From assembly GCA_027422505.1 (NCBI GenBank), contig JAPQWV010000050.1, positions 434,001-498,000 of the forward strand: a DNA stretch of 64,000 nt. Reading direction: 5' to 3'. Position numbers and translations under genes: made by a program. The stretch is from Craterostigma plantagineum. Taxonomy: Eukaryota; Streptophyta; Magnoliopsida; Lamiales; Linderniaceae. The stretch's first letter is position 1. Every line of letters begins with the position of its first letter. Below the pieces are notes generated by a model that saw only the letters and a program-made list of their open reading frames with translations, did no database searches and was not told the DNA's origin. Of this stretch, positions 1 through 64,000 are shown piece by piece.

Positions 1-796
1 ACTTCACGAGTGATATTTTCTTTTATCACTTCAACGACTGCTTCAGTCGTCTTCTCTTCTTTCACGGCCTTTTCGGCCTTTGGAGATTTTTTCTCCTTTT
101 CTTCACATGCGTCTTTCTTTGACGCTCCGCCTTCACCGTGAGTTGGCTCCTCGGCCTCTGGATATATTTCCTCCTCTTCATCGCCATCGGCTTTCATCTT
201 TGATGATTCACCTTCTTCTTTTCCCGTCTCGGGTTTTAGTGGTGGTTCGTCATTTTTCTTTTCCACCACTGGCTTAGCGTGATCTTTATCACGCTCGCTC
301 TCGGCGTCACCATCTTCTCGTGCGTGTTCGCCTTCAACATTCTTGTCCTCCTTCGTCGTCTCAAGCTCGCCCTGTTTTTGTGGCTGAACTTGGTTGCTGC
401 AAGCATCTTTATATGCTTTCTCCAACAGATCCCAGGCTTCCTTGGCGTTTCTCGTTGCGCCTATCGGTCCGAAACCGGTAATAGCTAACGCCTCGTAGAT
501 GACTTGGAGCGCGAGACCATTTTCTCTGACGGCAGCTCCCAACGTCTTCCGTTGCGACTTTGTATACTTCGTCGTATGTGGTGAATATCCATCTTCGACT
601 ATTTCCCATAAGCCTTGCATTTTGCTAAACCTTTCATTTCGACGCTCCACCTTGCGTAGTTATTCTCGGTGAGTTGCGGGATTAACATGTGGGTAAATAA
701 TATCCGCTTCCACACCATCGGCACCATTGGCTCTGTCGGCTCTGGCGACATCATCGGCTCTGTCGGCTCCGTTGACGCCTTCGGCTCTGATACCAT
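1..796 (-). pseudogene. Copia gag-like (DUF4219/UBN2) reading frame, frameshifted, cut by window edge
   Basis: The minus strand starts at ATG 796 with a short Glu-Pro-Thr-rich leader. It continues into a DUF4219-like segment (IPQLTENNYARWSVEMKGL) typical of the N-terminus of plant Copia gag proteins. That frame stops near 599. A one-base shift in the A-run near 617 joins it to a second open frame reading QGLWEIVEDGY and KEAWDLLEKAY, the UBN2 signature. The second frame stays open to base 1 and ends in about 130 residues very rich in Glu and Lys. A normal gag would carry a CCHC zinc knuckle and protease there, and I see neither. The acidic/basic tail may mean a host UBN2 gene of gag origin rather than a transposon. 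The frameshift makes this copy broken unless it is a sequence error. The family call is good; status and extent are uncertain because the end lies outside the window. Confidence 0.6.
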
Positions 797-2889
797 TTTG
801 TTATTTATGAATGTTTATTTTTAAGATCGAATGAAGAGAGGATGATGGAGGACGAAATGTTTTTTTTTTCTTTGCTGAGTTTTTTTTTTTATCTCACTCT
901 GTACTAGATGCACACACAAGGCAACGTGCCTTTTTCTTTTTCTCCCCTCACTCACGCACAACTCACTCTCCACATTCTTACGCTCCCACATGCACATATA
1001 TATAGATATAGAGATAGCATACTAGCGTAGCTTCCTAGAAGATAACTATTGCTACATTATGATGCGAATATATCATTGCTCCTTATATCTGACTTTTCCT
1101 CCTCTTATATTTCTTTTCGGCTATAGAAAACGTTTCTTATTTGGCTTCTCTTTTTCTTCATTCGTGGTCTTCCTTGGCTGCTATTGTGTGTCTCTTCTTT
1201 TTTCTACTTTTATTTTATATTTTGTATTTTGCTTTGAGATTATATCCAACATATTCTAACTAAAGTTTTACTAAAATGAATTTACATGGAATTCTAATCA
1301 AGAGAGAAATAAACGATAAAAAAAAGTTCAAAAGAAACAATCAAAACTGAAAAAAAAATACTAACAAGAATGATTTGATGTCGATAGTTCCTTCAAATCA
1401 CTTCTCCTGTGGGCATATAAGAGTGTTGCGGTGGTCCCATGGCATTGAATTATGAACGATGCGATGCTATTGCTATCGAATATACAACTAATGCCAGACT
1501 TTTTAAAGGACAATCTTTCCACTCCATTCACCATTATTAATTGGATAAATACCCTTTCAGTCCTTTTCAAATTTAAAACTCCTCTTAAACGATCCTCCTC
1601 AAATTATTATTTCATGTTCAATACCGATATGTGAACATCTTCATGTTCAGTACCTTTCCAACGTGGAAAAGACGAAAATACCTTACTTCACAGATTCAAA
1701 AACGGTGACACATTATTTTTGAAAGATTATAGCAACAAAACTCGTTTTTATACCAACATAGATATTAGACAAGAAATTGTAGGAATTATACCAACCTCTA
1801 ACTATATACCAAGTCAAATACAAGAGTATTTTATCAATTACACTATTATACCAATAAACAAAGTTTTATATTATACCAACAAATTGACATTATACCAACC
1901 GTTATTGTTATTATACCAATTGTTAGCACAATTATACTAACAAATAACATTATTATAGTCGTGTACCAACAAAACTGGACATTATACCAATTGTTGTCGT
2001 TATTATACCAACAAATAATGTTATTATAGTTTTATACAAACAATACTGGACATCATACCAAATGTTGCTGTTGTTATTCAAACAAAATTGAATACTATAT
2101 CAACTTTTATTATTATTATACAAACAGTTGGTTAGTCCATTTCTTTTGGTATAATATTCAATTTTGCTACAACGACAACAATTGGTATAGTGTCCTTTCA
2201 TTGGGAAGAAAGGTAATTTTCGTCTTTTCACTGTTTGTGTGTAGTAAACACATAACTTTTCATAGATGGGTACTGAACAAAAGGAAATAATTCAAGGTAC
2301 CGATCATGCAGTTCAAACTTCCAAGCATACTGAAAGTGAATTTACCGTTATTAATTTGACTAAGAGACCATTACATGAGGACCACAAAAAAAAGCCAATC
2401 CTACTCTACTGTTCTACGAAGTCGTATTGCTAGGTTCTATAGATACTCCAAACCCTAGTTCATTTATTTGACTCGGTACTTCAAAATATTTTGATTTTGA
2501 AGTCTAATAAATAGGCCGGGCTATATTGCAAGTTTGGACCTTCTCTTAAAGGTATAAATATAGTTCAACCCAAGTAAGAGAGAGCCCTATTTCGGTGGGT
2601 CGGTCCGACCCGATTACGCCGCCACCATTGGGCCACTGGCTCTACCGTTTTCGGGTCATGGATCGATCAAATCGTATGGTTGGGCGGGCCGAACCGAGAT
2701 TCTGCGTCGTCATTCGTCAAGAATCACCAAGTAAAAGAAAGAACGATTCACAATAAAAAGATAATTCCTTGGTCTGTGGTGGCTAACGTGTTATCTATTT
2801 CATCGACAACTGCACAATTTTGCTCACACAAACATTAGTCATACTGACCAGCTCTTTCATCGAAGGAATCAAAATATAGCACCGTGAAG
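797..2889. other. AT-rich intergenic region
   Basis: No coding signal. The stretch just above the gag-like ATG holds T-runs and a TA-rich TATA-like segment near 990-1010. The middle is A/T-rich and includes the fold-back repeat region 1648-2277, listed separately. The last 600 bases lead into the UPF0114 gene, and I could not pick out a convincing core promoter there. Confidence 0.4.
1648..2277. repeat. Putative fold-back element with degenerate 'ttataccaac' repeats
   Basis: Between about 1700 and 2130 a short motif close to ttataccaac recurs many times in one orientation. From about 2140 to 2195 the complementary form (ttggtata) appears, and this inverted part resembles 2045-2110 reversed. 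The outer edges also pair: the stretch at 1650-1685 containing gttcagtacc and aaaagacgaaaat is complementary to attttcgtctttt near 2216 and gggtactgaac near 2267. This suggests a non-autonomous fold-back transposon. I found no clear target-site duplication. Confidence 0.4.
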
Positions 2890-3920
2890 ATGAACACAGC
2901 AGCGAAACCCTTCGCCGCGAAAATCCCATCTCCAATCTTCAGCGAACTGACGAGAAAATCACAATTTCCATCAACATCAACGACAACAAGCATCGGCCCA
3001 GCAGCAGCAGAAGGTGCAAGACTTCGACTCTTTTCTTTGGATGTTAGAACCCAAAGACGACTTCGATCTGTTCGGACATCAGTTTCTCGCGACGCACGGC
3101 AAGAACATCATAACTTGGAGACCGTCGAAGTGAACATAGAGAAGGTAAAGAATGTTTTTTTTTATATGATGGATGGGAAACAAAAATTTGATTCACCTTC
3201 CATATTCTGTGTTTTGACTGTCGAGATTCTCAGGTCATATACGGTTGCAGATTCTTTGCAATTCTTGCCGTGTGGGGATCGTTGGTTGGCTCTTTTCTCT
3301 GTTTTTTCAAGGTATATTGCATTGCATACTTGAAAGCTGCAGTTAATAAACTCTTGTAATAAGGAAACCATGAAAAAACAAAACTTAGAACCTTTTTTTC
3401 TTTCTTTCTGATCTTCGAAAAAACAGGGTTGCACCTATGTGTTCTCATCCTATAAATACTATCTATTAGACCGTTCGAAAGTGATCACTTCGCTAGTTGA
3501 GGCCACAGATGTCTATTTGCTTGGAACTGTGATGTTAGTCTTTGGTATGGGTCTTTACGAGCTGTTCATCAGCAATCTTGACAAGGCAAAATCCATGTCC
3601 GAAGGAAGATCCAACTTATTTGGGCTGTTCACTCTCAAGGTAGTTTAATTTTTTTATTGAAGGGCTTTTCTTTTCTTTTCTTTTTTTTTTTCTGATTGGA
3701 AAATCTGGTTTTTTAGGAACGGCCGAAATGGTTGGAAATAACGTCGGTGAATGAGCTGAAGACGAAGCTTGGACATGTAATAGTGATGCTTCTGCTCATA
3801 GGTTTCTTCGACAAGAGCAAGAGAGCCGTTATACAAACTCCATTGGATCTTCTCTGCTTCTCTGCGTCTGTTCTCTTATCTTCTAGTTGTCTCTTTTTGC
3901 TCTCCAAGCTAAATGAATAG
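2890..3920 (+). CDS. UPF0114 family membrane protein, predicted plastid-targeted
   Basis: Four exons join in frame with GT/AG introns: 2890-3144, 3234-3311, 3428-3639 and 3717-3920. The product is about 248 residues. The first ~75 residues are Ser/Thr/Arg-rich with few acidic residues, which fits a chloroplast transit peptide. The rest matches plant UPF0114 (PF03350, YqhA-like) proteins: a first hydrophobic segment (FFAILAVWGSLVGSFLCFF), then VEATDVYLLGTVMLVFGMGLYELFISN, then ERPKWLEI, then LKTKLGHVIVMLLLIGFF, and a final hydrophobic stretch. The biochemical role of this family is not established; members are small multi-pass membrane proteins. ATG 2890 was chosen because upstream in-frame sequence has only a GTG. 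MULE-1 begins 44 bases after the stop, probably inside the 3' UTR. Confidence 0.85.
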
Positions 3921-3955
3921 TGAGATTGCCTGCGTACGCAGTTAAGATGCATGTG

Positions 3956-3964
3956 ATGGGCAAT
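3956..3964. repeat. 9-bp target-site duplication, left copy (ATGGGCAAT)
   Basis: ATGGGCAAT stands directly before the left terminus of MULE-1. An identical 9-mer at 17543-17551 follows the right terminus. Nine bases is the usual Mutator-superfamily duplication length. Confidence 0.85.
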
Positions 3965-4208
3965 GGATTTTTTAAGTAAATAGCCCTTGAGCTGGTCATC
4001 TTTTAAAAAAATAGCACCCAAAATCGGACTTTACCTTTGTACTCTTACTAACTCTGCTCTAAAGACTATTTTACCCTTATTTAATGTCAATCAACAACCT
4101 CAACAACACTTAACGATAAAATTAATTAAAGGGTTTACATGTTACACTGTAGCGAATATGAAACATCAGACCCGTTATAGAAGAGTGGGGTAAAAGTAAA
4201 AAAAGCAA

Positions 4209-4330
4209 CCACTTTCACTTCCAGTAAAAAAAGCAAGCGTGTCTCCCGCCCCTGCACTGCAAATCGTCTCCACTTTCACTTCCTGTAAAAGAACAAGCGT
4301 GTGCTCTCCCGCCCCTGCACTGCAAATCAT
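4209..4330 (+). repeat. 61-bp tandem duplication in the Ulp1-A leader
   Basis: A block containing ccactttcacttcc, then caagcgtgt, then cccgcccctgcactgcaaat occurs twice, at about 4209-4268 and 4270-4330. It sits just upstream of the short first exon and probably forms promoter or 5' leader. The inverted counterpart near 15870-15960 has only one related copy. Confidence 0.7.
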
Positions 4331-4360
4331 CGTCTTCTCTGCAAATCGACTCATTCGACA

Positions 4361-7339
4361 ATGGCATTCAACGGGAACGTGGAGGTATGTGTTCTACTCT
4401 TCGTCTTCTTCAATTTAACGCGAGAGGGGATCTGGGAACGACCCATCGAACCCTAATTTGGTGCGGACCCGTGCTTGCAAGCATAGGACAGATAATGGTA
4501 GCATAGGACTCGCGCTTGCAAGCGTAGGACCTGTGCTTGCAAGCACGGGACCCGTGCTTGCAAGCATAAGACCCGTGCTTGCAAGCATAGGACATGGGTC
4601 ACGCGCGCGCAAGTTCGGGGGACCCGCGCGTTATAAGAAGGGGACCCGCGCGCTATTACCAGGGGACCCGCGCTTATACGCATGGTTCCCCTGCTTAAAC
4701 GCTCAGGTTCTCTTACCTTAACGGGCGGGTCCTGTGCCACTGCGCGTGCGCAAGCGGGGGACCCGCGCGTTATAAGCAGGGGACCCGCGCGCTATGCCCA
4801 GGAGACCCGCGCTTATACGCAGGGGACCCGCGCTTATACGCACGGTTCCCCTGCTTAAACGCTCGGGTCCTCTTACCTTAACGGGCGGGTCCTGTGCCAC
4901 TGCACGTGCGCAAGTTCGGGGGACCCGCGCGTTATAAGCAGGGGACCCGCGCGCTATGACCAGGGGACCCGCGCTTATACGCAGGGGACCCTTGCTGGGA
5001 CCGCGCCGATGCGCAGGGGTTTCATGCGCGTCCGTGCTTGAATCTCAGCATATGCGATGCGGTCCCCTGCGCATCTATGCATAAGTGTTTTCTGTTTTAA
5101 TTATTTCATACCACGTAATTTAGCTAAAATGTGTTTTACGCATAAATTAGGTTGTGATGCAGAAGCAGTTCGACACAGTTGACGAAGTTCCCCGTTTGAG
5201 TGTAAAAATGAGCTCGTTATACGCGGATGCCAGCGAGCTGATAAGAGAATGTCTGAACCACCACGAGTGGGAGATTTTTAGGAACGACAGTCCGTTAGGC
5301 CGCCTTGTTATGGCTGAGCCTGATTTTAACCTCTCGGGCCAGTTGCTGTGGTACCTCATCCAGAACCAGACGATGCTGCACAACCGGGAAGAGCTGTGGA
5401 TGATTTTTGGCGGAACAAAGTCGGATTATTGCCTAATCATCGGGCTGAAGTTCGCAGCCGAGCTACCGCCGGTAAACGGCGGCTCACAATTCACCGCAAG
5501 ACATTTTGGCAACAGCTCAAAAGTCCGCATGTCGCACGTCAAGCGTGTGTTGGAGCGGTTGTCTGGCGACGAGGACGATGTGGACTTCGAGAAGCTGAAG
5601 TTGGCGGACGTGTACTTCGCCACCGCCGTGTTGATGCCTCGACCGTCGAAGAAGGACACCGTCGTCAGTACGACGGTCCGTAGTCTCGTCGAAGATCGAT
5701 TTGCATTCTCTCAGTACCCTTGGGGCACCGTGGCTTTCCGTGAGGTGATACGAAGTGTTAAGGTAAATCTACGGGAGAGGCCACGGGACTGGCTGATCAG
5801 TGGGTTCGTACAACCACTTCAGGTGAATAATAACTAAGCTTCTTGCATACCATATTTTGAGGGACGTTTGTAAGATTTTTTGCGTTATTTGTATTCAGAT
5901 ACTAGCATACGAGTGCATGCCGGGGGTTGTATACCAGTTTGCGGTTCGCAAGGAAGAACATTTCACGCCACGCATGCTAAGATGGGTGACGAAGAATTGG
6001 GGTCGCAAAGCATGTCCGACTCTTAGGACGATCGCAGATGTCGTCAACGGCGGTTTTGTACGAGGGTTGTTAGTGCCGTCAGCGGAAGAGTTGGAGGCGG
6101 CGTACTTTAGGGACAGCGTTTTCGACGTTGGGGCGGCACACGACATATTCGACCGTGTGACGGGCCTACTCACGCGGGGAGTGGAGGTTAGGTGTTCCCC
6201 TGTACACCGCGATCGTGGCGACGACGATCATTTAGCGATCGTACCTGTTGAAGATTTTCCCACACCTGTGGAGGTGGTTGAGGCGGGAGACGTTGGTGCT
6301 TCGTCGAGTGCCCGAGGAGTTCGAAGAAGAGGCAAAGCGCCTGTAGAATTTGTTGATCTAAGTGATGAGGATTCTGGCTCAGACGGAAATGAGAAGTGGA
6401 GCAAGAAGTACCTCGGGCGAGTGGACTTCTCCGGGCGTGAGCTGATTCATGAACACGATCGCGTGCTCATTGACATGTACCTTCAAGCGGCAAGATTTAG
6501 GTAAATTTTTCTTTCGAGAACAGCCTCAGTATAAGTACATAAACACGTAATAATTTTTCTTTTTTTGCAGTGATAAGGTTTGGGAAGGTGACATGTGCGA
6601 TGTGGATGCCCAAGGCTTCTACATGTTGCTCTTCCGTGATATGCTCAAGTCCAATTGTCTTGACGCATATCTAGATTGCTTGAGGCGAATCTATGCGGAC
6701 AATGACAATTATCCTCGCGTCTTCGTCTTTCCAAGTTACGTGCAAGACGAGCACTTTAGGAAGGCGCAGAAGTTGAATAGGAAGGCGCAAGTACGGGTGG
6801 ATGATATGGAGAACTTCGTGAATGGATTGTCGGAAAGCAGTCGGAGCTGGTTGGAGCGTCTCACGGAGGATGAATTGCTACGATGCAAGTACATCATCTC
6901 TCCTGTTTGCGCACGGGCCCACTGGGCAGTGCTTATTTTTGACGCGTCAACGCAAACCTTCGTCCTTCACGATTCATTGGGCGCGCATGGTGTGCAATTC
7001 GCCGGGAGAGTGTTCGTAAGTAGCTGAAATCCGTTTGTCTATCATTTTTATTTATTTAGTGACATGTTCGGTGTTCGCTATATTTTGCAGGCGGAGTTTC
7101 TTTCCGCATATTGGCGTTTCAAGTTCGACATCGTGACGAAGCCGAAGTTGAATAATAAAATGAATCGCCAGCAGAAGGCTGGCAGCTTGGATTGCGGGGT
7201 TCATGCGGCGTTGACGGTGGAGACGGTTATGGTTGACACGCCCGAGTTTGATGAATATCAACGGCAGATTGATATTTCACCGTATCGAGCCACTATGGCT
7301 GCACGGATATTGCGTGACCCGCATAGCAGTATGAATTGA
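4361..7339 (+). CDS. Ulp1-like SUMO protease (peptidase C48) with DUF1985 domain, MULE-borne
   Basis: Five exons join in frame: 4361-4384 (MAFNGNVE), 5151-5822, 5899-6500, 6571-7015 and 7091-7339. Every intron is GT/AG and the product is 663 residues. Residues ~9-230 form a DUF1985 domain (LRR-like motifs are absent; GRLVMAEPDFNLS and WLISGFVQPLQ are typical). Residues 233-330 continue that domain (FTPRMLRWVTKNWGRK), and an acidic linker follows. The C-terminal half is a C48 peptidase with the catalytic order His550 (AHWAVLIFD), Asp567 (LHDSLG) and Cys616 (LDCGVHA), and a Gln-rich stretch just before the Cys. Ulp1 enzymes remove SUMO from proteins. The first exon is inferred from the inverted paralogue, which has the same ATG-GCA exon and the same acceptor TTAG|GTTGTGATG. 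If that exon is wrong, translation could begin at ATG 5157. There is no lesion in any exon. Confidence 0.8.
4458..5090 (+). repeat. G+C-rich minisatellite array inside intron 1 of Ulp1-A
   Basis: First come about six ~20-bp units based on cttgcaagca (4480-4600). Then three copies of a 140-160-bp unit begin at about 4617, 4758 and 4918. Each unit contains ggacccgcgcgttataa, gcgcgctat, cgcttatacgca, a tgcttaaacgctc box and ccttaacgggcgggtcctgt. The tail 5020-5095 is the reverse complement of sequence repeated at 10420, 11120 and 15285. The whole array lies between a good donor (GAG|GTATGT, 4385) and acceptor (5150). Confidence 0.8.
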
Positions 7340-8047
7340 TTTGTTTCAGCTTTGTTTGCGTATCAAGTTTGGAAGTGTTAATTGTAAGTGGCTTTGTAGG
7401 TTTAATGGACTTGGTGTAGTTTGTAGGTTTATGGAACTAAAATTTTTTGATATTATTGAATGAATTGATTCTCTGTATGAAACGAAAGTACGTGATGGAT
7501 GATTTGACTTGTTACTGAGGAAATTATTTTGACCAAATACTCAGCAATATGCGCGGGTCCCCTGATTTTACCTGCGGGTCCCCTGATTTTACGTGCAGGT
7601 CCCATGATTTCAAGTTATGGTCCCTTTAGCACGTATCCCACCATATCACTTGATAAAACTTTTTCCATTGTTGAATGAATTGATTCTCTGTATGAAACGA
7701 AACGTGATGGGTGATCTGACTTGTTACTGAGGAAAATATTTTGACCAAATACTCAGTAATTGTTCAATTATTGGTACGACTAGGAGGAAAACCCTAAATT
7801 GGACAGCGACCCGTTCATATACATACCTATACGGGACGCGTCCCATCAGCGCCAACGCAATAAGCACGGGTCCCCTAAGAATGTTTTGGTCCCCTGATTT
7901 TACGTGCATTTCCCATGATTTCAAGTTATGGTCCCTTTAGCACGTTACCCACCATATGACTTGATAAACCTTTAAAATAATGCACGACCATTTTTTGGTA
8001 CAGAAAGCATACATTCCACCATCGTACGATCACTTTTGGTGATAATC
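7340..8047 (+). repeat. MULE-1 spacer with a ~210-bp direct duplication
   Basis: No gene. A segment containing ttgaatgaattgattctc, gtatgaaacgaa and gaccaaatactcag occurs at about 7457-7550 and again at 7670-7765. Heptamer-bearing sequence (gggtcccctgatttta) and tcaagttatggtcc follow each copy. It lies between the end of Ulp1-A and the transposase start and may hold the terminator of one and the promoter of the other. Confidence 0.6.
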
Positions 8048-10314
8048 ATGACGATCACCAGCATTGTTTTTCAAGTCGATGGTAAGTGGGTAATTCGCGA
8101 GGACAATACGTCGAACTGGGTTCCGGATCCAACTTGCCGTTGGCAATCAATCTTGGTCGACGAGGAGTCATGCACGTTAGTGGATCTCACTAACGAGATA
8201 TTGAATGCATTGTCGTTACGCAACGACAATACCAAACTACGGATAAGCTACATGCCTTGCATAGACTACAATTATGTGCGCCCCATCTACATCGAGAACG
8301 ATTACGGCGTACGTGCGTACGTTGGAGGTGGTTGCCCACGATCAAGACCACCTCTTCACGTGGAACTTGAATTAGCCATCATTGCGTCACCGCCACATCA
8401 ACCTCATGATAATGATTCTCTGGTTTCGACGTCGGCCTTATAGCGCATTGCGATACAAACGCCGAAATCCAACCATTTGAGGGTTTTCCCAGCACATCTT
8501 ACAACCCTCCTTACCAAAGTAATGAAAGCAGTGGCTATGTAGGCGATTACTCCGGAATGTGCGGCCAAGGATATGATAATGAGAACGAGCAAGTCGGACG
8601 GGACGACGAAAATGAGAACGAGGAAGGTGCCTTAATGCATGATGATGATGATGATGATGACGCACATGATGACGATTTTGACGTCGATGTGCACGACGAC
8701 GCAACTGATGTGGCCGACGATGGTACCTATTCTTTTTCGGATGGTTCGACCCTATATGTTGGACAAGAATTCCGTAGCAAGAAAGAATTGAAGGACGAAA
8801 TCACTAAAATCGCTGTCGCTGCATGCTTCGAACTCCAAGTGGATAGGTCAAACAAAACCCTGTACGTAGTGAATGTGCGAAGGAGAACTGCGAATGGCGC
8901 ATACGAGGTGCACAGGATAAGGACTCCCTCTTTTTCTCAATCCGAAAGTACGTCAACACGCACACGTGCGGCGTGTCTCATCGACGCCGTAGACATCGCC
9001 AGGGAAGTTCGTCGCTAGTATCGAGCACGTTGTTGGAAAATTTCAGGGCTCCTAAAGACATCCCCGCTCCCAGTTCCATACAGTCGATGATGCAGAGCAG
9101 GGGAGTAGAAGTTTCATACTACAAGGCTTGGAGAGGAAAACAAATTGCGATCGACGAACTAGTAGGTAACAGGGACGCTTGCTACGGTTTACTGCCGTCT
9201 TCTTAGATGCGGTGAGGCAAGCCAACGAGGGCAGTATCACTGATTGGGAGATGGACGAAGACAATCGGTTCAAGTACATGTTCTTGGCATACGGAGCATA
9301 CGTCAGCGGCTTTACGTTCATGAGGAAAGTCGTTTCTATCGACGCCACTTTTTTGAAGGGGAAGTATAAGGGACTCATGATGATTGCCACTGCGCAAGAC
9401 GGCAATTTCCATCAATATCCTTTAGCATGGGGTATTGCCGACGGGTCGGAGGGAACCGACCCATGGACGTGGTTTCTCTCGAGATTAAGACGTTTTGTTG
9501 CGGATGGCGACGATCTCGTAATAATTTCCGATCGGAACCCTGGAATCAAGAATGCAGTTCCGGCCGTTTTCCCAAACGCGTTTCATGGTTTCTGTGCGTG
9601 GCACCTTCAACAAAACGTGAAGACGAGAATGAAGAAGAAAGGTGCTTGTCCAATCTTCTGGCGTGCCGCTACTGCCTACACGAAGAGCGAGTCCGACCGT
9701 CATTTTAGGCAGCTTGACGGAAAATATGCGGACGTGCAGAGGTATCTTAACGAAGTCCCAAAGGAAACGTGGACGCGAGCATATTGCCCTAGATCAAGAT
9801 ACAACATAATGACGACCAACGGATCGGAGTCTATAAATGCAGCTCTACATCATCATGGTTCAGTAAGCATCGGCGCTCTGCGGAAGCTTCAATCGCCTCG
9901 AACATGACTAGGTTTACGCCGAAGGTAGAGTCGATCATACGAGAGAATTTCACCGAGTCGCAAAAATTTCATGTGTCGAAAGTCGGGCATCTAACATAGA
10001 ACGTATACGGGCAGCATGTGAACGAGGTGGTCGATTTGGGGCTGCGCACATGCACGTGCATGATGTTTGACATCGATCGTATCCCATGTCCACATGCGGT
10101 TGCAGCTTGTGGTTCTGCCCAAGTGCCGGTATATTCATTAGTGCACGATTATTATACCTTGGAGTTCTGGAAACTGGCATACGAAGGTACTATACTTCCG
10201 GTAACGGACCGCATTGAAAGTAGTATGGACATGTTGCCGCCTCGTGTTGGTTCACAACGTGGACGACCACAGAAAAATAGGTTTCCTTCGACGGGTGAAT
10301 TTGGTAGGAGATAA
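8048..10314 (+). pseudogene. Mutator-like transposase (MURA), decayed
   Basis: The start is ATG 8048. Reading pieces in three frames gives a full MURA order: N-terminal PB1-like region to ~8410, acidic linker, MuDR DNA-binding domain (FRSKKELKDEI, CAKENCEWRIRG, IRKYVNTHTC), then the DDE core with IDATFLKGKYKG (~9336), IISDRN (~9520), FCAWHLQQN and TNGSES (~9815), then a SWIM zinc finger CTCMMFDIDRIPCPH (~10050-10110). Lesions: single-base shifts near 8418, 8873 and 9200, all in the same direction. About 60 bases are missing plus a frame change near 9855, where SINAALHHH should run on to a WFSKHRR-type segment. An amber stop lies at 9997-9999 where Tyr is expected (HLT*NVYG). It cannot give a full transposase as read. 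Confidence 0.85.
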
Positions 10315-10403
10315 CGTTGTAATATGTAGTTTTCGTATTCAGAGTGGCTTATACGTCGCCATTTGTATTATGTTATGTAAGGTTGTGTTAGACGAGCGTT
10401 TGC

Positions 10404-11570
10404 GTGAATATGGAAGTAGAAAACCCTTATGCACAAATGCGCAGGGGACCGCATCGCATATGCAGAGAATCCCGCACGGACGCGCATGAGACCCATGCGC
10501 ATGAATGTGGTTCCCGCCGGGTCCCCTGTCTTCAACGTTTGGGTCCCGTGAAAAAATCGCGCTGGTCCCATGTTCCTTGCGCGCAGGGAGGGGCGCGTTA
10601 CTCCCATCGGACCCAAACGTTAAAGGGAGGGGACCTGCCGATTAGCACATGGTACCCCAAATCATTAGGGTTGGTCACGTTCGCTTACTAAGTGGGTCCA
10701 ATAATTGTTCAGTTATTGATGAAAAGTGACATGTAGCAGTGCTTCATTTATTGGTGAAGTGACATGTCAGAGCAGTGTCATTATACAGTTCATCAGAGAC
10801 AGATGACTTGACATTTGATTCCCGATTCCACTTTTTTGTCCCCGGCGAAAATCTAATATTATTAAATTCGTTAATAAGATAATATTGTCCACTGTGAAAA
10901 TCTAATATTATTAAATTCGTTAATAAGATAATATTGTCCACTGCGAAAATCTAATATTATTAAATTCGTTAATAAGATAGTCATTAATAAAAAATTAAAA
11001 AATTCGTTAGTATGGGTTATATTTTTTATATGAATTATATTTATTTATAAGATTAAAATCGTATTTTTTATTCAAGAGGGGGTGTGAATAGTAGCCCCCT
11101 TTAGAAAATTACGGTACGAATATGGAAATAGAAAACCCTTATGCACAGATGCGCAAGGGTCCGCATCGCATATGCAGCGAAGCCCGCACGGATGCGCATG
11201 AGACCCCGGCGCATCTTTGCGGTTCCCGCCGGGTCCCCTTCCCATAACGTGAAGGTCCCATGATATTAAGGTTTGGGTCCCGTGATAGTAATGCGGGGTC
11301 CCATGAGTCTTGCGCGCAGGGAGGGCGCGTTACGAGCATGGGACTCAAACCTTAAAGGCAGGGGACCTTCCGATTACCACACGGTACCCGCACATTAGGG
11401 TTAGTGATGTTCGCTTATTGAGTGGGACCAATAATTGCTCAATTATAGGTCAAAACTGACATGTCAGAGTAGTGTCCCTATTTATTCGTCAAAAGTGACA
11501 TGTCAGAGCAGTGTTACTATACAGTATGTTCAGGACAGATGACTTGACATTTTATTCCCGATTTGCTTGT
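10404..11570 (+). repeat. Two ~440-bp direct repeats with heptamer clusters
   Basis: Copy A begins near 10404 and copy B near 11119, both with gaatatggaa then aaaacccttatgcaca. Both run through gcatcgcatatgcag, cccgccgggtcccct and a GACTTGACATTT end near 10820 and 11550. The first part recurs again at 15283 and, inverted, at 5020-5095. No protein-coding signal was seen. Copy A ends in the 49-bp tandem repeat listed next. Confidence 0.7.
10847..10980 (+). repeat. 49-bp tandem repeat, about 2.7 copies
   Basis: Units start at 10847, 10896 and 10945 with gaaaatctaatattattaa and include attcgttaataagata and ttgtccactg. Copy B of the larger repeat has only a single related unit near 11578, so the amplification happened after the ~440-bp duplication. 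Confidence 0.8.
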
Positions 11571-12705
11571 AATGTTGTGAAAATCTAATATATTATTAAA
11601 TTCGTTAATAAGATAAAAATTAATAAAAAATTAAGTGTGCGTAAAAAAAATAAATTTAAATAACCACTCGATTAACAATATCTAACTCCAAGTTTAGAAA
11701 AAAGAAAATATATTTTACAACATGTATTTCGAGTCGTACGATCATTGACGTGAATCTAGTAAGAGAGCACACCGAGAAAACATACTCATGTTTGTGATTT
11801 ATGTATGCTGTAACAATCTTATAAAGTGAACGTAATTCTTTTGATTACCTCCAATTTTTTTGTTCTGTGCTATTTTATAATGACTTTATATTGTAGTCTA
11901 CGATAAACAAAGTATAAATACGCTCAATTAATCGCTTACTTCCATGAATTAACATTGCAAAAATCGCACATGAACATAGGGGACCCACATTTTTTGAACA
12001 GCGGACCCCCTCTTCAAAACAGGGGACCCGCGATGATTGCATAGTCCCCACACTGAGATGTCCGGGTCAGTCGTGGTCCCGTCAAAATTGTCCGCATGTC
12101 ATTGCCGGGTCCCGACTGGTCCCTTCGAAATGTCGCTTGAGCAGAAGACCCGCTAAGGGAGCGTTATAAGCATGGGTCCAGCGCTTGTATTCAGGGGACC
12201 CGCTAAGGGAGCGTTCATAGATAACACGAAAAACTTAATATGAAAAAAGTTAAGTTATGTCAAATCACTGCCATTCGCGTTATTTTTATGTCAACTCACA
12301 CATCACTCTCACTGACAAAATCACCTCTCACAATTTCTAAACCCTAAATTGATATCAAACACACGTAAAGCAGATGACTTCTATCAAACAACTAAAATTA
12401 AAATTAAACAGAGATCACAAACAACACATAGAACATTTATTCAACAACAGAAGAAAACTAGAAAGATTTCAAATCACTTAAAATTCAGTTCTTTTTATTT
12501 TTACGTCAAATCACACATCAGTCTCACTGACAAAAAGTTGGAAAACACAGAGAAACTCAATCTTTCACAATTCTAAACCCTAAATTCATATCCACCAAAC
12601 GATATGCACAAATCAAACAAGTAAAATTAAAATTCAAGGGAGAAATTCAACAACACATGAAATAGTTCGTGAACATCGCAAATTTTAATAAAAAAAAAAG
12701 GTATA
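11571..12705. other. MULE-1 non-coding spacer
   Basis: AT-rich sequence with one further heptamer cluster at 11960-12210 (ggacccgcg, gggtcccg). No frame resembles a known protein. It separates the transposase remnant from the 3' end of the inverted Ulp1-like gene. Confidence 0.5.
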
Positions 12706-15700
12706 CTAAAAAGTGTCCCAATCATTATTGAAAATAGAAGATGCGAGGTATTTTCTAAACTCCTTCATATGAGTTTGATTGAGGCGGGAGACGTCGTCCT
12801 TCTTCATCATAAGCGACATTGCCGCCCGCAACATCGCCACGCCATCTTCTCCCCTGAAAATCATATCGAAAAAGACACTTATTTTTAAACACGACGACAA
12901 AGTAATAAAACGCATCATTCATGAAAACTTACTGATTTTGTTTCCTGAAGTCGCGACACCACCTAGCCGACCAGCTCGTGCCCTTGTTAGGCATGCGTTT
13001 TATCAGTTTCAGTTCCTTGAAAATAGCCGGGATTACGATCCGAAGTTTGTTGATGTCGTCGGCGATAAAGCGCAGCTCGAAGCCAGGAGGCGCATCGAAG
13101 TCGTAAATCGTATACTCCTTTTCCCGCACATCAACAACGAACAACACCCATCGGCCTGACGTACGCATGGGGATGGCAACTTTGGTCGCTAGATCCCACG
13201 ACCTGCATTTCCAATCTTCGTCCTCCCCCCTCGCGAACGGGAGCAATTTCTTGAAGCCTTTCCCACACGGCTTCCCGATTAGGTTTAGCACCCCTCGCTC
13301 GTCGACGAGCGTCTTAAATGTATGGGGCATGTACGCGACTTTGCTCGCAACCTGTTTGCTAAATTTCTGCATGCGTTCGATCCCAGCGAGGCATTCATCG
13401 ACATGCTGCAATAAAAGCAAACCGGTTTTCAACACATTCAAGTAAGGTGACGAAAGGTATTTGGTAAATTTATATACGTACCATCTCATCGAGTTTAATA
13501 CCCTCAGTCACAAGGTTCAAGAGCCATGTAGGGTCGTGTTGTCCTAGGATCCCTTCGACTTTCATGCCGGTAATCTGCAAAGCCGTTTTTAGCTGACTTT
13601 CGACTTTTGGCCACAAGTTTTGGGCCTTGAACTGGATATGCCGCTCGAACGCCGAAAGCTTTGGAGGTTTGACTGTATTCGTCGAGGGGAAATCGGTGAA
13701 CGGCGTCGTGGTGTACCAAGATGGCTTCTTCGTCCGCTCAGGGGTCTGTTCTGTGACGACGCCTTTTCCTTTGTCGGTCGCTTGGACAGAAACCGAAGCC
13801 TCGGCGTGCGTCTCCAACTGAGGGACGTCCTGTAGCAGCTCGGCGTGCGTCTCGAAACTGACAAGTTGCGTGCCAAGTTGGTCGAATCGCCCAAACAAGT
13901 TGGTGAAGTTTTGGTCCATACGACTTTGCCATTCATCGAAGCGTGGACCCGAGGCGAAACCCTGACCACTTGATCGTGGGGTCTCCGGTGTTGCATGAAA
14001 GGCGTGCTCGTGCGGAGGTTCGGGGTTGTCGTGCGGATGTTCGGGGATTTGGCCGTGATGCAACATTATATCGGTGTCGCGTCGCTCATTGCTCTCGATT
14101 TGGCCGATGGTCTCAGGCACCAAATTCTGCCGGCTAGAACCCTCACCGCGATGGCGGTGGCCGCGGGAGCACCTAACCTCAAACTCCATGCAGGAGTAGA
14201 AAGGTCACACGATCGAATAGGTCGTGTGCCGGCCCAACGTCGAAGACGCTGTCCCTATAGTACGCCACCTCCAGCTCGTCCGCTGACGGCACTAGTAACC
14301 CTGCGTGTACATGTAACTTGCCAGCGGCCTCTGCGATGCTCTTCAATTTCGGGCAATTCTTGCGACCCCAATCCTTCGTCCGCCACCTGCACATGCGTGG
14401 CGTGAAATCTTCTTCTTTGCGCAACGCATAGGTGTCTCCAATGCCCGAGATGCACTCATAAGCTAGTATCTGAATACAAATAACACAATAAATATTAGCA
14501 ATTACTTATATGTAAAAACAAGGTATGCAAAGAAGCTTAATAATAAATCACCTGAAGTGGCTGAACGAACCCACTTATCAGCCACTCCCGTGGGTTCTCC
14601 CGTAGATTTTTCCTCACAGCACGCATGACCTCCTTGAAAGCCTCGCTGCCCCAAGGATACTCTGAGAAAGCAAACCGGTCTTCAGCGAGGTGAAGGACCC
14701 AGGAAGACACGACGGTGTCCTTCTTGGACCTTCGAGGCAGCAACACCGCGGTGGCGAAGTAGACATCCGCCAACTTGAGCTTCTCTTCGTCCACACGTTC
14801 CTCGTCTCCAGACATCGCCTCCAACGCCTGCTTGACGTTCGACAGGCGAATTGTTGAACTAGCGTCAAAATGCCTCCTCGTGAATGCTTCGACGCGGTCC
14901 ACCGCCGGTATCGCGGCTGCGAACTTGAGGCCGGTGATTAGGCAATACTCCGATTTTGAAAATCGAAGTGGTTTTTTGCCAACAACCATCCACAGCTCTT
15001 CGCGGGTGTGCAGCGCCGTCTGCCTTTGGATAAGGTACCACAACAACTGAATCGAGAGGTTAAAGTCCGGCTCGGCCATGACAAGGCGGCCGAACGGACT
15101 GTGGGCATAATATAGGGCCAACTCCTCATCGTTAAGGCACTGTCTTATCAGCTGGCTGGCCTCGCCGTATAGCGAGGTCACTGTAGGACGACAATCAGGA
15201 ACTTCTGTGCCCAACTGCGTCTTCATCACAACCTAATTTATACGTAAAACACAGTTTAGCCAATTACTTGGTATATGAATATTGAAAATCGAAAACCCTT
15301 ATGCACATATGGCCAGGGGACCGCATCGCATATGCTGACAGTCAAGCACCGATGCGACTGAGACCCCTGCGCATGAGCAGGGGACCTGTGCGTATCTTCA
15401 CGGGATCTGTGTCTACTTTCACGGGACCTTTGCGTATATTCACGGGACCCGCCCATAACATGATGGACTAGGCAAGGGTCCCCTGGCTATAAGCGCGGGT
15501 CCCTTGATTATACGTGCGGGTCCCCTGATCGTAGCGCGCGGGTCCCGTGTTGTTCTTCACAGGCGCAAGGTCACGAGACCCACGCGCTGCGACCAGGGAA
15601 TCCGCTCGTTATAACCAGGGTACCACGCTTATACGCAGTGGACCCGTGCTGGGGCCATCATTTTATGGGCGGGTCCCGTGAAAACGGGCCTGTTCAGTTC

Positions 15701-15822
15701 AATTCTAAGCACGGTCCTATGCTTATCAGCACGGGTCCGCACCGAATTAGGGTTTGCTGCGTTAAATTGAAGAAGACGCACAGTAGAGAAAATACCTTCT
15801 CGGTGTTCGCGTCGATTGCCAT
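12706..15822 (-). pseudogene. Second Ulp1-like gene (DUF1985 + degenerate C48 domain), inverted paralogue
   Basis: Exons on the minus strand: 15822-15796 (MAIDANTEK), 15232-14552, 14469-13482, 13405-12933 and 12853-12706. All splice sites are GT/AG. DUF1985 is well kept (GRLVMAEPDFNLS, WLISGFVQPLQ, FTPRMCRWRTKDWGRK). One extra base near 14180 shifts the frame at HGV/EVR relative to Ulp1-A; downstream the frame is open for 240 residues. The protease part keeps the aspartate strand (YTIYDFDAP). At the histidine position it reads GRWVLFVVD (Arg), and at the cysteine position QGEDGVAML (Asp for Cys). So two of the three catalytic residues are absent and it cannot be a normal SUMO protease. The linker is long and Pro/His-rich. 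Without the frameshift it would be about 770 residues. It could be a pseudo-protease or simply decaying. Confidence 0.8.
15270..15760 (-). repeat. Heptamer array in intron 1 of the inverted Ulp1-like gene
   Basis: Many GGGACC/GGGTCCC-bearing units (for example gcgggtcccttgattatac, cacgggaccc) lie between donor 15795 and acceptor 15233. The region is the inverted counterpart of the array in Ulp1-A, but with different unit order. The outer flank at 15710-16040 mirrors the leader at 4128-4480. Confidence 0.75.
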
Positions 15823-16175
15823 TGTCGATTTACGCTCTAGGACTGGGTTTTACTTGCAGAGAATAGTTGGACTTGCAGAGAAACGATTTGCAGGGCGTTT
15901 TGTGTGCAGGAGAAAACGATTGAAGTGAATTGAAAGTTAAAGTGGTGGTTCTGAAATGCTTTTTAACTTTTACTGTTCCATCACGGGTCAGTTACTTGCA
16001 GTTAAACCTGAAAACCCTTTAATGTAATACCCCTTTATGTTGATTACATAACTAACCTAATTAAATTAAATTAAATACCATAGCACTATCTATATTTTTT
16101 AACGGAAACTAAATATTACATTATAAAACATAGTTAATTTAAAATACAGTACTAATTATTATAAGGTCACGTACA

Positions 16176-17343
16176 TCAATAACAATAGCATATCTTGATT
16201 GATAAAATTATTAAATAATTTATTCTACCCTTCTCGCCATCCTTCTGCACAGCGTTGTTTCGGACAACCTCGATCCAACCTGGGCCTTGGATCACTTCGC
16301 TCTCAGCCTCGTCGTCGTCGTTTCGGACAGCATCGGGTGCTTGTCCTTCGATAACTTCGCTCATAACATCGTCGTCGTCGACCTCGAGAGCATCGTCGTC
16401 GCCGTTTAGGAATCTGTCGATCTCGGCCACGATCCACGCCCTCCTTTGGGAGAGGTCGACACCGAGGTCGGCCTCCAGACGGCGGCGGACGGCGGCGGCC
16501 GTGGTAGTCCAGGGGTCCGAGTGACGGACGATTTCGTGGAGGCGGGCGCGATTTGGGCGTCCGTCACCATTCTTCCTGTTTTGTTTCTGGGATTATTTTT
16601 TAAAAATGTTAGATGCTGTGTGTTTGATAAATCCAAGCCTTATATAGCTTGCAAAACGCCGTAAGAGCTTCCCAAAACCATAACATATAGCGCGGGACCA
16701 AGCTCTAGTACACGGGACCCAAGCTCTAGTGCGCGGGACCCAAGCTCTTGTGCACGGGACCCAAGCTCTACTGCATGAAGCATGCGCGGGTCCCCTGTGT
16801 TTACGCGCAGGTACCCTGCATTTATGCGCGGGTCCCATGATCTAATGGGCCTGCACTAATGTGCGGGGACAATGCACTGATGCGCGGGGCCCGTGAATTT
16901 ATGGGCGGGTCCCGTGAATTTATGTGCGGGTCCCGTGATTTACTCGCCGCACTAATGTGCGGGACTCCTGCTTTAATGTGGGGTCCCACGTTGTAACGCG
17001 CGGAACTCGCGGGTGGCCTGCTCTGCTTTCAAGCAGGGTCCCCGGATCAACTGGAAGTAAAAACAATGAACATGTTCGGCCTTCCAAACCGGAATTTCCG
17101 AAGCTTTGAGAACCCATTGGAAGGGTTTAGGACTGAGAGTTACAGATTTAGATGGTTATATTCAAAATACGACCGGGAAAAATACTTACACTGAAGCGTG
17201 ATGTTCGAATCTTTCGTTCGCCGAGGACTTTCCAGTTTCCTTCGACTGTGAAGAAACGCGATATGAGGTCGGGGAATTTCTCTTAAGGACGAGGACGAAG
17301 AAGAAGAATAATTCGGTGAGGTGGAGTGGAATGAATGCTTTCT
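16176..17343 (-). pseudogene. Captured DEK_C-domain gene (SWIB/spp27-like N-terminus), frameshifted
   Basis: A non-coding first exon (about 17343-17190) ends in a strong donor (GTAAGT at 17189). The second exon starts at 16586 after CCCAG, with ATG at 16570. It reads MVTDAQI, and after a one-base shift near 16550 ARLHEIVRHSD, then AAVRRRLEADLGVDLSQRRA and WIVAEIDRFL. This is the DEK C-terminal fold (PF08766) as found at the N-terminus of plant SWIB/spp27-like proteins. An acidic tail (DDDDVMSEVIEGQ) follows to the stop at 16176. The SWIB domain is missing. Capture of host gene pieces is known for MULEs. The domain call is from motif memory; the frameshift may make it non-functional. Confidence 0.6.
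16680..17045 (-). repeat. Third heptamer array, in the 5' UTR intron of the DEK_C gene
   Basis: Units such as gcgggacccaagctctagt (four near 16690-16770) are followed by several ~22-bp units with gcgggtcccgtgaattta. The array lies between donor 17189 and acceptor 16587. Confidence 0.75.
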
Positions 17344-17542
17344 GCTGCAAAATGGACGTGCAGCTTTTAATTCATTTCAGGCGTTGTATTTTATTTTTGT
17401 TTTTCTTTTTTTATTAATAATAAGGGATTACGAAAAGATGATTAAGTGTTAATTAAAAAGAGTGCTATTGACCAAAAAAAAAAGTCAAGAGTGCTATTTT
17501 TTTAAACTTGACCGCGTCAAATGCCATTTTTTAAAAAGACCC

Positions 17543-17551
17543 ATGGGCAAT
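17543..17551. repeat. 9-bp target-site duplication, right copy (ATGGGCAAT)
   Basis: Identical to 3956-3964; marks the right border of MULE-1. Confidence 0.85.
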
Positions 17552-19054
17552 TTAGTTTTTGTTTATCATCATATTTGCATTTTTAGGATGACTAGATGTG
17601 AACCCGTGCAATGCACGGGGACTAATTTGTGACCAAAATTTTAATAAAATTTTCAAATCAGAGGGATTTATTTCGGTTGTCATATATGTTAATCATTTCA
17701 TTCAATTATAAGAGAATAAAGTAATTCCACGGCGTAAAGTGTCAATATAGCGAGACAGGTGTGTGAAATACGATCTAAATCGTAGTTAGTATAAACGATG
17801 GTCTGATATGCTGAACAATGATATTGATAGCTTTATGGTATATTATCTTAATGTTTATGTCGTCTTCTTTGTTGCTCATAATATTTTCCGCTTTACTGAT
17901 CCCTTTCTCTACTGCATAATTTCTATTAAATTCAACTCATTATCAGCAGAAGCTTTAGTCCCTGGCTTGTATAGACGTTGATGGCTCGAATGACTTGGTG
18001 ATAACATGTTTCAAAGCTACGTAACATATAACCTCTTCTCGAGCAAAATGTTACCATTTTCATACTCGATATTTAATATTGTCATACATCTGATAAGAGA
18101 TTCGTGTCATTCGTAGAATGCAAATCGAATCTTATAATCCAATACCTAAATCATGTTTAAATTTAGTAGAGTGGAACTCTTCGTGTGGAGCAAATGTACC
18201 TCAATTTTGGGATTGTAAGGTAGACAACCGCCGCTTGTTGTTTTTCTTTTTATTAAATAAGTATTCAAAAAAATGTTATTACCAATTCAATGTTTCTTAT
18301 CAATCTGCGTGGGAAAAAAAGAAAGCTAAGGCAAGGTCGATAATTTAAAGTTAAACCAATTCTCGGGACTTTTTTGTGTATAGTTTTCTCTCATATATGA
18401 TATCAACAATTATCAATAAAGGAAGACGTATACGGAATGACATGATTAAAGAAGAAAACGAAGAGTACAAATGAATATGATACTATAATGTTGAAAGGAA
18501 AAGCCGCGTTAAGAAACTTTAAGACTGTACCCGCGCAACCAAGGACGGAGCTAAGAAATAACGTGGGTAGACAAAAACCAATTAAAATAAACCACGCAAA
18601 AAAAGTTGTTGAATGCTAAACCATGTAGTACTATAAATTTTTTCACTCATAATTTTCAACTCCATCTGGTTCTCTTCTTTTGGTCCCTTGCAACTATGAA
18701 ACTCTCATATGTACTTCATCAGCTTGTTTGAGCCTTGCAAGACTTACCTTTTAAATGAAGAAAAATGAGGCAACATTTTCAATGACGATTATGACTTTAC
18801 CTATCTTTCTTGCCTTCTAATTATCTATCGAAGCCTCTCTTGAGCGTATTAAACATCGCAAGGTAAAATGCACGACACAACACTATACTTCCATTGTTTT
18901 AACTATCCCATGTAGGAGTGAGTTTGATAACCCCATCACTTTTATTAATAGACTAAGACTAATAGGACCTGATAATGAAGAGGAAGCAATTTAACATTTC
19001 AGACTGCTAGCAATTATCCTCATTAGAAAAAAAAAAAAAAAATTGAATAGATTA
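17552..19054. other. AT-rich intergenic sequence with a Helitron-like palindrome
   Basis: No gene seen. The 17-base palindrome cccgtgcaatgcacggg at about 17604-17620 is of a type common near plant Helitron ends, but I could not define an element. The first bases probably continue the 3' flank of the UPF0114 gene cut by MULE-1. Confidence 0.35.
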
Positions 19055-19440
19055 CCAGTTTGCATACCGGCCTTTGCGGATCTCCCAAGTTGATCAACAA
19101 ATTATTTACTTCAAGTCGAATGAACGATATTTTTTGAGTGCAAGTATTTCATGCCAAAAGCAGCATCTAACGCTATTATGCATTCTTCGTCAACAGAGAA
19201 TTCTGAATATATAATTAGAAACAAAATATCTCCCACAACCTTGTAAAAATAATGTATTAGATCACAGAACCTTCTTAGAAGAACTCGGCTCAGCGTACCG
19301 TTTGTGATGTACTCAGTTACAATTGTTAATTTTACTGCCAAGACCATCAGGAGAAACCCCATAAAAGGCAACTAATTTGGGTTATGAAGCTTTGAAAGAA
19401 TATTTGCCTGTCTCCATAAATCTTTCGCCTGTGTGGAAAA
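19055..19440 (-). pseudogene. RAF-like protein kinase fragment
   Basis: Pieces in different minus-strand frames match the kinase domain of plant RAF-like MAPKKKs with a PB1 domain. Reading from 19440 downward: LWRQANILSKLHNPN then a stop, FYGVSPDGLGSK, LTIVTEYITNGTLSRVLLRR, an intron, IIALDAAFGMKYLHSKNIVH, and NLLINLGDPQRPVCK to a donor at 19055. The catalytic-loop HxDLK region is broken by a missing base. There are no other kinase exons nearby, so this is a dead fragment. Confidence 0.7.
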
Positions 19441-19683
19441 CAAAGGACAGATGCACAGATGAGGTTATGTGTTAATACGCTTTTATTCTTGAATGAAATA
19501 GCATTAGATACATGTATCACACGGTTTGCGACATCCATGACTTGGTACAATATATGTACTATGTAGATCAGACAAGAAGGTGTAGTTGAGAAAAAAACAT
19601 ATCTGTGCAGAAGCTCGCTAGAAATTTCAACCACGAAACATGTAGTGGTTCACTTAAAACCGTAAAAATGAAATAAAATAGAA

Positions 19684-20140
19684 CAAACTCTAACCCTTCT
19701 TCTTTCCTAACAAAATATACCCAAAAAACCCGCATCAGGAACTTAAGAACTTCAAGCCTTTTCCTCAAAAACAACCACGGCGATTCTTTGCTTTCACCAT
19801 CTTTTTGACTACTGTTCTTCATCTTTGAGCGGATAGCTTTAGTTTGTGGTTGATACACACTCTCCTTTCCCTAATCTGTGACAGTTTACAGAATCTCTCT
19901 TTCTCTTTTAAGCACAAAGTCAACATTCTGTTGCCTTTGTGAAATTAGTCCCCGTTTTCGGTTGAAACCCTAGCTGCGACATTTCAGACGCTTGATCTCA
20001 TCACAGATAAGTTTCTTATTGTTGTATTGCACAAGTTTGAAGGCAGTTTGTGTTTCTGAAATAATATTGAGCATTCGAGTGGATTTTTTATCTTGTTTGT
20101 GTACTCGTTGACTAAGTTCTGTAAAACTCATATTTTAACA
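19684..20140 (+). repeat. Copia-1 5' LTR (right-hand two thirds only)
   Basis: Matches the last ~455 bases of the 3' LTR and ends in ttttaaca. The start is replaced by unrelated sequence. Confidence 0.85.
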
Positions 20141-20152
20141 TGGTATCAGAGC
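20141..20152 (+). other. Copia-1 primer-binding site
   Basis: TGGTATCAGAGC immediately follows the LTR and is complementary to the 3' end of initiator methionine tRNA, the usual plant Copia primer. Confidence 0.9.
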
Positions 20153-20544
20153 CTGTTCATCACTCGATCTAGCTCTCTGCTTCTTTCTAAAAACGAATTG
20201 ACTCTTGTATTTGTAAAATACAGAGATCTTCTTGATTACTTAGGTTTCAGACTTAGAACTGAAATTTATATACAGATCTGATTTACGGATATTGTTTGGG
20301 ACTAGTTCTCATATTTGCCTTGGTACTTCTGTGGCAGCCTCGAATCAAGCATCAGCCATAGCCACCAGTGACTGAAGCTGCACCAGTTCGAGTGTGCACA
20401 CTCTGTGAATCAACTTCATCCGGTGATATCTCTTCCCTTCTTTATCTGCATACTCTAAGTGGCTAACTGCTTGCTGATCTTTCTGTGTTAGAGTCCAAAG
20501 CTTTGTGTTCTACCTAAAATAAAACTTAACCAACTTATAACAAT

Positions 20545-21690
20545 ATGGAAGACTATTCAGATAACGAGAATGAACAGAATACTCAATCTCAATCCCCTCT
20601 AATAAATCCTACATCAAACAATCCTGAATTAAAAATCAACCCTAGGAATCCTCTTTTCATAAGTCAGTCTGATTTAACAGTAACAAGCATAACAAATGTT
20701 AGCCTTACAGGATCTGAAAATTATTCATATTGGAGCAACTCAATACTACTTGCACTCACTGCCAAGAACAAAACTGGTTTTGTTCATGGTACAGTACCAG
20801 TTCCTGATGATAATGAATTAATCAGTGACTGGGAAAGGTGTAATGTAATAGTATTGTCTTGGCTACTAAATTCTCTTAGTAATGAACTTAGGATTAGATA
20901 TACTTATGCTAAGTTTGCCTCAAAAGTGTGGGAGTCTCTTGAAAAAACTTTCAAAAACATTGATGGGTCTAGGAAGTTTAGTCTACAACAGTCTATATAC
21001 AATTTAAAACAAGGAAATGATAGTGTGTCAATATACTTTTCTAAGTTGCAACACCTGTGGGATGAGCTTGAAGCTCTAACCACAGGGCCAGTTTGCACTT
21101 GCAAAGCAAGTGAACATCAGCATGTTATAAATGAAGAACAAAGACTTATGCAGTTTTTGATGGGCCTTAATGAAAGCTACAGTTTTATAAAAAAACAACA
21201 TTCTACTATACCAACCCTTACCTAATGTTCTTCATGCCTATAACATGGTGAGTAGGGAAGAGTCACATAGGGTTGCCATCCAAACCTCTGATAATAATAC
21301 TTCTATTGTTTTTAACAAAGCATTTAATAAGTCCAGTCAAAACAGTGGGTTTCAAAATCCCTTGATTTGTAAATTCTGTGGTATTAGAGGGCATTCAATA
21401 GAAAAAATGTTACAAGCTTATAGGTAACCCTAATAGTTATCAAAATACAACTAATACCTATAACAATACTAGTAATAATAACAACATTGTTATTTGCAAA
21501 CACTGTGGTATTAAAGGTCATTCAATTGAAAAGTGTTTTAAACTGTTTGGCAAACCAAATAAAAATTATCAGAACTACAACAATGCCAAAAGAGGCTCCA
21601 ACTGGAATGCTTACAAAGTAGCTAATCTGGCAGAAGTAAATTCAAACACCTCTGAAACAATAACTCCCAGTTTATCCATAACTCAATACA
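20545..21690 (+). pseudogene. Copia-1 gag with two zinc knuckles
   Basis: ATG 20545 opens 226 residues with the gag-pre motif (NYSYWSNSILLALTAKNKTGF). A one-base shift near 21200 leads to LLYQPLPNVLHAYNM. Another shift in an A-run near 21407 breaks the first zinc knuckle. With shifts allowed, two CX2CX4HX4C knuckles follow one another: ICKFCGIRGHSIEKC and ICKHCGIKGHSIEKC. Gag packages the element RNA. The two frameshifts prevent a full product. Confidence 0.75.
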
Positions 21691-24600
21691 ACAAATTAAT
21701 GAAACTTCTTGAAAAAGAAAGTCAAGGTGAAGCTAATCAAGACATCATGGCAGGTGCTTTCATAAATACCTTGTCTTCTGATTTTAATAAAGGTTGGATC
21801 ATTGACTCAGGTGCAACAGACCATGTTATATGCTCATGTGAAAACTTGTTGAATAAAAGGCATGTTAGGACTAATAGTATATATATTAAGTTGCCTAATG
21901 GTACATGTTTAGCTGTAGAAGTGATTGGTGATTACATGCTCAATGACAGTTTAACTCTTAGAAATGTGTTAGTTGCTCCTGCTTTTAAATGCAACTTGCT
22001 ATCTGTGTCTAAACTAGCTAGTACCAGTCAGTGCATTGTGAGCTTCAAAGATAACATTTGCACTTTTCAGGACCCACTGTCCCAGAATGTAATGGGGATT
22101 GGTGAGTTAAAGGAGGGGTTGTACTACTTCAACAGTAGTAAGACAGGTAAAGCATGTCACTTAGCTTCCTTTGATATATGGCACAAAAGGTTAGGTCACC
22201 CATCAAATGTTGTGCTTGATCTGTTAAAACCAGTTCTGAAATTCAAAGAAAATCTATCTACTGAGCCTTGTGACATTTGTCACAAGGCAAAGCAGACTAG
22301 AGAACCATTTCCACTTAGTGAGCATAAGTCTGATACCCTATTTGAACTTGTTCATCTTGATGTGTGGGGTCCCTTCAAACATGTTAGTCATAATGGGTGT
22401 AGATATTTTCTTACAATTGTTGATGATTTCTCTAGAGCAACATGGGTGTTTTTACTTAAAGCCAAATCTGATGTTTTTCAGCATGTGAAGCATTTTATCT
22501 ACATGGTTAGAAATCAGTTTGGAAAAACATTGAAAACTGTTAGGACTGATAATGGTACTGAATTTATCAATAGCCAGTTTCATGACTTAACTAGATTAGA
22601 GGGGATCATGCATCAAACTAGTGTAGCTGATACACCACAGCAAAATGGGATAGCTGAAAGGAAACATAGGCATCTGTTAAATGTTGCACGTGCACTTTTC
22701 TTCCAATCTGGTGTGCCTATAATCTACTGGTCTGAGTGCATACTTGGTGCTGTTTTCTTGATAAATAGAACTCCATCTTCTCTACTTAAGGGTAGGTCAC
22801 CCTATGAAATCTTATTGGAAAAACCAGTGAAATATGAAACCTTGAAAACCTTTGGGTGTTTATGCTATGCTACTGTCTTGGGTGCTAAATCTAAGTTTGA
22901 TGCTCGTGCTAAGCAATGTGTTATGCTAGGATACTATGAAAATAAGAAGGCCTATAAATTGCTAGATCTAGATAACAATGAAGTATTTGCAGCTAGGGAT
23001 GTGAAATTCTATGAAACTGTATTTCCTTTTAAGTTGTCCATGCATGAAAAGTTAAGTAAGAATAAAAGTTCACATGTTATGTTTGATGATCTGTTTGAAA
23101 GGAATGTGTCTGCTCTAGATGAATTTGATAACAGTGAAGTGATTGTGAATGAAAATATGTCCCCTGACCTACATGAACAACCTGCTCTGTCGCCAATTAC
23201 TTCTGATTTGCCTGCTAATGACATTGATCTGATCTATGAGAATGAATCACATGATTCTGCAGTGTCTGATGATGTGACTAACCCACTGACTAACACAACA
23301 TGTGATACTGTGAATAGACCTAAGAGAAATATTAGAAGACCCAACTATCTGAAGGATTATGAATGCTCTATAAACTCTGCTAAGTCCAGTATACTTTATC
23401 CTCTGTCTGCTGTTATGAATATGTCTAGGCTTGATATAGGTGATAAGGAATACTGCAACAACATAGATAGATTGACTCTTCCTAGCAGTGTGACTGAAGC
23501 ACTAGGTATTGCAGAATGGAAATAAGCCATGAACTTAGAAATGGAAGCACTCATTAGGAACAGAACGTGGGACTTAGTTGAGTTGCCTAGGAATAGGAAA
23601 CCAGTGGGCAGTAAATGGATTTTTAAGATAAAATACAAGCCAAATGGAGAGGTAGAGAGATTTAAGGCTAGGTTAGTTGCTAAGGGATATAGTCAAAAGG
23701 AGGGTATTGGTTTTAATGAAATTTTTGCACCTGTGGTGAAAATGGTTACCATCAGATTATTACTTGCACTTTCTGTGATGCATGATTGGACAGTTTTTCA
23801 GCTTGACATTGATAATGCTTTCTTACATGGTGAACTAGATGAAGAGGTTTACATGTGCTTACCTGAAGGGTTCTATGACAGTGACAATAGAGTATGTAAG
23901 TTAAATAAGCCACTATATGGTTTGAAGCAAGCTCCACGAAAGTGGAATGAAAAGTTAACTCAAGTTTTGACCATGAATGGCTATAAGCAAAGCTTGAGTG
24001 ACTATTCCTTGTTCTCAAAATCTGAAAAAAAAAATCTGGTTGTGTTCTTACTTGTGTATGTAGATGATATTTTGATTTCTGGAAATAACATGTCTGAAAT
24101 TAATAGGATAAAGGCTGTGCTAAATGACTTGTTTGGTATAAAGGATTTGGGTAGATTAAAGTTTTTCTTAGGAATAGAGGTTTTGAACTGTGACGCTGGG
24201 TTGATATTGAATCAAAGGAAGTACACTCTTGACCTATTAGAAGAATTTGGGGTATTGAATAGCAAACCCAAAGACACACCCATGCAACAGAATTTGAAGT
24301 TCATAGCTGAGAACAAGTCAGATTCTGTTGATGTTTGGCTGTTTCAAAGGTTGATGGGACGACTGATATATCTGTGTAACACTCGTCCTGACATTTCCTA
24401 TGCTGTACAAACCCTTAGTCAATACATGCATAATCCATGTTCATCTCATGTTATTGCTGCATTTAGGATACTAAGGTACTTAAAAGCAGCCCCTGGTTAT
24501 GGCCTGCTCTTGTCGAAAGAAATGAGTGAATAGTTAACTGTTTTTTGTGACTCTGATTGGGCTACATGTTCTGTTACACGTAAATATGTCTCTGGTTTTT

Positions 24601-25015
24601 GTATATTTCTTGGTAACACTTTGGTCTCATGGAAAAGTAAAAAGCAAAAAACAGTCTCACGTTCCTCAGCCGAAGCCGAGTATCGGGCTATGGCACAAGC
24701 GACGTGTGAACTAATTTGGATAGTTGGTTTATTGAAAGATATGAAAGCTGATATTTCTTTTCCTGCTAGGTTGTTCTGCGACAACAGTGCGGCCATTCAG
24801 ATAGCAAATAATCCAGTCTACCATGAACGGACAAAACATATCGAAATCGACTGCCACTTCATTCGTGAGTATATAAATAATCACTAATTAAAACCTTCTT
24901 TGTTAAATCGCAGGATCAGGTAGCAGACATTCTTACCAAGGCGCTGGGCAAGGAAAATTTCTGTAAGCTCAGAAATAAGCTCTCGATGATAAATATTTTC
25001 GGCCCATCATCGTGA
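21691..25015 (+). pseudogene. Copia-1 pol (protease, integrase, RT, RNase H)
   Basis: An open frame to 23525 carries the protease DSGATDHV (~21810), the GAG-pre-integrase WHKRLGHPSN, and an integrase core with HLDVWGPF, RTDNGTEF and PQQNGIAERKHR. An in-frame TAA at 23523-23525 sits where a Gln codon is expected (EWK*AMNLEME). The reverse transcriptase continues in the same frame with YVDDILISGN (~24055). A TAG at 24531-24533 interrupts before the RNase H part (CDSDWATC, SRSSAEAEYRAMA). A base shift near 24880 precedes the final QDQVADILTKAL segment, which ends at 25014. Copia-1 is therefore not autonomous. Confidence 0.85.
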
Positions 25016-25022
25016 GGCGGGC

Positions 25023-25699
25023 TGTAGAAAATAATACCCTTAATTGGGCCAAATATTATTTCTGAGCCAAAACATTTTTTATCCACTATGAATGGGCCGA
25101 AAATATTTTCTGGCCCGTAAGGTTAAGTACAACCCAATTTTACATAATTGGGTTGTATTTGGCTTAAGTTGAATATTACGGGCTAAAATAATAAGCATTT
25201 AGGGTTTCGGGTTATCGATAAAATTTATCGAGGACTATTCTGCAAACCCTAACCCTTCTTCTTTCCTAACAAAATATACCCAAAAAACCCGTATCAGGAA
25301 CTTGAGAACTTCAAGCCTTTTCCTCAAAAACAACCACGGAGATTCTTTGCTTTCACCATCTTTTTGACTACTGTTCTTCATCTTTGAGCGGATAGCTTTA
25401 GTTTGTGGTTGATACACACTCTCCTTTCCCTAATCTGTGACAGTTTACAGAATCTCTCTTTCTCTTTTAAGCACAAAGTCAACATTCTGTTGCCTTTGTG
25501 AAATTAATCCCCGTTTTCGGTTGAAACCCTAGCTGCGACATTTCAGACGCTTGATCTCATCATAGATAAGTTTCTTATTGTTGTATTGCACAAGTTTGAA
25601 GGCAGTTTGTGTTTCTGAAATAATATTGAGCATTCGAGTGGATTTTTTATCTTGTTTGTGTACTCGTTGACTAAGTTCTGTAAAACTCATATTTTAACA
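25023..25699 (+). repeat. Copia-1 3' LTR, 677 bp
   Basis: Starts TGTAGAAAATAA right after the purine-rich gtgaggcggg and ends ttttaaca (TG...CA). It contains the full left third missing from the 5' copy. Confidence 0.85.
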
Positions 25700-28581
25700 T
25701 ATTGCATGACTTCATGTGGTACGACGACTGTTATAAATGACATAATATACACCTTTCTGTTACCGAGATTCATTTGATTTTGCATTATTAATAACAGCAT
25801 TCTTAACATGTGAATCTGAAATGATTAACCTTGAGTTGATGTCAGAAATACCGATTATTAAATTAGGATACATCCACAAATCATGTATATTGTATGACTA
25901 TCAATTGTTTTCATACACTGTTATAAATTATATTACACAGCACAACTTTCTATTATCGAAATTCTTTTGATTTTGCATTTTTAAACAACGTTATTACCAC
26001 GTGAGTATCATTAAGCTTGAATTGAAGTCAGGAAATACAATCATATCGCATATGAGTAAATGAATATAAAACATGAAATAAAAGGAAATACATATACCGA
26101 GCTCGTGGCCCTTGAAGTGGAGATAATCGCCAGATCCCCCAATCCCCGATGAAAATAATTTCGAATATGGTATCAGCCATGTGCCATTTATGTTAAACTA
26201 CCGTAAGTGTGCAAGGGAAACATTTATAAAAGAAAGGTTATATTGTAAAGATTTTACCTCTGAGTTCCGTCTGTCTCCGATCCGCAATCATCTGCATCCC
26301 ATGGCAATGATCAGCTGTTAGAGTGGAATGCCCAGTGTTCCAACTTGATTGGATGTTCTCTACTTGTAAAAATAATTTATTGGAAATTATATCAAATAAA
26401 AGGCAATGTTTTATCTTATGCTGATATATTATGATAAAGTCCTTAGGTCATTATAAGCTGAAGGACATGATTACGCATTTGATGGTGGTCATGGAATATG
26501 TCTTAGGCTGTGATCTTAAATAAGTTCCAAGTCGATGGGTATTTCAAGAAAGGACATTGAATAACCCGGAAAGACTTGTGCATATGTTGCATGCTTGTAA
26601 GAAAAGGATGTTACGTTCCATTAGCATTAGTGTGTGATGCAAATGCATATATGCAGATGCTTGTTAGGGAACAAGTTCATCGAACATGACCCGACGAAAA
26701 TTTCTTAATTGGAAACATTTGTTGAATGAGAATTTTCGTGTTGCGATAGTACATGACTAATCCTCTAACTTGAGGCACGATAGTAGTCTTGTGTGCATTG
26801 TGCTTACTTAGATTTATCCTTTGCGTGATAATCACAAAAGGGATATTTTGGGTATTGTATCAGTGTGTATGGAGATTTGTCTGTGGCCAACATAGAATTC
26901 GACACTTATATTAATAAGTGAATTTCCTATGTTTTTCATAGTTTATGATTCAAAGACCTTGGCCAAGGCGGGATGAATTGAGATTCATAAATGAATCATT
27001 TAACTTGAAATGGAATCATAGTAATTAGATCAATTGGGTTTCGACTTATAACTCCATGCCCAAGGTCTAATCGAGAAATTAGTCGTCGAAAGGATTTTAC
27101 GTGTATGCACTTGCAATTGAAAAGGTTTACTCGCTGTTTCAGTTAACACTATATAATCACGCTACTTGCTAGGTGTTACCGTGATTTGTGGGTTCGTGAG
27201 ATTAAAGGGTTAATTTCAGTAGATTACAAGGAGTTGTAAATCCACTGCTAGTGTTGATCGTGAACCTAAAAGGGTCACACGAAGTTTTGGAAAACGACAA
27301 GATAAGTTGATATTTTCAATCGTTGGATTAATCTTTAATTCAATTGTTGAACTAAAATATTAAGTGATTGGATCATTTAGTCAAAGGAATAAAAATAATC
27401 AATTGCGATTGAATATTTTGACATTGAATATTAGTAATTTTATAATTACTCAACTAAATTAATAGGGATTTTAAAGTTGGACTTTCTAATCTCTGTTCAT
27501 GAGCGTATATGCATTAAAGATGCTTAAAGGACTTTTACACGTTGAAAGATTTTTCTACCAAGGAATCAAAAAGTTAATTTCTTGGTGTTGTCCTTTTTAA
27601 TTATGAATGAAAGGAGTTATGAGTGGTTTATTGGATGGTAACGTATTTAGCTGGAAACAAGCAACACATTTATATGAGATATAAACTTGTAACTCCTTTG
27701 ACATGCAAGTAACGCATGGAATGGTATTATCATAATGAGTAAATGAGAAATAATGTTGGGGAGCGTTGTTGACCTATGCACTTAATATATCGAGTTTATT
27801 CGATTATATAAGCAAGAGAAAGCTTTCACATAAAAAAAAAAAACAGAGAACGAACATACCACTCATTTGATATATGCGCTCAAAGAAAAGTTCTTTGCTA
27901 TTCCTTTCAATTTATTCAAAGACTCGGGTGTTTTCTACTAGCGAAGAAATCATCCCGGTGTCGTAAACCAAAAAGGTGGACTCAATTAGAGGGGAGGCAT
28001 TTGAATCCCTACGGCGAATACAAGTACGGTGACGTCTACGACGAACTACGAAGACGGTGGTCGCCACTAGCCGGGAATTGATTCCCTCTCATTCGTCGCT
28101 AAAAGGAAGCTAAGGAATAGGTAATATACTAAACCCTAGCCATGCAAAATTCGTACCACTTACGTGATTTTAAAAGATGACGATCCCAACAATCGGTAGT
28201 GGAACCGACGAGGCGAACATTTATGCGATAAATGTACAATTTTGTTCGAAGTTTCCGTTGTGATCGCCTCGTGCGGCCTAGCGAGCCTAACATCAGCATC
28301 AAATAAAACCATAAGTTTGAGAAGAACGACGAAATAAATCTCCGACGGGATTCAAACCAATCATCAAGGAGATAAATGACCAATTCTGCCTCACGTATGT
28401 TCAATAATTTGAAGCATTTTATCGATTTTTCATGCGTTTGTAATCTTTATAAGAGGAGATTTCTAACGTACGTTTATATTTGGAAGAAGATAGTTTAACT
28501 TCCCATAATTTAATTAGATAAAATGTAACACTATTTAACTGTCTTATTATTAGTTACACTCTTTGGTTGCCCTATTACTAA
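25700..28581. other. Non-coding region, possibly an old LTR
   Basis: No convincing gene. The segment from about 26320 (TGTTAGAGTGG) to about 28188 (CCCAACA) has TG...CA ends and the look of a long LTR, and is followed by a possible internal start. I found no partner LTR or target-site duplication, so this is a guess. Confidence 0.25.
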
Positions 28582-28955
28582 TGGGTTATAACGAAGAGTC
28601 ATATTATCAATTGGCTAAAATGTAACAACTATTAATTGACTAAAATGTAACAACGTATGTGTGAGACTTCTCATACGAGTTTTGCAATTCCAGTTCTGCT
28701 GAGGTGTCGAATGGGAGGGTCATTTCTTTGATGACGTGTCACTCCAAGGGGAGTCCGTATCAACTTTTATATATTGGGTTATAACGAAGAGTCATATTAT
28801 CAATTGGCTAAAATTTAACAACTATTAATTGGCTAAAATGTAACAACGTATGTGTGAGACTTCTCATCCAAATTCTGCTGAGGTGTCGAATGGGAGGGTC
28901 ATTTCTTTGATGACGTGTCACTCCAAGGAGAGTCCGTATCAACTTTTATATATAT
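28582..28955. repeat. 193-bp tandem duplication
   Basis: Copy 1 starts at 28582 and copy 2 at 28775, each with tgggttataacgaagagtc, then ggctaaaat..taacaact, then gaggtgtcgaatgggaggg, then tgatgacgtgtcactccaag, and ending in tatcaacttttatatat. Copy 2 has a short internal deletion near 28868. Read on the minus strand, the ends resemble plant Helitron starts. Confidence 0.8.
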
Positions 28956-29492
28956 AGATTATGTAATAACGTCGTCTAAAAAAGTTGTAGTGAAGTAACT
29001 CGTGGAAAAAATAAAGACGTTGAATTGAATTCACTTATCTAAATAGCGAATGCCAATCACATATCATATATATCAGGGACTAAATTGGTTCACGGAAAAT
29101 ATTTGGGACTAAATTGGTCCATGGGTAACAATGAGATTACTTTGGATTTTCTCCCTTAATTTTTTCTATCGAATTTAAAATAGTAGTGTGGTCTAACATA
29201 ATTTTATGGGTAATATTAAGAAATAGAGCAGAAGAGAATACTACAATAATGACCTTTCGAGTTTAAGAATTTGTTTGTCGGTTGGAAAAGAATTACTATA
29301 TTCTGAGTTTGAGAATGAAATTGTGTTTGTAAATGAGTTTTTGGGTTGGATGATGGTCTACTAAACATAAATATTATACCCCGGTTCATATTATTATACC
29401 AAGTCTTATATACTAGGCATCCGGTTATTACGCTCCTAAACTCCACACACAGAAGCAACAACCCCCCAAGACAGCCAGCTACGTAGGTACAA

Positions 29493-29531
<39 letters not shown>

Positions 29532-30001
29532 GTATATCCACTCTATACGTATTCTTATTTTTTAAGAGCTCTGAAATCGCTTGGATAAGTAAGTAGGAAT
29601 CAAAGACATAATACAATATTGTTCTTTCCCAAGTAGGGCGGTTGTTACGTGTTGTATTGTTTTTCTAACCACTTTCGAATATATTGACCAAGTCTTCTTA
29701 CATTTAAATATTTTGATGAGACGCGTTATACCTACCAATCCTCGTCGCTCGACGATTCGTCTAATAAATAATTATAATCCTCGTGATAATGCAATATTTA
29801 ATTGAATAAAACATACTCAGACAAATGGGTGTGACCTCTTGTCTGTGTGTTGTAGTAGTTTGAGTAGTCAGTATTATATTACTGAGTTAGGTCAGATAAG
29901 CTACTTAAGTGTTCTTCCATTCACTTGTATACAATATAATTCCTGCATTAATTTCTCCAAAGCGAAAGAAAGATTTCCTTCAGTAGTATATCCAAATAGC
30001 T
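28956..30001. other. Upstream region of the NLR gene
   Basis: AT-rich, no gene. It holds the ATT microsatellite at 29494-29531. The last ~200 bases presumably contain the NLR promoter and leader; I could not fix a core promoter. Confidence 0.4.
29494..29531. repeat. (ATT)n microsatellite, about 12-13 units
   Basis: Uninterrupted att repeats. Confidence 0.95.
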
Positions 30002-32587
30002 ATGGCCGTGGCAGCATATGCGTCTGTGCTCTCTCTTTTGACTTCTTTGGACAATGTTCTTCTGCCTTCACGTCGCTGGATGATCCCCGACATGTCCCAG
30101 ATCGAAGCACTCCAACACAAGCTATCTTTCTTGCAAGAATTTCTCGAAATTCACTCGAAAAAATCAACTACCAACGAACTACTCCGCGAGCTGGCGGTTA
30201 AACTGCAGATCACTGAAGTCGCGCACGATTTATATGATCTCATCGACAAGTATGTCGTAGATCTACTGCGCACTAAAGGACTCCCCGACGATCAGATCGG
30301 TGAGAATATGAGATCGTCGTTCTACCAAGATCTGCAATTGTTGATTGAAAAAATCGAGTCGATAAATCAAGAGCTGACGAAATTTGGAGAGGAAAACCAT
30401 GGGATTGGGGCAGATCGGCGACAGCGTATTAGCAAATCTCCTCTTGCAACCTCTGATTCTAGCGGTGAGAAGGCGGTGGGGCTCGAAGATCACGTGTTGA
30501 AGATAATGGAACGACTCACTGGGAACGAGCGTAGCCTACAAGTCATCCCAATCGTAGGAATGGGAGGTATTGGCAAGACGACCCTCGCTCGCAATACCTT
30601 CGATAAGAAACTCATCGTTGAGCACTTTAGCGTTCGTATTTGGATCACGCTATCGCAAGAATACGACGTGCAGAGTATTCTATTGGGTCTCAAAAAAGAT
30701 GGAGTTATTGATGGTGCTGATGATGATTTAGGAACTTGTTTGTACCAAAAGTTGTTTGGTCGAAGGTATCTGATTGTTATGGACGATGTTTGGGGTACAG
30801 ATGCTTGGGAAGAATTTAGGCTTTTCTTTCCGCAGAATGAGAATAAAAGTCGAATTATTGTGACGACGAGGCTGATGAACGTAGCCGACAATATAACCAG
30901 GGATCGCAGTAACAGTTACCCGATGGGTTTACTAGATGAAGAGAGCAGTTGGAAACTGTTCAGCGGAAAAGCCTTTCGCAACAACGGGGAAAAGTTGACG
31001 AGGGAATTGGAGGAGATTGGAAAGAAGATCGCGAAAAACTGCAAAGGGCTTCCCCTCACGCTCGTCGTGGTCGGTGGACTCCTTTCAAGCCCTAATAGTA
31101 TGACCCGCGAATATTGGGAATCCGTTGCGGATGATGTGAACTCATTGTATCATTTGGAGATTGAGGAAAACTGCTTGAAGATATTATACCTCAGCTACAA
31201 TCACCTGCCCATTCATCTCAAGGCATGCTTTCTTCGATTGAAGGAATTTCCCGAAGACTACGCTATCGATGTGTCTTTGCTTGTCGAGTATTGGATTGCC
31301 GAGGGAATTGTGCGGCCGCCGGCCAGAAATGATTATATGACATTGGAAGAAGTTGCCATGGAATATTTGGAAGATCTAATCGACAGAAATATGATCTTGG
31401 TTCGAAAGCTGGGGGAAATGATGGACATCGAAACTTGCGGCGTTCACGATATCCTGAGGCAACTGTGCATCAAGGAATCTCTTAAAGAGAACATTTTTAC
31501 CTCTTTGAATATGGATTTGTTAACAATTGATGGGAGTGCGAGTTCATGCTTCTTATGCCGTGATGAAACGAGGACGACGAAGAAGAAGATTGGCGTCTGC
31601 GAAGTCAATTGCTCGACATCATCAACGGCTGTCATGAATCCCATGGTCTGCGATTATTGCAGGAAAAAGCATCCACGGTTTATCAAATCAAGATTCATTA
31701 GGCTGATAAACAAGGTGGACGGCCATATCGTAGAAATCCCGCACACGACGAAGCTGTCGTTGCTTTCAATCGAATGTACCTCTGAAGATGTAGAATACCC
31801 ATATCCGTCCCCCATCTCTCTACTTTGGAATCTAATGGTCTTGCGTGAGGATACTGAGGATGGGACAACGCTATTATCGAGAATATGGGAGATGCCACAA
31901 CTTAGGAAAGTGGATACATACCATGGCGTCGTGCTGCCCGATCCGACGGACGAGTTCATCGTATTGGACAATCTACAAACACTACGAACGGTTGAAAACA
32001 TGAAGTGGACGGAGGAAGTCGTAAGAAGGATCCCAAATCTAGTCGAGTTGGAGGCTGATTACCGTTCAGGAGGTTATGAGGAACTAAACGGCTACTGCCT
32101 CAACAACCTTGCACTTCTGCATAGGCTTCGATCCTTGAAACTAAATTCTCTTTATTGCACTTTGCGCATAGAAAACATCGCCTTCCCAAACTCGCTGACG
32201 AAATTGGTTTTATACAGTTGTAGACTCTACTGGAAAGACATGACGGTGGTCGGTTTGCTGCCGAATCTCCAAGTGCTTAAGATATACCACGATGCCGTTG
32301 TCGGCGAAGAGTGGTGCATGGTCGAAGGGCAATTTCAGAAATTAAAGTACCTGCAACTTACTGGTTTAGATGTTGGGGCTTGGAGAGCAGAGGCTAGTTA
32401 TAGCCTTCCCGCTCTTGAGATGCTTTCCCTGATGTTCATGTCACGCCTGGAAGAATTTCCATTAGGCATCGGAGATATTGATACCCTTCGTAAGATAGAA
32501 GTGTACAAGTGCAATGAATGCGTTGTCGACTGGGTGAAGCAGGTAAAGGAGGAACGAGACGAACTTGGTAATGAACTTCTTTGTTGA
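30002..32587 (+). CDS. CC-NB-ARC-LRR resistance protein (R1/late-blight type)
   Basis: A single exon of 861 residues. The N-terminus (MAVAAYASVLSLLTSLDN) is an Rx-type coiled-coil with VAHDLYDLIDKYV at 73-85 in the EDVID position. The NB-ARC shows the P-loop GMGGIGKTT (186-194), RNBS-A near 208-218, kinase-2 LIVMDDVW (257-264), RNBS-B RIIVTTR (284-290), GLPL (349-352), RNBS-D CFLRLKEFPEDYAI (409-422) and VHD in place of MHD (481-483). Degenerate leucine-rich repeats follow from about 575 to the end. Such proteins sense pathogen effectors and trigger immune signalling, usually in the cytosol. Odd point: a Cys-rich insert at 516-556 between the ARC2 and LRR parts. The start fits the family and no lesion is visible. 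It is flanked by transposons. Confidence 0.9.
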   Translation: MAVAAYASVLSLLTSLDNVLLPSRRWMIPDMSQIEALQHKLSFLQEFLEIHSKKSTTNELLRELAVKLQITEVAHDLYDLIDKYVVDLLRTKGLPDDQIGENMRSSFYQDLQLLIEKIESINQELTKFGEENHGIGADRRQRISKSPLATSDSSGEKAVGLEDHVLKIMERLTGNERSLQVIPIVGMGGIGKTTLARNTFDKKLIVEHFSVRIWITLSQEYDVQSILLGLKKDGVIDGADDDLGTCLYQKLFGRRYLIVMDDVWGTDAWEEFRLFFPQNENKSRIIVTTRLMNVADNITRDRSNSYPMGLLDEESSWKLFSGKAFRNNGEKLTRELEEIGKKIAKNCKGLPLTLVVVGGLLSSPNSMTREYWESVADDVNSLYHLEIEENCLKILYLSYNHLPIHLKACFLRLKEFPEDYAIDVSLLVEYWIAEGIVRPPARNDYMTLEEVAMEYLEDLIDRNMILVRKLGEMMDIETCGVHDILRQLCIKESLKENIFTSLNMDLLTIDGSASSCFLCRDETRTTKKKIGVCEVNCSTSSTAVMNPMVCDYCRKKHPRFIKSRFIRLINKVDGHIVEIPHTTKLSLLSIECTSEDVEYPYPSPISLLWNLMVLREDTEDGTTLLSRIWEMPQLRKVDTYHGVVLPDPTDEFIVLDNLQTLRTVENMKWTEEVVRRIPNLVELEADYRSGGYEELNGYCLNNLALLHRLRSLKLNSLYCTLRIENIAFPNSLTKLVLYSCRLYWKDMTVVGLLPNLQVLKIYHDAVVGEEWCMVEGQFQKLKYLQLTGLDVGAWRAEASYSLPALEMLSLMFMSRLEEFPLGIGDIDTLRKIEVYKCNECVVDWVKQVKEERDELGNELLC

Positions 32588-33909
32588 GATATGACGATGA
32601 CAAAAACTTATCTCTCCTACGCTGTATAATTATTAGTCCTCCGTGTTGTGTTATTAATGAAACAAGCCATGAATGATTACCAAGAAAACAAAGTATTACG
32701 AGTATCTTTTATAGAATTATTTTTTTATTGTTGAAAATAAGGCAAGGAATATCGTAAAAAGTCCTTGTGCAAACCGTTTATAGAATAGTATTTTTTCAGA
32801 TATAGAGTTGGAACAATATCAACAAACTCAAACCATCTTCTCTATATTTTACTATATACAAAATATTCCATTAATTTAATTATATTTTTACAAAATTGTA
32901 TTATCATTTTAGATTTTCATATTTTTAAGATAAATTCCTTAAATTTTATAAAATCTAGAATATTTTGTAATATAAATTGTAATATCTATAAAAAATTAAA
33001 TAATAGAACATCTAAAAGTACTCGTAAAGCAGAAAAAAAAAGGATAAAGAAAGAAAACGTAAAGGAATGAGAAAAAACAATTGTAAGTTCAATATAATTA
33101 ATTTTAAACTACAAAAATAAACGTAAAATTAACAGTTATATTTAAAAAAATATATGAAACCACAAAAAAATAAAATAACTAATTTATAGTAGTGTAATCT
33201 ATAAAAAAAAATACCTAATTGAATAAAATTTTGAGGATTTTCGAGAAAAATACCTAATCTCAGTTTTATCTTATGAATCAGTCCCCATATGTTTGGTTTT
33301 GTAAATAAGTACTGGCAGCAGGCATAAATTTAGTTTTAACTCCCTCTATTATTATATTAACATTTCTTTTATTTCAAAAAAAAAAAAGCCGAGAAGAGAA
33401 GCCATCAAAAAATCGAACCATCAAACAAGATTCAAATGAGAAAGAGATCAGAGAGCTTCAAATCAGAGCGAAAACAAAAACATGTTGTCCGGCCATTTTC
33501 CGAACCTGCTTAACTTCTACTGCGCGACCGCGGAGTTCTGTTCTCATCTAACTTTCATCGACCACAGTTAATGAAGAATTTCCAGTTTTTTTTCCTCAAT
33601 CAATTCGTTTTTATGTTTGAAACTCATCAGAAATTTTGAGAGTTCAGTAAGAGAAAGATTGAGAGCTCTCATTGCTCGTTATCGAGCGATTTCTATTACT
33701 ATTATTAAGAAATGGTCATTCAGCCTGGATCATTATTGGGGGTAGGATGGAGATGCAACCTCGTGTAAGTACCCCAGTTCTCGCCATTATGTGCAATGTG
33801 TGTGATATGCAATGTTATATGCTTTCTGCTACCTATACGTCATTTAAGTAATTTTACCATATTTTTCTTTGTTTTCCTGCATTTTGTAGTTCCCATTTCG
33901 AGATGCTTC
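32588..33909. other. AT-rich spacer with a possible small host transcript cut by Copia-2
   Basis: Mostly A/T-rich and non-coding. ATG 33712 starts MVIQPGSLLGVGWRCNLV up to a donor (GTAAGT ~33766). An acceptor (tttgtag ~33889) continues in frame, and if Copia-2 is taken out the frame runs on to about 38453. I do not recognise the product, so this is only a possible host exon pair. Confidence 0.25.
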
Positions 33910-34359
33910 TGTTGGCGTGGCAGCGGACCCGGTCGAGTAATACCGCGGCTAAGTATTTGAACAATTAAAGATAAAATGTGGACACCAAGATTTAACGTGG
34001 AAAACCCCCAAACAAATCGGGGTAAAAACCACGGGCAAGGAAGAAGAATCCACTATAGAGGAAAAATATAGGAGTTACAACCTCTCAATCTATAAAGGAG
34101 AAAACCCTCAAAATCTCTCTTTATAGTCGGAGAAAAATACCGACGAACTCTCTATTATTTTATTTTCTCTCTATCTCTCTATCTGTTCTTCTCTGTTGTG
34201 GGATACGTTCTACTTGAACATCCTATGCCTATTTATAGGCAATAGAAAATGTAAGCTACGTACTCGCTTACATCATTCACAAATGTGAATAAGCTGACAA
34301 AACAATTCCCATGTGATAATTTTTATTTTGAATCGTCAAAGCAGCCGCAAGTTCTGACA
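33910..34359 (-). repeat. Copia-2 3' LTR
   Basis: 450 bp, TGTTGGCG...CTGACA as written on the plus strand. It contains a TATA-like ctatttataggc box and T/C-rich leader. Confidence 0.9.
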
Positions 34360-34443
34360 ATCTCCCACTTGAAGATTTGATTGAGGATCAATCGGATTCA
34401 CACCATTCTTTCTCCCTTGCCCTTTATGTTGCTCACGTCTCTG

Positions 34444-37269
34444 CTAGGCCATCGAGAAACGACACCAAACGAACTTGTCAGTGTTGACCGCCTTCGTCAA
34501 GAAATCTGCTAGGTTGTCTTTCGTATGAATTTTCTGCATATCAACCGTGCCCTCTTCCACTTTTTCACGAACGAAGTGATACTGGACTCGTATGTGTTTT
34601 GACCTGGAATGAAACGCTGGATTCCTTGCGAGATGCAAAGCACTCTGACTGTCACAGAACAGAGGGATATTCTTCTGTTCGTGCCCGAGTTCCTCCATGA
34701 CCATTTTCAACCACACCGCCTCTTTACTTGCCTGCGTAGCTGCAACATATTCAGCTTCAGTTGTTGACGTCGCGACAACGGACTGAAGCTTCGATACCCA
34801 GCTTACGGCTCCGTCAGTAAGAGTGAACACATATCCCGTGGTAGATTTGCTCTTGTCAAGATCACCTGCATAATCAGAGTCAACATACCCTCTGACAGTA
34901 AAGTCTGCTCCTCCGTAACATAATGCAACATCTGATGTTCATTTGATATATCGTAGGATCCTCTTCACCGCGCTCCAATGCTCTTTGCCCGGATTCGCCA
35001 TGTACCGACTCACTACTCCCACTGCATGGGCAATGTCTGGTCGTGTACAAATCATCGCGAACATAAGACTTCCCACCGCTGATGCATACGGTACTCGAGA
35101 CATCTCCATCCTCCCTTCTTCACTGCTAGGACTCATACTTGAGGATAATTTGAAATTAACAAGAAGTGGGGTGGAAATTGGCTTACAATCTTGCATATTG
35201 AAGCGTCGCAAGACCTTCCTCAGATAACTCTTCTGCGAAAGCCAAATCATCCTGTTATTTCTGTCTCGGTAAATTTGCATCCCTAGAATCTTGTTTGCTG
35301 GTCCCAAGTCCTTCATTTCAAATTCCCTAGCCAACTGTGCCTTGAGTTCTTCAACACGATCTTTGTTGGGGCCTGCTACCAACATGTCGTCAACATACAA
35401 CAGTAATATGATAACATCATTTTCACCAAACCTCTTGAAATATGCACAAGGGTCTGCATTTAATCCGTTGTATCCAAGGCTCATGATGAAGGAATCAAAT
35501 CTCTTATACCAACACCTCGGCGCCTGTTTGAGACCGTATAAAGATTTGTTCAACCTGCAAACCAAGTTCCGTTTTTCTTTGTCTTCAAAACCTTCCGGCT
35601 GGAGCATATAAATCTCTTCTTCAAGATCCCCATGAAGAAAAGCCGTCTTCACATCTAGTTGCTCTAGATGTAGGTCGAATGTAGCACACATCGCCAGGAG
35701 TACCCGAACAGTCGTCAGTCGAACCACCGGTGAGAAAATCTCATTGAAGTCAATGCCTTCCTTCTGAGCGTAGCCTTTAACCACCAGTCGTGCACGAAAC
35801 CGCTCCACTTGATCGTCGCTATTCCGCTTGATCTTAAAGACCCAGTTATTGCCGATTGCCTTTCTTCCCTGAGGTAGTGGCACCAACTCCCAAGTCTTAT
35901 TTTTCCGTAGAGCTTCCATTTCTTCTTGCATTGCCGCCAACCACTGATCTGCATCTGAACTGTTCAGTGCTTCTTGAAGAGTTGATGGCTCTCCGTCATC
36001 AGTTAGTAGACAGTATGCAACGTTACTGTCCATATCGTAATCTTCATGCCAGGATGGTGCGGCTCTTTTTCGTGTGCCCCTCCTAATTTCTGGCTCTAAA
36101 GATTCGCTTGGCCCTTCCTCGTGCTCCGGTGCTGCTTCAGAAGAATCTTGTTCGATAGACTTCCCTTCCACCTGAATCGTCGTAGTTTCTGGGCTTTCCT
36201 TTGTAGTGCTATCATTTTCTCTTATTAGTTTATCTTCTAAGAAGATAACCTCCCTACTGATGACAACCTTGTGGGCAGTGGGATCCCACAGGCGATACCC
36301 CTTCACACCATCAGCATACCCCAAGAACAAACATTTTCTGGACTTCGGCTCCAGCTTCGTAGTTTCTTGGGCGTTGTACATCACGTACACAGGACTTCCA
36401 AATACATGGAGTTTGGAATAATCCGCTGGCTTTCCGGTCCACATCTCCATCGGCGTCTTCTGATCAATTGCCGTTGAAGGTGATCGATTGATCACGTAGC
36501 AGGCGGTGTTGACTGCTTCTGCCCAGTATGATTTATCCAGACCTGCAGCTCCCAACATGGCTCTTGTTCTTTCCAACAGAGTCCTATTCATCCGCTCCGC
36601 CACTCCATTTTGTTGTGGAGTATACGCCGTAGTGAAATGCCTTTTGATGCCTTCTCTTTTGCAAAAGCTATCAAATTCCCTGCCAGTATATTCACCTCCA
36701 TTATCCGTCCTCAAACACTTGATTTTTTTTCTTGTATCAAGTTCGACTCGAGCCTTGAAATTCTTGAAGGTTGCAAACACATCTCCCTTACTCTTGATGA
36801 TATACACCCAACATCTCCTGGAGTAATCGTCGATGAAAGACACGAAGTACTTTCCTCCTCCTCGGGATGAAACTGGTGACTGCCATACATCAGAGTGAAC
36901 CAATTCTAGAATATTGTTGCTTCTAGAATTCGATGTGTTGAATTGTAGCCTATGCTGCTTGTTTGCTACGCAATGCTCACAGAACGGTAGTGACACCTTC
37001 GTGAGACCCGGAAGTAGATTCTGGCCCGCAAGAATTTTCATGCCTTGTTCTGACATATGGCCAAGCTTCTGATGCCACAGCATAGTAGATCTTTCGCTTG
37101 AACCTCCTGAAGCCACAGATGCTTCACCGTCTTGCACCGTCTCTCCCAAGAGCATATACAAATTTGTAGCAGCCTTTTCACCTTTCATGACTACAAGTGC
37201 TCCCCAGAATATTTTCATTATTCCTCCCCGAACTTTGATTTCACAGCCAAGATCGTCGAGCTGTCCCAC
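34444..37269 (-). pseudogene. Copia-2 pol (integrase, RT, RNase H), one nonsense codon
   Basis: From 37269 downward: NLLSVGQLDDLG, WHQKLGHMSEQG, integrase with HSDVWQSP, RTDNGGEY and PQQNGVAERMNRTL, then reverse transcriptase with LLYVDDMLVAG, then AVKRILRYIK. A TGA at 34941-34939 interrupts where Gly is expected. The same frame then continues through YVDSDYAGDLDK and TTEAEYVAATQASKEAVW (RNase H) to 34444. The aspartic protease that should precede this is deleted. Confidence 0.85.
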
Positions 37270-37286
37270 AGATAATAAATTCTTCT

Positions 37287-37742
37287 TCAGACCTTCTTCA
37301 GACTTTGAAATAGAATTTCCGCACGTTCTTTATCCTCCGTTTTATATCCCAATGATGTTAGCTGGGAAAATAGAGTATTCAAGACGTTGAGATGCTCCGT
37401 CATCGAAGTAAATTCAGACATTCTCAAGGTGAACAATTTTCTTTTCAAGAAAATTTTGTTGTGTAACGACGTCGGCTCGTACAGATTGGTTAGGTGGTCC
37501 CAGATCTCCTTTGCCGTTTTCTTTTCTTCGACGCTAGACAATATCTCATCTGCTAGTGCCAGATGGAGATTTGCGACGGCGCTCCCGTCCATCTCGTTCC
37601 ATTTCTTGTCATCTGTCACGGTGGCTGGTTTTCCATCGATAGCCTCCAGACACCCGTCCTTTCGCAAGACTGCCTTTATCTTTAATTTCCACAGTGAGAA
37701 ATTTCTCCCGTTGAACTTTTCAATATCGAATTTCGCCGCCAT
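37287..37742 (-). pseudogene. Copia-2 gag, 3'-truncated
   Basis: ATG 37742 opens 151 residues typical of TNT1-type gag (FDIEKFNGRNFSLWKLKI, LADEILSSVEEKKTAKEIWD). It stops after FQSLKKV. A tctgaagaag direct repeat lies at the deletion junction, 37282-37303. The CCHC knuckle and protease are missing and gag and pol are now in different frames. Confidence 0.85.
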
Positions 37743-37925
37743 AATTTCTGCTCAGTCGTGAGCGATACCTCTGACGGAGTTGCAGCAGATAATTATTGAA
37801 CTCGTACCGGCTTTTTCGTCACCGTAACAAGAGCAGTATAATATCTATTATTTTCTGATGTGGAGGGTCCACGTTAGTGGCAACCACAGAGCATACGATA
37901 AATAGATATATAAAACCCAAGCTCA

Positions 37926-37937
37926 GCTCTGATACCA
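37926..37937 (-). other. Copia-2 primer-binding site
   Basis: Minus-strand TGGTATCAGAGC two bases inside the right LTR, complementary to initiator Met tRNA. Confidence 0.9.
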
Positions 37938-37939
37938 AT

Positions 37940-38385
37940 TGTTGGCGTGGCAGCGGACCCGGTCGAGTAATACCGCGGCTAAGTATTTGAGCAATTAAAG
38001 ATAAAATGTGGACACCAAGATTTAACGTGGAAAACCCCCAAACAAATCGGGGTAAAAACCACGGGCAAGGAAGAAGAATCCAGAGGAAAAATATAGGAGT
38101 TACAACCTCTCAATCTATAAAGGAGAAAACCCTCAAAATCTCTCTTTATAGTCGGAGAAAAATACCGACAAACTCTCTGTTATTTTATTTTCTCTCTATC
38201 TCTCTATCTGTTCTTCTCTGTTGTGGGATACGTTCTACTTGAACATCCTATGCCTATTTATAGGCAATAGAAAATGTAAGCTACGTACTCGCTTACATCA
38301 TTCACAAATGTGAATAAGCTGACAAAACAATTTCCCATGCGATAATTTTTATTTTGAATCGTCAAAGCAGCCGCAAGTTCTGACA
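37940..38385 (-). repeat. Copia-2 5' LTR
   Basis: 446 bp. Lacks a short ctata present in the other LTR and carries a few substitutions. Confidence 0.9.
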
Positions 38386-38559
38386 GCTTCTAGATTCGTT
38401 TGAGGAGATTGGGAGTATGCGAAAAATGCTGACCATAGAAGTGAAAAAGATGTAGAAGCCAACTGATCATTTTCTTAACCCGCACATACCTTTGACGAGA
38501 AGCTACCGTTTTAGTTTTAGATGAATTTCCCAATATGACATGTATTTTCTGCTTGAGTT

Positions 38560-40700
38560 TAGGTAATTCAGGCTCAAACTTGAGTATTTTTGTCCGGATT
38601 AAGGTATTTTAACCCCAAATTCGAGTATCACATTGAGTGAGAAAATGAGTTGCAACCAAATATCATGGGTTTTCATCAAAGACTAAATCATAGATTTTAA
38701 GCAAATATCAAATGTAGTAAGAAGTAAGAACGTGGTCATCACCAACACATAAAACAAGTTCCCTTCTAACTTCATTTTCATATTAAATTCAAATACTTGA
38801 ATTCATCAATAAAATACATGATATCGAGTGAAAAGTACTTAATTTTAGACATAGAGTACCAATATTTGTGCACAAAATACGTGCGGACAGTGAAGAATCA
38901 TTTAAGATCATAAATTTTAAGCAAATATCTAATGTAGTAAGAACATGGTCGTCACCGAGATCGAATATTTGAATGAGATCTCTACTTTTAAAAGTAGCAA
39001 TTATCTTCGTCACCATTCGGATGAGTTATTAATGACTAAAGTACATGCAATTGGATGATGTATTACTGACTAAACATTTTAGCCTTAAATGTATCGCCCC
39101 AATGGACGTGTATTTCGTTTATAAGAATATTAATCATCACACACTAAACAAAAGAAGTTTTCTCCATCTTTACTTTCGTTGTAAGTCGGATACTTGAATT
39201 CGTCGTCAAAATACTTAAATTAGAGCAATCAGTACTTAACTTTAGACCTAACATACTCATATTTATGCGAAAAATACATACGAATTGGGATGAATAATCT
39301 AACAATAAAATGTTAGCTTTTAATCAAACATCCTAAGTAATAAGAACGTTGATCATCACAAACACTAAAAAAAGAAGTTTTCTCCATCTTTACTCTCGTT
39401 GTAAGTCTGATACTTGAATTCATCGTCAAACTACTTATATTAGGGCAACAAGTACTTAATTTTAGACCAAAAATACTCTTATTTATGCGAAAAATACATG
39501 TGAATTGTGATGAAACATCTAACACTAAAATGTTAGCTTTTAATCAACATCCTAACAAATAGGAACATTGATCACCACAGACACTAAAAAAAAGAAGTTT
39601 TCTCCATCTTTACTTTCGTTGTAAGTCGTATACTTGAATTCATCGCCAAATTCTTAAATTAGGGGTAAAGGTACTTAATGTTGGACAAATAATACTCATA
39701 TTTATGCAGAAAATACCTGCAAAATGGGACGAATCATCTAACACTAAAATGTTAGCTATTAATCAGACATCCTAACTAATAAGAACATTGACCATCACAA
39801 ACACTAAAAAAGAAGTTTACCCATCTTTACTTTCGTTGTAAGTCGGATACTTGAATTCATCGTTAAAATACGTCGTGCCATAAGTACTTAATTTTAGAAC
39901 AAAAATACTCATATCTATGCGAAAAATACCTGTGAATTCGAATGAATCATCTAGCACTAAAATGTTAGCTTTTAATCAAACATCCTAACTAATAAGAACA
40001 TTGATCATCATAAACTAAAAGAAGTTTTCTCCATCTTTACTTTCGTTGTAAGTCGGATACTTTCTTCTCAGTTTAAGCGTTGAAGACTATGCTTCGTTGA
40101 TCCAGTTCACCTATGGCGTCGTACTTTCCACCTTCTATGGCGTCATTGATCCTCATTAACACTAGAAGTTAGTTCTCTAGCCACATCACTTCCGTATACG
40201 GTTAAGTACTTGAATTCAATAATAAAATACATAAATCAAAGACTAAAATACCTAATTTTAGGTACAAAATACTGATATTCGCGTAGAAAATACTTGCGAA
40301 TTGGGAGAGTACATCTAAGACTAAAATGGTGGGTTCTATCAAGCATTCAACATAATAAGAACATTTGATCCTCATTAACACTAGAAATTAGTTTTCTAGC
40401 CACTTCACTTTCGTATACGGTCAGGTACTTGAATTCAGTAATAAAATACCTAAATCAAGGACTAAAGTACCTAATGCTAGGTATAAAATACTGATATTCA
40501 CGTAGAAAATACTTGCGAATTGGGAGAGTACACTTAAGACTAAAATGGTGGGTTCTATCAAGCATTCAACATAATAAGAACATATGATCCTCATTAACAC
40601 TAGAAATTAGTTTTCTAGCCGCTTCACTTTTGTATACGGTCAAGTACTTGAATTCAATATTAAATATCTAAATCAAGGACTAAAGTACCTAATTTGGGGA
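38560..40700. repeat. ~220-bp satellite, about nine degenerate copies
   Basis: The box tctccatctttac recurs at about 39161, 39381, 39601, 39819 and 40028 (spacing 209-220). Each is followed by tacttgaattcatcg, a tacttaattttaga segment, atactcatatttatgcg and aatgttagcttttaatca. A second subfamily with cattaacactagaa starts at about 40146, 40365 and 40585, again 220 apart. More diverged copies lie at 38560-39100. No frame codes for anything recognisable. Confidence 0.85.
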
Positions 40701-40735
40701 AAATCATTTAAGTTGTTTGAAAAAGCTATCATTTT

Positions 40736-41403
40736 GGCAAAATATACCAAAATTAATGCATAAAAGCGAGTTACGAAGGAAACAATGATAGCTTTTATCA
40801 AACAACTTAAATGTTTCTCTCGAAATTAATGCATAAAAGCTATCATTTTGGCAAAATATACCACAATTGATATGATTCATTAAAACAACAATATTTGTGG
40901 AATGTATCTCGCCCCCTTTCAAAAGTATTTTTTGTATTAGTATCGGTATTTTATATGACAAATCAAGTAGTTCGGTTCATAATTTAAGTACTTTTTGTTC
41001 GAATTCGAGAGATTATGTAGGGCAAGTAGAATAAAACTGGTTTTTTTCATGTTTTTGGTGATTGATGTCATTAACACTTGATATGGTTCATTAAAACAAC
41101 AATTTTTGTAGAATGTATCTCACCCCTTTTCAAAAAAGTATTTTTTGTATTAGTATCGGTATTTTATATGCCAAATCAAGTATTTCGGTTCATAATTTAA
41201 GTATTTTTTGTTCAAATTCAAGTATTCGACAGATTATGTAGGGCAAGTAGAAAAATATTAGTTTTTCAGTTCAGGGAAAACATACTGATATTCATGTAGA
41301 AAATACTTGCGAATTGCGGGAGAAACATTTAAGTTGTTTGATAAAAGCTCTCATTGTTTCCTTCGTAACTCGCTTTTATGCATTAATTTCGGTATATTTT
41401 GCC
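40736..41403. repeat. Inverted repeat with two ~208-bp tandem copies in its loop
   Basis: The arm 40736-40820 (ggcaaaatatacc ... aaatgtttctct) is nearly the reverse complement of 41320-41403. Between them a block with cattaaaacaacaat, gtattagtatcggtatttta and ttatgtagggcaagtag occurs twice, at about 40866 and 41075. It looks like a fold-back element at the edge of the satellite. Confidence 0.75.
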
Positions 41404-42479
41404 AAAGAAATATAGTATATTGGTATCGGTTAAGGTAACGCCAAAACTCCTCGGTTCGCCATCGCTTATTTTTTTTTTATCGGTTAAGGTATTCATGTTG
41501 CAACGAAGATAAATGCTACTATTAAAGTAGGGCCATTCAATCTTGGTACCACTTCAAAGAAACATAAATGTTAGTTTTGGGGAAAAAAATTACTCTTTCA
41601 TCATACATCAAAACCATGAATAATCGTTCACATACGGATACACTTCACACTAACCAGATCTAAGGATCCACGACAAGTAATGAGTCTACGGTTTGATTAA
41701 CCTCGTGAGAAGGGCAACACCATGCCTAAGAATCTAATAGTATCTAAACAAGATATTCCAAAAGGACTTCGAAGTAAAAATTGCGAGGAACCCTTCATCA
41801 CTTGTACGAACTGAAAAACAGAAGTAGTCAGATTTCGACCTTGAATCGCCTACTGAGATTATTTCAACGAAATTAAGCACTAAGACTTCCTCAAACCTCA
41901 TACCCAAAACATTTCAGATGTCACCAAGCAAACAAACAGATACAAACACTTATGTATGAGGGCAGAAGACTTGTGTTAGCGGCATGGAGGACTTTTAGAG
42001 CAGTGGGCTGGCGGGGACGCAGGAGCTGTAATTTGCTAACGTAATACCATGGCAAAGACAAAGCCAGACAGCAACTGGAACAACGACGAGCTGGGAAGAG
42101 ACAACGAGCAACCTACAAAAGACAACGAGCCACAAAAACGAAGAGCCATAGAGCAGCCACGAGCATGGACGATTACCAATGAGTAGAGAAGAGTGGAGGG
42201 ACCGACAACAAGCCGTGACAATTGCCGGCGAGCACCTGCGATGGCGGGATAGGCAGCGAGCAGTAACGATTTCCGGCTACAAGCGACGAGTGGCGGCAAG
42301 CAGCGAGCGGCGACGGTGGACAACAGAGACGAACAACGACGAAGCCGCTATGAGCAGGGAAGAGAATCATCGGTGAGTCCGTCGGCAGTTTTCTTTCTGA
42401 TTTGTTTTTTTTTTTTTTCAATTTCATTTCCGATTTAACAGGTTGAATGAAGAAACAAAGCAGAAGGGCATTATTGTAA
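41404..42479. other. Intergenic region, no recognised gene
   Basis: Short open frames on both strands around 42036-42530 have unusual Arg/Ser-rich composition but no family resemblance. Nothing else was seen. Confidence 0.35.
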
Positions 42480-42487
42480 CTTACTAT

Positions 42488-42994
42488 TAGACCTGGGTTT
42501 TGGGCCGGGTCAACCCAGAACCGGCCCAAAACCGGCCCATTAATCCGGTCCAGAACCGGAACCGGTAGATCCGGTTCTGGAACCGGTAACCGGCCCAGTT
42601 AAAATGAACTGGGCCGGTTCGCGGAACTCGGAACCGCGGATTACCGGTTCCGGTTCGCGGTTCCGGTTCCGCGGTTCCGGTTCCGGTTCGGAACCGGAAC
42701 CGGCCCAAATGTCTTTTATTTATTATTTTTTTAATTCAAAAAATACATTAAAAAATAAAAAAATAATAAAAAAAAAAATTAATGGGCCGGTTCCGGTTCC
42801 AGAACCGGAACCGGCCCATTTAAGGCCCGTGGTCCAGCTCCGCGGTTCTGGTCCGGTCCGGGGAAAATGGTCCCAGAACCGGAACCGGAACCGGAACCGG
42901 AACAGTGCCGGAACCGGTTGAACCGGAACCGGTGGAACCGGAACCGGTAGAACCGGCCCGGAACCGGCCCAATCCGGCCCATTACCCAGGCCTA
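42488..42994. mobile_element. hAT-type MITE, 507 bp, made of GGTTCC/CCGGAA palindromes
   Basis: Ends read TAGACCTGGGTTTTGGGCCGG and, reversed on the right, TAGGCCTGGGTAATGGGCCGG, typical of hAT termini. A perfect 8-bp duplication CTTACTAT flanks it (42480-42487 and 42995-43002). Both halves are dense in ggttccggttcc and its complement and could fold into long hairpins around an A/T-rich centre (42711-42780). It has no transposase and must be non-autonomous. Confidence 0.85.
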
Positions 42995-43002
42995 CTTACT
43001 AT

Positions 43003-44315
43003 GTGAGGGAGCTTAAACTAAGTTTATGCCTAATGGCAGTACCTAGTTACAAAGTTAAAGAAATGGGGACTGATTCATAAGATAAACTTGTCAATAGGTA
43101 TTTTTCCCTAAAATTCCCTAAAATTTTTACACCTAGGTACCCATGTCATAAAAATTTTTAGTTAAGTATCCGATTGACTGAGCGTACCATTTTTCTGGTT
43201 GTAACGTAACTTTTCATATGTGTATTGCGTACCATGTTATGCATCTATATGGTATACATATATGGTACCTATATACGTTACATACGATACCTTGCGGCAA
43301 GCTATATGAGGTACCAGGTTCTACCTGTATGATGTACCACAATACGTTGATATAGGGTAGCTAAATGTGTTGTATGGCGTACCTACTGCGTATCGGGTAC
43401 CTATCTGCAAAAAATTTATTCTGTTAGGTATCCATATATAAAAAAAGCCGACATTGTACTGATTTATAAGTTTTTTTGCAAAAGGATACTTACGTGTAAA
43501 ACCCTTTAGTAAGAGCATTTCCGCAGTAACTATAGGGTTGTAATTGTAATTCTGCGATATCCCCAATCTTCCATCGTTGTCTTCGTCTGATCCCTTTGCA
43601 CTTTATTAATAGGCCTACTTTATGCCAAATCCCAATTGGTTTTCACGAGCTTTATTATAGTGTTCCTATTTATTTATTATTTTTCAGTGTGTTATTCTTG
43701 TTGAGCCAACAACATTCATGGGCCATTTAGTTATTCTATGAAAGCCTCCATCATATTGGGCTAATTAGTAACATGAATATCTCTTGGATATCATACCCAC
43801 CAAATGTAATTAACAAAAACTTACAATCATCTATACTGTTATATATAAAAAGCCTAGAGTCTAAAAAGTATCAATTGATCTATCGAGTATTTTTACTATT
43901 TTACCTTTTAATATTTAAGTTTATTACAATTGTATTCTTACTTTTAAATTCTATGTTTTAAATAACATAATTTATAATATAATATTCAAAATACATATTT
44001 ACATATATAATGGATGTGCTAAACTTACTATGAAGAGTATCTCTATATAACATTTTCGATTGCGCTATTCATCTCCTTTTTATTATTCTGATTACAAGCC
44101 CACATAAGCCCATATGCACATATATATTGTTTGGTATTTATTTTTCCGATATAATAGAAAGTCCGGCTTTTAGACTAAGGTCGATATAACTAAACTAGAG
44201 AATGGGTAATGGATAACTTATCATGTGCCCTTATATAGATACTCTATAATTTCTTTATCTTGGGACTTATACATGTATTATAACCAAATATACCCTTTAA
44301 AATAATTAACCCGTG
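43003..44315. other. AT-rich intergenic sequence
   Basis: No gene. 43170-43440 has many GTACC-containing words. At 43830 TCTATACTGTTATATATAAA resembles a Helitron 5' end, but no 3' hairpin and CTRR end was identified. Confidence 0.35.
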
Positions 44316-44447
44316 GAGCATTTTGGTATTTTTAATAAAATAAACAAAAAAAATAAGGCATTACCGGAATGAACCTGAAATGAAAAGTATTAATAAAATA
44401 GAGATTTTCGTAAGAATATATACGAGTTACTAACTCGTATAATATAA

Positions 44448-44460
44448 ATACGAGATACTG
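44448..44460. repeat. SINE target-site duplication, left copy
   Basis: ATACGAGATACTG, repeated exactly at 44714-44726 after the poly-A tail. Confidence 0.85.
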
Positions 44461-44713
44461 GCCAATGAGGCTTGGCTCTAGTGGCCAAGCTGAGGCATCC
44501 AAAGTTCATGTGATTAGGAGGTCAGGGGTTCGAACCCCACCTCCCACATGACTTTGGAAAATCCCCATGGGCTTAGGCCCATGACTATCGTTGTTGGGTG
44601 GGTTTGGGATGTATCCATCTGACCCCGGGGATTAGTCCCACCTCTGGAGTGTGTGGCGATTAGCCCATAGCCGGGCTGTGTGGGGATACCTCGGGACCGA
44701 AAAAAAAAAAAAA
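44461..44713 (+). mobile_element. tRNA-derived SINE, 253 bp
   Basis: An A box (tggctctagtgg, ~44472) and B box (ggttcgaaccc, ~44528) of a tRNA-type polymerase III promoter are spaced as in plant SINEs. An unrelated body and a ~15-base A tail follow. Perfect 13-bp duplications flank it. It sits inside the left terminal region of MULE-2. Confidence 0.9.
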
Positions 44714-45076
44714 ATACGAGATACTGAGGCTAGGTGGCCCGCTGACCTGACGTGGCGAAGTAACTCGTACTAAAAAGATACGAGATACTAACTCGGGGAT
44801 TCTAAAGACGAGTTACGACACGTATGCGTGCTGACCTGATGTAGCAAAAAATTGTTTGACTGTAACTCGTATAAATATAATACGAATAGTAACTCGTATG
44901 AACATCATACGAGTTACTTTCGTGGCCGACCACCTTGCATGTGGCCATGCAAGTGCTCAATTTAGTGGAAGTAACTCGTAATAATATTTTACGAGTTACG
45001 AACGAGTAGCAAAATGGATGCAATAATGCACATAATGCGTATTTATAACATACGAGTTACGTACCATTTGCTTCCC

Positions 45077-45084
45077 TATAAATA
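45077..45084 (+). promoter_or_regulatory. TATA box of the MULE-2 transposase
   Basis: TATAAATA lies 68 bp before ATG 45152 and just inside the subterminal repeat region. Confidence 0.6.
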
Positions 45085-45151
45085 ACCCACCCCTTTCGAC
45101 TTTTAGAGCACAACACAAGTACCCTTTCGAATATTAAAACATAACCTAAAA

Positions 45152-46300
45152 ATGGTGTTTGGTCGTGTACAAGTCGTAATATATTTCGACGGTGAAATAA
45201 TTCAATCATCCGATTCAAGCGTCGGTTATAGTATCCGTCCTATTGCATATAGGTGAATTCGTCGCAACACCAATTTTTCTTAGTTTATGTCATTGTTGTT
45301 CGAAATTACGGGTGCTGATAGCAGTCGTTGTTCGCTAGTTGTCCAGGCCAAAAATGAATTCTTTCAACATTCCCGCCTATTTCATCAGTTATTCCAAATC
45401 TCCAACGACAACGATTTACAATTTTTCATCCATCCCGATTCAGAGAATAATTGTGTTGAGGTTTTTGTTGAAATAATTGAAAATTCAAGTTTTGATTTGA
45501 ACGAAGAGCCTCATCGAAATTTTGAAGTTGGTTCTTCAAGTTATCCAAATCCGGATTTTCCCAACATTCTCTCAGTCACGGCAGGGTTAAGCAATGTTTC
45601 CCTGGAGATGCCCACGCTTGATGTACCATTCAATATGCATGCCGTGTCAGAACACGAGCCAGATTTCGTTCCTGAACCAGAGGAAGACGTTGATGTTAGT
45701 GATTCGGAAGTGGACGATGAGGATCCATTGTCCGAGTTACCCGATCCCAACGAAGACGACGAGAACAACGACGACGACGATGCGCCAGATGATACGACTC
45801 CGCTGGACTCTGCTGCTCCAACGCTGTTTCAGTCCGTTCCATTTTTCCAAACGTACCAAATGCCACCTCCTGGTGGTGACGACTATGGTGGTTACGGGGA
45901 GTTTTACGACAGAAATAACCCTATGTTTTGTCGAGGTATGATTTTTCAAACTAAAAAACATTTACAACGTGCCGTCGAAGATTTTTCGATCAGGGTTGCT
46001 AGACGCGAGTATCACGTCAACAAGAGCAGTAATACACGTTGGAGTGTCCAATGTAATCACACGACTGATTGCCCATGGAGACTGAGGGCATCCTTCAAGT
46101 CAAAAAAAAGGTTACTGGTCAGTTACAAAATTTGAAGGACGACACACTTGCTATATGACTGAGCTGTCGACGACACACCGGAATATCTCTCGGAGTTTTA
46201 TTGCTGATATGTTGGTTGAAACTGTTAAAGTCGATCCGCAATTCCTACCCAAGAATGTCCAACAACTCGTGAAAGATAGATATGGCTACGTATGGAGATT
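45152..46300 (+). pseudogene. MULE-2 transposase, N-terminal part only
   Basis: ATG 45152 opens MVFGRVQVVIYFDGEII, a start typical of MuDR-type transposases. Two in-frame stops (TGA 45254, TAG 45281) interrupt, both explicable as C-to-T changes. The same frame then runs on from 45287 with ITGADSSRCSLVVQAK, a long acidic linker, and the DNA-binding domain (FQTKKHLQRAVEDFSIR, NHTTDCPWRLRAS). A one-base shift in the A-run near 46110 is followed by GYWSVTKFEGRHTC and VQQLVKDRYGY. Similarity ends near 46290, so the DDE core and SWIM finger are gone and it abuts the PMD gene tail to tail. Confidence 0.8.
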
Positions 46301-47992
46301 GGTATCTCGATACGGCGGTGTAACGGGAATCCCTTGGATGATTCCAAACTGTCGAAGGACTCGTTCGGGGTAGTGCCACTCGACGATATTGAAGAAGATG
46401 AGGGGACACCTCGATCGACAAGCGATCGGTAAGCACTGGGGAGGAAGTGCGATTATCTCCGGCAGTGTCATGTTGTACGGCTCCCACTCAAATTGATGCG
46501 CCCGCAGGCGATCAAGACACTCGCGGATGGTGCATAAGTTCGAATTTCTCGACGTAGTGTGATCGTATAACGCGTTCCACCTGTCATATATTTACACAAC
46601 ATTTAAAAATGTAACAAGGAAAAAAATTGCAAACTTTACGAACGACCATACCTCGCAGCATGTGGCGGGATCGGTAAGACTATCTCGTCGACTACCCTGG
46701 GCTCCATATCTATACGATGAAGCTCACGAACTGGCTGAAATGGTAAGATCCTCACATATGCCCATGCCTAAAAAATTACATGTTATAAATACATTTTAGA
46801 AGTAACTACAAAATTAATCAAAGTTTCCATATAATTACCTGCAACAGCCGTAGGGTCCGCCCATTTAAGCTTTTTCGGCTCACATGCCGAACAAAGCTCT
46901 CTGTACAAGAACGCAAGGACAGCACTACCCCAACTAAACGTGGCCACCTCGTCAATATCCTCCAACAGCTGAAGGTAGGTGTGACGCCCGGGGCCGATGA
47001 GGGCGAGGAGTGATCGCCGGTGCCAGAGAGGTGCACGGACAAGGAGCGGCTTCTGACAGGCGTCTAGGCGAAGGGGTACATGAATGAACCGATCCGACAC
47101 CCGAATGAGAGGGGATCCTGAGACTGACAATGTATGGGCGTGTCAGGCTAAGAATTGTATAAGAGAATTGATAGTACTACTCATATCACCAAGGTCGACC
47201 TACCTTTTCGGGAGTCCATCCGAAAGAACTTCAAAGTTAAGCGTGCTTGACTTGAAGCAATCTTGGGATGGGTGACCCCTTGGGAAGTTTGCCCAGGGTG
47301 CGCATGAGCGAGGACGAAGCACGCTGAAAGGTTAAATGGTGGAACAGTGGGGCCAGACTATCAGTCGGAGTGTGGTGGGCCCAACCCCACAGGTCCCCGT
47401 AGGGACCGATGCTACAGTGACACCCGGTATGGGACGGGTTGTTACAGTAGGTCAACGATACGGTACTCGCGCTACAATCGGGGAACATCACCGCACCAAA
47501 GATCAGCATCGCGTAACCCCGCGCTGAACACTCAACCTCTTCCTCGTCACTATCATCGGAAATCGGATGGGCCAACAACCAACTCGCTAACGACTTCATC
47601 GAAACCCCTTAATTTTCTCAGCGGGTGGTCTAAAACCTAGTAACCGCTCGTACTCGTCCATCCACTGTGGGACCGTCCTCGTTTGGATCACACCGGAGAC
47701 ACAACTACCCTCTACAGGCAAACCCCATAAAATCCGTCCTGTAATGTAACGGTCGCCTCCCCGACATAAAAATGAAACGTATGGGTCTCCTTTCTCCAAC
47801 GCTCTACCAATGCTGTAATCAAATGATGGTCAACCATCTGCGACATACAGCTGTAGATGCTGTATAGACCCATATCGTTCAACTTATCTAATAAGCGACC
47901 GTGTAGAATATTTGGTGCGTCTCTCGTACACCACACAACATTCTCTAAGGACCTAATCTTAATAGTCCTATCGATCGCACTCTCATCTACAA
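46290..47992 (-). pseudogene. Plant mobile domain (PMD, MAIN/MAIL1-like) gene, interrupted by a solo LTR
   Basis: Reading from 47992 down: RDAPNILHGRLLDKLNDMGL, LITALVERWRKETHTFHF, GEATVTLQD, a one-base shift near 47745, ILWGLPVEG, WMDEYERLLGFRPP, another shift near 47592, then LLAHPISDDSDEEEV and FGAVMFPDCSASTVSLT. The Cassandra-like LTR (46980-47446) cuts here, and LQLLEDIDEVATFSWGSAVLAF follows. Exons 46767-46652 (AWAYVRILPFQPVREL) and 46580-~46300 (IVEWHYPERVLRQFGI) complete the domain (PF10536). PMD proteins occur both as host genes and inside MULE and Gypsy elements; host members act in genome stability and silencing. Two frameshifts plus the insertion make this copy dead. Confidence 0.75.
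46980..47446 (+). mobile_element. Cassandra-like solo LTR with 5S-rRNA-like segment
   Basis: Starts TGTGACGCCCGG and ends GGGTTGTTACA, flanked by perfect GTAGG duplications (46975-46979 and 47447-47451). At ~47230-47290 it carries agttaagcgtgcttg and gggatgggtgacccc followed by ttgggaagt, matching boxes A and C of plant 5S rRNA. Such 5S-bearing LTRs mark Cassandra TRIMs. No internal region or second LTR is present, so it is a solo LTR. Confidence 0.75.
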
Positions 47993-48219
47993 TAAATCAG
48001 CACTACGGTGATTTGACTGCATCGTCAACACCGAACTATCAAAAGGCCCGTAATAAGAATTCAAATCCATTCTACAGTAAAAAAAAGACGTATAAATAAA
48101 TCAATCATGATTATTATCAAGTATCGACGATGAAAAATATACTTCGTAAAATCAAGCATAACGAGGAACGGGGATCGCTCACCGGAGGTAATCGCTCGTA
48201 GACCATCACAGGGGTCGAG

Positions 48220-48650
48220 GCCGCGGGTTAACGTGGCAGGACGTCGAGGCGGGCCACGACAGCACGCAACGGAGGGTCGAGGCGGGGCAACAGCAGCAGG
48301 CGGGGGGCGACGGCGGCTGGCGGCGGCTGCCGGGGGCGACGGCGGCTGGCGGCGGCGGGAGGCGGGACGCGACGGGCGGCGGTGAGACGCGGAGGGCTGT
48401 GGCGGAGGACTTCGTGGAGTCGGGACGGCGGGCGGCGGCTCAGGGGGCGACTGGTCGACGGGAGGACCTCGTCGAGGCGGGACAGTGGTCGCGGGGGGGC
48501 GGCGGCGGGCAGCAGACGTCGACAAGGCGGACGGCGGCGGCGGAGAACAGCAACTGGCGCGTCGAGGCGGGGCGGCGTGTGGAGGCGGGCCGGCGTGTCG
48601 CGGAGGGGGGCCGGTCGGCGGCGACGGGCAGCAAATGCTTCAGGTTCGGC
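48220..48650 (-). repeat. CGG/CCG-rich low-complexity block upstream of the PMD gene
   Basis: Dense gccgcc/cggcgg repeats give long open frames on both strands (Pro/Arg/Ala-rich), which are best seen as by-products of composition. On the minus strand the block lies 5' of the PMD exons, near a donor-like CCG|GTGAGC at 48183, so it could be transcribed leader. Confidence 0.6.
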
Positions 48651-48978
48651 GGAGATCGCGGAGGGAGCTTTGGCGGCTTCTTCTTGCGTCGTCTTCAAGG
48701 TCTGTTCGTCTTCGCCGAGGGTTTAAAGGAACAGATCTAATTCGTATGAATTTTATACGAGTTACGGCTGTAACTCGTATAAAATTCTTACTATGTCACG
48801 TGTGAGTCCAACTGGAATCTTTCCAGCTGGACTAGTAGCTCGTAAGAACTTGTTACGAGTTATGTAACTCGTATTAACTACATACGAAAACATCTATTTT
48901 ATTAATACTTCCTATTTCAGGTTCATTTCGTTAATGCTTTATTTTTTTTGTTTATTTTATAAAAAAACCGAGCTTTTG

Positions 48979-49440
48979 ATTGGGAAAATACTACGCGCAA
49001 CGGATGTCGATTGGACGCCAGGATAAATTATGATCGAGAGAACTATTTTATCGACTCTTCCCGCACCGCTGGCCCATTTTGACAGATCTAATAATGTGCT
49101 CAACGGTATTGGCCACGGGTGATTTGGTTATTTTTCATTTTTTTCTGCAACAAATCAATTTTGAATCTTGCTCCTAGACCTTGGTGAGAAACCTACATTA
49201 TACACTTTTGTTTTTTATGTATTTCTGTTTTTTCAATAGTAATTAAAAATATCGAACTCATTAATTTCGAATCCTTGCTCCAAAGAATTCGACCATCCAA
49301 ACATGATTGATTTTCTCTCCATCTGGGCTAAACTGACCGCTCGAGCATTTGTAATAACTAGCCTTCCATGCATATCTATACGTGTGCTAGGTATAACTAT
49401 ACTTATTGTTGTGTTTAATGGATAAAACATAATAAAGTTT
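48979..49440. other. Spacer between MULE-2 and the LINE
   Basis: AT-rich; nothing recognised. Confidence 0.5.
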
Positions 49441-49453
49441 AATGTCAATATAC
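49441..49453. repeat. LINE target-site duplication, left copy
   Basis: AATGTCAATATAC, repeated exactly at 55675-55687 after the A tail. Confidence 0.9.
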
Positions 49454-49892
49454 AGACAACAACTACGCCAGGAAATGCTATTCTCTCCTACCGTGAGAGT
49501 TTTCTTCTCTCAAAATGAGTGATACTTTCTCTCCTAATGAGAGCAACCTTCAATCCAAATAAAACCAGAAACCATCGAACACTGATTCCTGTTACTGACT
49601 GGCCTGCTTTGCCCATCGCCGCTAGACTCATCTGGCTTTATCCCTGCTCGTCTCTTTTTAATTCATATAATTCACGACCATTCTTCATTTTCGTTCTCCA
49701 AATGGAAATAATAAAACCGTTCATTTCTATGCACTTTGCCTGTTTCACTTCCTAGGCCGATTGTTTCCTTTCCTCTCATTCTGTGTTACGTGTTTTGTTT
49801 TGTCTTCTCTTCTCAGGTACTGCTCGGGAGTTTGACATTCTGTTTCAGATTGTGGTGTTTTTCCTGGGTGTGTATTGGTTCGCTGAGTCATC

Positions 49893-51563
49893 ATGGATGC
49901 AGAGGGTTTGCGTTTGACGATGGAAGAAATGAACGGAATCTCTATTTCGGACCAAGCCTATTGTATTCCATCAACTAACAAGGGTTATCAAGTTGTCGGA
50001 AAGATTTTGGCCCGTAAAGCGTTCAACTTCGAAGCTTTGAAGAACACACTTATGACTTCTTTCAACCCTGGAAGGGGAATGAGTATGGAGTTACTGGATA
50101 ATGAGCGTTTTATTATAACCTTTAACCACCAGATAGACAGAAAAAGAGTTCTACACTCGTCGCCATGGGCTTTCGAGAAGCAACTGATTATATTAAAGGA
50201 AATTGATGGGGAGATGGATCCAAGATCTGTTGCTCTGGACGAGTGCCAATTTTATGTCCAAGTTTTTAATTTGCCGGGGTGGGCGCGATCCCGCGAAATT
50301 CTTGAAAGGATTGGGAACTGCTTAGGTACGTTTGTTGACTCGGATATTGATGAAGGAAAATATTGGAAGCCATTCGTGCGTATCAAGACACTAGTCAACG
50401 TCCGTAAACCATTACTTCGAGTCTTAAACCTTCATACCGAGAGCGAGAGGTCCCATGCGATCATGTTGAGCTTCAAGTACGAGCGATTACCCAATTTCTG
50501 TTATACTTGCGGGTTACTCGACCATACTTCTACTGGCTGTCCCAAGCAATATGAGGAGTCCTATATTGAATCTGATGGAAATTGGAATTACAGTCCCTCA
50601 CTACGTGCACCGAGGTCTAGCTCAGAACCGCTGAAAATTATTGGATCATCAATAAGTCGGGACGACCAATTTACTGCTGCTAAGGTCCGACGAACGGAGG
50701 TAGATCCCAGCAAGGTGAGCTTCCGGGGTGCCGATATTTTTGGGAAACTTTCAAATATGGAGAGTGGTATTAAGGAGCGACGTGATTCAAGCCCAGATTT
50801 TCGCTCGACTTTAGAAGGAAAGGTTGACAAATCATTTTTCAAAGGACCGGAAGATCTTCATGCGACATTAATGCCAATAAGAGCAAATCCCCCAAAATCC
50901 GCCATTGCCGATCCCATGAGTGAGAGAGTAGAAATTTCAACCTTATCTAAGCCAAAAGCCCAAATACATAGAATAGACCATCAAGACCCACCACTTCACC
51001 CACCTAACATGACCCAGACCTGCCCAAAGCCCACAGTATATACCCATACAACACGCACTATACATATTACATCTATCGAACAACCAAAACCCCAACCCAC
51101 TGAACCCCCCATCCCACCACAAGATCTACCTCCCCCTTGCCAAGACAACAAAATCGATCTCCAACCATGTAGGAAAATTTCATCTAAACATCAATATACA
51201 GACATCCCAAAGTTCTTCACTCCCATCTTCGCTCCTATCCATTCCACCCAACCTTCATCCACAGAGTTACCTAATACTAAGCCCCCTTCTGGACATGTCA
51301 TCAACCCTGTTAAGATCGAGCCGCAAGAACCCAATCAGTTGCCCCCAACCGTGAAACGACAATGGAAGCGCATTGCTCGGAGCTCGTATCAGCAGAGCCA
51401 AACCATTGCTTCATTGCCAAAGACACCTCTGAAGCGTGAAATTCCAGCTGAATGGGACTCACACATGCCATCCTTGAAGAGGAAAACTGCAGTTTTTTCG
51501 GATTCTATGGATACATCAGACTTAACGGCGGGTACTGCTACGCAGACCCGCCGATCGCCATGA
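49893..51563 (+). CDS. LINE ORF1 protein (DUF4283 + CCHC zinc knuckle)
   Basis: 556 residues from ATG 49893. The N-terminal part is the DUF4283 fold common in plant L1 ORF1 (GYQVVGKILARKAFN, SPWAFEKQLIILKE, FYVQVFNLP). A zinc knuckle FCYTCGLLDHTSTGC follows at ~208-221, and then a long Pro/Ser-rich tail. ORF1 binds the element RNA and forms the ribonucleoprotein that returns to the nucleus. Its stop TGA (51561-51563) overlaps the ORF2 start by ATGA. No stop or shift is visible. Confidence 0.9.
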   Translation: MDAEGLRLTMEEMNGISISDQAYCIPSTNKGYQVVGKILARKAFNFEALKNTLMTSFNPGRGMSMELLDNERFIITFNHQIDRKRVLHSSPWAFEKQLIILKEIDGEMDPRSVALDECQFYVQVFNLPGWARSREILERIGNCLGTFVDSDIDEGKYWKPFVRIKTLVNVRKPLLRVLNLHTESERSHAIMLSFKYERLPNFCYTCGLLDHTSTGCPKQYEESYIESDGNWNYSPSLRAPRSSSEPLKIIGSSISRDDQFTAAKVRRTEVDPSKVSFRGADIFGKLSNMESGIKERRDSSPDFRSTLEGKVDKSFFKGPEDLHATLMPIRANPPKSAIADPMSERVEISTLSKPKAQIHRIDHQDPPLHPPNMTQTCPKPTVYTHTTRTIHITSIEQPKPQPTEPPIPPQDLPPPCQDNKIDLQPCRKISSKHQYTDIPKFFTPIFAPIHSTQPSSTELPNTKPPSGHVINPVKIEPQEPNQLPPTVKRQWKRIARSSYQQSQTIASLPKTPLKREIPAEWDSHMPSLKRKTAVFSDSMDTSDLTAGTATQTRRSP

Positions 51564-54500
51564 GTTGCATAAGCTGGAACTGTCGGGGCTTGGGCCGAGC
51601 CCCGGCAGTTCACTATCTCGAGCGATTGGTTCGAATGTATCGTTTGGGATTAGTGTTCTTGATCGAAACCAAATGTGGTCGTTCGAGGTTCGAGATGGTA
51701 AAAAATCGGCTCGGGATGCATGGCTTTTGTGTGGAATCTGTTGGACGAAAGGTTGGGCTTGGCTTGCTGTGGGCAAAGGAATGGGACGTTACTCTTCGAT
51801 CGTTCTCTGTAGGGCACATTGACGCGTCGATCCGGAGGCCAAACTCAGTAGATACGTGGTTCTTTACGGGTTTTTACGGGAATCCAAATGCGAGCTGCAG
51901 AAAGTACAGCTGGGAACTATTGCGTCGTATTAGTCACGGCCCTTCGAGTACTTGGTTATGCGTAGGGGATTTCAACGAAATTCTTAGCAATGGCGAGAAG
52001 ACGGGTGGACGGATACGACCTTCGTGGCAGATCAAAAATTTTCGAGAAGTGCTAGACGAGTGTGGTTTATATGACTTGGGCAGCAACGGCAAAACATTTA
52101 CCTGGTCTGATAAAGCTTTATGGCCGAATACTATTCACGAGCGTTTGGATAGAGCTTGCGGTACTTCAACATGGATGAGCACATTTCCAGATTTTAGAGT
52201 TACAAATCTGGCCACGGCCCACTCAGATCACACTGTTTTACTGATGGCTTTGGAGGAACAACAACGTATCAATACCGTAAAGAGACCCTTTAAATTTGAG
52301 GCAAAATGGTTAGAGGAGAACAAATGCAAAGAGATAATCAAACGATGTTGGGTCGGAAATGAGAACCGAATAGCATGTAGAAGTATTATTGAGGCTATGG
52401 AGTGTAGTAAAAATGAACTTCAGAGATGGAGCAGAAGCTTTTACGGGAGAGTCCAGCGCAGGAAAGCAGAAATTGAAGCAGAACTTGAGGTAATTAATGG
52501 GGGATATATATCAGAAAGGTCGAGGGGATTAGAGAGAAACCTTCACCAGGAGCTACGTTCACTGTTGAAACAAGAGGAAATGCATTGGAAACAGCGCAGT
52601 AAGGTTGAATGGTTGCATGCGGGGGATCGAAATACGAAATTCTTTCATAGTAGAGCGACAAGGAGACGAAGGATTAATCACATTTCTCAGCTTAGGGATC
52701 AAAATGGGAGTTGGTGCAACAATGAGTCTTCGATTGAAATGGCAATTTCAAACTATTTTGGTGAGTTGTTCCAATCACGTAGACCCTCAGCAAGCATGCT
52801 TGATAAGGCCGTCCAATACATTACACCACGGATTACGCCTGAGATGAACAGAATGTTGGCTCGACAGTACTCGAAGGAGGAGGTAATTCATGCACTCAAC
52901 GGTATGTATCCTTTGAAATCTCCAGGACCCGATGGTTTTCCTCCGATATTTTACCAAAAAAACTGGGAATATGTCGGAGAAGTTTCTTCACGATGTGTGC
53001 TGGATTTTCTTAATCACGGCAAGTCATTCCCTTCACTACATGAGACTAATATTGTCTTAATCCCTAAATGTGCCAACCCTGAGTCCCTAACACATTTTCG
53101 TCCCATTAGCCTTTGCAATGTTTTGTATAGAATTGCCTCAAAAGTTATTACAAATAGGCTGAAAGTTATCATGGATTCTATAATATCCCCATCACAATCG
53201 GCATTTATACCTCATCGCCTTATTACGGATAATGTGCTTATTGCTTTCGAGACTAATCATGTATTAAAACAGCGACGAGTGGGTCGAGAAGGGTGTACCG
53301 CTTTGAAGCTAGACATGAGCAAAGCGTATGATCGGGTGGAATGGGCTTTTCTCGATAGGGTCATGTGTAAGTTTGGTTTCCAACCTGAATTTATTCGTCT
53401 TATAATGTCTTGTATAACACCTGTTTCTTATTCTTTCATCCTAAATGGTAAACGATTTGGCCGTCTAACACCACAAAGAGGATTAAGGCAAGGCGATCCC
53501 CTCTCACCTTACCTTTTCCTTTTTTGTGCGGAATCTTTTAGCTCGCTGTTACAGAATGCAGAGAATCGTGGAGAAATCAAAGGGATCGCTGTGAGACGAG
53601 GGGCGCCTTCGATATCTCACTTGTTATTTGCAGACGACACTCTGATTTTTTGCCAGGCCACGACACATGCAATGAGGTGTGTTAAGCATATATTGGAGGA
53701 CTATGGAGAAGCATCAGGGCAGGAGGTCAATTACGGTAAATCAGCTGCATCCTTCTCACCAAATGTAATGGAGTCTGTTAGAGCTGATTGTCGTGAGGTT
53801 CTTGGGCTAAATGGAAGCTCCGCGCATGAACTTTATTTAGGGTTCCCTTCTATCGTGGGTCGAAATAGAGCTGAAGTTTTCAGTTACATTAGAGAGAGGG
53901 CATGGAAACGCATGAAGGGCTGGTCTGAGAAGTTCCTCTCTCAGGCAGGAAGAGAGATATTGATTAAGGCAGTCGTTCAGGCTATCCCAGCTTATGCTAT
54001 GAGCTGTTTTCTATTGCCCACAAAGCTACTGAATGACATCCTTAGAATGGTGAAGAGATTTTGGTGGAGCGGCTCCGATAAGAGAAAGATCCATTGGCGT
54101 TCATGGGAACATCTATGCGCTCCAAAATCAGAGGGAGGATTGGGCTTTCGTGATCTGCGGGCATTTAATTTAGCACTTCTAGCGAAACAGGCTTGGAGAC
54201 TCGTTAAATATCCTGAAAGTTTGTTTAGTAGAGTAATGAAGGCACGATATTTTCCAAATGATACCTTTCTCCAATCAACTCTGGGGTCAAACCCATCTTT
54301 GACTTGGAGAGGTATTTTTTTGACAAGAGGAATTATTGAGAAAGGTATGCGATGGCAGATAAGAGGTGGAACAGATGTCAATATTTGGCGGGATGCATGG
54401 CTGCCGAGACCTCCGACATTTCGAGTTATCTCACCAATACACATGCATATGGCAGATTGGACAGTGAGCAAGCTTAGAATCCCGGGGTCTGATCGCTGGA

Positions 54501-55648
54501 ATGAGGATCTTATACGGGCAGCCATGCTACCAATAGATGCTGATGTTATTGTTGGTTTGCCGTTAAGTTCGTTTTCCACGCCCGATGTTAGGATTTGGCA
54601 CTTTACCAAAGACGGTAAATTCTCTGTTAAATCAGCTTATCACGTGGCTGTAAGTTTGGGTTTAAATTCTAACCAGGGCTCGACTTCATCCCCTCGCTCG
54701 TGGAATTTTCTTTGGAAAGCTTATGTCGCTCCTAAGGTAAAGCTCTTCGGCTGGAGATTATGCAATAACTTACTTGCAACGGCTCAAAACCTATTCAGAC
54801 GAAAATGTCTTTCCCATCAGATGTGCTCGAGGTGTGGGGCGGCAATTGAGGATTTATACCATCTATTTGTCGTGTGTCCTTTATCAAAAGCGATCTGGAA
54901 GGCATCGGATTTACAGTTTGCTGTTATCAAGCGCTGGCCAAATTGCCCTCTGATTTGGGTTAGTGAGTTAAGTGGGGTGCTGTCAAGGGATGAATTTACC
55001 CTTTTTATATCCATATGTTGGGCAATTTGGAAGAGTAGGAATAAATGGGTGATGGAGAAGATGGAAATGCAGCCTCATGTGGTGATTTTAATGGCGCAGG
55101 AAATGATGACTGGTCGATATGATCAACCACAGTCTACCGAATGTGAGCGGCAACCCTCTTCCTCTCAGACATGGTTCCCGCCGTCAGCTAATATTGTTAA
55201 AATTAATTTTGATGGGGCGATTCATGCACAAAGACGTGGTGCTTCTGCTGGTATCATTGCGAGGGACGCAAACGGAATTGTATTGGGATGGCGTACTCGT
55301 TTCTTTAGTGGATGTCAGGACCCGGAGATGATCGAAGCATTCGCAGCGCGTGAGGCTATCATGTATGCATTACGGCGGGATTGGACTGAAGTGATTATTG
55401 AGGGCGATTGTGCTTCCGTTGTAAAGCTTCTCCATGAGAAATGCTCCTCGTCGGCTACAATCGGGACTATAATCGAAGATTGCTTACAACTAAGTATTTC
55501 TTTCTCGTCAATCTGTTTTTCTTTTGTTAATCGCTCAGGGAATAGTTGTGCTCATTATCTTGCTAAAAATCTGGGATACGACGGAGAAGGTTATTCCCCG
55601 CCGACTCAATGTTTAGCAAATGCTGTACTTAAAGACCGTGAGAAGTAA
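51560..55648 (+). CDS. LINE ORF2: endonuclease, reverse transcriptase, RNase H
   Basis: 1362 residues from ATG 51560 (MSCISWNCRGLG). The frame is open further upstream, but the methionine at the start of the endonuclease motif is the natural start. An APE-type endonuclease occupies ~1-230 (SWNCRGLG, GDFNEIL, AHSDHTVLL). Reverse transcriptase spans ~450-760, with LKLDMSKAYDRVEW, QGDPLSPYLF and the catalytic FADDTLIF at ~690. A zf-RVT region follows (~1070-1150), then an RNase H domain from ~1210 (INFDGAIHA, REAIMYAL, IEGDC, GNSCAHYLAKN). It nicks target DNA and copies LINE RNA in place. All motifs look complete; activity is plausible but unproven. Confidence 0.92.
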   Translation: MSCISWNCRGLGRAPAVHYLERLVRMYRLGLVFLIETKCGRSRFEMVKNRLGMHGFCVESVGRKVGLGLLWAKEWDVTLRSFSVGHIDASIRRPNSVDTWFFTGFYGNPNASCRKYSWELLRRISHGPSSTWLCVGDFNEILSNGEKTGGRIRPSWQIKNFREVLDECGLYDLGSNGKTFTWSDKALWPNTIHERLDRACGTSTWMSTFPDFRVTNLATAHSDHTVLLMALEEQQRINTVKRPFKFEAKWLEENKCKEIIKRCWVGNENRIACRSIIEAMECSKNELQRWSRSFYGRVQRRKAEIEAELEVINGGYISERSRGLERNLHQELRSLLKQEEMHWKQRSKVEWLHAGDRNTKFFHSRATRRRRINHISQLRDQNGSWCNNESSIEMAISNYFGELFQSRRPSASMLDKAVQYITPRITPEMNRMLARQYSKEEVIHALNGMYPLKSPGPDGFPPIFYQKNWEYVGEVSSRCVLDFLNHGKSFPSLHETNIVLIPKCANPESLTHFRPISLCNVLYRIASKVITNRLKVIMDSIISPSQSAFIPHRLITDNVLIAFETNHVLKQRRVGREGCTALKLDMSKAYDRVEWAFLDRVMCKFGFQPEFIRLIMSCITPVSYSFILNGKRFGRLTPQRGLRQGDPLSPYLFLFCAESFSSLLQNAENRGEIKGIAVRRGAPSISHLLFADDTLIFCQATTHAMRCVKHILEDYGEASGQEVNYGKSAASFSPNVMESVRADCREVLGLNGSSAHELYLGFPSIVGRNRAEVFSYIRERAWKRMKGWSEKFLSQAGREILIKAVVQAIPAYAMSCFLLPTKLLNDILRMVKRFWWSGSDKRKIHWRSWEHLCAPKSEGGLGFRDLRAFNLALLAKQAWRLVKYPESLFSRVMKARYFPNDTFLQSTLGSNPSLTWRGIFLTRGIIEKGMRWQIRGGTDVNIWRDAWLPRPPTFRVISPIHMHMADWTVSKLRIPGSDRWNEDLIRAAMLPIDADVIVGLPLSSFSTPDVRIWHFTKDGKFSVKSAYHVAVSLGLNSNQGSTSSPRSWNFLWKAYVAPKVKLFGWRLCNNLLATAQNLFRRKCLSHQMCSRCGAAIEDLYHLFVVCPLSKAIWKASDLQFAVIKRWPNCPLIWVSELSGVLSRDEFTLFISICWAIWKSRNKWVMEKMEMQPHVVILMAQEMMTGRYDQPQSTECERQPSSSQTWFPPSANIVKINFDGAIHAQRRGASAGIIARDANGIVLGWRTRFFSGCQDPEMIEAFAAREAIMYALRRDWTEVIIEGDCASVVKLLHEKCSSSATIGTIIEDCLQLSISFSSICFSFVNRSGNSCAHYLAKNLGYDGEGYSPPTQCLANAVLKDREK

Positions 55649-55687
55649 TGAAATTCTTTTCTTTCAAAAAAAAAAATGTCAATATAC

Positions 55688-56011
55688 GGAATGATTAATG
55701 ATTTAAGATATGATTATAATAAATAAAAAGTTAAGGAGTGGAATTATAAAAATTCAAGTTTGTATCATCTTCTCACTTAATATAATAGAATGTATATTAA
55801 AAATAAATATAACAAATAAATAGGAATTCGTTGTTCTTCCTCTTATACTCCACTACACCTCTACCAAATCCTCCACGCACACAGCTAAACAAGCACGCAT
55901 ACATATTACATACCTACGATTCAATTTTTCTCTCCTTTGTGGATAACCAATCATAGCTCGCATTCAATTTCCAACGCGGAGCAGCTCAAGACCATCGGAC
56001 GGGAGCTCGCC
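55688..56011 (+). other. Former 5' region of the AP-4 epsilon pseudogene
   Basis: AT-rich with a C/T-rich stretch near 55840-55880. No additional gene was found. Confidence 0.4.
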
Positions 56012-59000
56012 ATGGGCTCCGGCGATTTTCTCGAGCTCGTAAAGTCCATCGGAGAGTGCCGATCAAAGGCCGAAGAGGACCGCATTGTCCTCCGCGAGAT
56101 CGAAACCCTAAAATCCCGACTGGGGAACCCCAACACTCCAAAATTCAAGTTCAAGGAGTACTTGATTCGCCTCATCTACGTGGAAATGCTCGGCCACGAC
56201 GCCTCCTTTGGGTACATCCACGCCGTTAAGATGACTCACCATGAGAATTTGCCGATCAAGAGGACTGGTTACTGGCCGTGACGCTGTTTCTGAACGAGGT
56301 CACGATCTGATCATTCTGATCGTCAATACGATACAGAAGGATCTGAACAGCGATAATTACTTGGTGGTTTGTGCGGCTTTGAACGCGGTGTGTAGGCTGA
56401 TAAACGAGGAGACGGTTCCTGCGGTTTTGAACCAAGTGGTCGAGCTGCTAGGGCATCAGAAGAAGGCCTTGAGGAAGAAGGCTGTGATATCTTTGCATCG
56501 GTTCTATCGAAAGGCCCCAGGTGCTGTGTCGCATCTTCTGTCTAATTTTAGGAAGGTTGTCTAGTTGATACTCTTGTTTTTCATTTATTACCTTATTCTT
56601 GTTTTTCTTATGTGTTGGTAGTCTGCAGTTTGTTTAGTTTGGCGTTGCAGGGATTGTGTTAAAGGTCGATGCCTTTTCGTTGTGCTGATTATCTAGTGAC
56701 AGTGTGACTTAGTTGGAGGAGTTGGTTTTAGTTGCATGTTGGTGATTTGCTTGATTGACTAAAAGTGATCGTTTGGAGAAACTGGAGTTGGATTGTCTCG
56801 TGGGTTTTCTGAGTTTCCTTGACAATTTCATGTCTTGTCAATTGTCATGGGGGTGTTGGATGTTTTTGGATTCTCTAGGTACATCATAAGAGTTATCTTG
56901 TTTCATGGTTTACATTGATTTTGTAAAATCTTTGCGAATACTCAGGCTGCTTTTCGGAATCGCCTTACTAGTGACTCTAGGATTCTTCCGTTAGTTGATT
57001 TGTTATACAAGGGTTGGTAATTCGTGGAAATATATGAGGTTTGTTAATCAGGGGCCGTGAGTAAAACCACTGGCTGAAATTTACATTCTGTGTAAGTACG
57101 TAGTTTTCTGAACTTGTTTCGAGTTAATTTATTTATTTTCTCAACCGAACATTGTCCTTTACGTTATTAAATCTATGCAGGTGTCGTTATGTCGTTCGAG
57201 AATCTTAACGAAACTTGAAATAGATAGCTTCCCTGTGTAATGCCTGTTACATATGGCGATCATGTACTAATGAATCATTTTTTTTCACCGCCATCTTTAT
57301 TTAATAGCCATCACAACAAATGTTTCAGTAATGATATCTTTCTTCCCTTTCTGTCAAAATTTTTGCAGGGGCTCGTAGATAATGAACCCGGTGTAATGAG
57401 AGCAGCGCTATGCCCTCTTTTCGATCTTGCTAAAGTTGATGTTGATTCGTATAAAGATCTGGTGGTTGGATTAGTAAACATTCTGAAGAGCTGAACGCAG
57501 ATTACCAAAGCATTATGACTATCATCAGATGCCTGCCACGTTCATTCAGGTAAGCTGGTTATTGGCTCCCCTGAGTTTTAGTTTATATATATGGAGTAGC
57601 TCGTGCAGTTGAGTTCATATACCATACCATGTTTAACACATGCTTCTGTTTGTCAACCTGATTGACCAGTCTAATACCATAATCTTTTCTTCAACCATCA
57701 ACTATCGATTCATGTTATACTAGATAGAGATTATTGCTTTGTTGCTGACAGATCAAATTGTTGAAACTTCTCGCACTACTGGTAGTGGTAACAAAAAGGC
57801 CAGCGAGCAAATGTATACAATTGTGGGTGACATATTGAGGAAATGTGATTCAACTACTAACATTGGGAATGCGATTCTTTATGATTGCATTTGATGTGTT
57901 ACCTCATTGCACCCGAACCCGAAGCTGCTGCGGATGCCGTTTCAAAATTCTTGAGGGTCTGGCAACGCAACTTTTTCTGTAATATTACCAAACGTTATGT
58001 TTCCTCGTAATATGGTTTCATTATATTTCCATTGTGCAGAGTGACAGCCACAATTTGAAGTATCACGGTATATTTCCAACTAGCAGTTATCGATTGCTTA
58101 GAGGTACAACTATTGTCTTCTTCAAAATGTTTTCCTTGGATGTCAATATGTCCCGAAAAATATAGGGATGCATGCTATATCTAAAGTTCTTGTTCTCTAC
58201 CTTTTTCTTGTTATTCGCGGTCCTCTGTGTCCATATAAATAGTCTATGATCTGAGTTACCAATCCTATTGCCACCATGCTATTTCCACTTAACTGATCTT
58301 TTCTTTTCCATGTCTCCGACTTCCATAAATTGCCCTGCCAGTGAAGTGGATATGGCTTTGTTTATATTTTTTTCCCTTGGTTTATGCCTCAATTGTTACT
58401 TTAGAGCCAATAGTTAATCATTGTTAGTCAACTTTCGAGTTTCTTCATCTGAACTTCAGTTACAAAAAACAGGACCCAGATGACACTCTGAAGCGCAAGA
58501 CGTTTGAGTTGGTTTATAAAATGACAAAGTCATCCAATGTTGAAGTAATTGTGGACCGCATGATAGAGTACATGATAAGCATTACTGATGCTCATTACAA
58601 AACTGAAATAGCATCAAGATGTGTTGAACTTGCTGAGCAGTTTGCACCCAGCAACCAATGGTTTATTCTGGTTAGTGATGATCTATCATTTCTGTTATAT
58701 TCTTACGGTATTTTATTTTGATGTTTTTGACTTTTTCCTTCTCGGCATAATCAATTATCAGACCATGAATCGAGTGTTTGAGCATGCTGGGGACCTGATC
58801 AATGCTAAAGTTGCACATAACTTGATGCGGTTAATTGCTGAAGGATTCGGAGAGGACGATGATACTGCGGATAGTCAGCTTAGATCATCTCTGTAAACTC
58901 TTATTATATCTCGGCTTGGTCCTATTTCACATGTTCAATGCTGCTTTAACTTTTAGTTGATTCTTATCTTTCCTAGCGTTTTCTGTTCCTCTACATAGTA

Positions 59001-60377
59001 TCATTTAGCTTGAATTTAACATAACCGCTCAAGTTGGCACATTGTTGATGATCATGTAAAACTGTACGCAACGGTATGGTCGTTAAAAAAAAGATTATCA
59101 TGAATAACACCATTTCAAATGATATTGTATGTGCTGTCATTTGTTTTTGCCATTCTCATAGAATGCATCTTATCAAATAGATAGAATCTCCCCCAGAATT
59201 ATATAAATAGGTGATATCAGTCTGATCTGGCTCGAATGCTCTAGGTTTAACTTTACCCTTTCTTAATGGTCGACTAACACTAACTTGATGGCTGCTGGCG
59301 ATTGATAGTCTGATATCATTTACTTCTCCTTGCTGGCCACAAATCAGTTTTTATTTTTACCAATGTTTAGATACCGTGAATGTTTTTTTTTTTTTTTGTG
59401 TGTGTGTGTGTGTGCTTGCCATTACGTAAATTTAGAAGGCCAAACAATGGCCGCGCTTGTATTTCATCCTGATAATAAACTTGAGACTGATTGCAGGTGG
59501 AGTCGTATCTTCGGATAGCGGCAGGACCTAAACTACCATCTGCCTTTTTGCAAGTATGATATTCTCAACATGTGTTTCTATTTCTTCTTGATAATGCATC
59601 TATCTTCAACTCATTTTTTTCTATTTCTGCCCTCACAATCACATTACTTCTTATATGTAACAGGTCATTTGTTGGGTTTTAGGGGAATATGGCACTGCAA
59701 GTGGAAAGTATTCTGCATCATATATCAGTGGGAAGTTGTGTGATGTCGCAGAGGCACATTCAACTGATGACACTGTGAAAGTAGGTAAGTGATCTCTCTG
59801 TGTGTGCATTTTCCGGGAAATAAACTTTCCCATATGTGCTATATTTATCACAGGAAAAGTTTCCTTCAAATTGGTCAAGTAGTTGTGGCCATATAAGAAT
59901 ACTGTGGTAGCAAATATTGCAACCATGCGAACTAGTCTAAGCAATCGATCATTTTCCCATTTGTTTCGAAGGCATATGCAGTAACAGCACTTGTGAAGGT
60001 ATAGTTGTTTGAGAAAGCTGCTGGGAGAGACATTGACATCCTACCTGAGGTAAGAATCCCATGCGGAAGGGCCTTTTGACTTCATGGAGTAATTCATTGT
60101 TTCGCAATTCATGATATAACTGAATTGGTTCATGATGGCCATCGAACTATCTCACTGTAGAAAACGGGCACTGTCGACAATCTGCTCTAGTGTAGCTTAT
60201 GCGTTGAAGCTTTATTTCCTATCATAAGCTGCTTGTCCTCGCCATGTTTTGAAAGAGCAACGACATGGTAAGGGGCCAAACTTGAAGGAAGCCCTGGGCA
60301 GAGATGCGCTTGTGAGGCAAATAGGGGTAACGCCATCGGGCAAAAACCCGAATATGTTCAAGGACTTGCTTAGCTGA
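56012..60377 (+). pseudogene. AP-4 complex subunit epsilon (adaptin), degenerate
   Basis: Exon remnants with GT/AG borders match plant AP-4 epsilon, a large subunit of the AP-4 trans-Golgi coat. 56012-56555 has MGSGDFLELVKSIGECRSK and YVEMLGHDASFGYIHAVKM. 57369-57549, 57752-57956, 58040-58103, 58473-58669 (DPDDTLKRKTFELVYKMTKS), 58762-58893, 59497-59553, 59664-59780 and 59972-60048 follow. Lesions include base losses near 56270 and 56300, a two-base loss near 57492, TGA for Arg at ~57892, a deletion inside 58040-58103, and TAG near 60000. After that the hinge and ear are gone except a C-terminal tail near 60270-60377 ending NMFKDLLS. It cannot encode a subunit. Confidence 0.85.
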
Positions 60378-61386
60378 AGCTTTAAGAGAGTCTTCTTTGT
60401 GACATACATTACGAATTCGAGTGCCGGAGATTTTGACGATAAATGGGCTTAGGCCGAATAGAAAAATTCCCGTTTAATTCCTTTAATGTATGTAACTGAG
60501 TACAGTGAATAGAGGTCTTCTTTGCAATCTGTTTCCACTGCTATGGCTTCTTCTGCTATACCTTATTTTATGAGCCTTAATAATGCACTGTTAGAAACTT
60601 AGGCAATACCTTCTTTTTAAATGCCAGCTTTCTTTTATGATATCTTTGTGGTATCTGCGTTGAATACTCTTATTTTGTTGGGACAGCAGGAGTTTGGCAG
60701 GTAAATTATATGTATATATATTTTCTGAAAGAGATCATCTATTTAGGGACATTTTGTGATTGTGCTTTAACTTGGTGAATAAGTTATAAGGAAATTGGAA
60801 AAGACAACCCGAATTTTTTCCGTCCATCTATTGGTAATTTTATTAGTCAGACTCGTGTATTCATCATGCTATTATTTGTTCGTGGAAGGCAGCTGAATGG
60901 ATTGCTGACTCTTTATGGTTTTGAGCTTTTATGTCTGTCAAATTGTCAGGAATTTAGCATCGTGTAAGATTCAGTTATATTTATTATTTAATGATGGGTC
61001 ATCATCCATATCAATCAACCAATTTTTCTTTGTGTTCGTTGTGTCATCTCATTCCACCTATAATAAACAGTCGATGAAAGATAGTGTATCCACTTTACAT
61101 ACAAAGAAAGCACCATCAAATAAAATGCCGAAAAAGGAGAATCAATATTTCATGCCCTCAATCAACTATTTATTACATTGCAATTATTCACCATAAACGT
61201 GCCTTGCGGACTTTTTTACAGCTCGATTGATTGAATAGTCTTAACGGAAAATCCAATCAAACAAAACATACACATCACCACGCCCTCTTTTACATGATTT
61301 ATATGATTATTGGAAACCTCTTTTTTTAGATAAAAACCTTTGGATGTTTCCTCGTACTTTTTGATACTTTTTGTTATAATATGTTT
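60378..61386. other. Intergenic region
   Basis: AT-rich sequence between the AP-4 remnant and the 3' end of CYP707A. Nothing coding was recognised. Confidence 0.5.
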
Positions 61387-63395
61387 TTAGTTCTTGAGGC
61401 AGATTTTTATGGGCAGACCATTCTGGGGAAGTGGAAATGGCCCATATTGAATCACATTTTGTGGGCCCACCAATGACCACCTACAATAATACAAAATTGG
61501 AAATGGATATAATAACGTGGACGCATGTTATATATAGTATATGATTGAGATATGATATGGAAAGAAAAGATATACATTATTATTACCTGTACTTTGTGGT
61601 TAAATGGTGTAGCATGACAAATATCTCTAGCTTGGCCAGCTCATTCCCTGGACAAGAATGTGCCCCATTGCCAAATGGCATGAAAGTGTTCGGTCTTGGT
61701 GGTGAAACCTGCCGCCATGTTTACTAGTCTCTTTTAGATATTTCTTGCAAAGATATATATAACTTAAGACAATAATCATCATTATTATTTTTGTCAATTT
61801 GCCCACCTCAAATCTTGAAGGATCAAACTTGTCAGGCTCGGGGAAATTCTCAGGACTGTGGTGAATGTGTCTGAAAAGTGGCAATACTTTCCATCCTTTT
61901 GGGATCAGATATCCTTTTCATCAAAACATTATAGGAAGGAAAAGAAAAAAAGATTACTAACAAGAAATGTCAAATGAAAAAGAAAAGCAATAATAATCTT
62001 TTACTATCGAATTATATTATTATTACAAAGTTACCGTTAAACTCAACATCTTCGACTGCTTCTCTGAAGGTAAAAGACAAGATGGATGCAATCCTAAGAG
62101 TCTCTTGAAGAACCCTATTTGAAACAGGCATTCTCTTAGTATCTTCCCAGTTTAAAGACGACGACTTCCCTTCTTTAGACTTGTTCATCATCATAATAGC
62201 CTCGTGCTCTTCCTATTAAATTAAAACAAACCGAAGAATCTTAATTATTTCTGGGATTTGTTAAGATTCAACTGAGATGAGAGATTAATTCCTTACAGTG
62301 ACGGCTTTTAGGACACTTGGATTCTCAGACAAGTACTTCAAAATCCACGTCATGATCGTAGCCGTGGTGTCACGCGCCGCGAATATGACGCCGATGATGT
62401 TATCTGCGATCTGCCCATCTGTCAAACCTTCGCCGGAACCTCCCATGAAAGAAGCCAGCAAATCACGGCGGCGATCACCACCATCACAACCACCCTTCTT
62501 CGCCTGTCTCCTCCTTACAGACATAATCTTCTCCAGGATCTCCGACAACTCTTTCCTAGCCTTCATAGCCTTGTGAAACAAAGTCCCAGGGACGTTAATG
62601 GGCATCGAATTGTATCCCTTTTCGATTATGTGATAGCACCTCTTAAGATCTTCCCCGTACTCTACTTCTTCTCCGAATATGGACAGCAAAGCCACGTTAA
62701 ACGCATACTGCATGGGATATTATTAGTGAGGAAAAAAAATTCAGACAAAACGAAAGAGAAGAGACAAAAAACAGAGGAGAATTATCTCTCTCTCTTTTCA
62801 TGCATCGTACTGACGTTCTTCATTTCTTGGAAGGCAGTGATGCTCCTTCCTTGCCATGACTGTACGGAGCGAAGGGCCAGCGACTCTACGTCGGCGACGG
62901 CGAGCTTGATGGATTCCGGCGAGAAGGCACGGTGGACGAGCCGCCGGAGCTTGCCGTGGTATTCGCCTTGGTGAAAGAATATGGCTTGTTTGCCTATCAT
63001 CCTCTCCTTGCTTGCTGGGTAAGTGGGCTTGAAGAGATGTGCTTTCGAGACAAGTACGAGCTTCGCTGCCTCGGTGCTCGAGATTATTACGCAGGGACAT
63101 CCTAGTATGTGTGTCTTGAATATCGATCCGTACCTGAAAAAAGAAATAAATAAGATATTTCGTACGAAGGAAAATAATTAATAAAGGGGTTGTTTGTTTA
63201 TTATTATTACCTTTTGAGTTTGGATGAGAAGAAAGTGTTTGGGTTTTGAGAGTAGAGTTGAAAGGTTTCGCCAATGTAAGGCCAACCCATTGTCCCAGGT
63301 GGGAGCTGTGGTGATAATAATCTCGCACTTGTAAAGACGAACTTGAAGAAGAAGATTATTAGCAATGGCAAGAAGAAGATGGAAGACAATTCCAT
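61387..63395 (-). CDS. CYP707A: Abscisic acid 8'-hydroxylase, cytochrome P450 CYP707A
   Basis: Seven exons on the minus strand, all GT/AG and in frame: 63395-63211, 63133-62815, 62707-62297, 62212-62035, 61913-61807, 61708-61587 and 61480-61387. The product is 471 residues, the normal family length. A hydrophobic anchor ([15 protein letters not shown], ~7-21) holds it on the [15 protein letters not shown] is the proline hinge. The I-helix has AARDTTAT, the K-helix ETLR, then [13 protein letters not shown] (PERF), and the haem loop [11 protein letters not shown] with the Cys ligand. The end reads [17 protein letters not shown]707A enzymes hydroxylate abscisic acid at C-8' and start its breakdown, affecting dormancy and stomata. 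All signature residues are present; the exact paralogue cannot be named. Confidence 0.93.
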
Positions 63396-63490
63396 GATGA
63401 TTATGATTTTTTATTTTTATTTTTTGCTGCTGTTTGTGATGAGAGAAAATTGTTGCAACTTGCATGTATGGATATATGTAAATATATGTA

Positions 63491-63502
63491 TGTATATATA
63501 GA
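63491..63502 (-). promoter_or_regulatory. Candidate TATA box of CYP707A
   Basis: Minus-strand CTCTATATATAC lies about 100 bp upstream of ATG 63395, a usual spacing for a plant gene with a ~70-base leader. Confidence 0.45.
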
Positions 63503-63815
63503 GTTGCTATGTCAAGGAATGAGTCCCACGCGTTAGAATATATCTCTCCAGCTCATGAAGTTGGGAGGGAAGAGATATTTTATTTTTAGTTACTTGATAC
63601 TATTTTCCATACTTTTATGTCCGTACGAAGTCTCTCGATCGGCCATGTATGTCCATTTTTAGACATGGTTCATAATTAATAAGCTCCTACATAGAAATGG
63701 AACTATGTGGGAAGATGATATATCATGTTAATTTCATTCACCGAATTTTGAAAGCTTTTAGAATTGATATGCTAGCTGCTTATCTATGACAGAACAGATA
63801 ATTGAATAGGAACAT

Positions 63816-63841
63816 ACATATATATATATATATATATATAG

Positions 63842-63874
<33 letters not shown>
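63816..63874. repeat. (TA)n and (GA)n compound microsatellite
   Basis: About 12 TA units, a gatatatatatata block, then about nine GA units. Confidence 0.95.
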
Positions 63875-63911
63875 TTTGCTTACGGTGATCGGAGCACCAT
63901 AAGCAAATCTC
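63871..63911. repeat. 17-bp-arm hairpin
   Basis: gagatttgcttacggtg (63871-63887) pairs with caccataagcaaatctc (63895-63911) with one mismatch and a 7-base loop. It may be one end of a small transposon. Confidence 0.7.
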
Positions 63912-64000
63912 TCAATTTTTTGCGGTTTTTCGATTCTCAACGCCGTCAAAATCTTCGTAGACCCTCTCATATCAATTGCTAACCTAAATCGCCATTTCCA

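Follow-up and report, generated by a model that had tools for sequence, protein, structure and literature searches.

In the window, by which we mean the whole 64,000-nucleotide stretch of Craterostigma plantagineum DNA that was analysed (434001-498000 of its contig), positions 3965-17542 (13,578 bp, no strand assigned) are occupied by one recently mobile Mutator-like element (MULE) of the Ulp1/DUF1985 (VANC/KIU-like) kind. It is flanked on both sides by the same 9-bp target site duplication (TSD), ATGGGCAAT, at 3956-3964 and 17543-17551, and it ends in degenerate terminal inverted repeats at 3965-4018 (+ strand) and 17490-17542 (- strand), as is typical of MULEs. Aligned as inverted repeats, the two termini gave a local score of 76, whereas none of 1000 shuffles exceeded 56.5, and they have the exact stretch TTTAAAAAAATAGCAC in common. 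The bounds, the perfect duplications and the degenerate inverted ends were all as given in the original prediction. Between the ends lie gene A (DUF1985 and an Ulp1-type protease), the transposase gene mudrA, gene B (DUF1985 and a protease-like domain) and a DEK_C gene. Gene A is on the + strand and gene B on the - strand, both reading inward from either side of mudrA; they are convergent, and not head-to-head as had been proposed. An inner inverted duplication is indeed present, though it spans about 1.9 kb by alignment instead of the announced 3 kb or so: its main part pairs 5009-6221 with 14143-15374 (76% over 1243 columns) and its second part 4355-4489 with 15714-15828 (70%). The element had also been called complete, which is true of its ends but not of its genes, three of the four (mudrA, gene B and DEK_C) being broken in the window copy.

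Other features surround it in the window. A piece of another MULE transposase (45284-46135, +; DBD_Tnp_Mut, 1.2e-8) looks decayed, with a continuation that likely lies in another frame. Two stop-interrupted Copia-type retroelements were found, one at 20530-24533 (+) with gag, integrase and reverse transcriptase and one at 34444-37329 (-) with integrase and reverse transcriptase, the two domains that the scan covered. An 866-codon open NB-ARC/LRR resistance-type gene (29987-32587, +) stands amid retroelements. At 49887-55648 (+), a DUF4283/zinc-knuckle frame is followed by a 1398-codon open frame, which resembles a LINE reverse transcriptase by eye.

Gene A (5157-7339, +) is open. Its frame of 653 codons is distributed over four exons predicted from the genomic DNA alone (5157-5822, 5899-6500, 6571-7015 and 7091-7339), separated by GT-AG introns. 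Pfam searches detected DUF1985 (1.3e-9) and, as in the KAONASHI/Ulp1 MULEs, a Peptidase_C48 domain (3.7e-10). When gene A was aligned with SENP1, the His, Asp, Gln and Cys positions (H-D-Q-C) were found to be kept, a reading of matches with E values of 0.09 or higher, which points to a putatively active SUMO-type protease. A comparison with 5.8 billion proteins, in an apparently plant-poor collection, yielded 7997 scored candidates, none of them at E 0.001. A predicted DUF1985 structure (two sequences) had a mean pLDDT of 40.6 and was discarded. A conserved box is located upstream of gene A (4908-5121, -), with related stretches at 10405-10572, 11100-11315 and 15255-15376. The 148 bp located 5' of the gene A start are 84% identical, over 149 columns, to the sequence 5' of gene B, and the core of the box occurs twice more between mudrA and gene B. 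As it is more alike than the synonymous sites of the two genes (pS 0.34), the box may be functional or homogenised.

Gene B (12706-15226, -; predicted exons 14552-15226, 13482-14469, 12933-13405 and 12706-12853) also contains DUF1985 (1.3e-18), together with a C48 domain (2.7e-5) that is above the cut-off but weaker than in gene A. In its alignment with SENP1 (E about 0.1), an Arg occupies the His position and no Cys is found at the catalytic position, where the best-matching SENP1 chains for gene B have Ala or Ser, while the chain matched by gene A has Cys. Two other subfamilies of the element (C6 and C7b, see below) share this Arg and the Cys-less core GEDGVAML, so that the changes are common to all three subfamilies read, which bears out the description of gene B as a pseudo-protease paralogue. 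In the window copy, gene B has a 1-nt frameshift near 14182 and, at 13850-13861, lacks 681-835 bp compared with six of nine other copies. Its integrity across copies was assessed in pieces, several of which are missing or broken. The middle of gene B contains frames with repeated short units, YSTVTIYDVDVD in copy C7a and ATPPEIGRGSV in C7b; these recall the repeat-rich variable regions that the literature passages covered report for VANC proteins.

The mudrA gene (7976-10314, +) carries four frameshifting indels and one stop in the window copy. Its pieces match DBD_Tnp_Mut, the MULE DDE domain and SWIM above cut-off, the domains of a MURA transposase, and Plant_all_beta below cut-off; an 800-codon open frame is present in another copy than that of the window. 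A stretch of 113 bp (7559-7671) between gene A and mudrA is absent from seven of the nine other aligned copies and adjoins a local duplication (7438-7548 / 7654-7760). The DEK_C gene (16179-16571, -) resembles a host DEK_C-SWIB gene and is frameshifted near its start in the window copy.

Further copies were sought in the host genome (1.71 Gb, 6262 contigs) with the left end (516 bp) and the right end (943 bp), as the original prediction had suggested. These searches gave 1479 and 1523 candidates, respectively; the best 40 of each were scored and all were 98-100% identical. Among the scored matches, 14 left-right pairs on a common contig and strand, including the window, were recognised by eye, and 11 of the 13 other pairs were read, bringing the number of copies to 12 with that of the window. 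This sample consists of the closest relatives of the window's ends and is biased to similar copies. The 11 other copies have the same ends and gene order, with lengths of 9,668-24,854 bp (several near 14.1-14.7 kb). Several are internally deleted: C8a misses most of mudrA, and C61, C13a and C68 much of gene B, C68 being also devoid of part of gene A. The TSD is perfect in 8 of the 12 copies. It has one mismatch in nine positions in C68, matches over 9 bp with a shift of one base in C28c and differs at three of nine positions in C7a; copy C28a is situated in TATATA. As a control, flanks from different copies were mispaired, and none of the 132 pairings showed 0 or 1 mismatch.

We considered the possibility that two or more neighbouring or nested elements had been taken for one. 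Between mudrA and gene B (10405-11616, +), an end-proximal region that includes the upstream box is present in two direct copies, 10406-10882 and 11118-11616, which resemble internal ends. Yet all nine copies that were aligned are collinear with the window from end to end, internal deletions and insertions aside, and the remaining two agree by feature coverage and frame order. The frequency of perfect TSDs also argues for one element, as does the presence of the motif GGGWCCC in every inter-genic part of the window copy. With copies that are collinear, share both ends and have TSDs of their own, the composite reading is extremely improbable and was dropped. The 12 copies with both ends in common support the initial view that two inverted Ulp1-type genes, a transposase gene and DEK_C belong to a single MULE.

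When the 10 other copies were compared with C7a, 69 of 90 feature comparisons (hand count, gaps excluded) showed more than 99% identity. The stretch between gene A and mudrA was mostly 97-99% identical, a few short or rearranged stretches scored lower, and the window copy was more diverged (95.9-99.1%). Since most copies are about 99% identical, the family has moved recently. In a DEK_C profile search of the genome, the best 150 of 965 candidates were scored and all were above cut-off; at least 71 of these 150 (hand count), including seven of the 11 copies read, had the family's exact score and range (54.0 bits, profile 1-54), indicating a family of at least dozens of copies. An exact 53-base pattern of the left end matched the window copy only, but C7a and C7b are one A shorter in a run, so this result says nothing on rarity.

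Two other DEK_C-bearing subfamilies were read. C6 was recognised from mudrA to the right end, its left end not being found in this search, and C7b measures 13,871 bp and has a perfect 9-bp TSD, AACAAAGTC, on its outer flanks. The left 3.4 kb of C7b, comprising the end and gene A, is 98.6% identical to C7a; in 500-bp bins, the first six are at 99-100% and those to the right at 70-95%. In this one element, the left arm, which includes gene A and its array, seems to be the product of a recent exchange between lineages that differ by 5-30% elsewhere. Alternatively, C7b might be an assembly join of two elements. Identity does fall from 99-100% to 79-92% within about 0.5 kb, and C7b is the sole such element among those read. 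This explanation is nevertheless improbable, given the perfect TSD around C7b and the fact that 22 of the 150 listed DEK_C matches (hand count) have its 143-aa frame and score, a count made on the DEK_C side. We retain the exchange of arms as the preferred reading of C7b.

The state of the genes differs between copies. Gene A is open in 8 of the 11 copies that hold it whole and mudrA in 1 of 10. For DEK_C the figure is 11 of 12, the exception being the window copy with its one frameshift. C7a is the sole copy in which all checked genes are open, yet it has a poor TSD. Gene A has accumulated 6 lesions in 11 copies and mudrA 22 in 10 copies (p = 0.004); all of them are private to single copies, and single-base lesions may partly be assembly errors. 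This contrast fits a transposase that acts in trans and a gene A on which its own copy depends more. A difficulty for this view is that dN/dS, calculated among recent copies, is 0.69 for gene A and 0.54 for mudrA. The strongest constraint between subfamilies is that on mudrA (dN/dS of C7a versus C6 and C7b, 0.31 and 0.35, intervals below 1). In the same two comparisons, gene B gave 0.49 (0.31-0.81) and 0.45 (0.31-0.65) for exon 1, which encodes DUF1985, 0.74 and 0.61 for exon 2, 0.69 and 1.07 for exon 4, and 0.71 and 0.65, with intervals spanning 1, for the C-terminal domain. DUF1985 of gene A versus that of gene B gave 0.54 (0.39-0.74). The substitution counts for gene B exon 1 among recent copies were left unused because gene B is deleted in C61 and probably in C13a, where the best match is likely the paralogous exon of gene A; the comparison of gene A with C6 was excluded because it probably hit gene B of C6.

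DEK_C was probably captured from the host DEK_C-SWIB gene family. A host gene elsewhere in the genome has a SWIB exon (1.6e-18) after its DEK_C part (1.9e-16), and over 211 bp the DEK_C gene of the element matches it at 86.7% identity. Similarity to this 3.2-kb host locus by blastn is limited to positions 13011-13401 of the C7a element. The presence of the extra SWIB exon in the host gene suggests a capture in the direction from host to element. The dN/dS of DEK_C was 0.66 and 0.96 for C7a versus C6 and C7b, with intervals that span 1, and 0.43 and 0.52 versus the host gene, with upper bounds of 1.07 and 1.33. DEK_C and gene B might thus be passengers, the one a captured host fragment and the other a decaying duplicate. 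That their intervals include 1, for DEK_C and for the C-terminal domain of gene B, speaks for this, as does the identity that the host gene has retained. It is harder to reconcile with an open DEK_C in nearly all copies and its presence in three subfamilies (that of the window, C6 and C7b), with the 10 replacement and 8 silent changes in DEK_C among recent copies (ratio 0.38), with the constraint on gene B exon 1, and with the constancy of the Arg and of the Cys-less core of gene B across the three subfamilies. We consider the passenger explanation a plausible one, to which we give a little less than even weight. DEK_C is independently tied to the element by the presence of GGGWCCC on both of its sides.

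This palindrome is found 38 times in the 6142 bp of non-coding DNA of the element, compared with 0.36 expected from base composition; 300 shuffles of the non-coding part gave a mean of 0.54 and a maximum of 3. The genes, with their introns (7436 bp), contain none, where 0.92 would be expected, and the 50,404 bp of the window outside the element contain one, where 1.80 would be expected. What stands out is the non-coding excess; the lack of sites in genes is no departure from expectation. Allowing one mismatch, the densities per kb are 14.3 in non-coding DNA, 1.9 in genes and 1.0 outside. The copies hold 26-38 sites each, and their flanks (7224 bp) none. In C7a there are 32 sites, none of them within genes; in C7b there are 39, one of which is inside gene B exon 2. 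In the window copy, the left array (4547-4991) comprises 11 of the 38 sites and the right-half arrays, on both sides of DEK_C (15444-17042), comprise 15; 3 sites are located between gene A and mudrA (7555-7874), where C7a has none and C7b has 12, an expansion of the array between subfamilies. Among the 30 distances between neighbours of up to 135 bp (hand count), 15 are of 21-22 bp and 4 of 42-44 bp. Phase coherence at 21.5 bp is low (0.225, 59 distances), and the best period scanned is 10.7 bp (coherence 0.81); taken together, the distances thus support a period of roughly one helical turn and no more.

In plant cut-and-paste elements such as En/Spm, the transposase is known to bind dense subterminal repeats. 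We therefore considered that GGGWCCC might be such a repeat, in which case the DUF1985 genes would do something else. Of the 38 sites, 26 are in the two outer arms, a location in which a transposase might bind as well. The other 12 lie between genes inside the element, and the variation of the array that separates gene A from mudrA, 0 to 12 sites, is more easily understood in a target whose strength changes than in a structural end. Transposase binding is, in our judgement, rather unlikely, though a genuine competitor, and we prefer to view the arrays as a candidate target of the DUF1985 proteins.

The original prediction had missed both DUF1985 and these non-coding arrays. According to the passages of the literature covered, DUF1985 and DUF287 are domains of Arabidopsis VANC proteins (PMC5735166), the targets of which accumulate in non-coding DNA as tandem arrays of fluctuating copy number (PMC5735166, PMC10398659); VANC21 and VANC6 have motifs of 8-9 bp, at which they remove methylation in Arabidopsis. 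DUF287 was not among the Pfam matches of gene A or of the pieces of gene B, provided that the library includes its model. The presence of DUF1985 in both genes, together with a short motif repeated in non-coding DNA, suggests anti-silencing rather than mere cargo.

We propose the following model. The mudrA product of intact copies would cut and paste the element, leaving 9-bp duplications; the mobility is seen in the copies, and the transposase is its presumed agent. The products of the two convergent DUF1985 genes would, most likely, be anti-silencing factors: they would recognise the element's own GGGWCCC arrays and demethylate the DNA at these sites, in the manner of VANC21 and VANC6 at theirs. 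Gene A would add a putatively active SUMO-type protease, as its kept triad suggests. The 'dead' protease of gene B, without catalytic His and Cys, might have a SUMOylated protein as its binding partner, or DNA alone. DEK_C may, more speculatively, add chromatin binding, and the left arm with gene A would be exchangeable between subfamilies, as seen in one element. The constraint on DUF1985, both between genes A and B and in gene B exon 1, supports anti-silencing. Several observations go against it: dN/dS of gene A among recent copies is not below that of mudrA; the intervals of DEK_C and of the gene B C-terminal domain include 1; genes A and B gave no DUF287 match; GGGWCCC, a 7-bp palindrome, is unlike the longer VANC21 and VANC6 motifs; a large share of the arrays is in the outer arms; and C7a, with all its checked genes open, has a poor TSD. 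On balance, we give this model as a whole somewhat better than an even chance. A stricter version, in which an active DUF1985-protease, a SUMO-binding dead paralogue and a DEK_C protein form a three-part anti-silencing kit that acts on GGGWCCC and whose arms are exchanged, is doubtful.

Several known systems are related to this element. The KAONASHI elements of Arabidopsis (KI-MULE/KIU) and the ULP1 MULEs of melon, rice and grapevine are also MULEs with an Ulp1 (C48) gene. In the passages covered, ULP and the transposase are described as pointing either the same way or opposite ways (PMC2528002, PMC13317346), and as opposite in the Arabidopsis KI-MULE; here gene A has the same direction as mudrA and gene B the opposite one. 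In contrast to those elements, as far as the review passages go, the present one has two convergent DUF1985-C48 genes, one of them without catalytic residues, a host-type DEK_C gene and short degenerate terminal inverted repeats. With VANDALs that carry VANC it has in common a DUF1985 gene, degenerate inverted repeats and a short non-coding repeat motif (PMC5735166, PMC10398659, PMC6446971, in the parts covered). It differs from them in its GGGWCCC palindrome, in the DUF287 result and in the fusion of Ulp1 to DUF1985, although some VANDALs are reported to carry Ulp1-fused VANC genes (KIU), the capture of Ulp1 being old (PMC13317346, citing Sasaki 2022, in the passages covered). As in Pack-MULEs, a piece of a host-type gene, the DEK_C exon, is accompanied by a host gene in the genome; unlike Pack-MULEs, the element has its own transposase gene, mudrA, and other genes. 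CACTA elements that bear Peptidase_C48 (PMC8978399, in the part covered) also combine an Ulp1 domain with a plant DNA transposon, but belong to another superfamily with another transposase.

Ulp1/DUF1985 MULEs are thus already known, and what appears new here is the variant with two such genes and DEK_C, whose candidate target motif can be put to the test. Among the matches listed in a literature search, none stood out from its title and abstract opening as a MULE that bears DEK_C, and a search that combined SWIB, DEK and plant transposon found no publication. In the literature passages covered, anti-silencing by VANC was established by experiment in Arabidopsis elements only. The related family of the Craterostigma genome is young, has multiple copies and combines an open DUF1985-protease gene with a candidate motif that is sharply defined; this makes it possible to test, in another plant, how targets are recognised, what the fused Ulp1 does and how targeting modules are exchanged.
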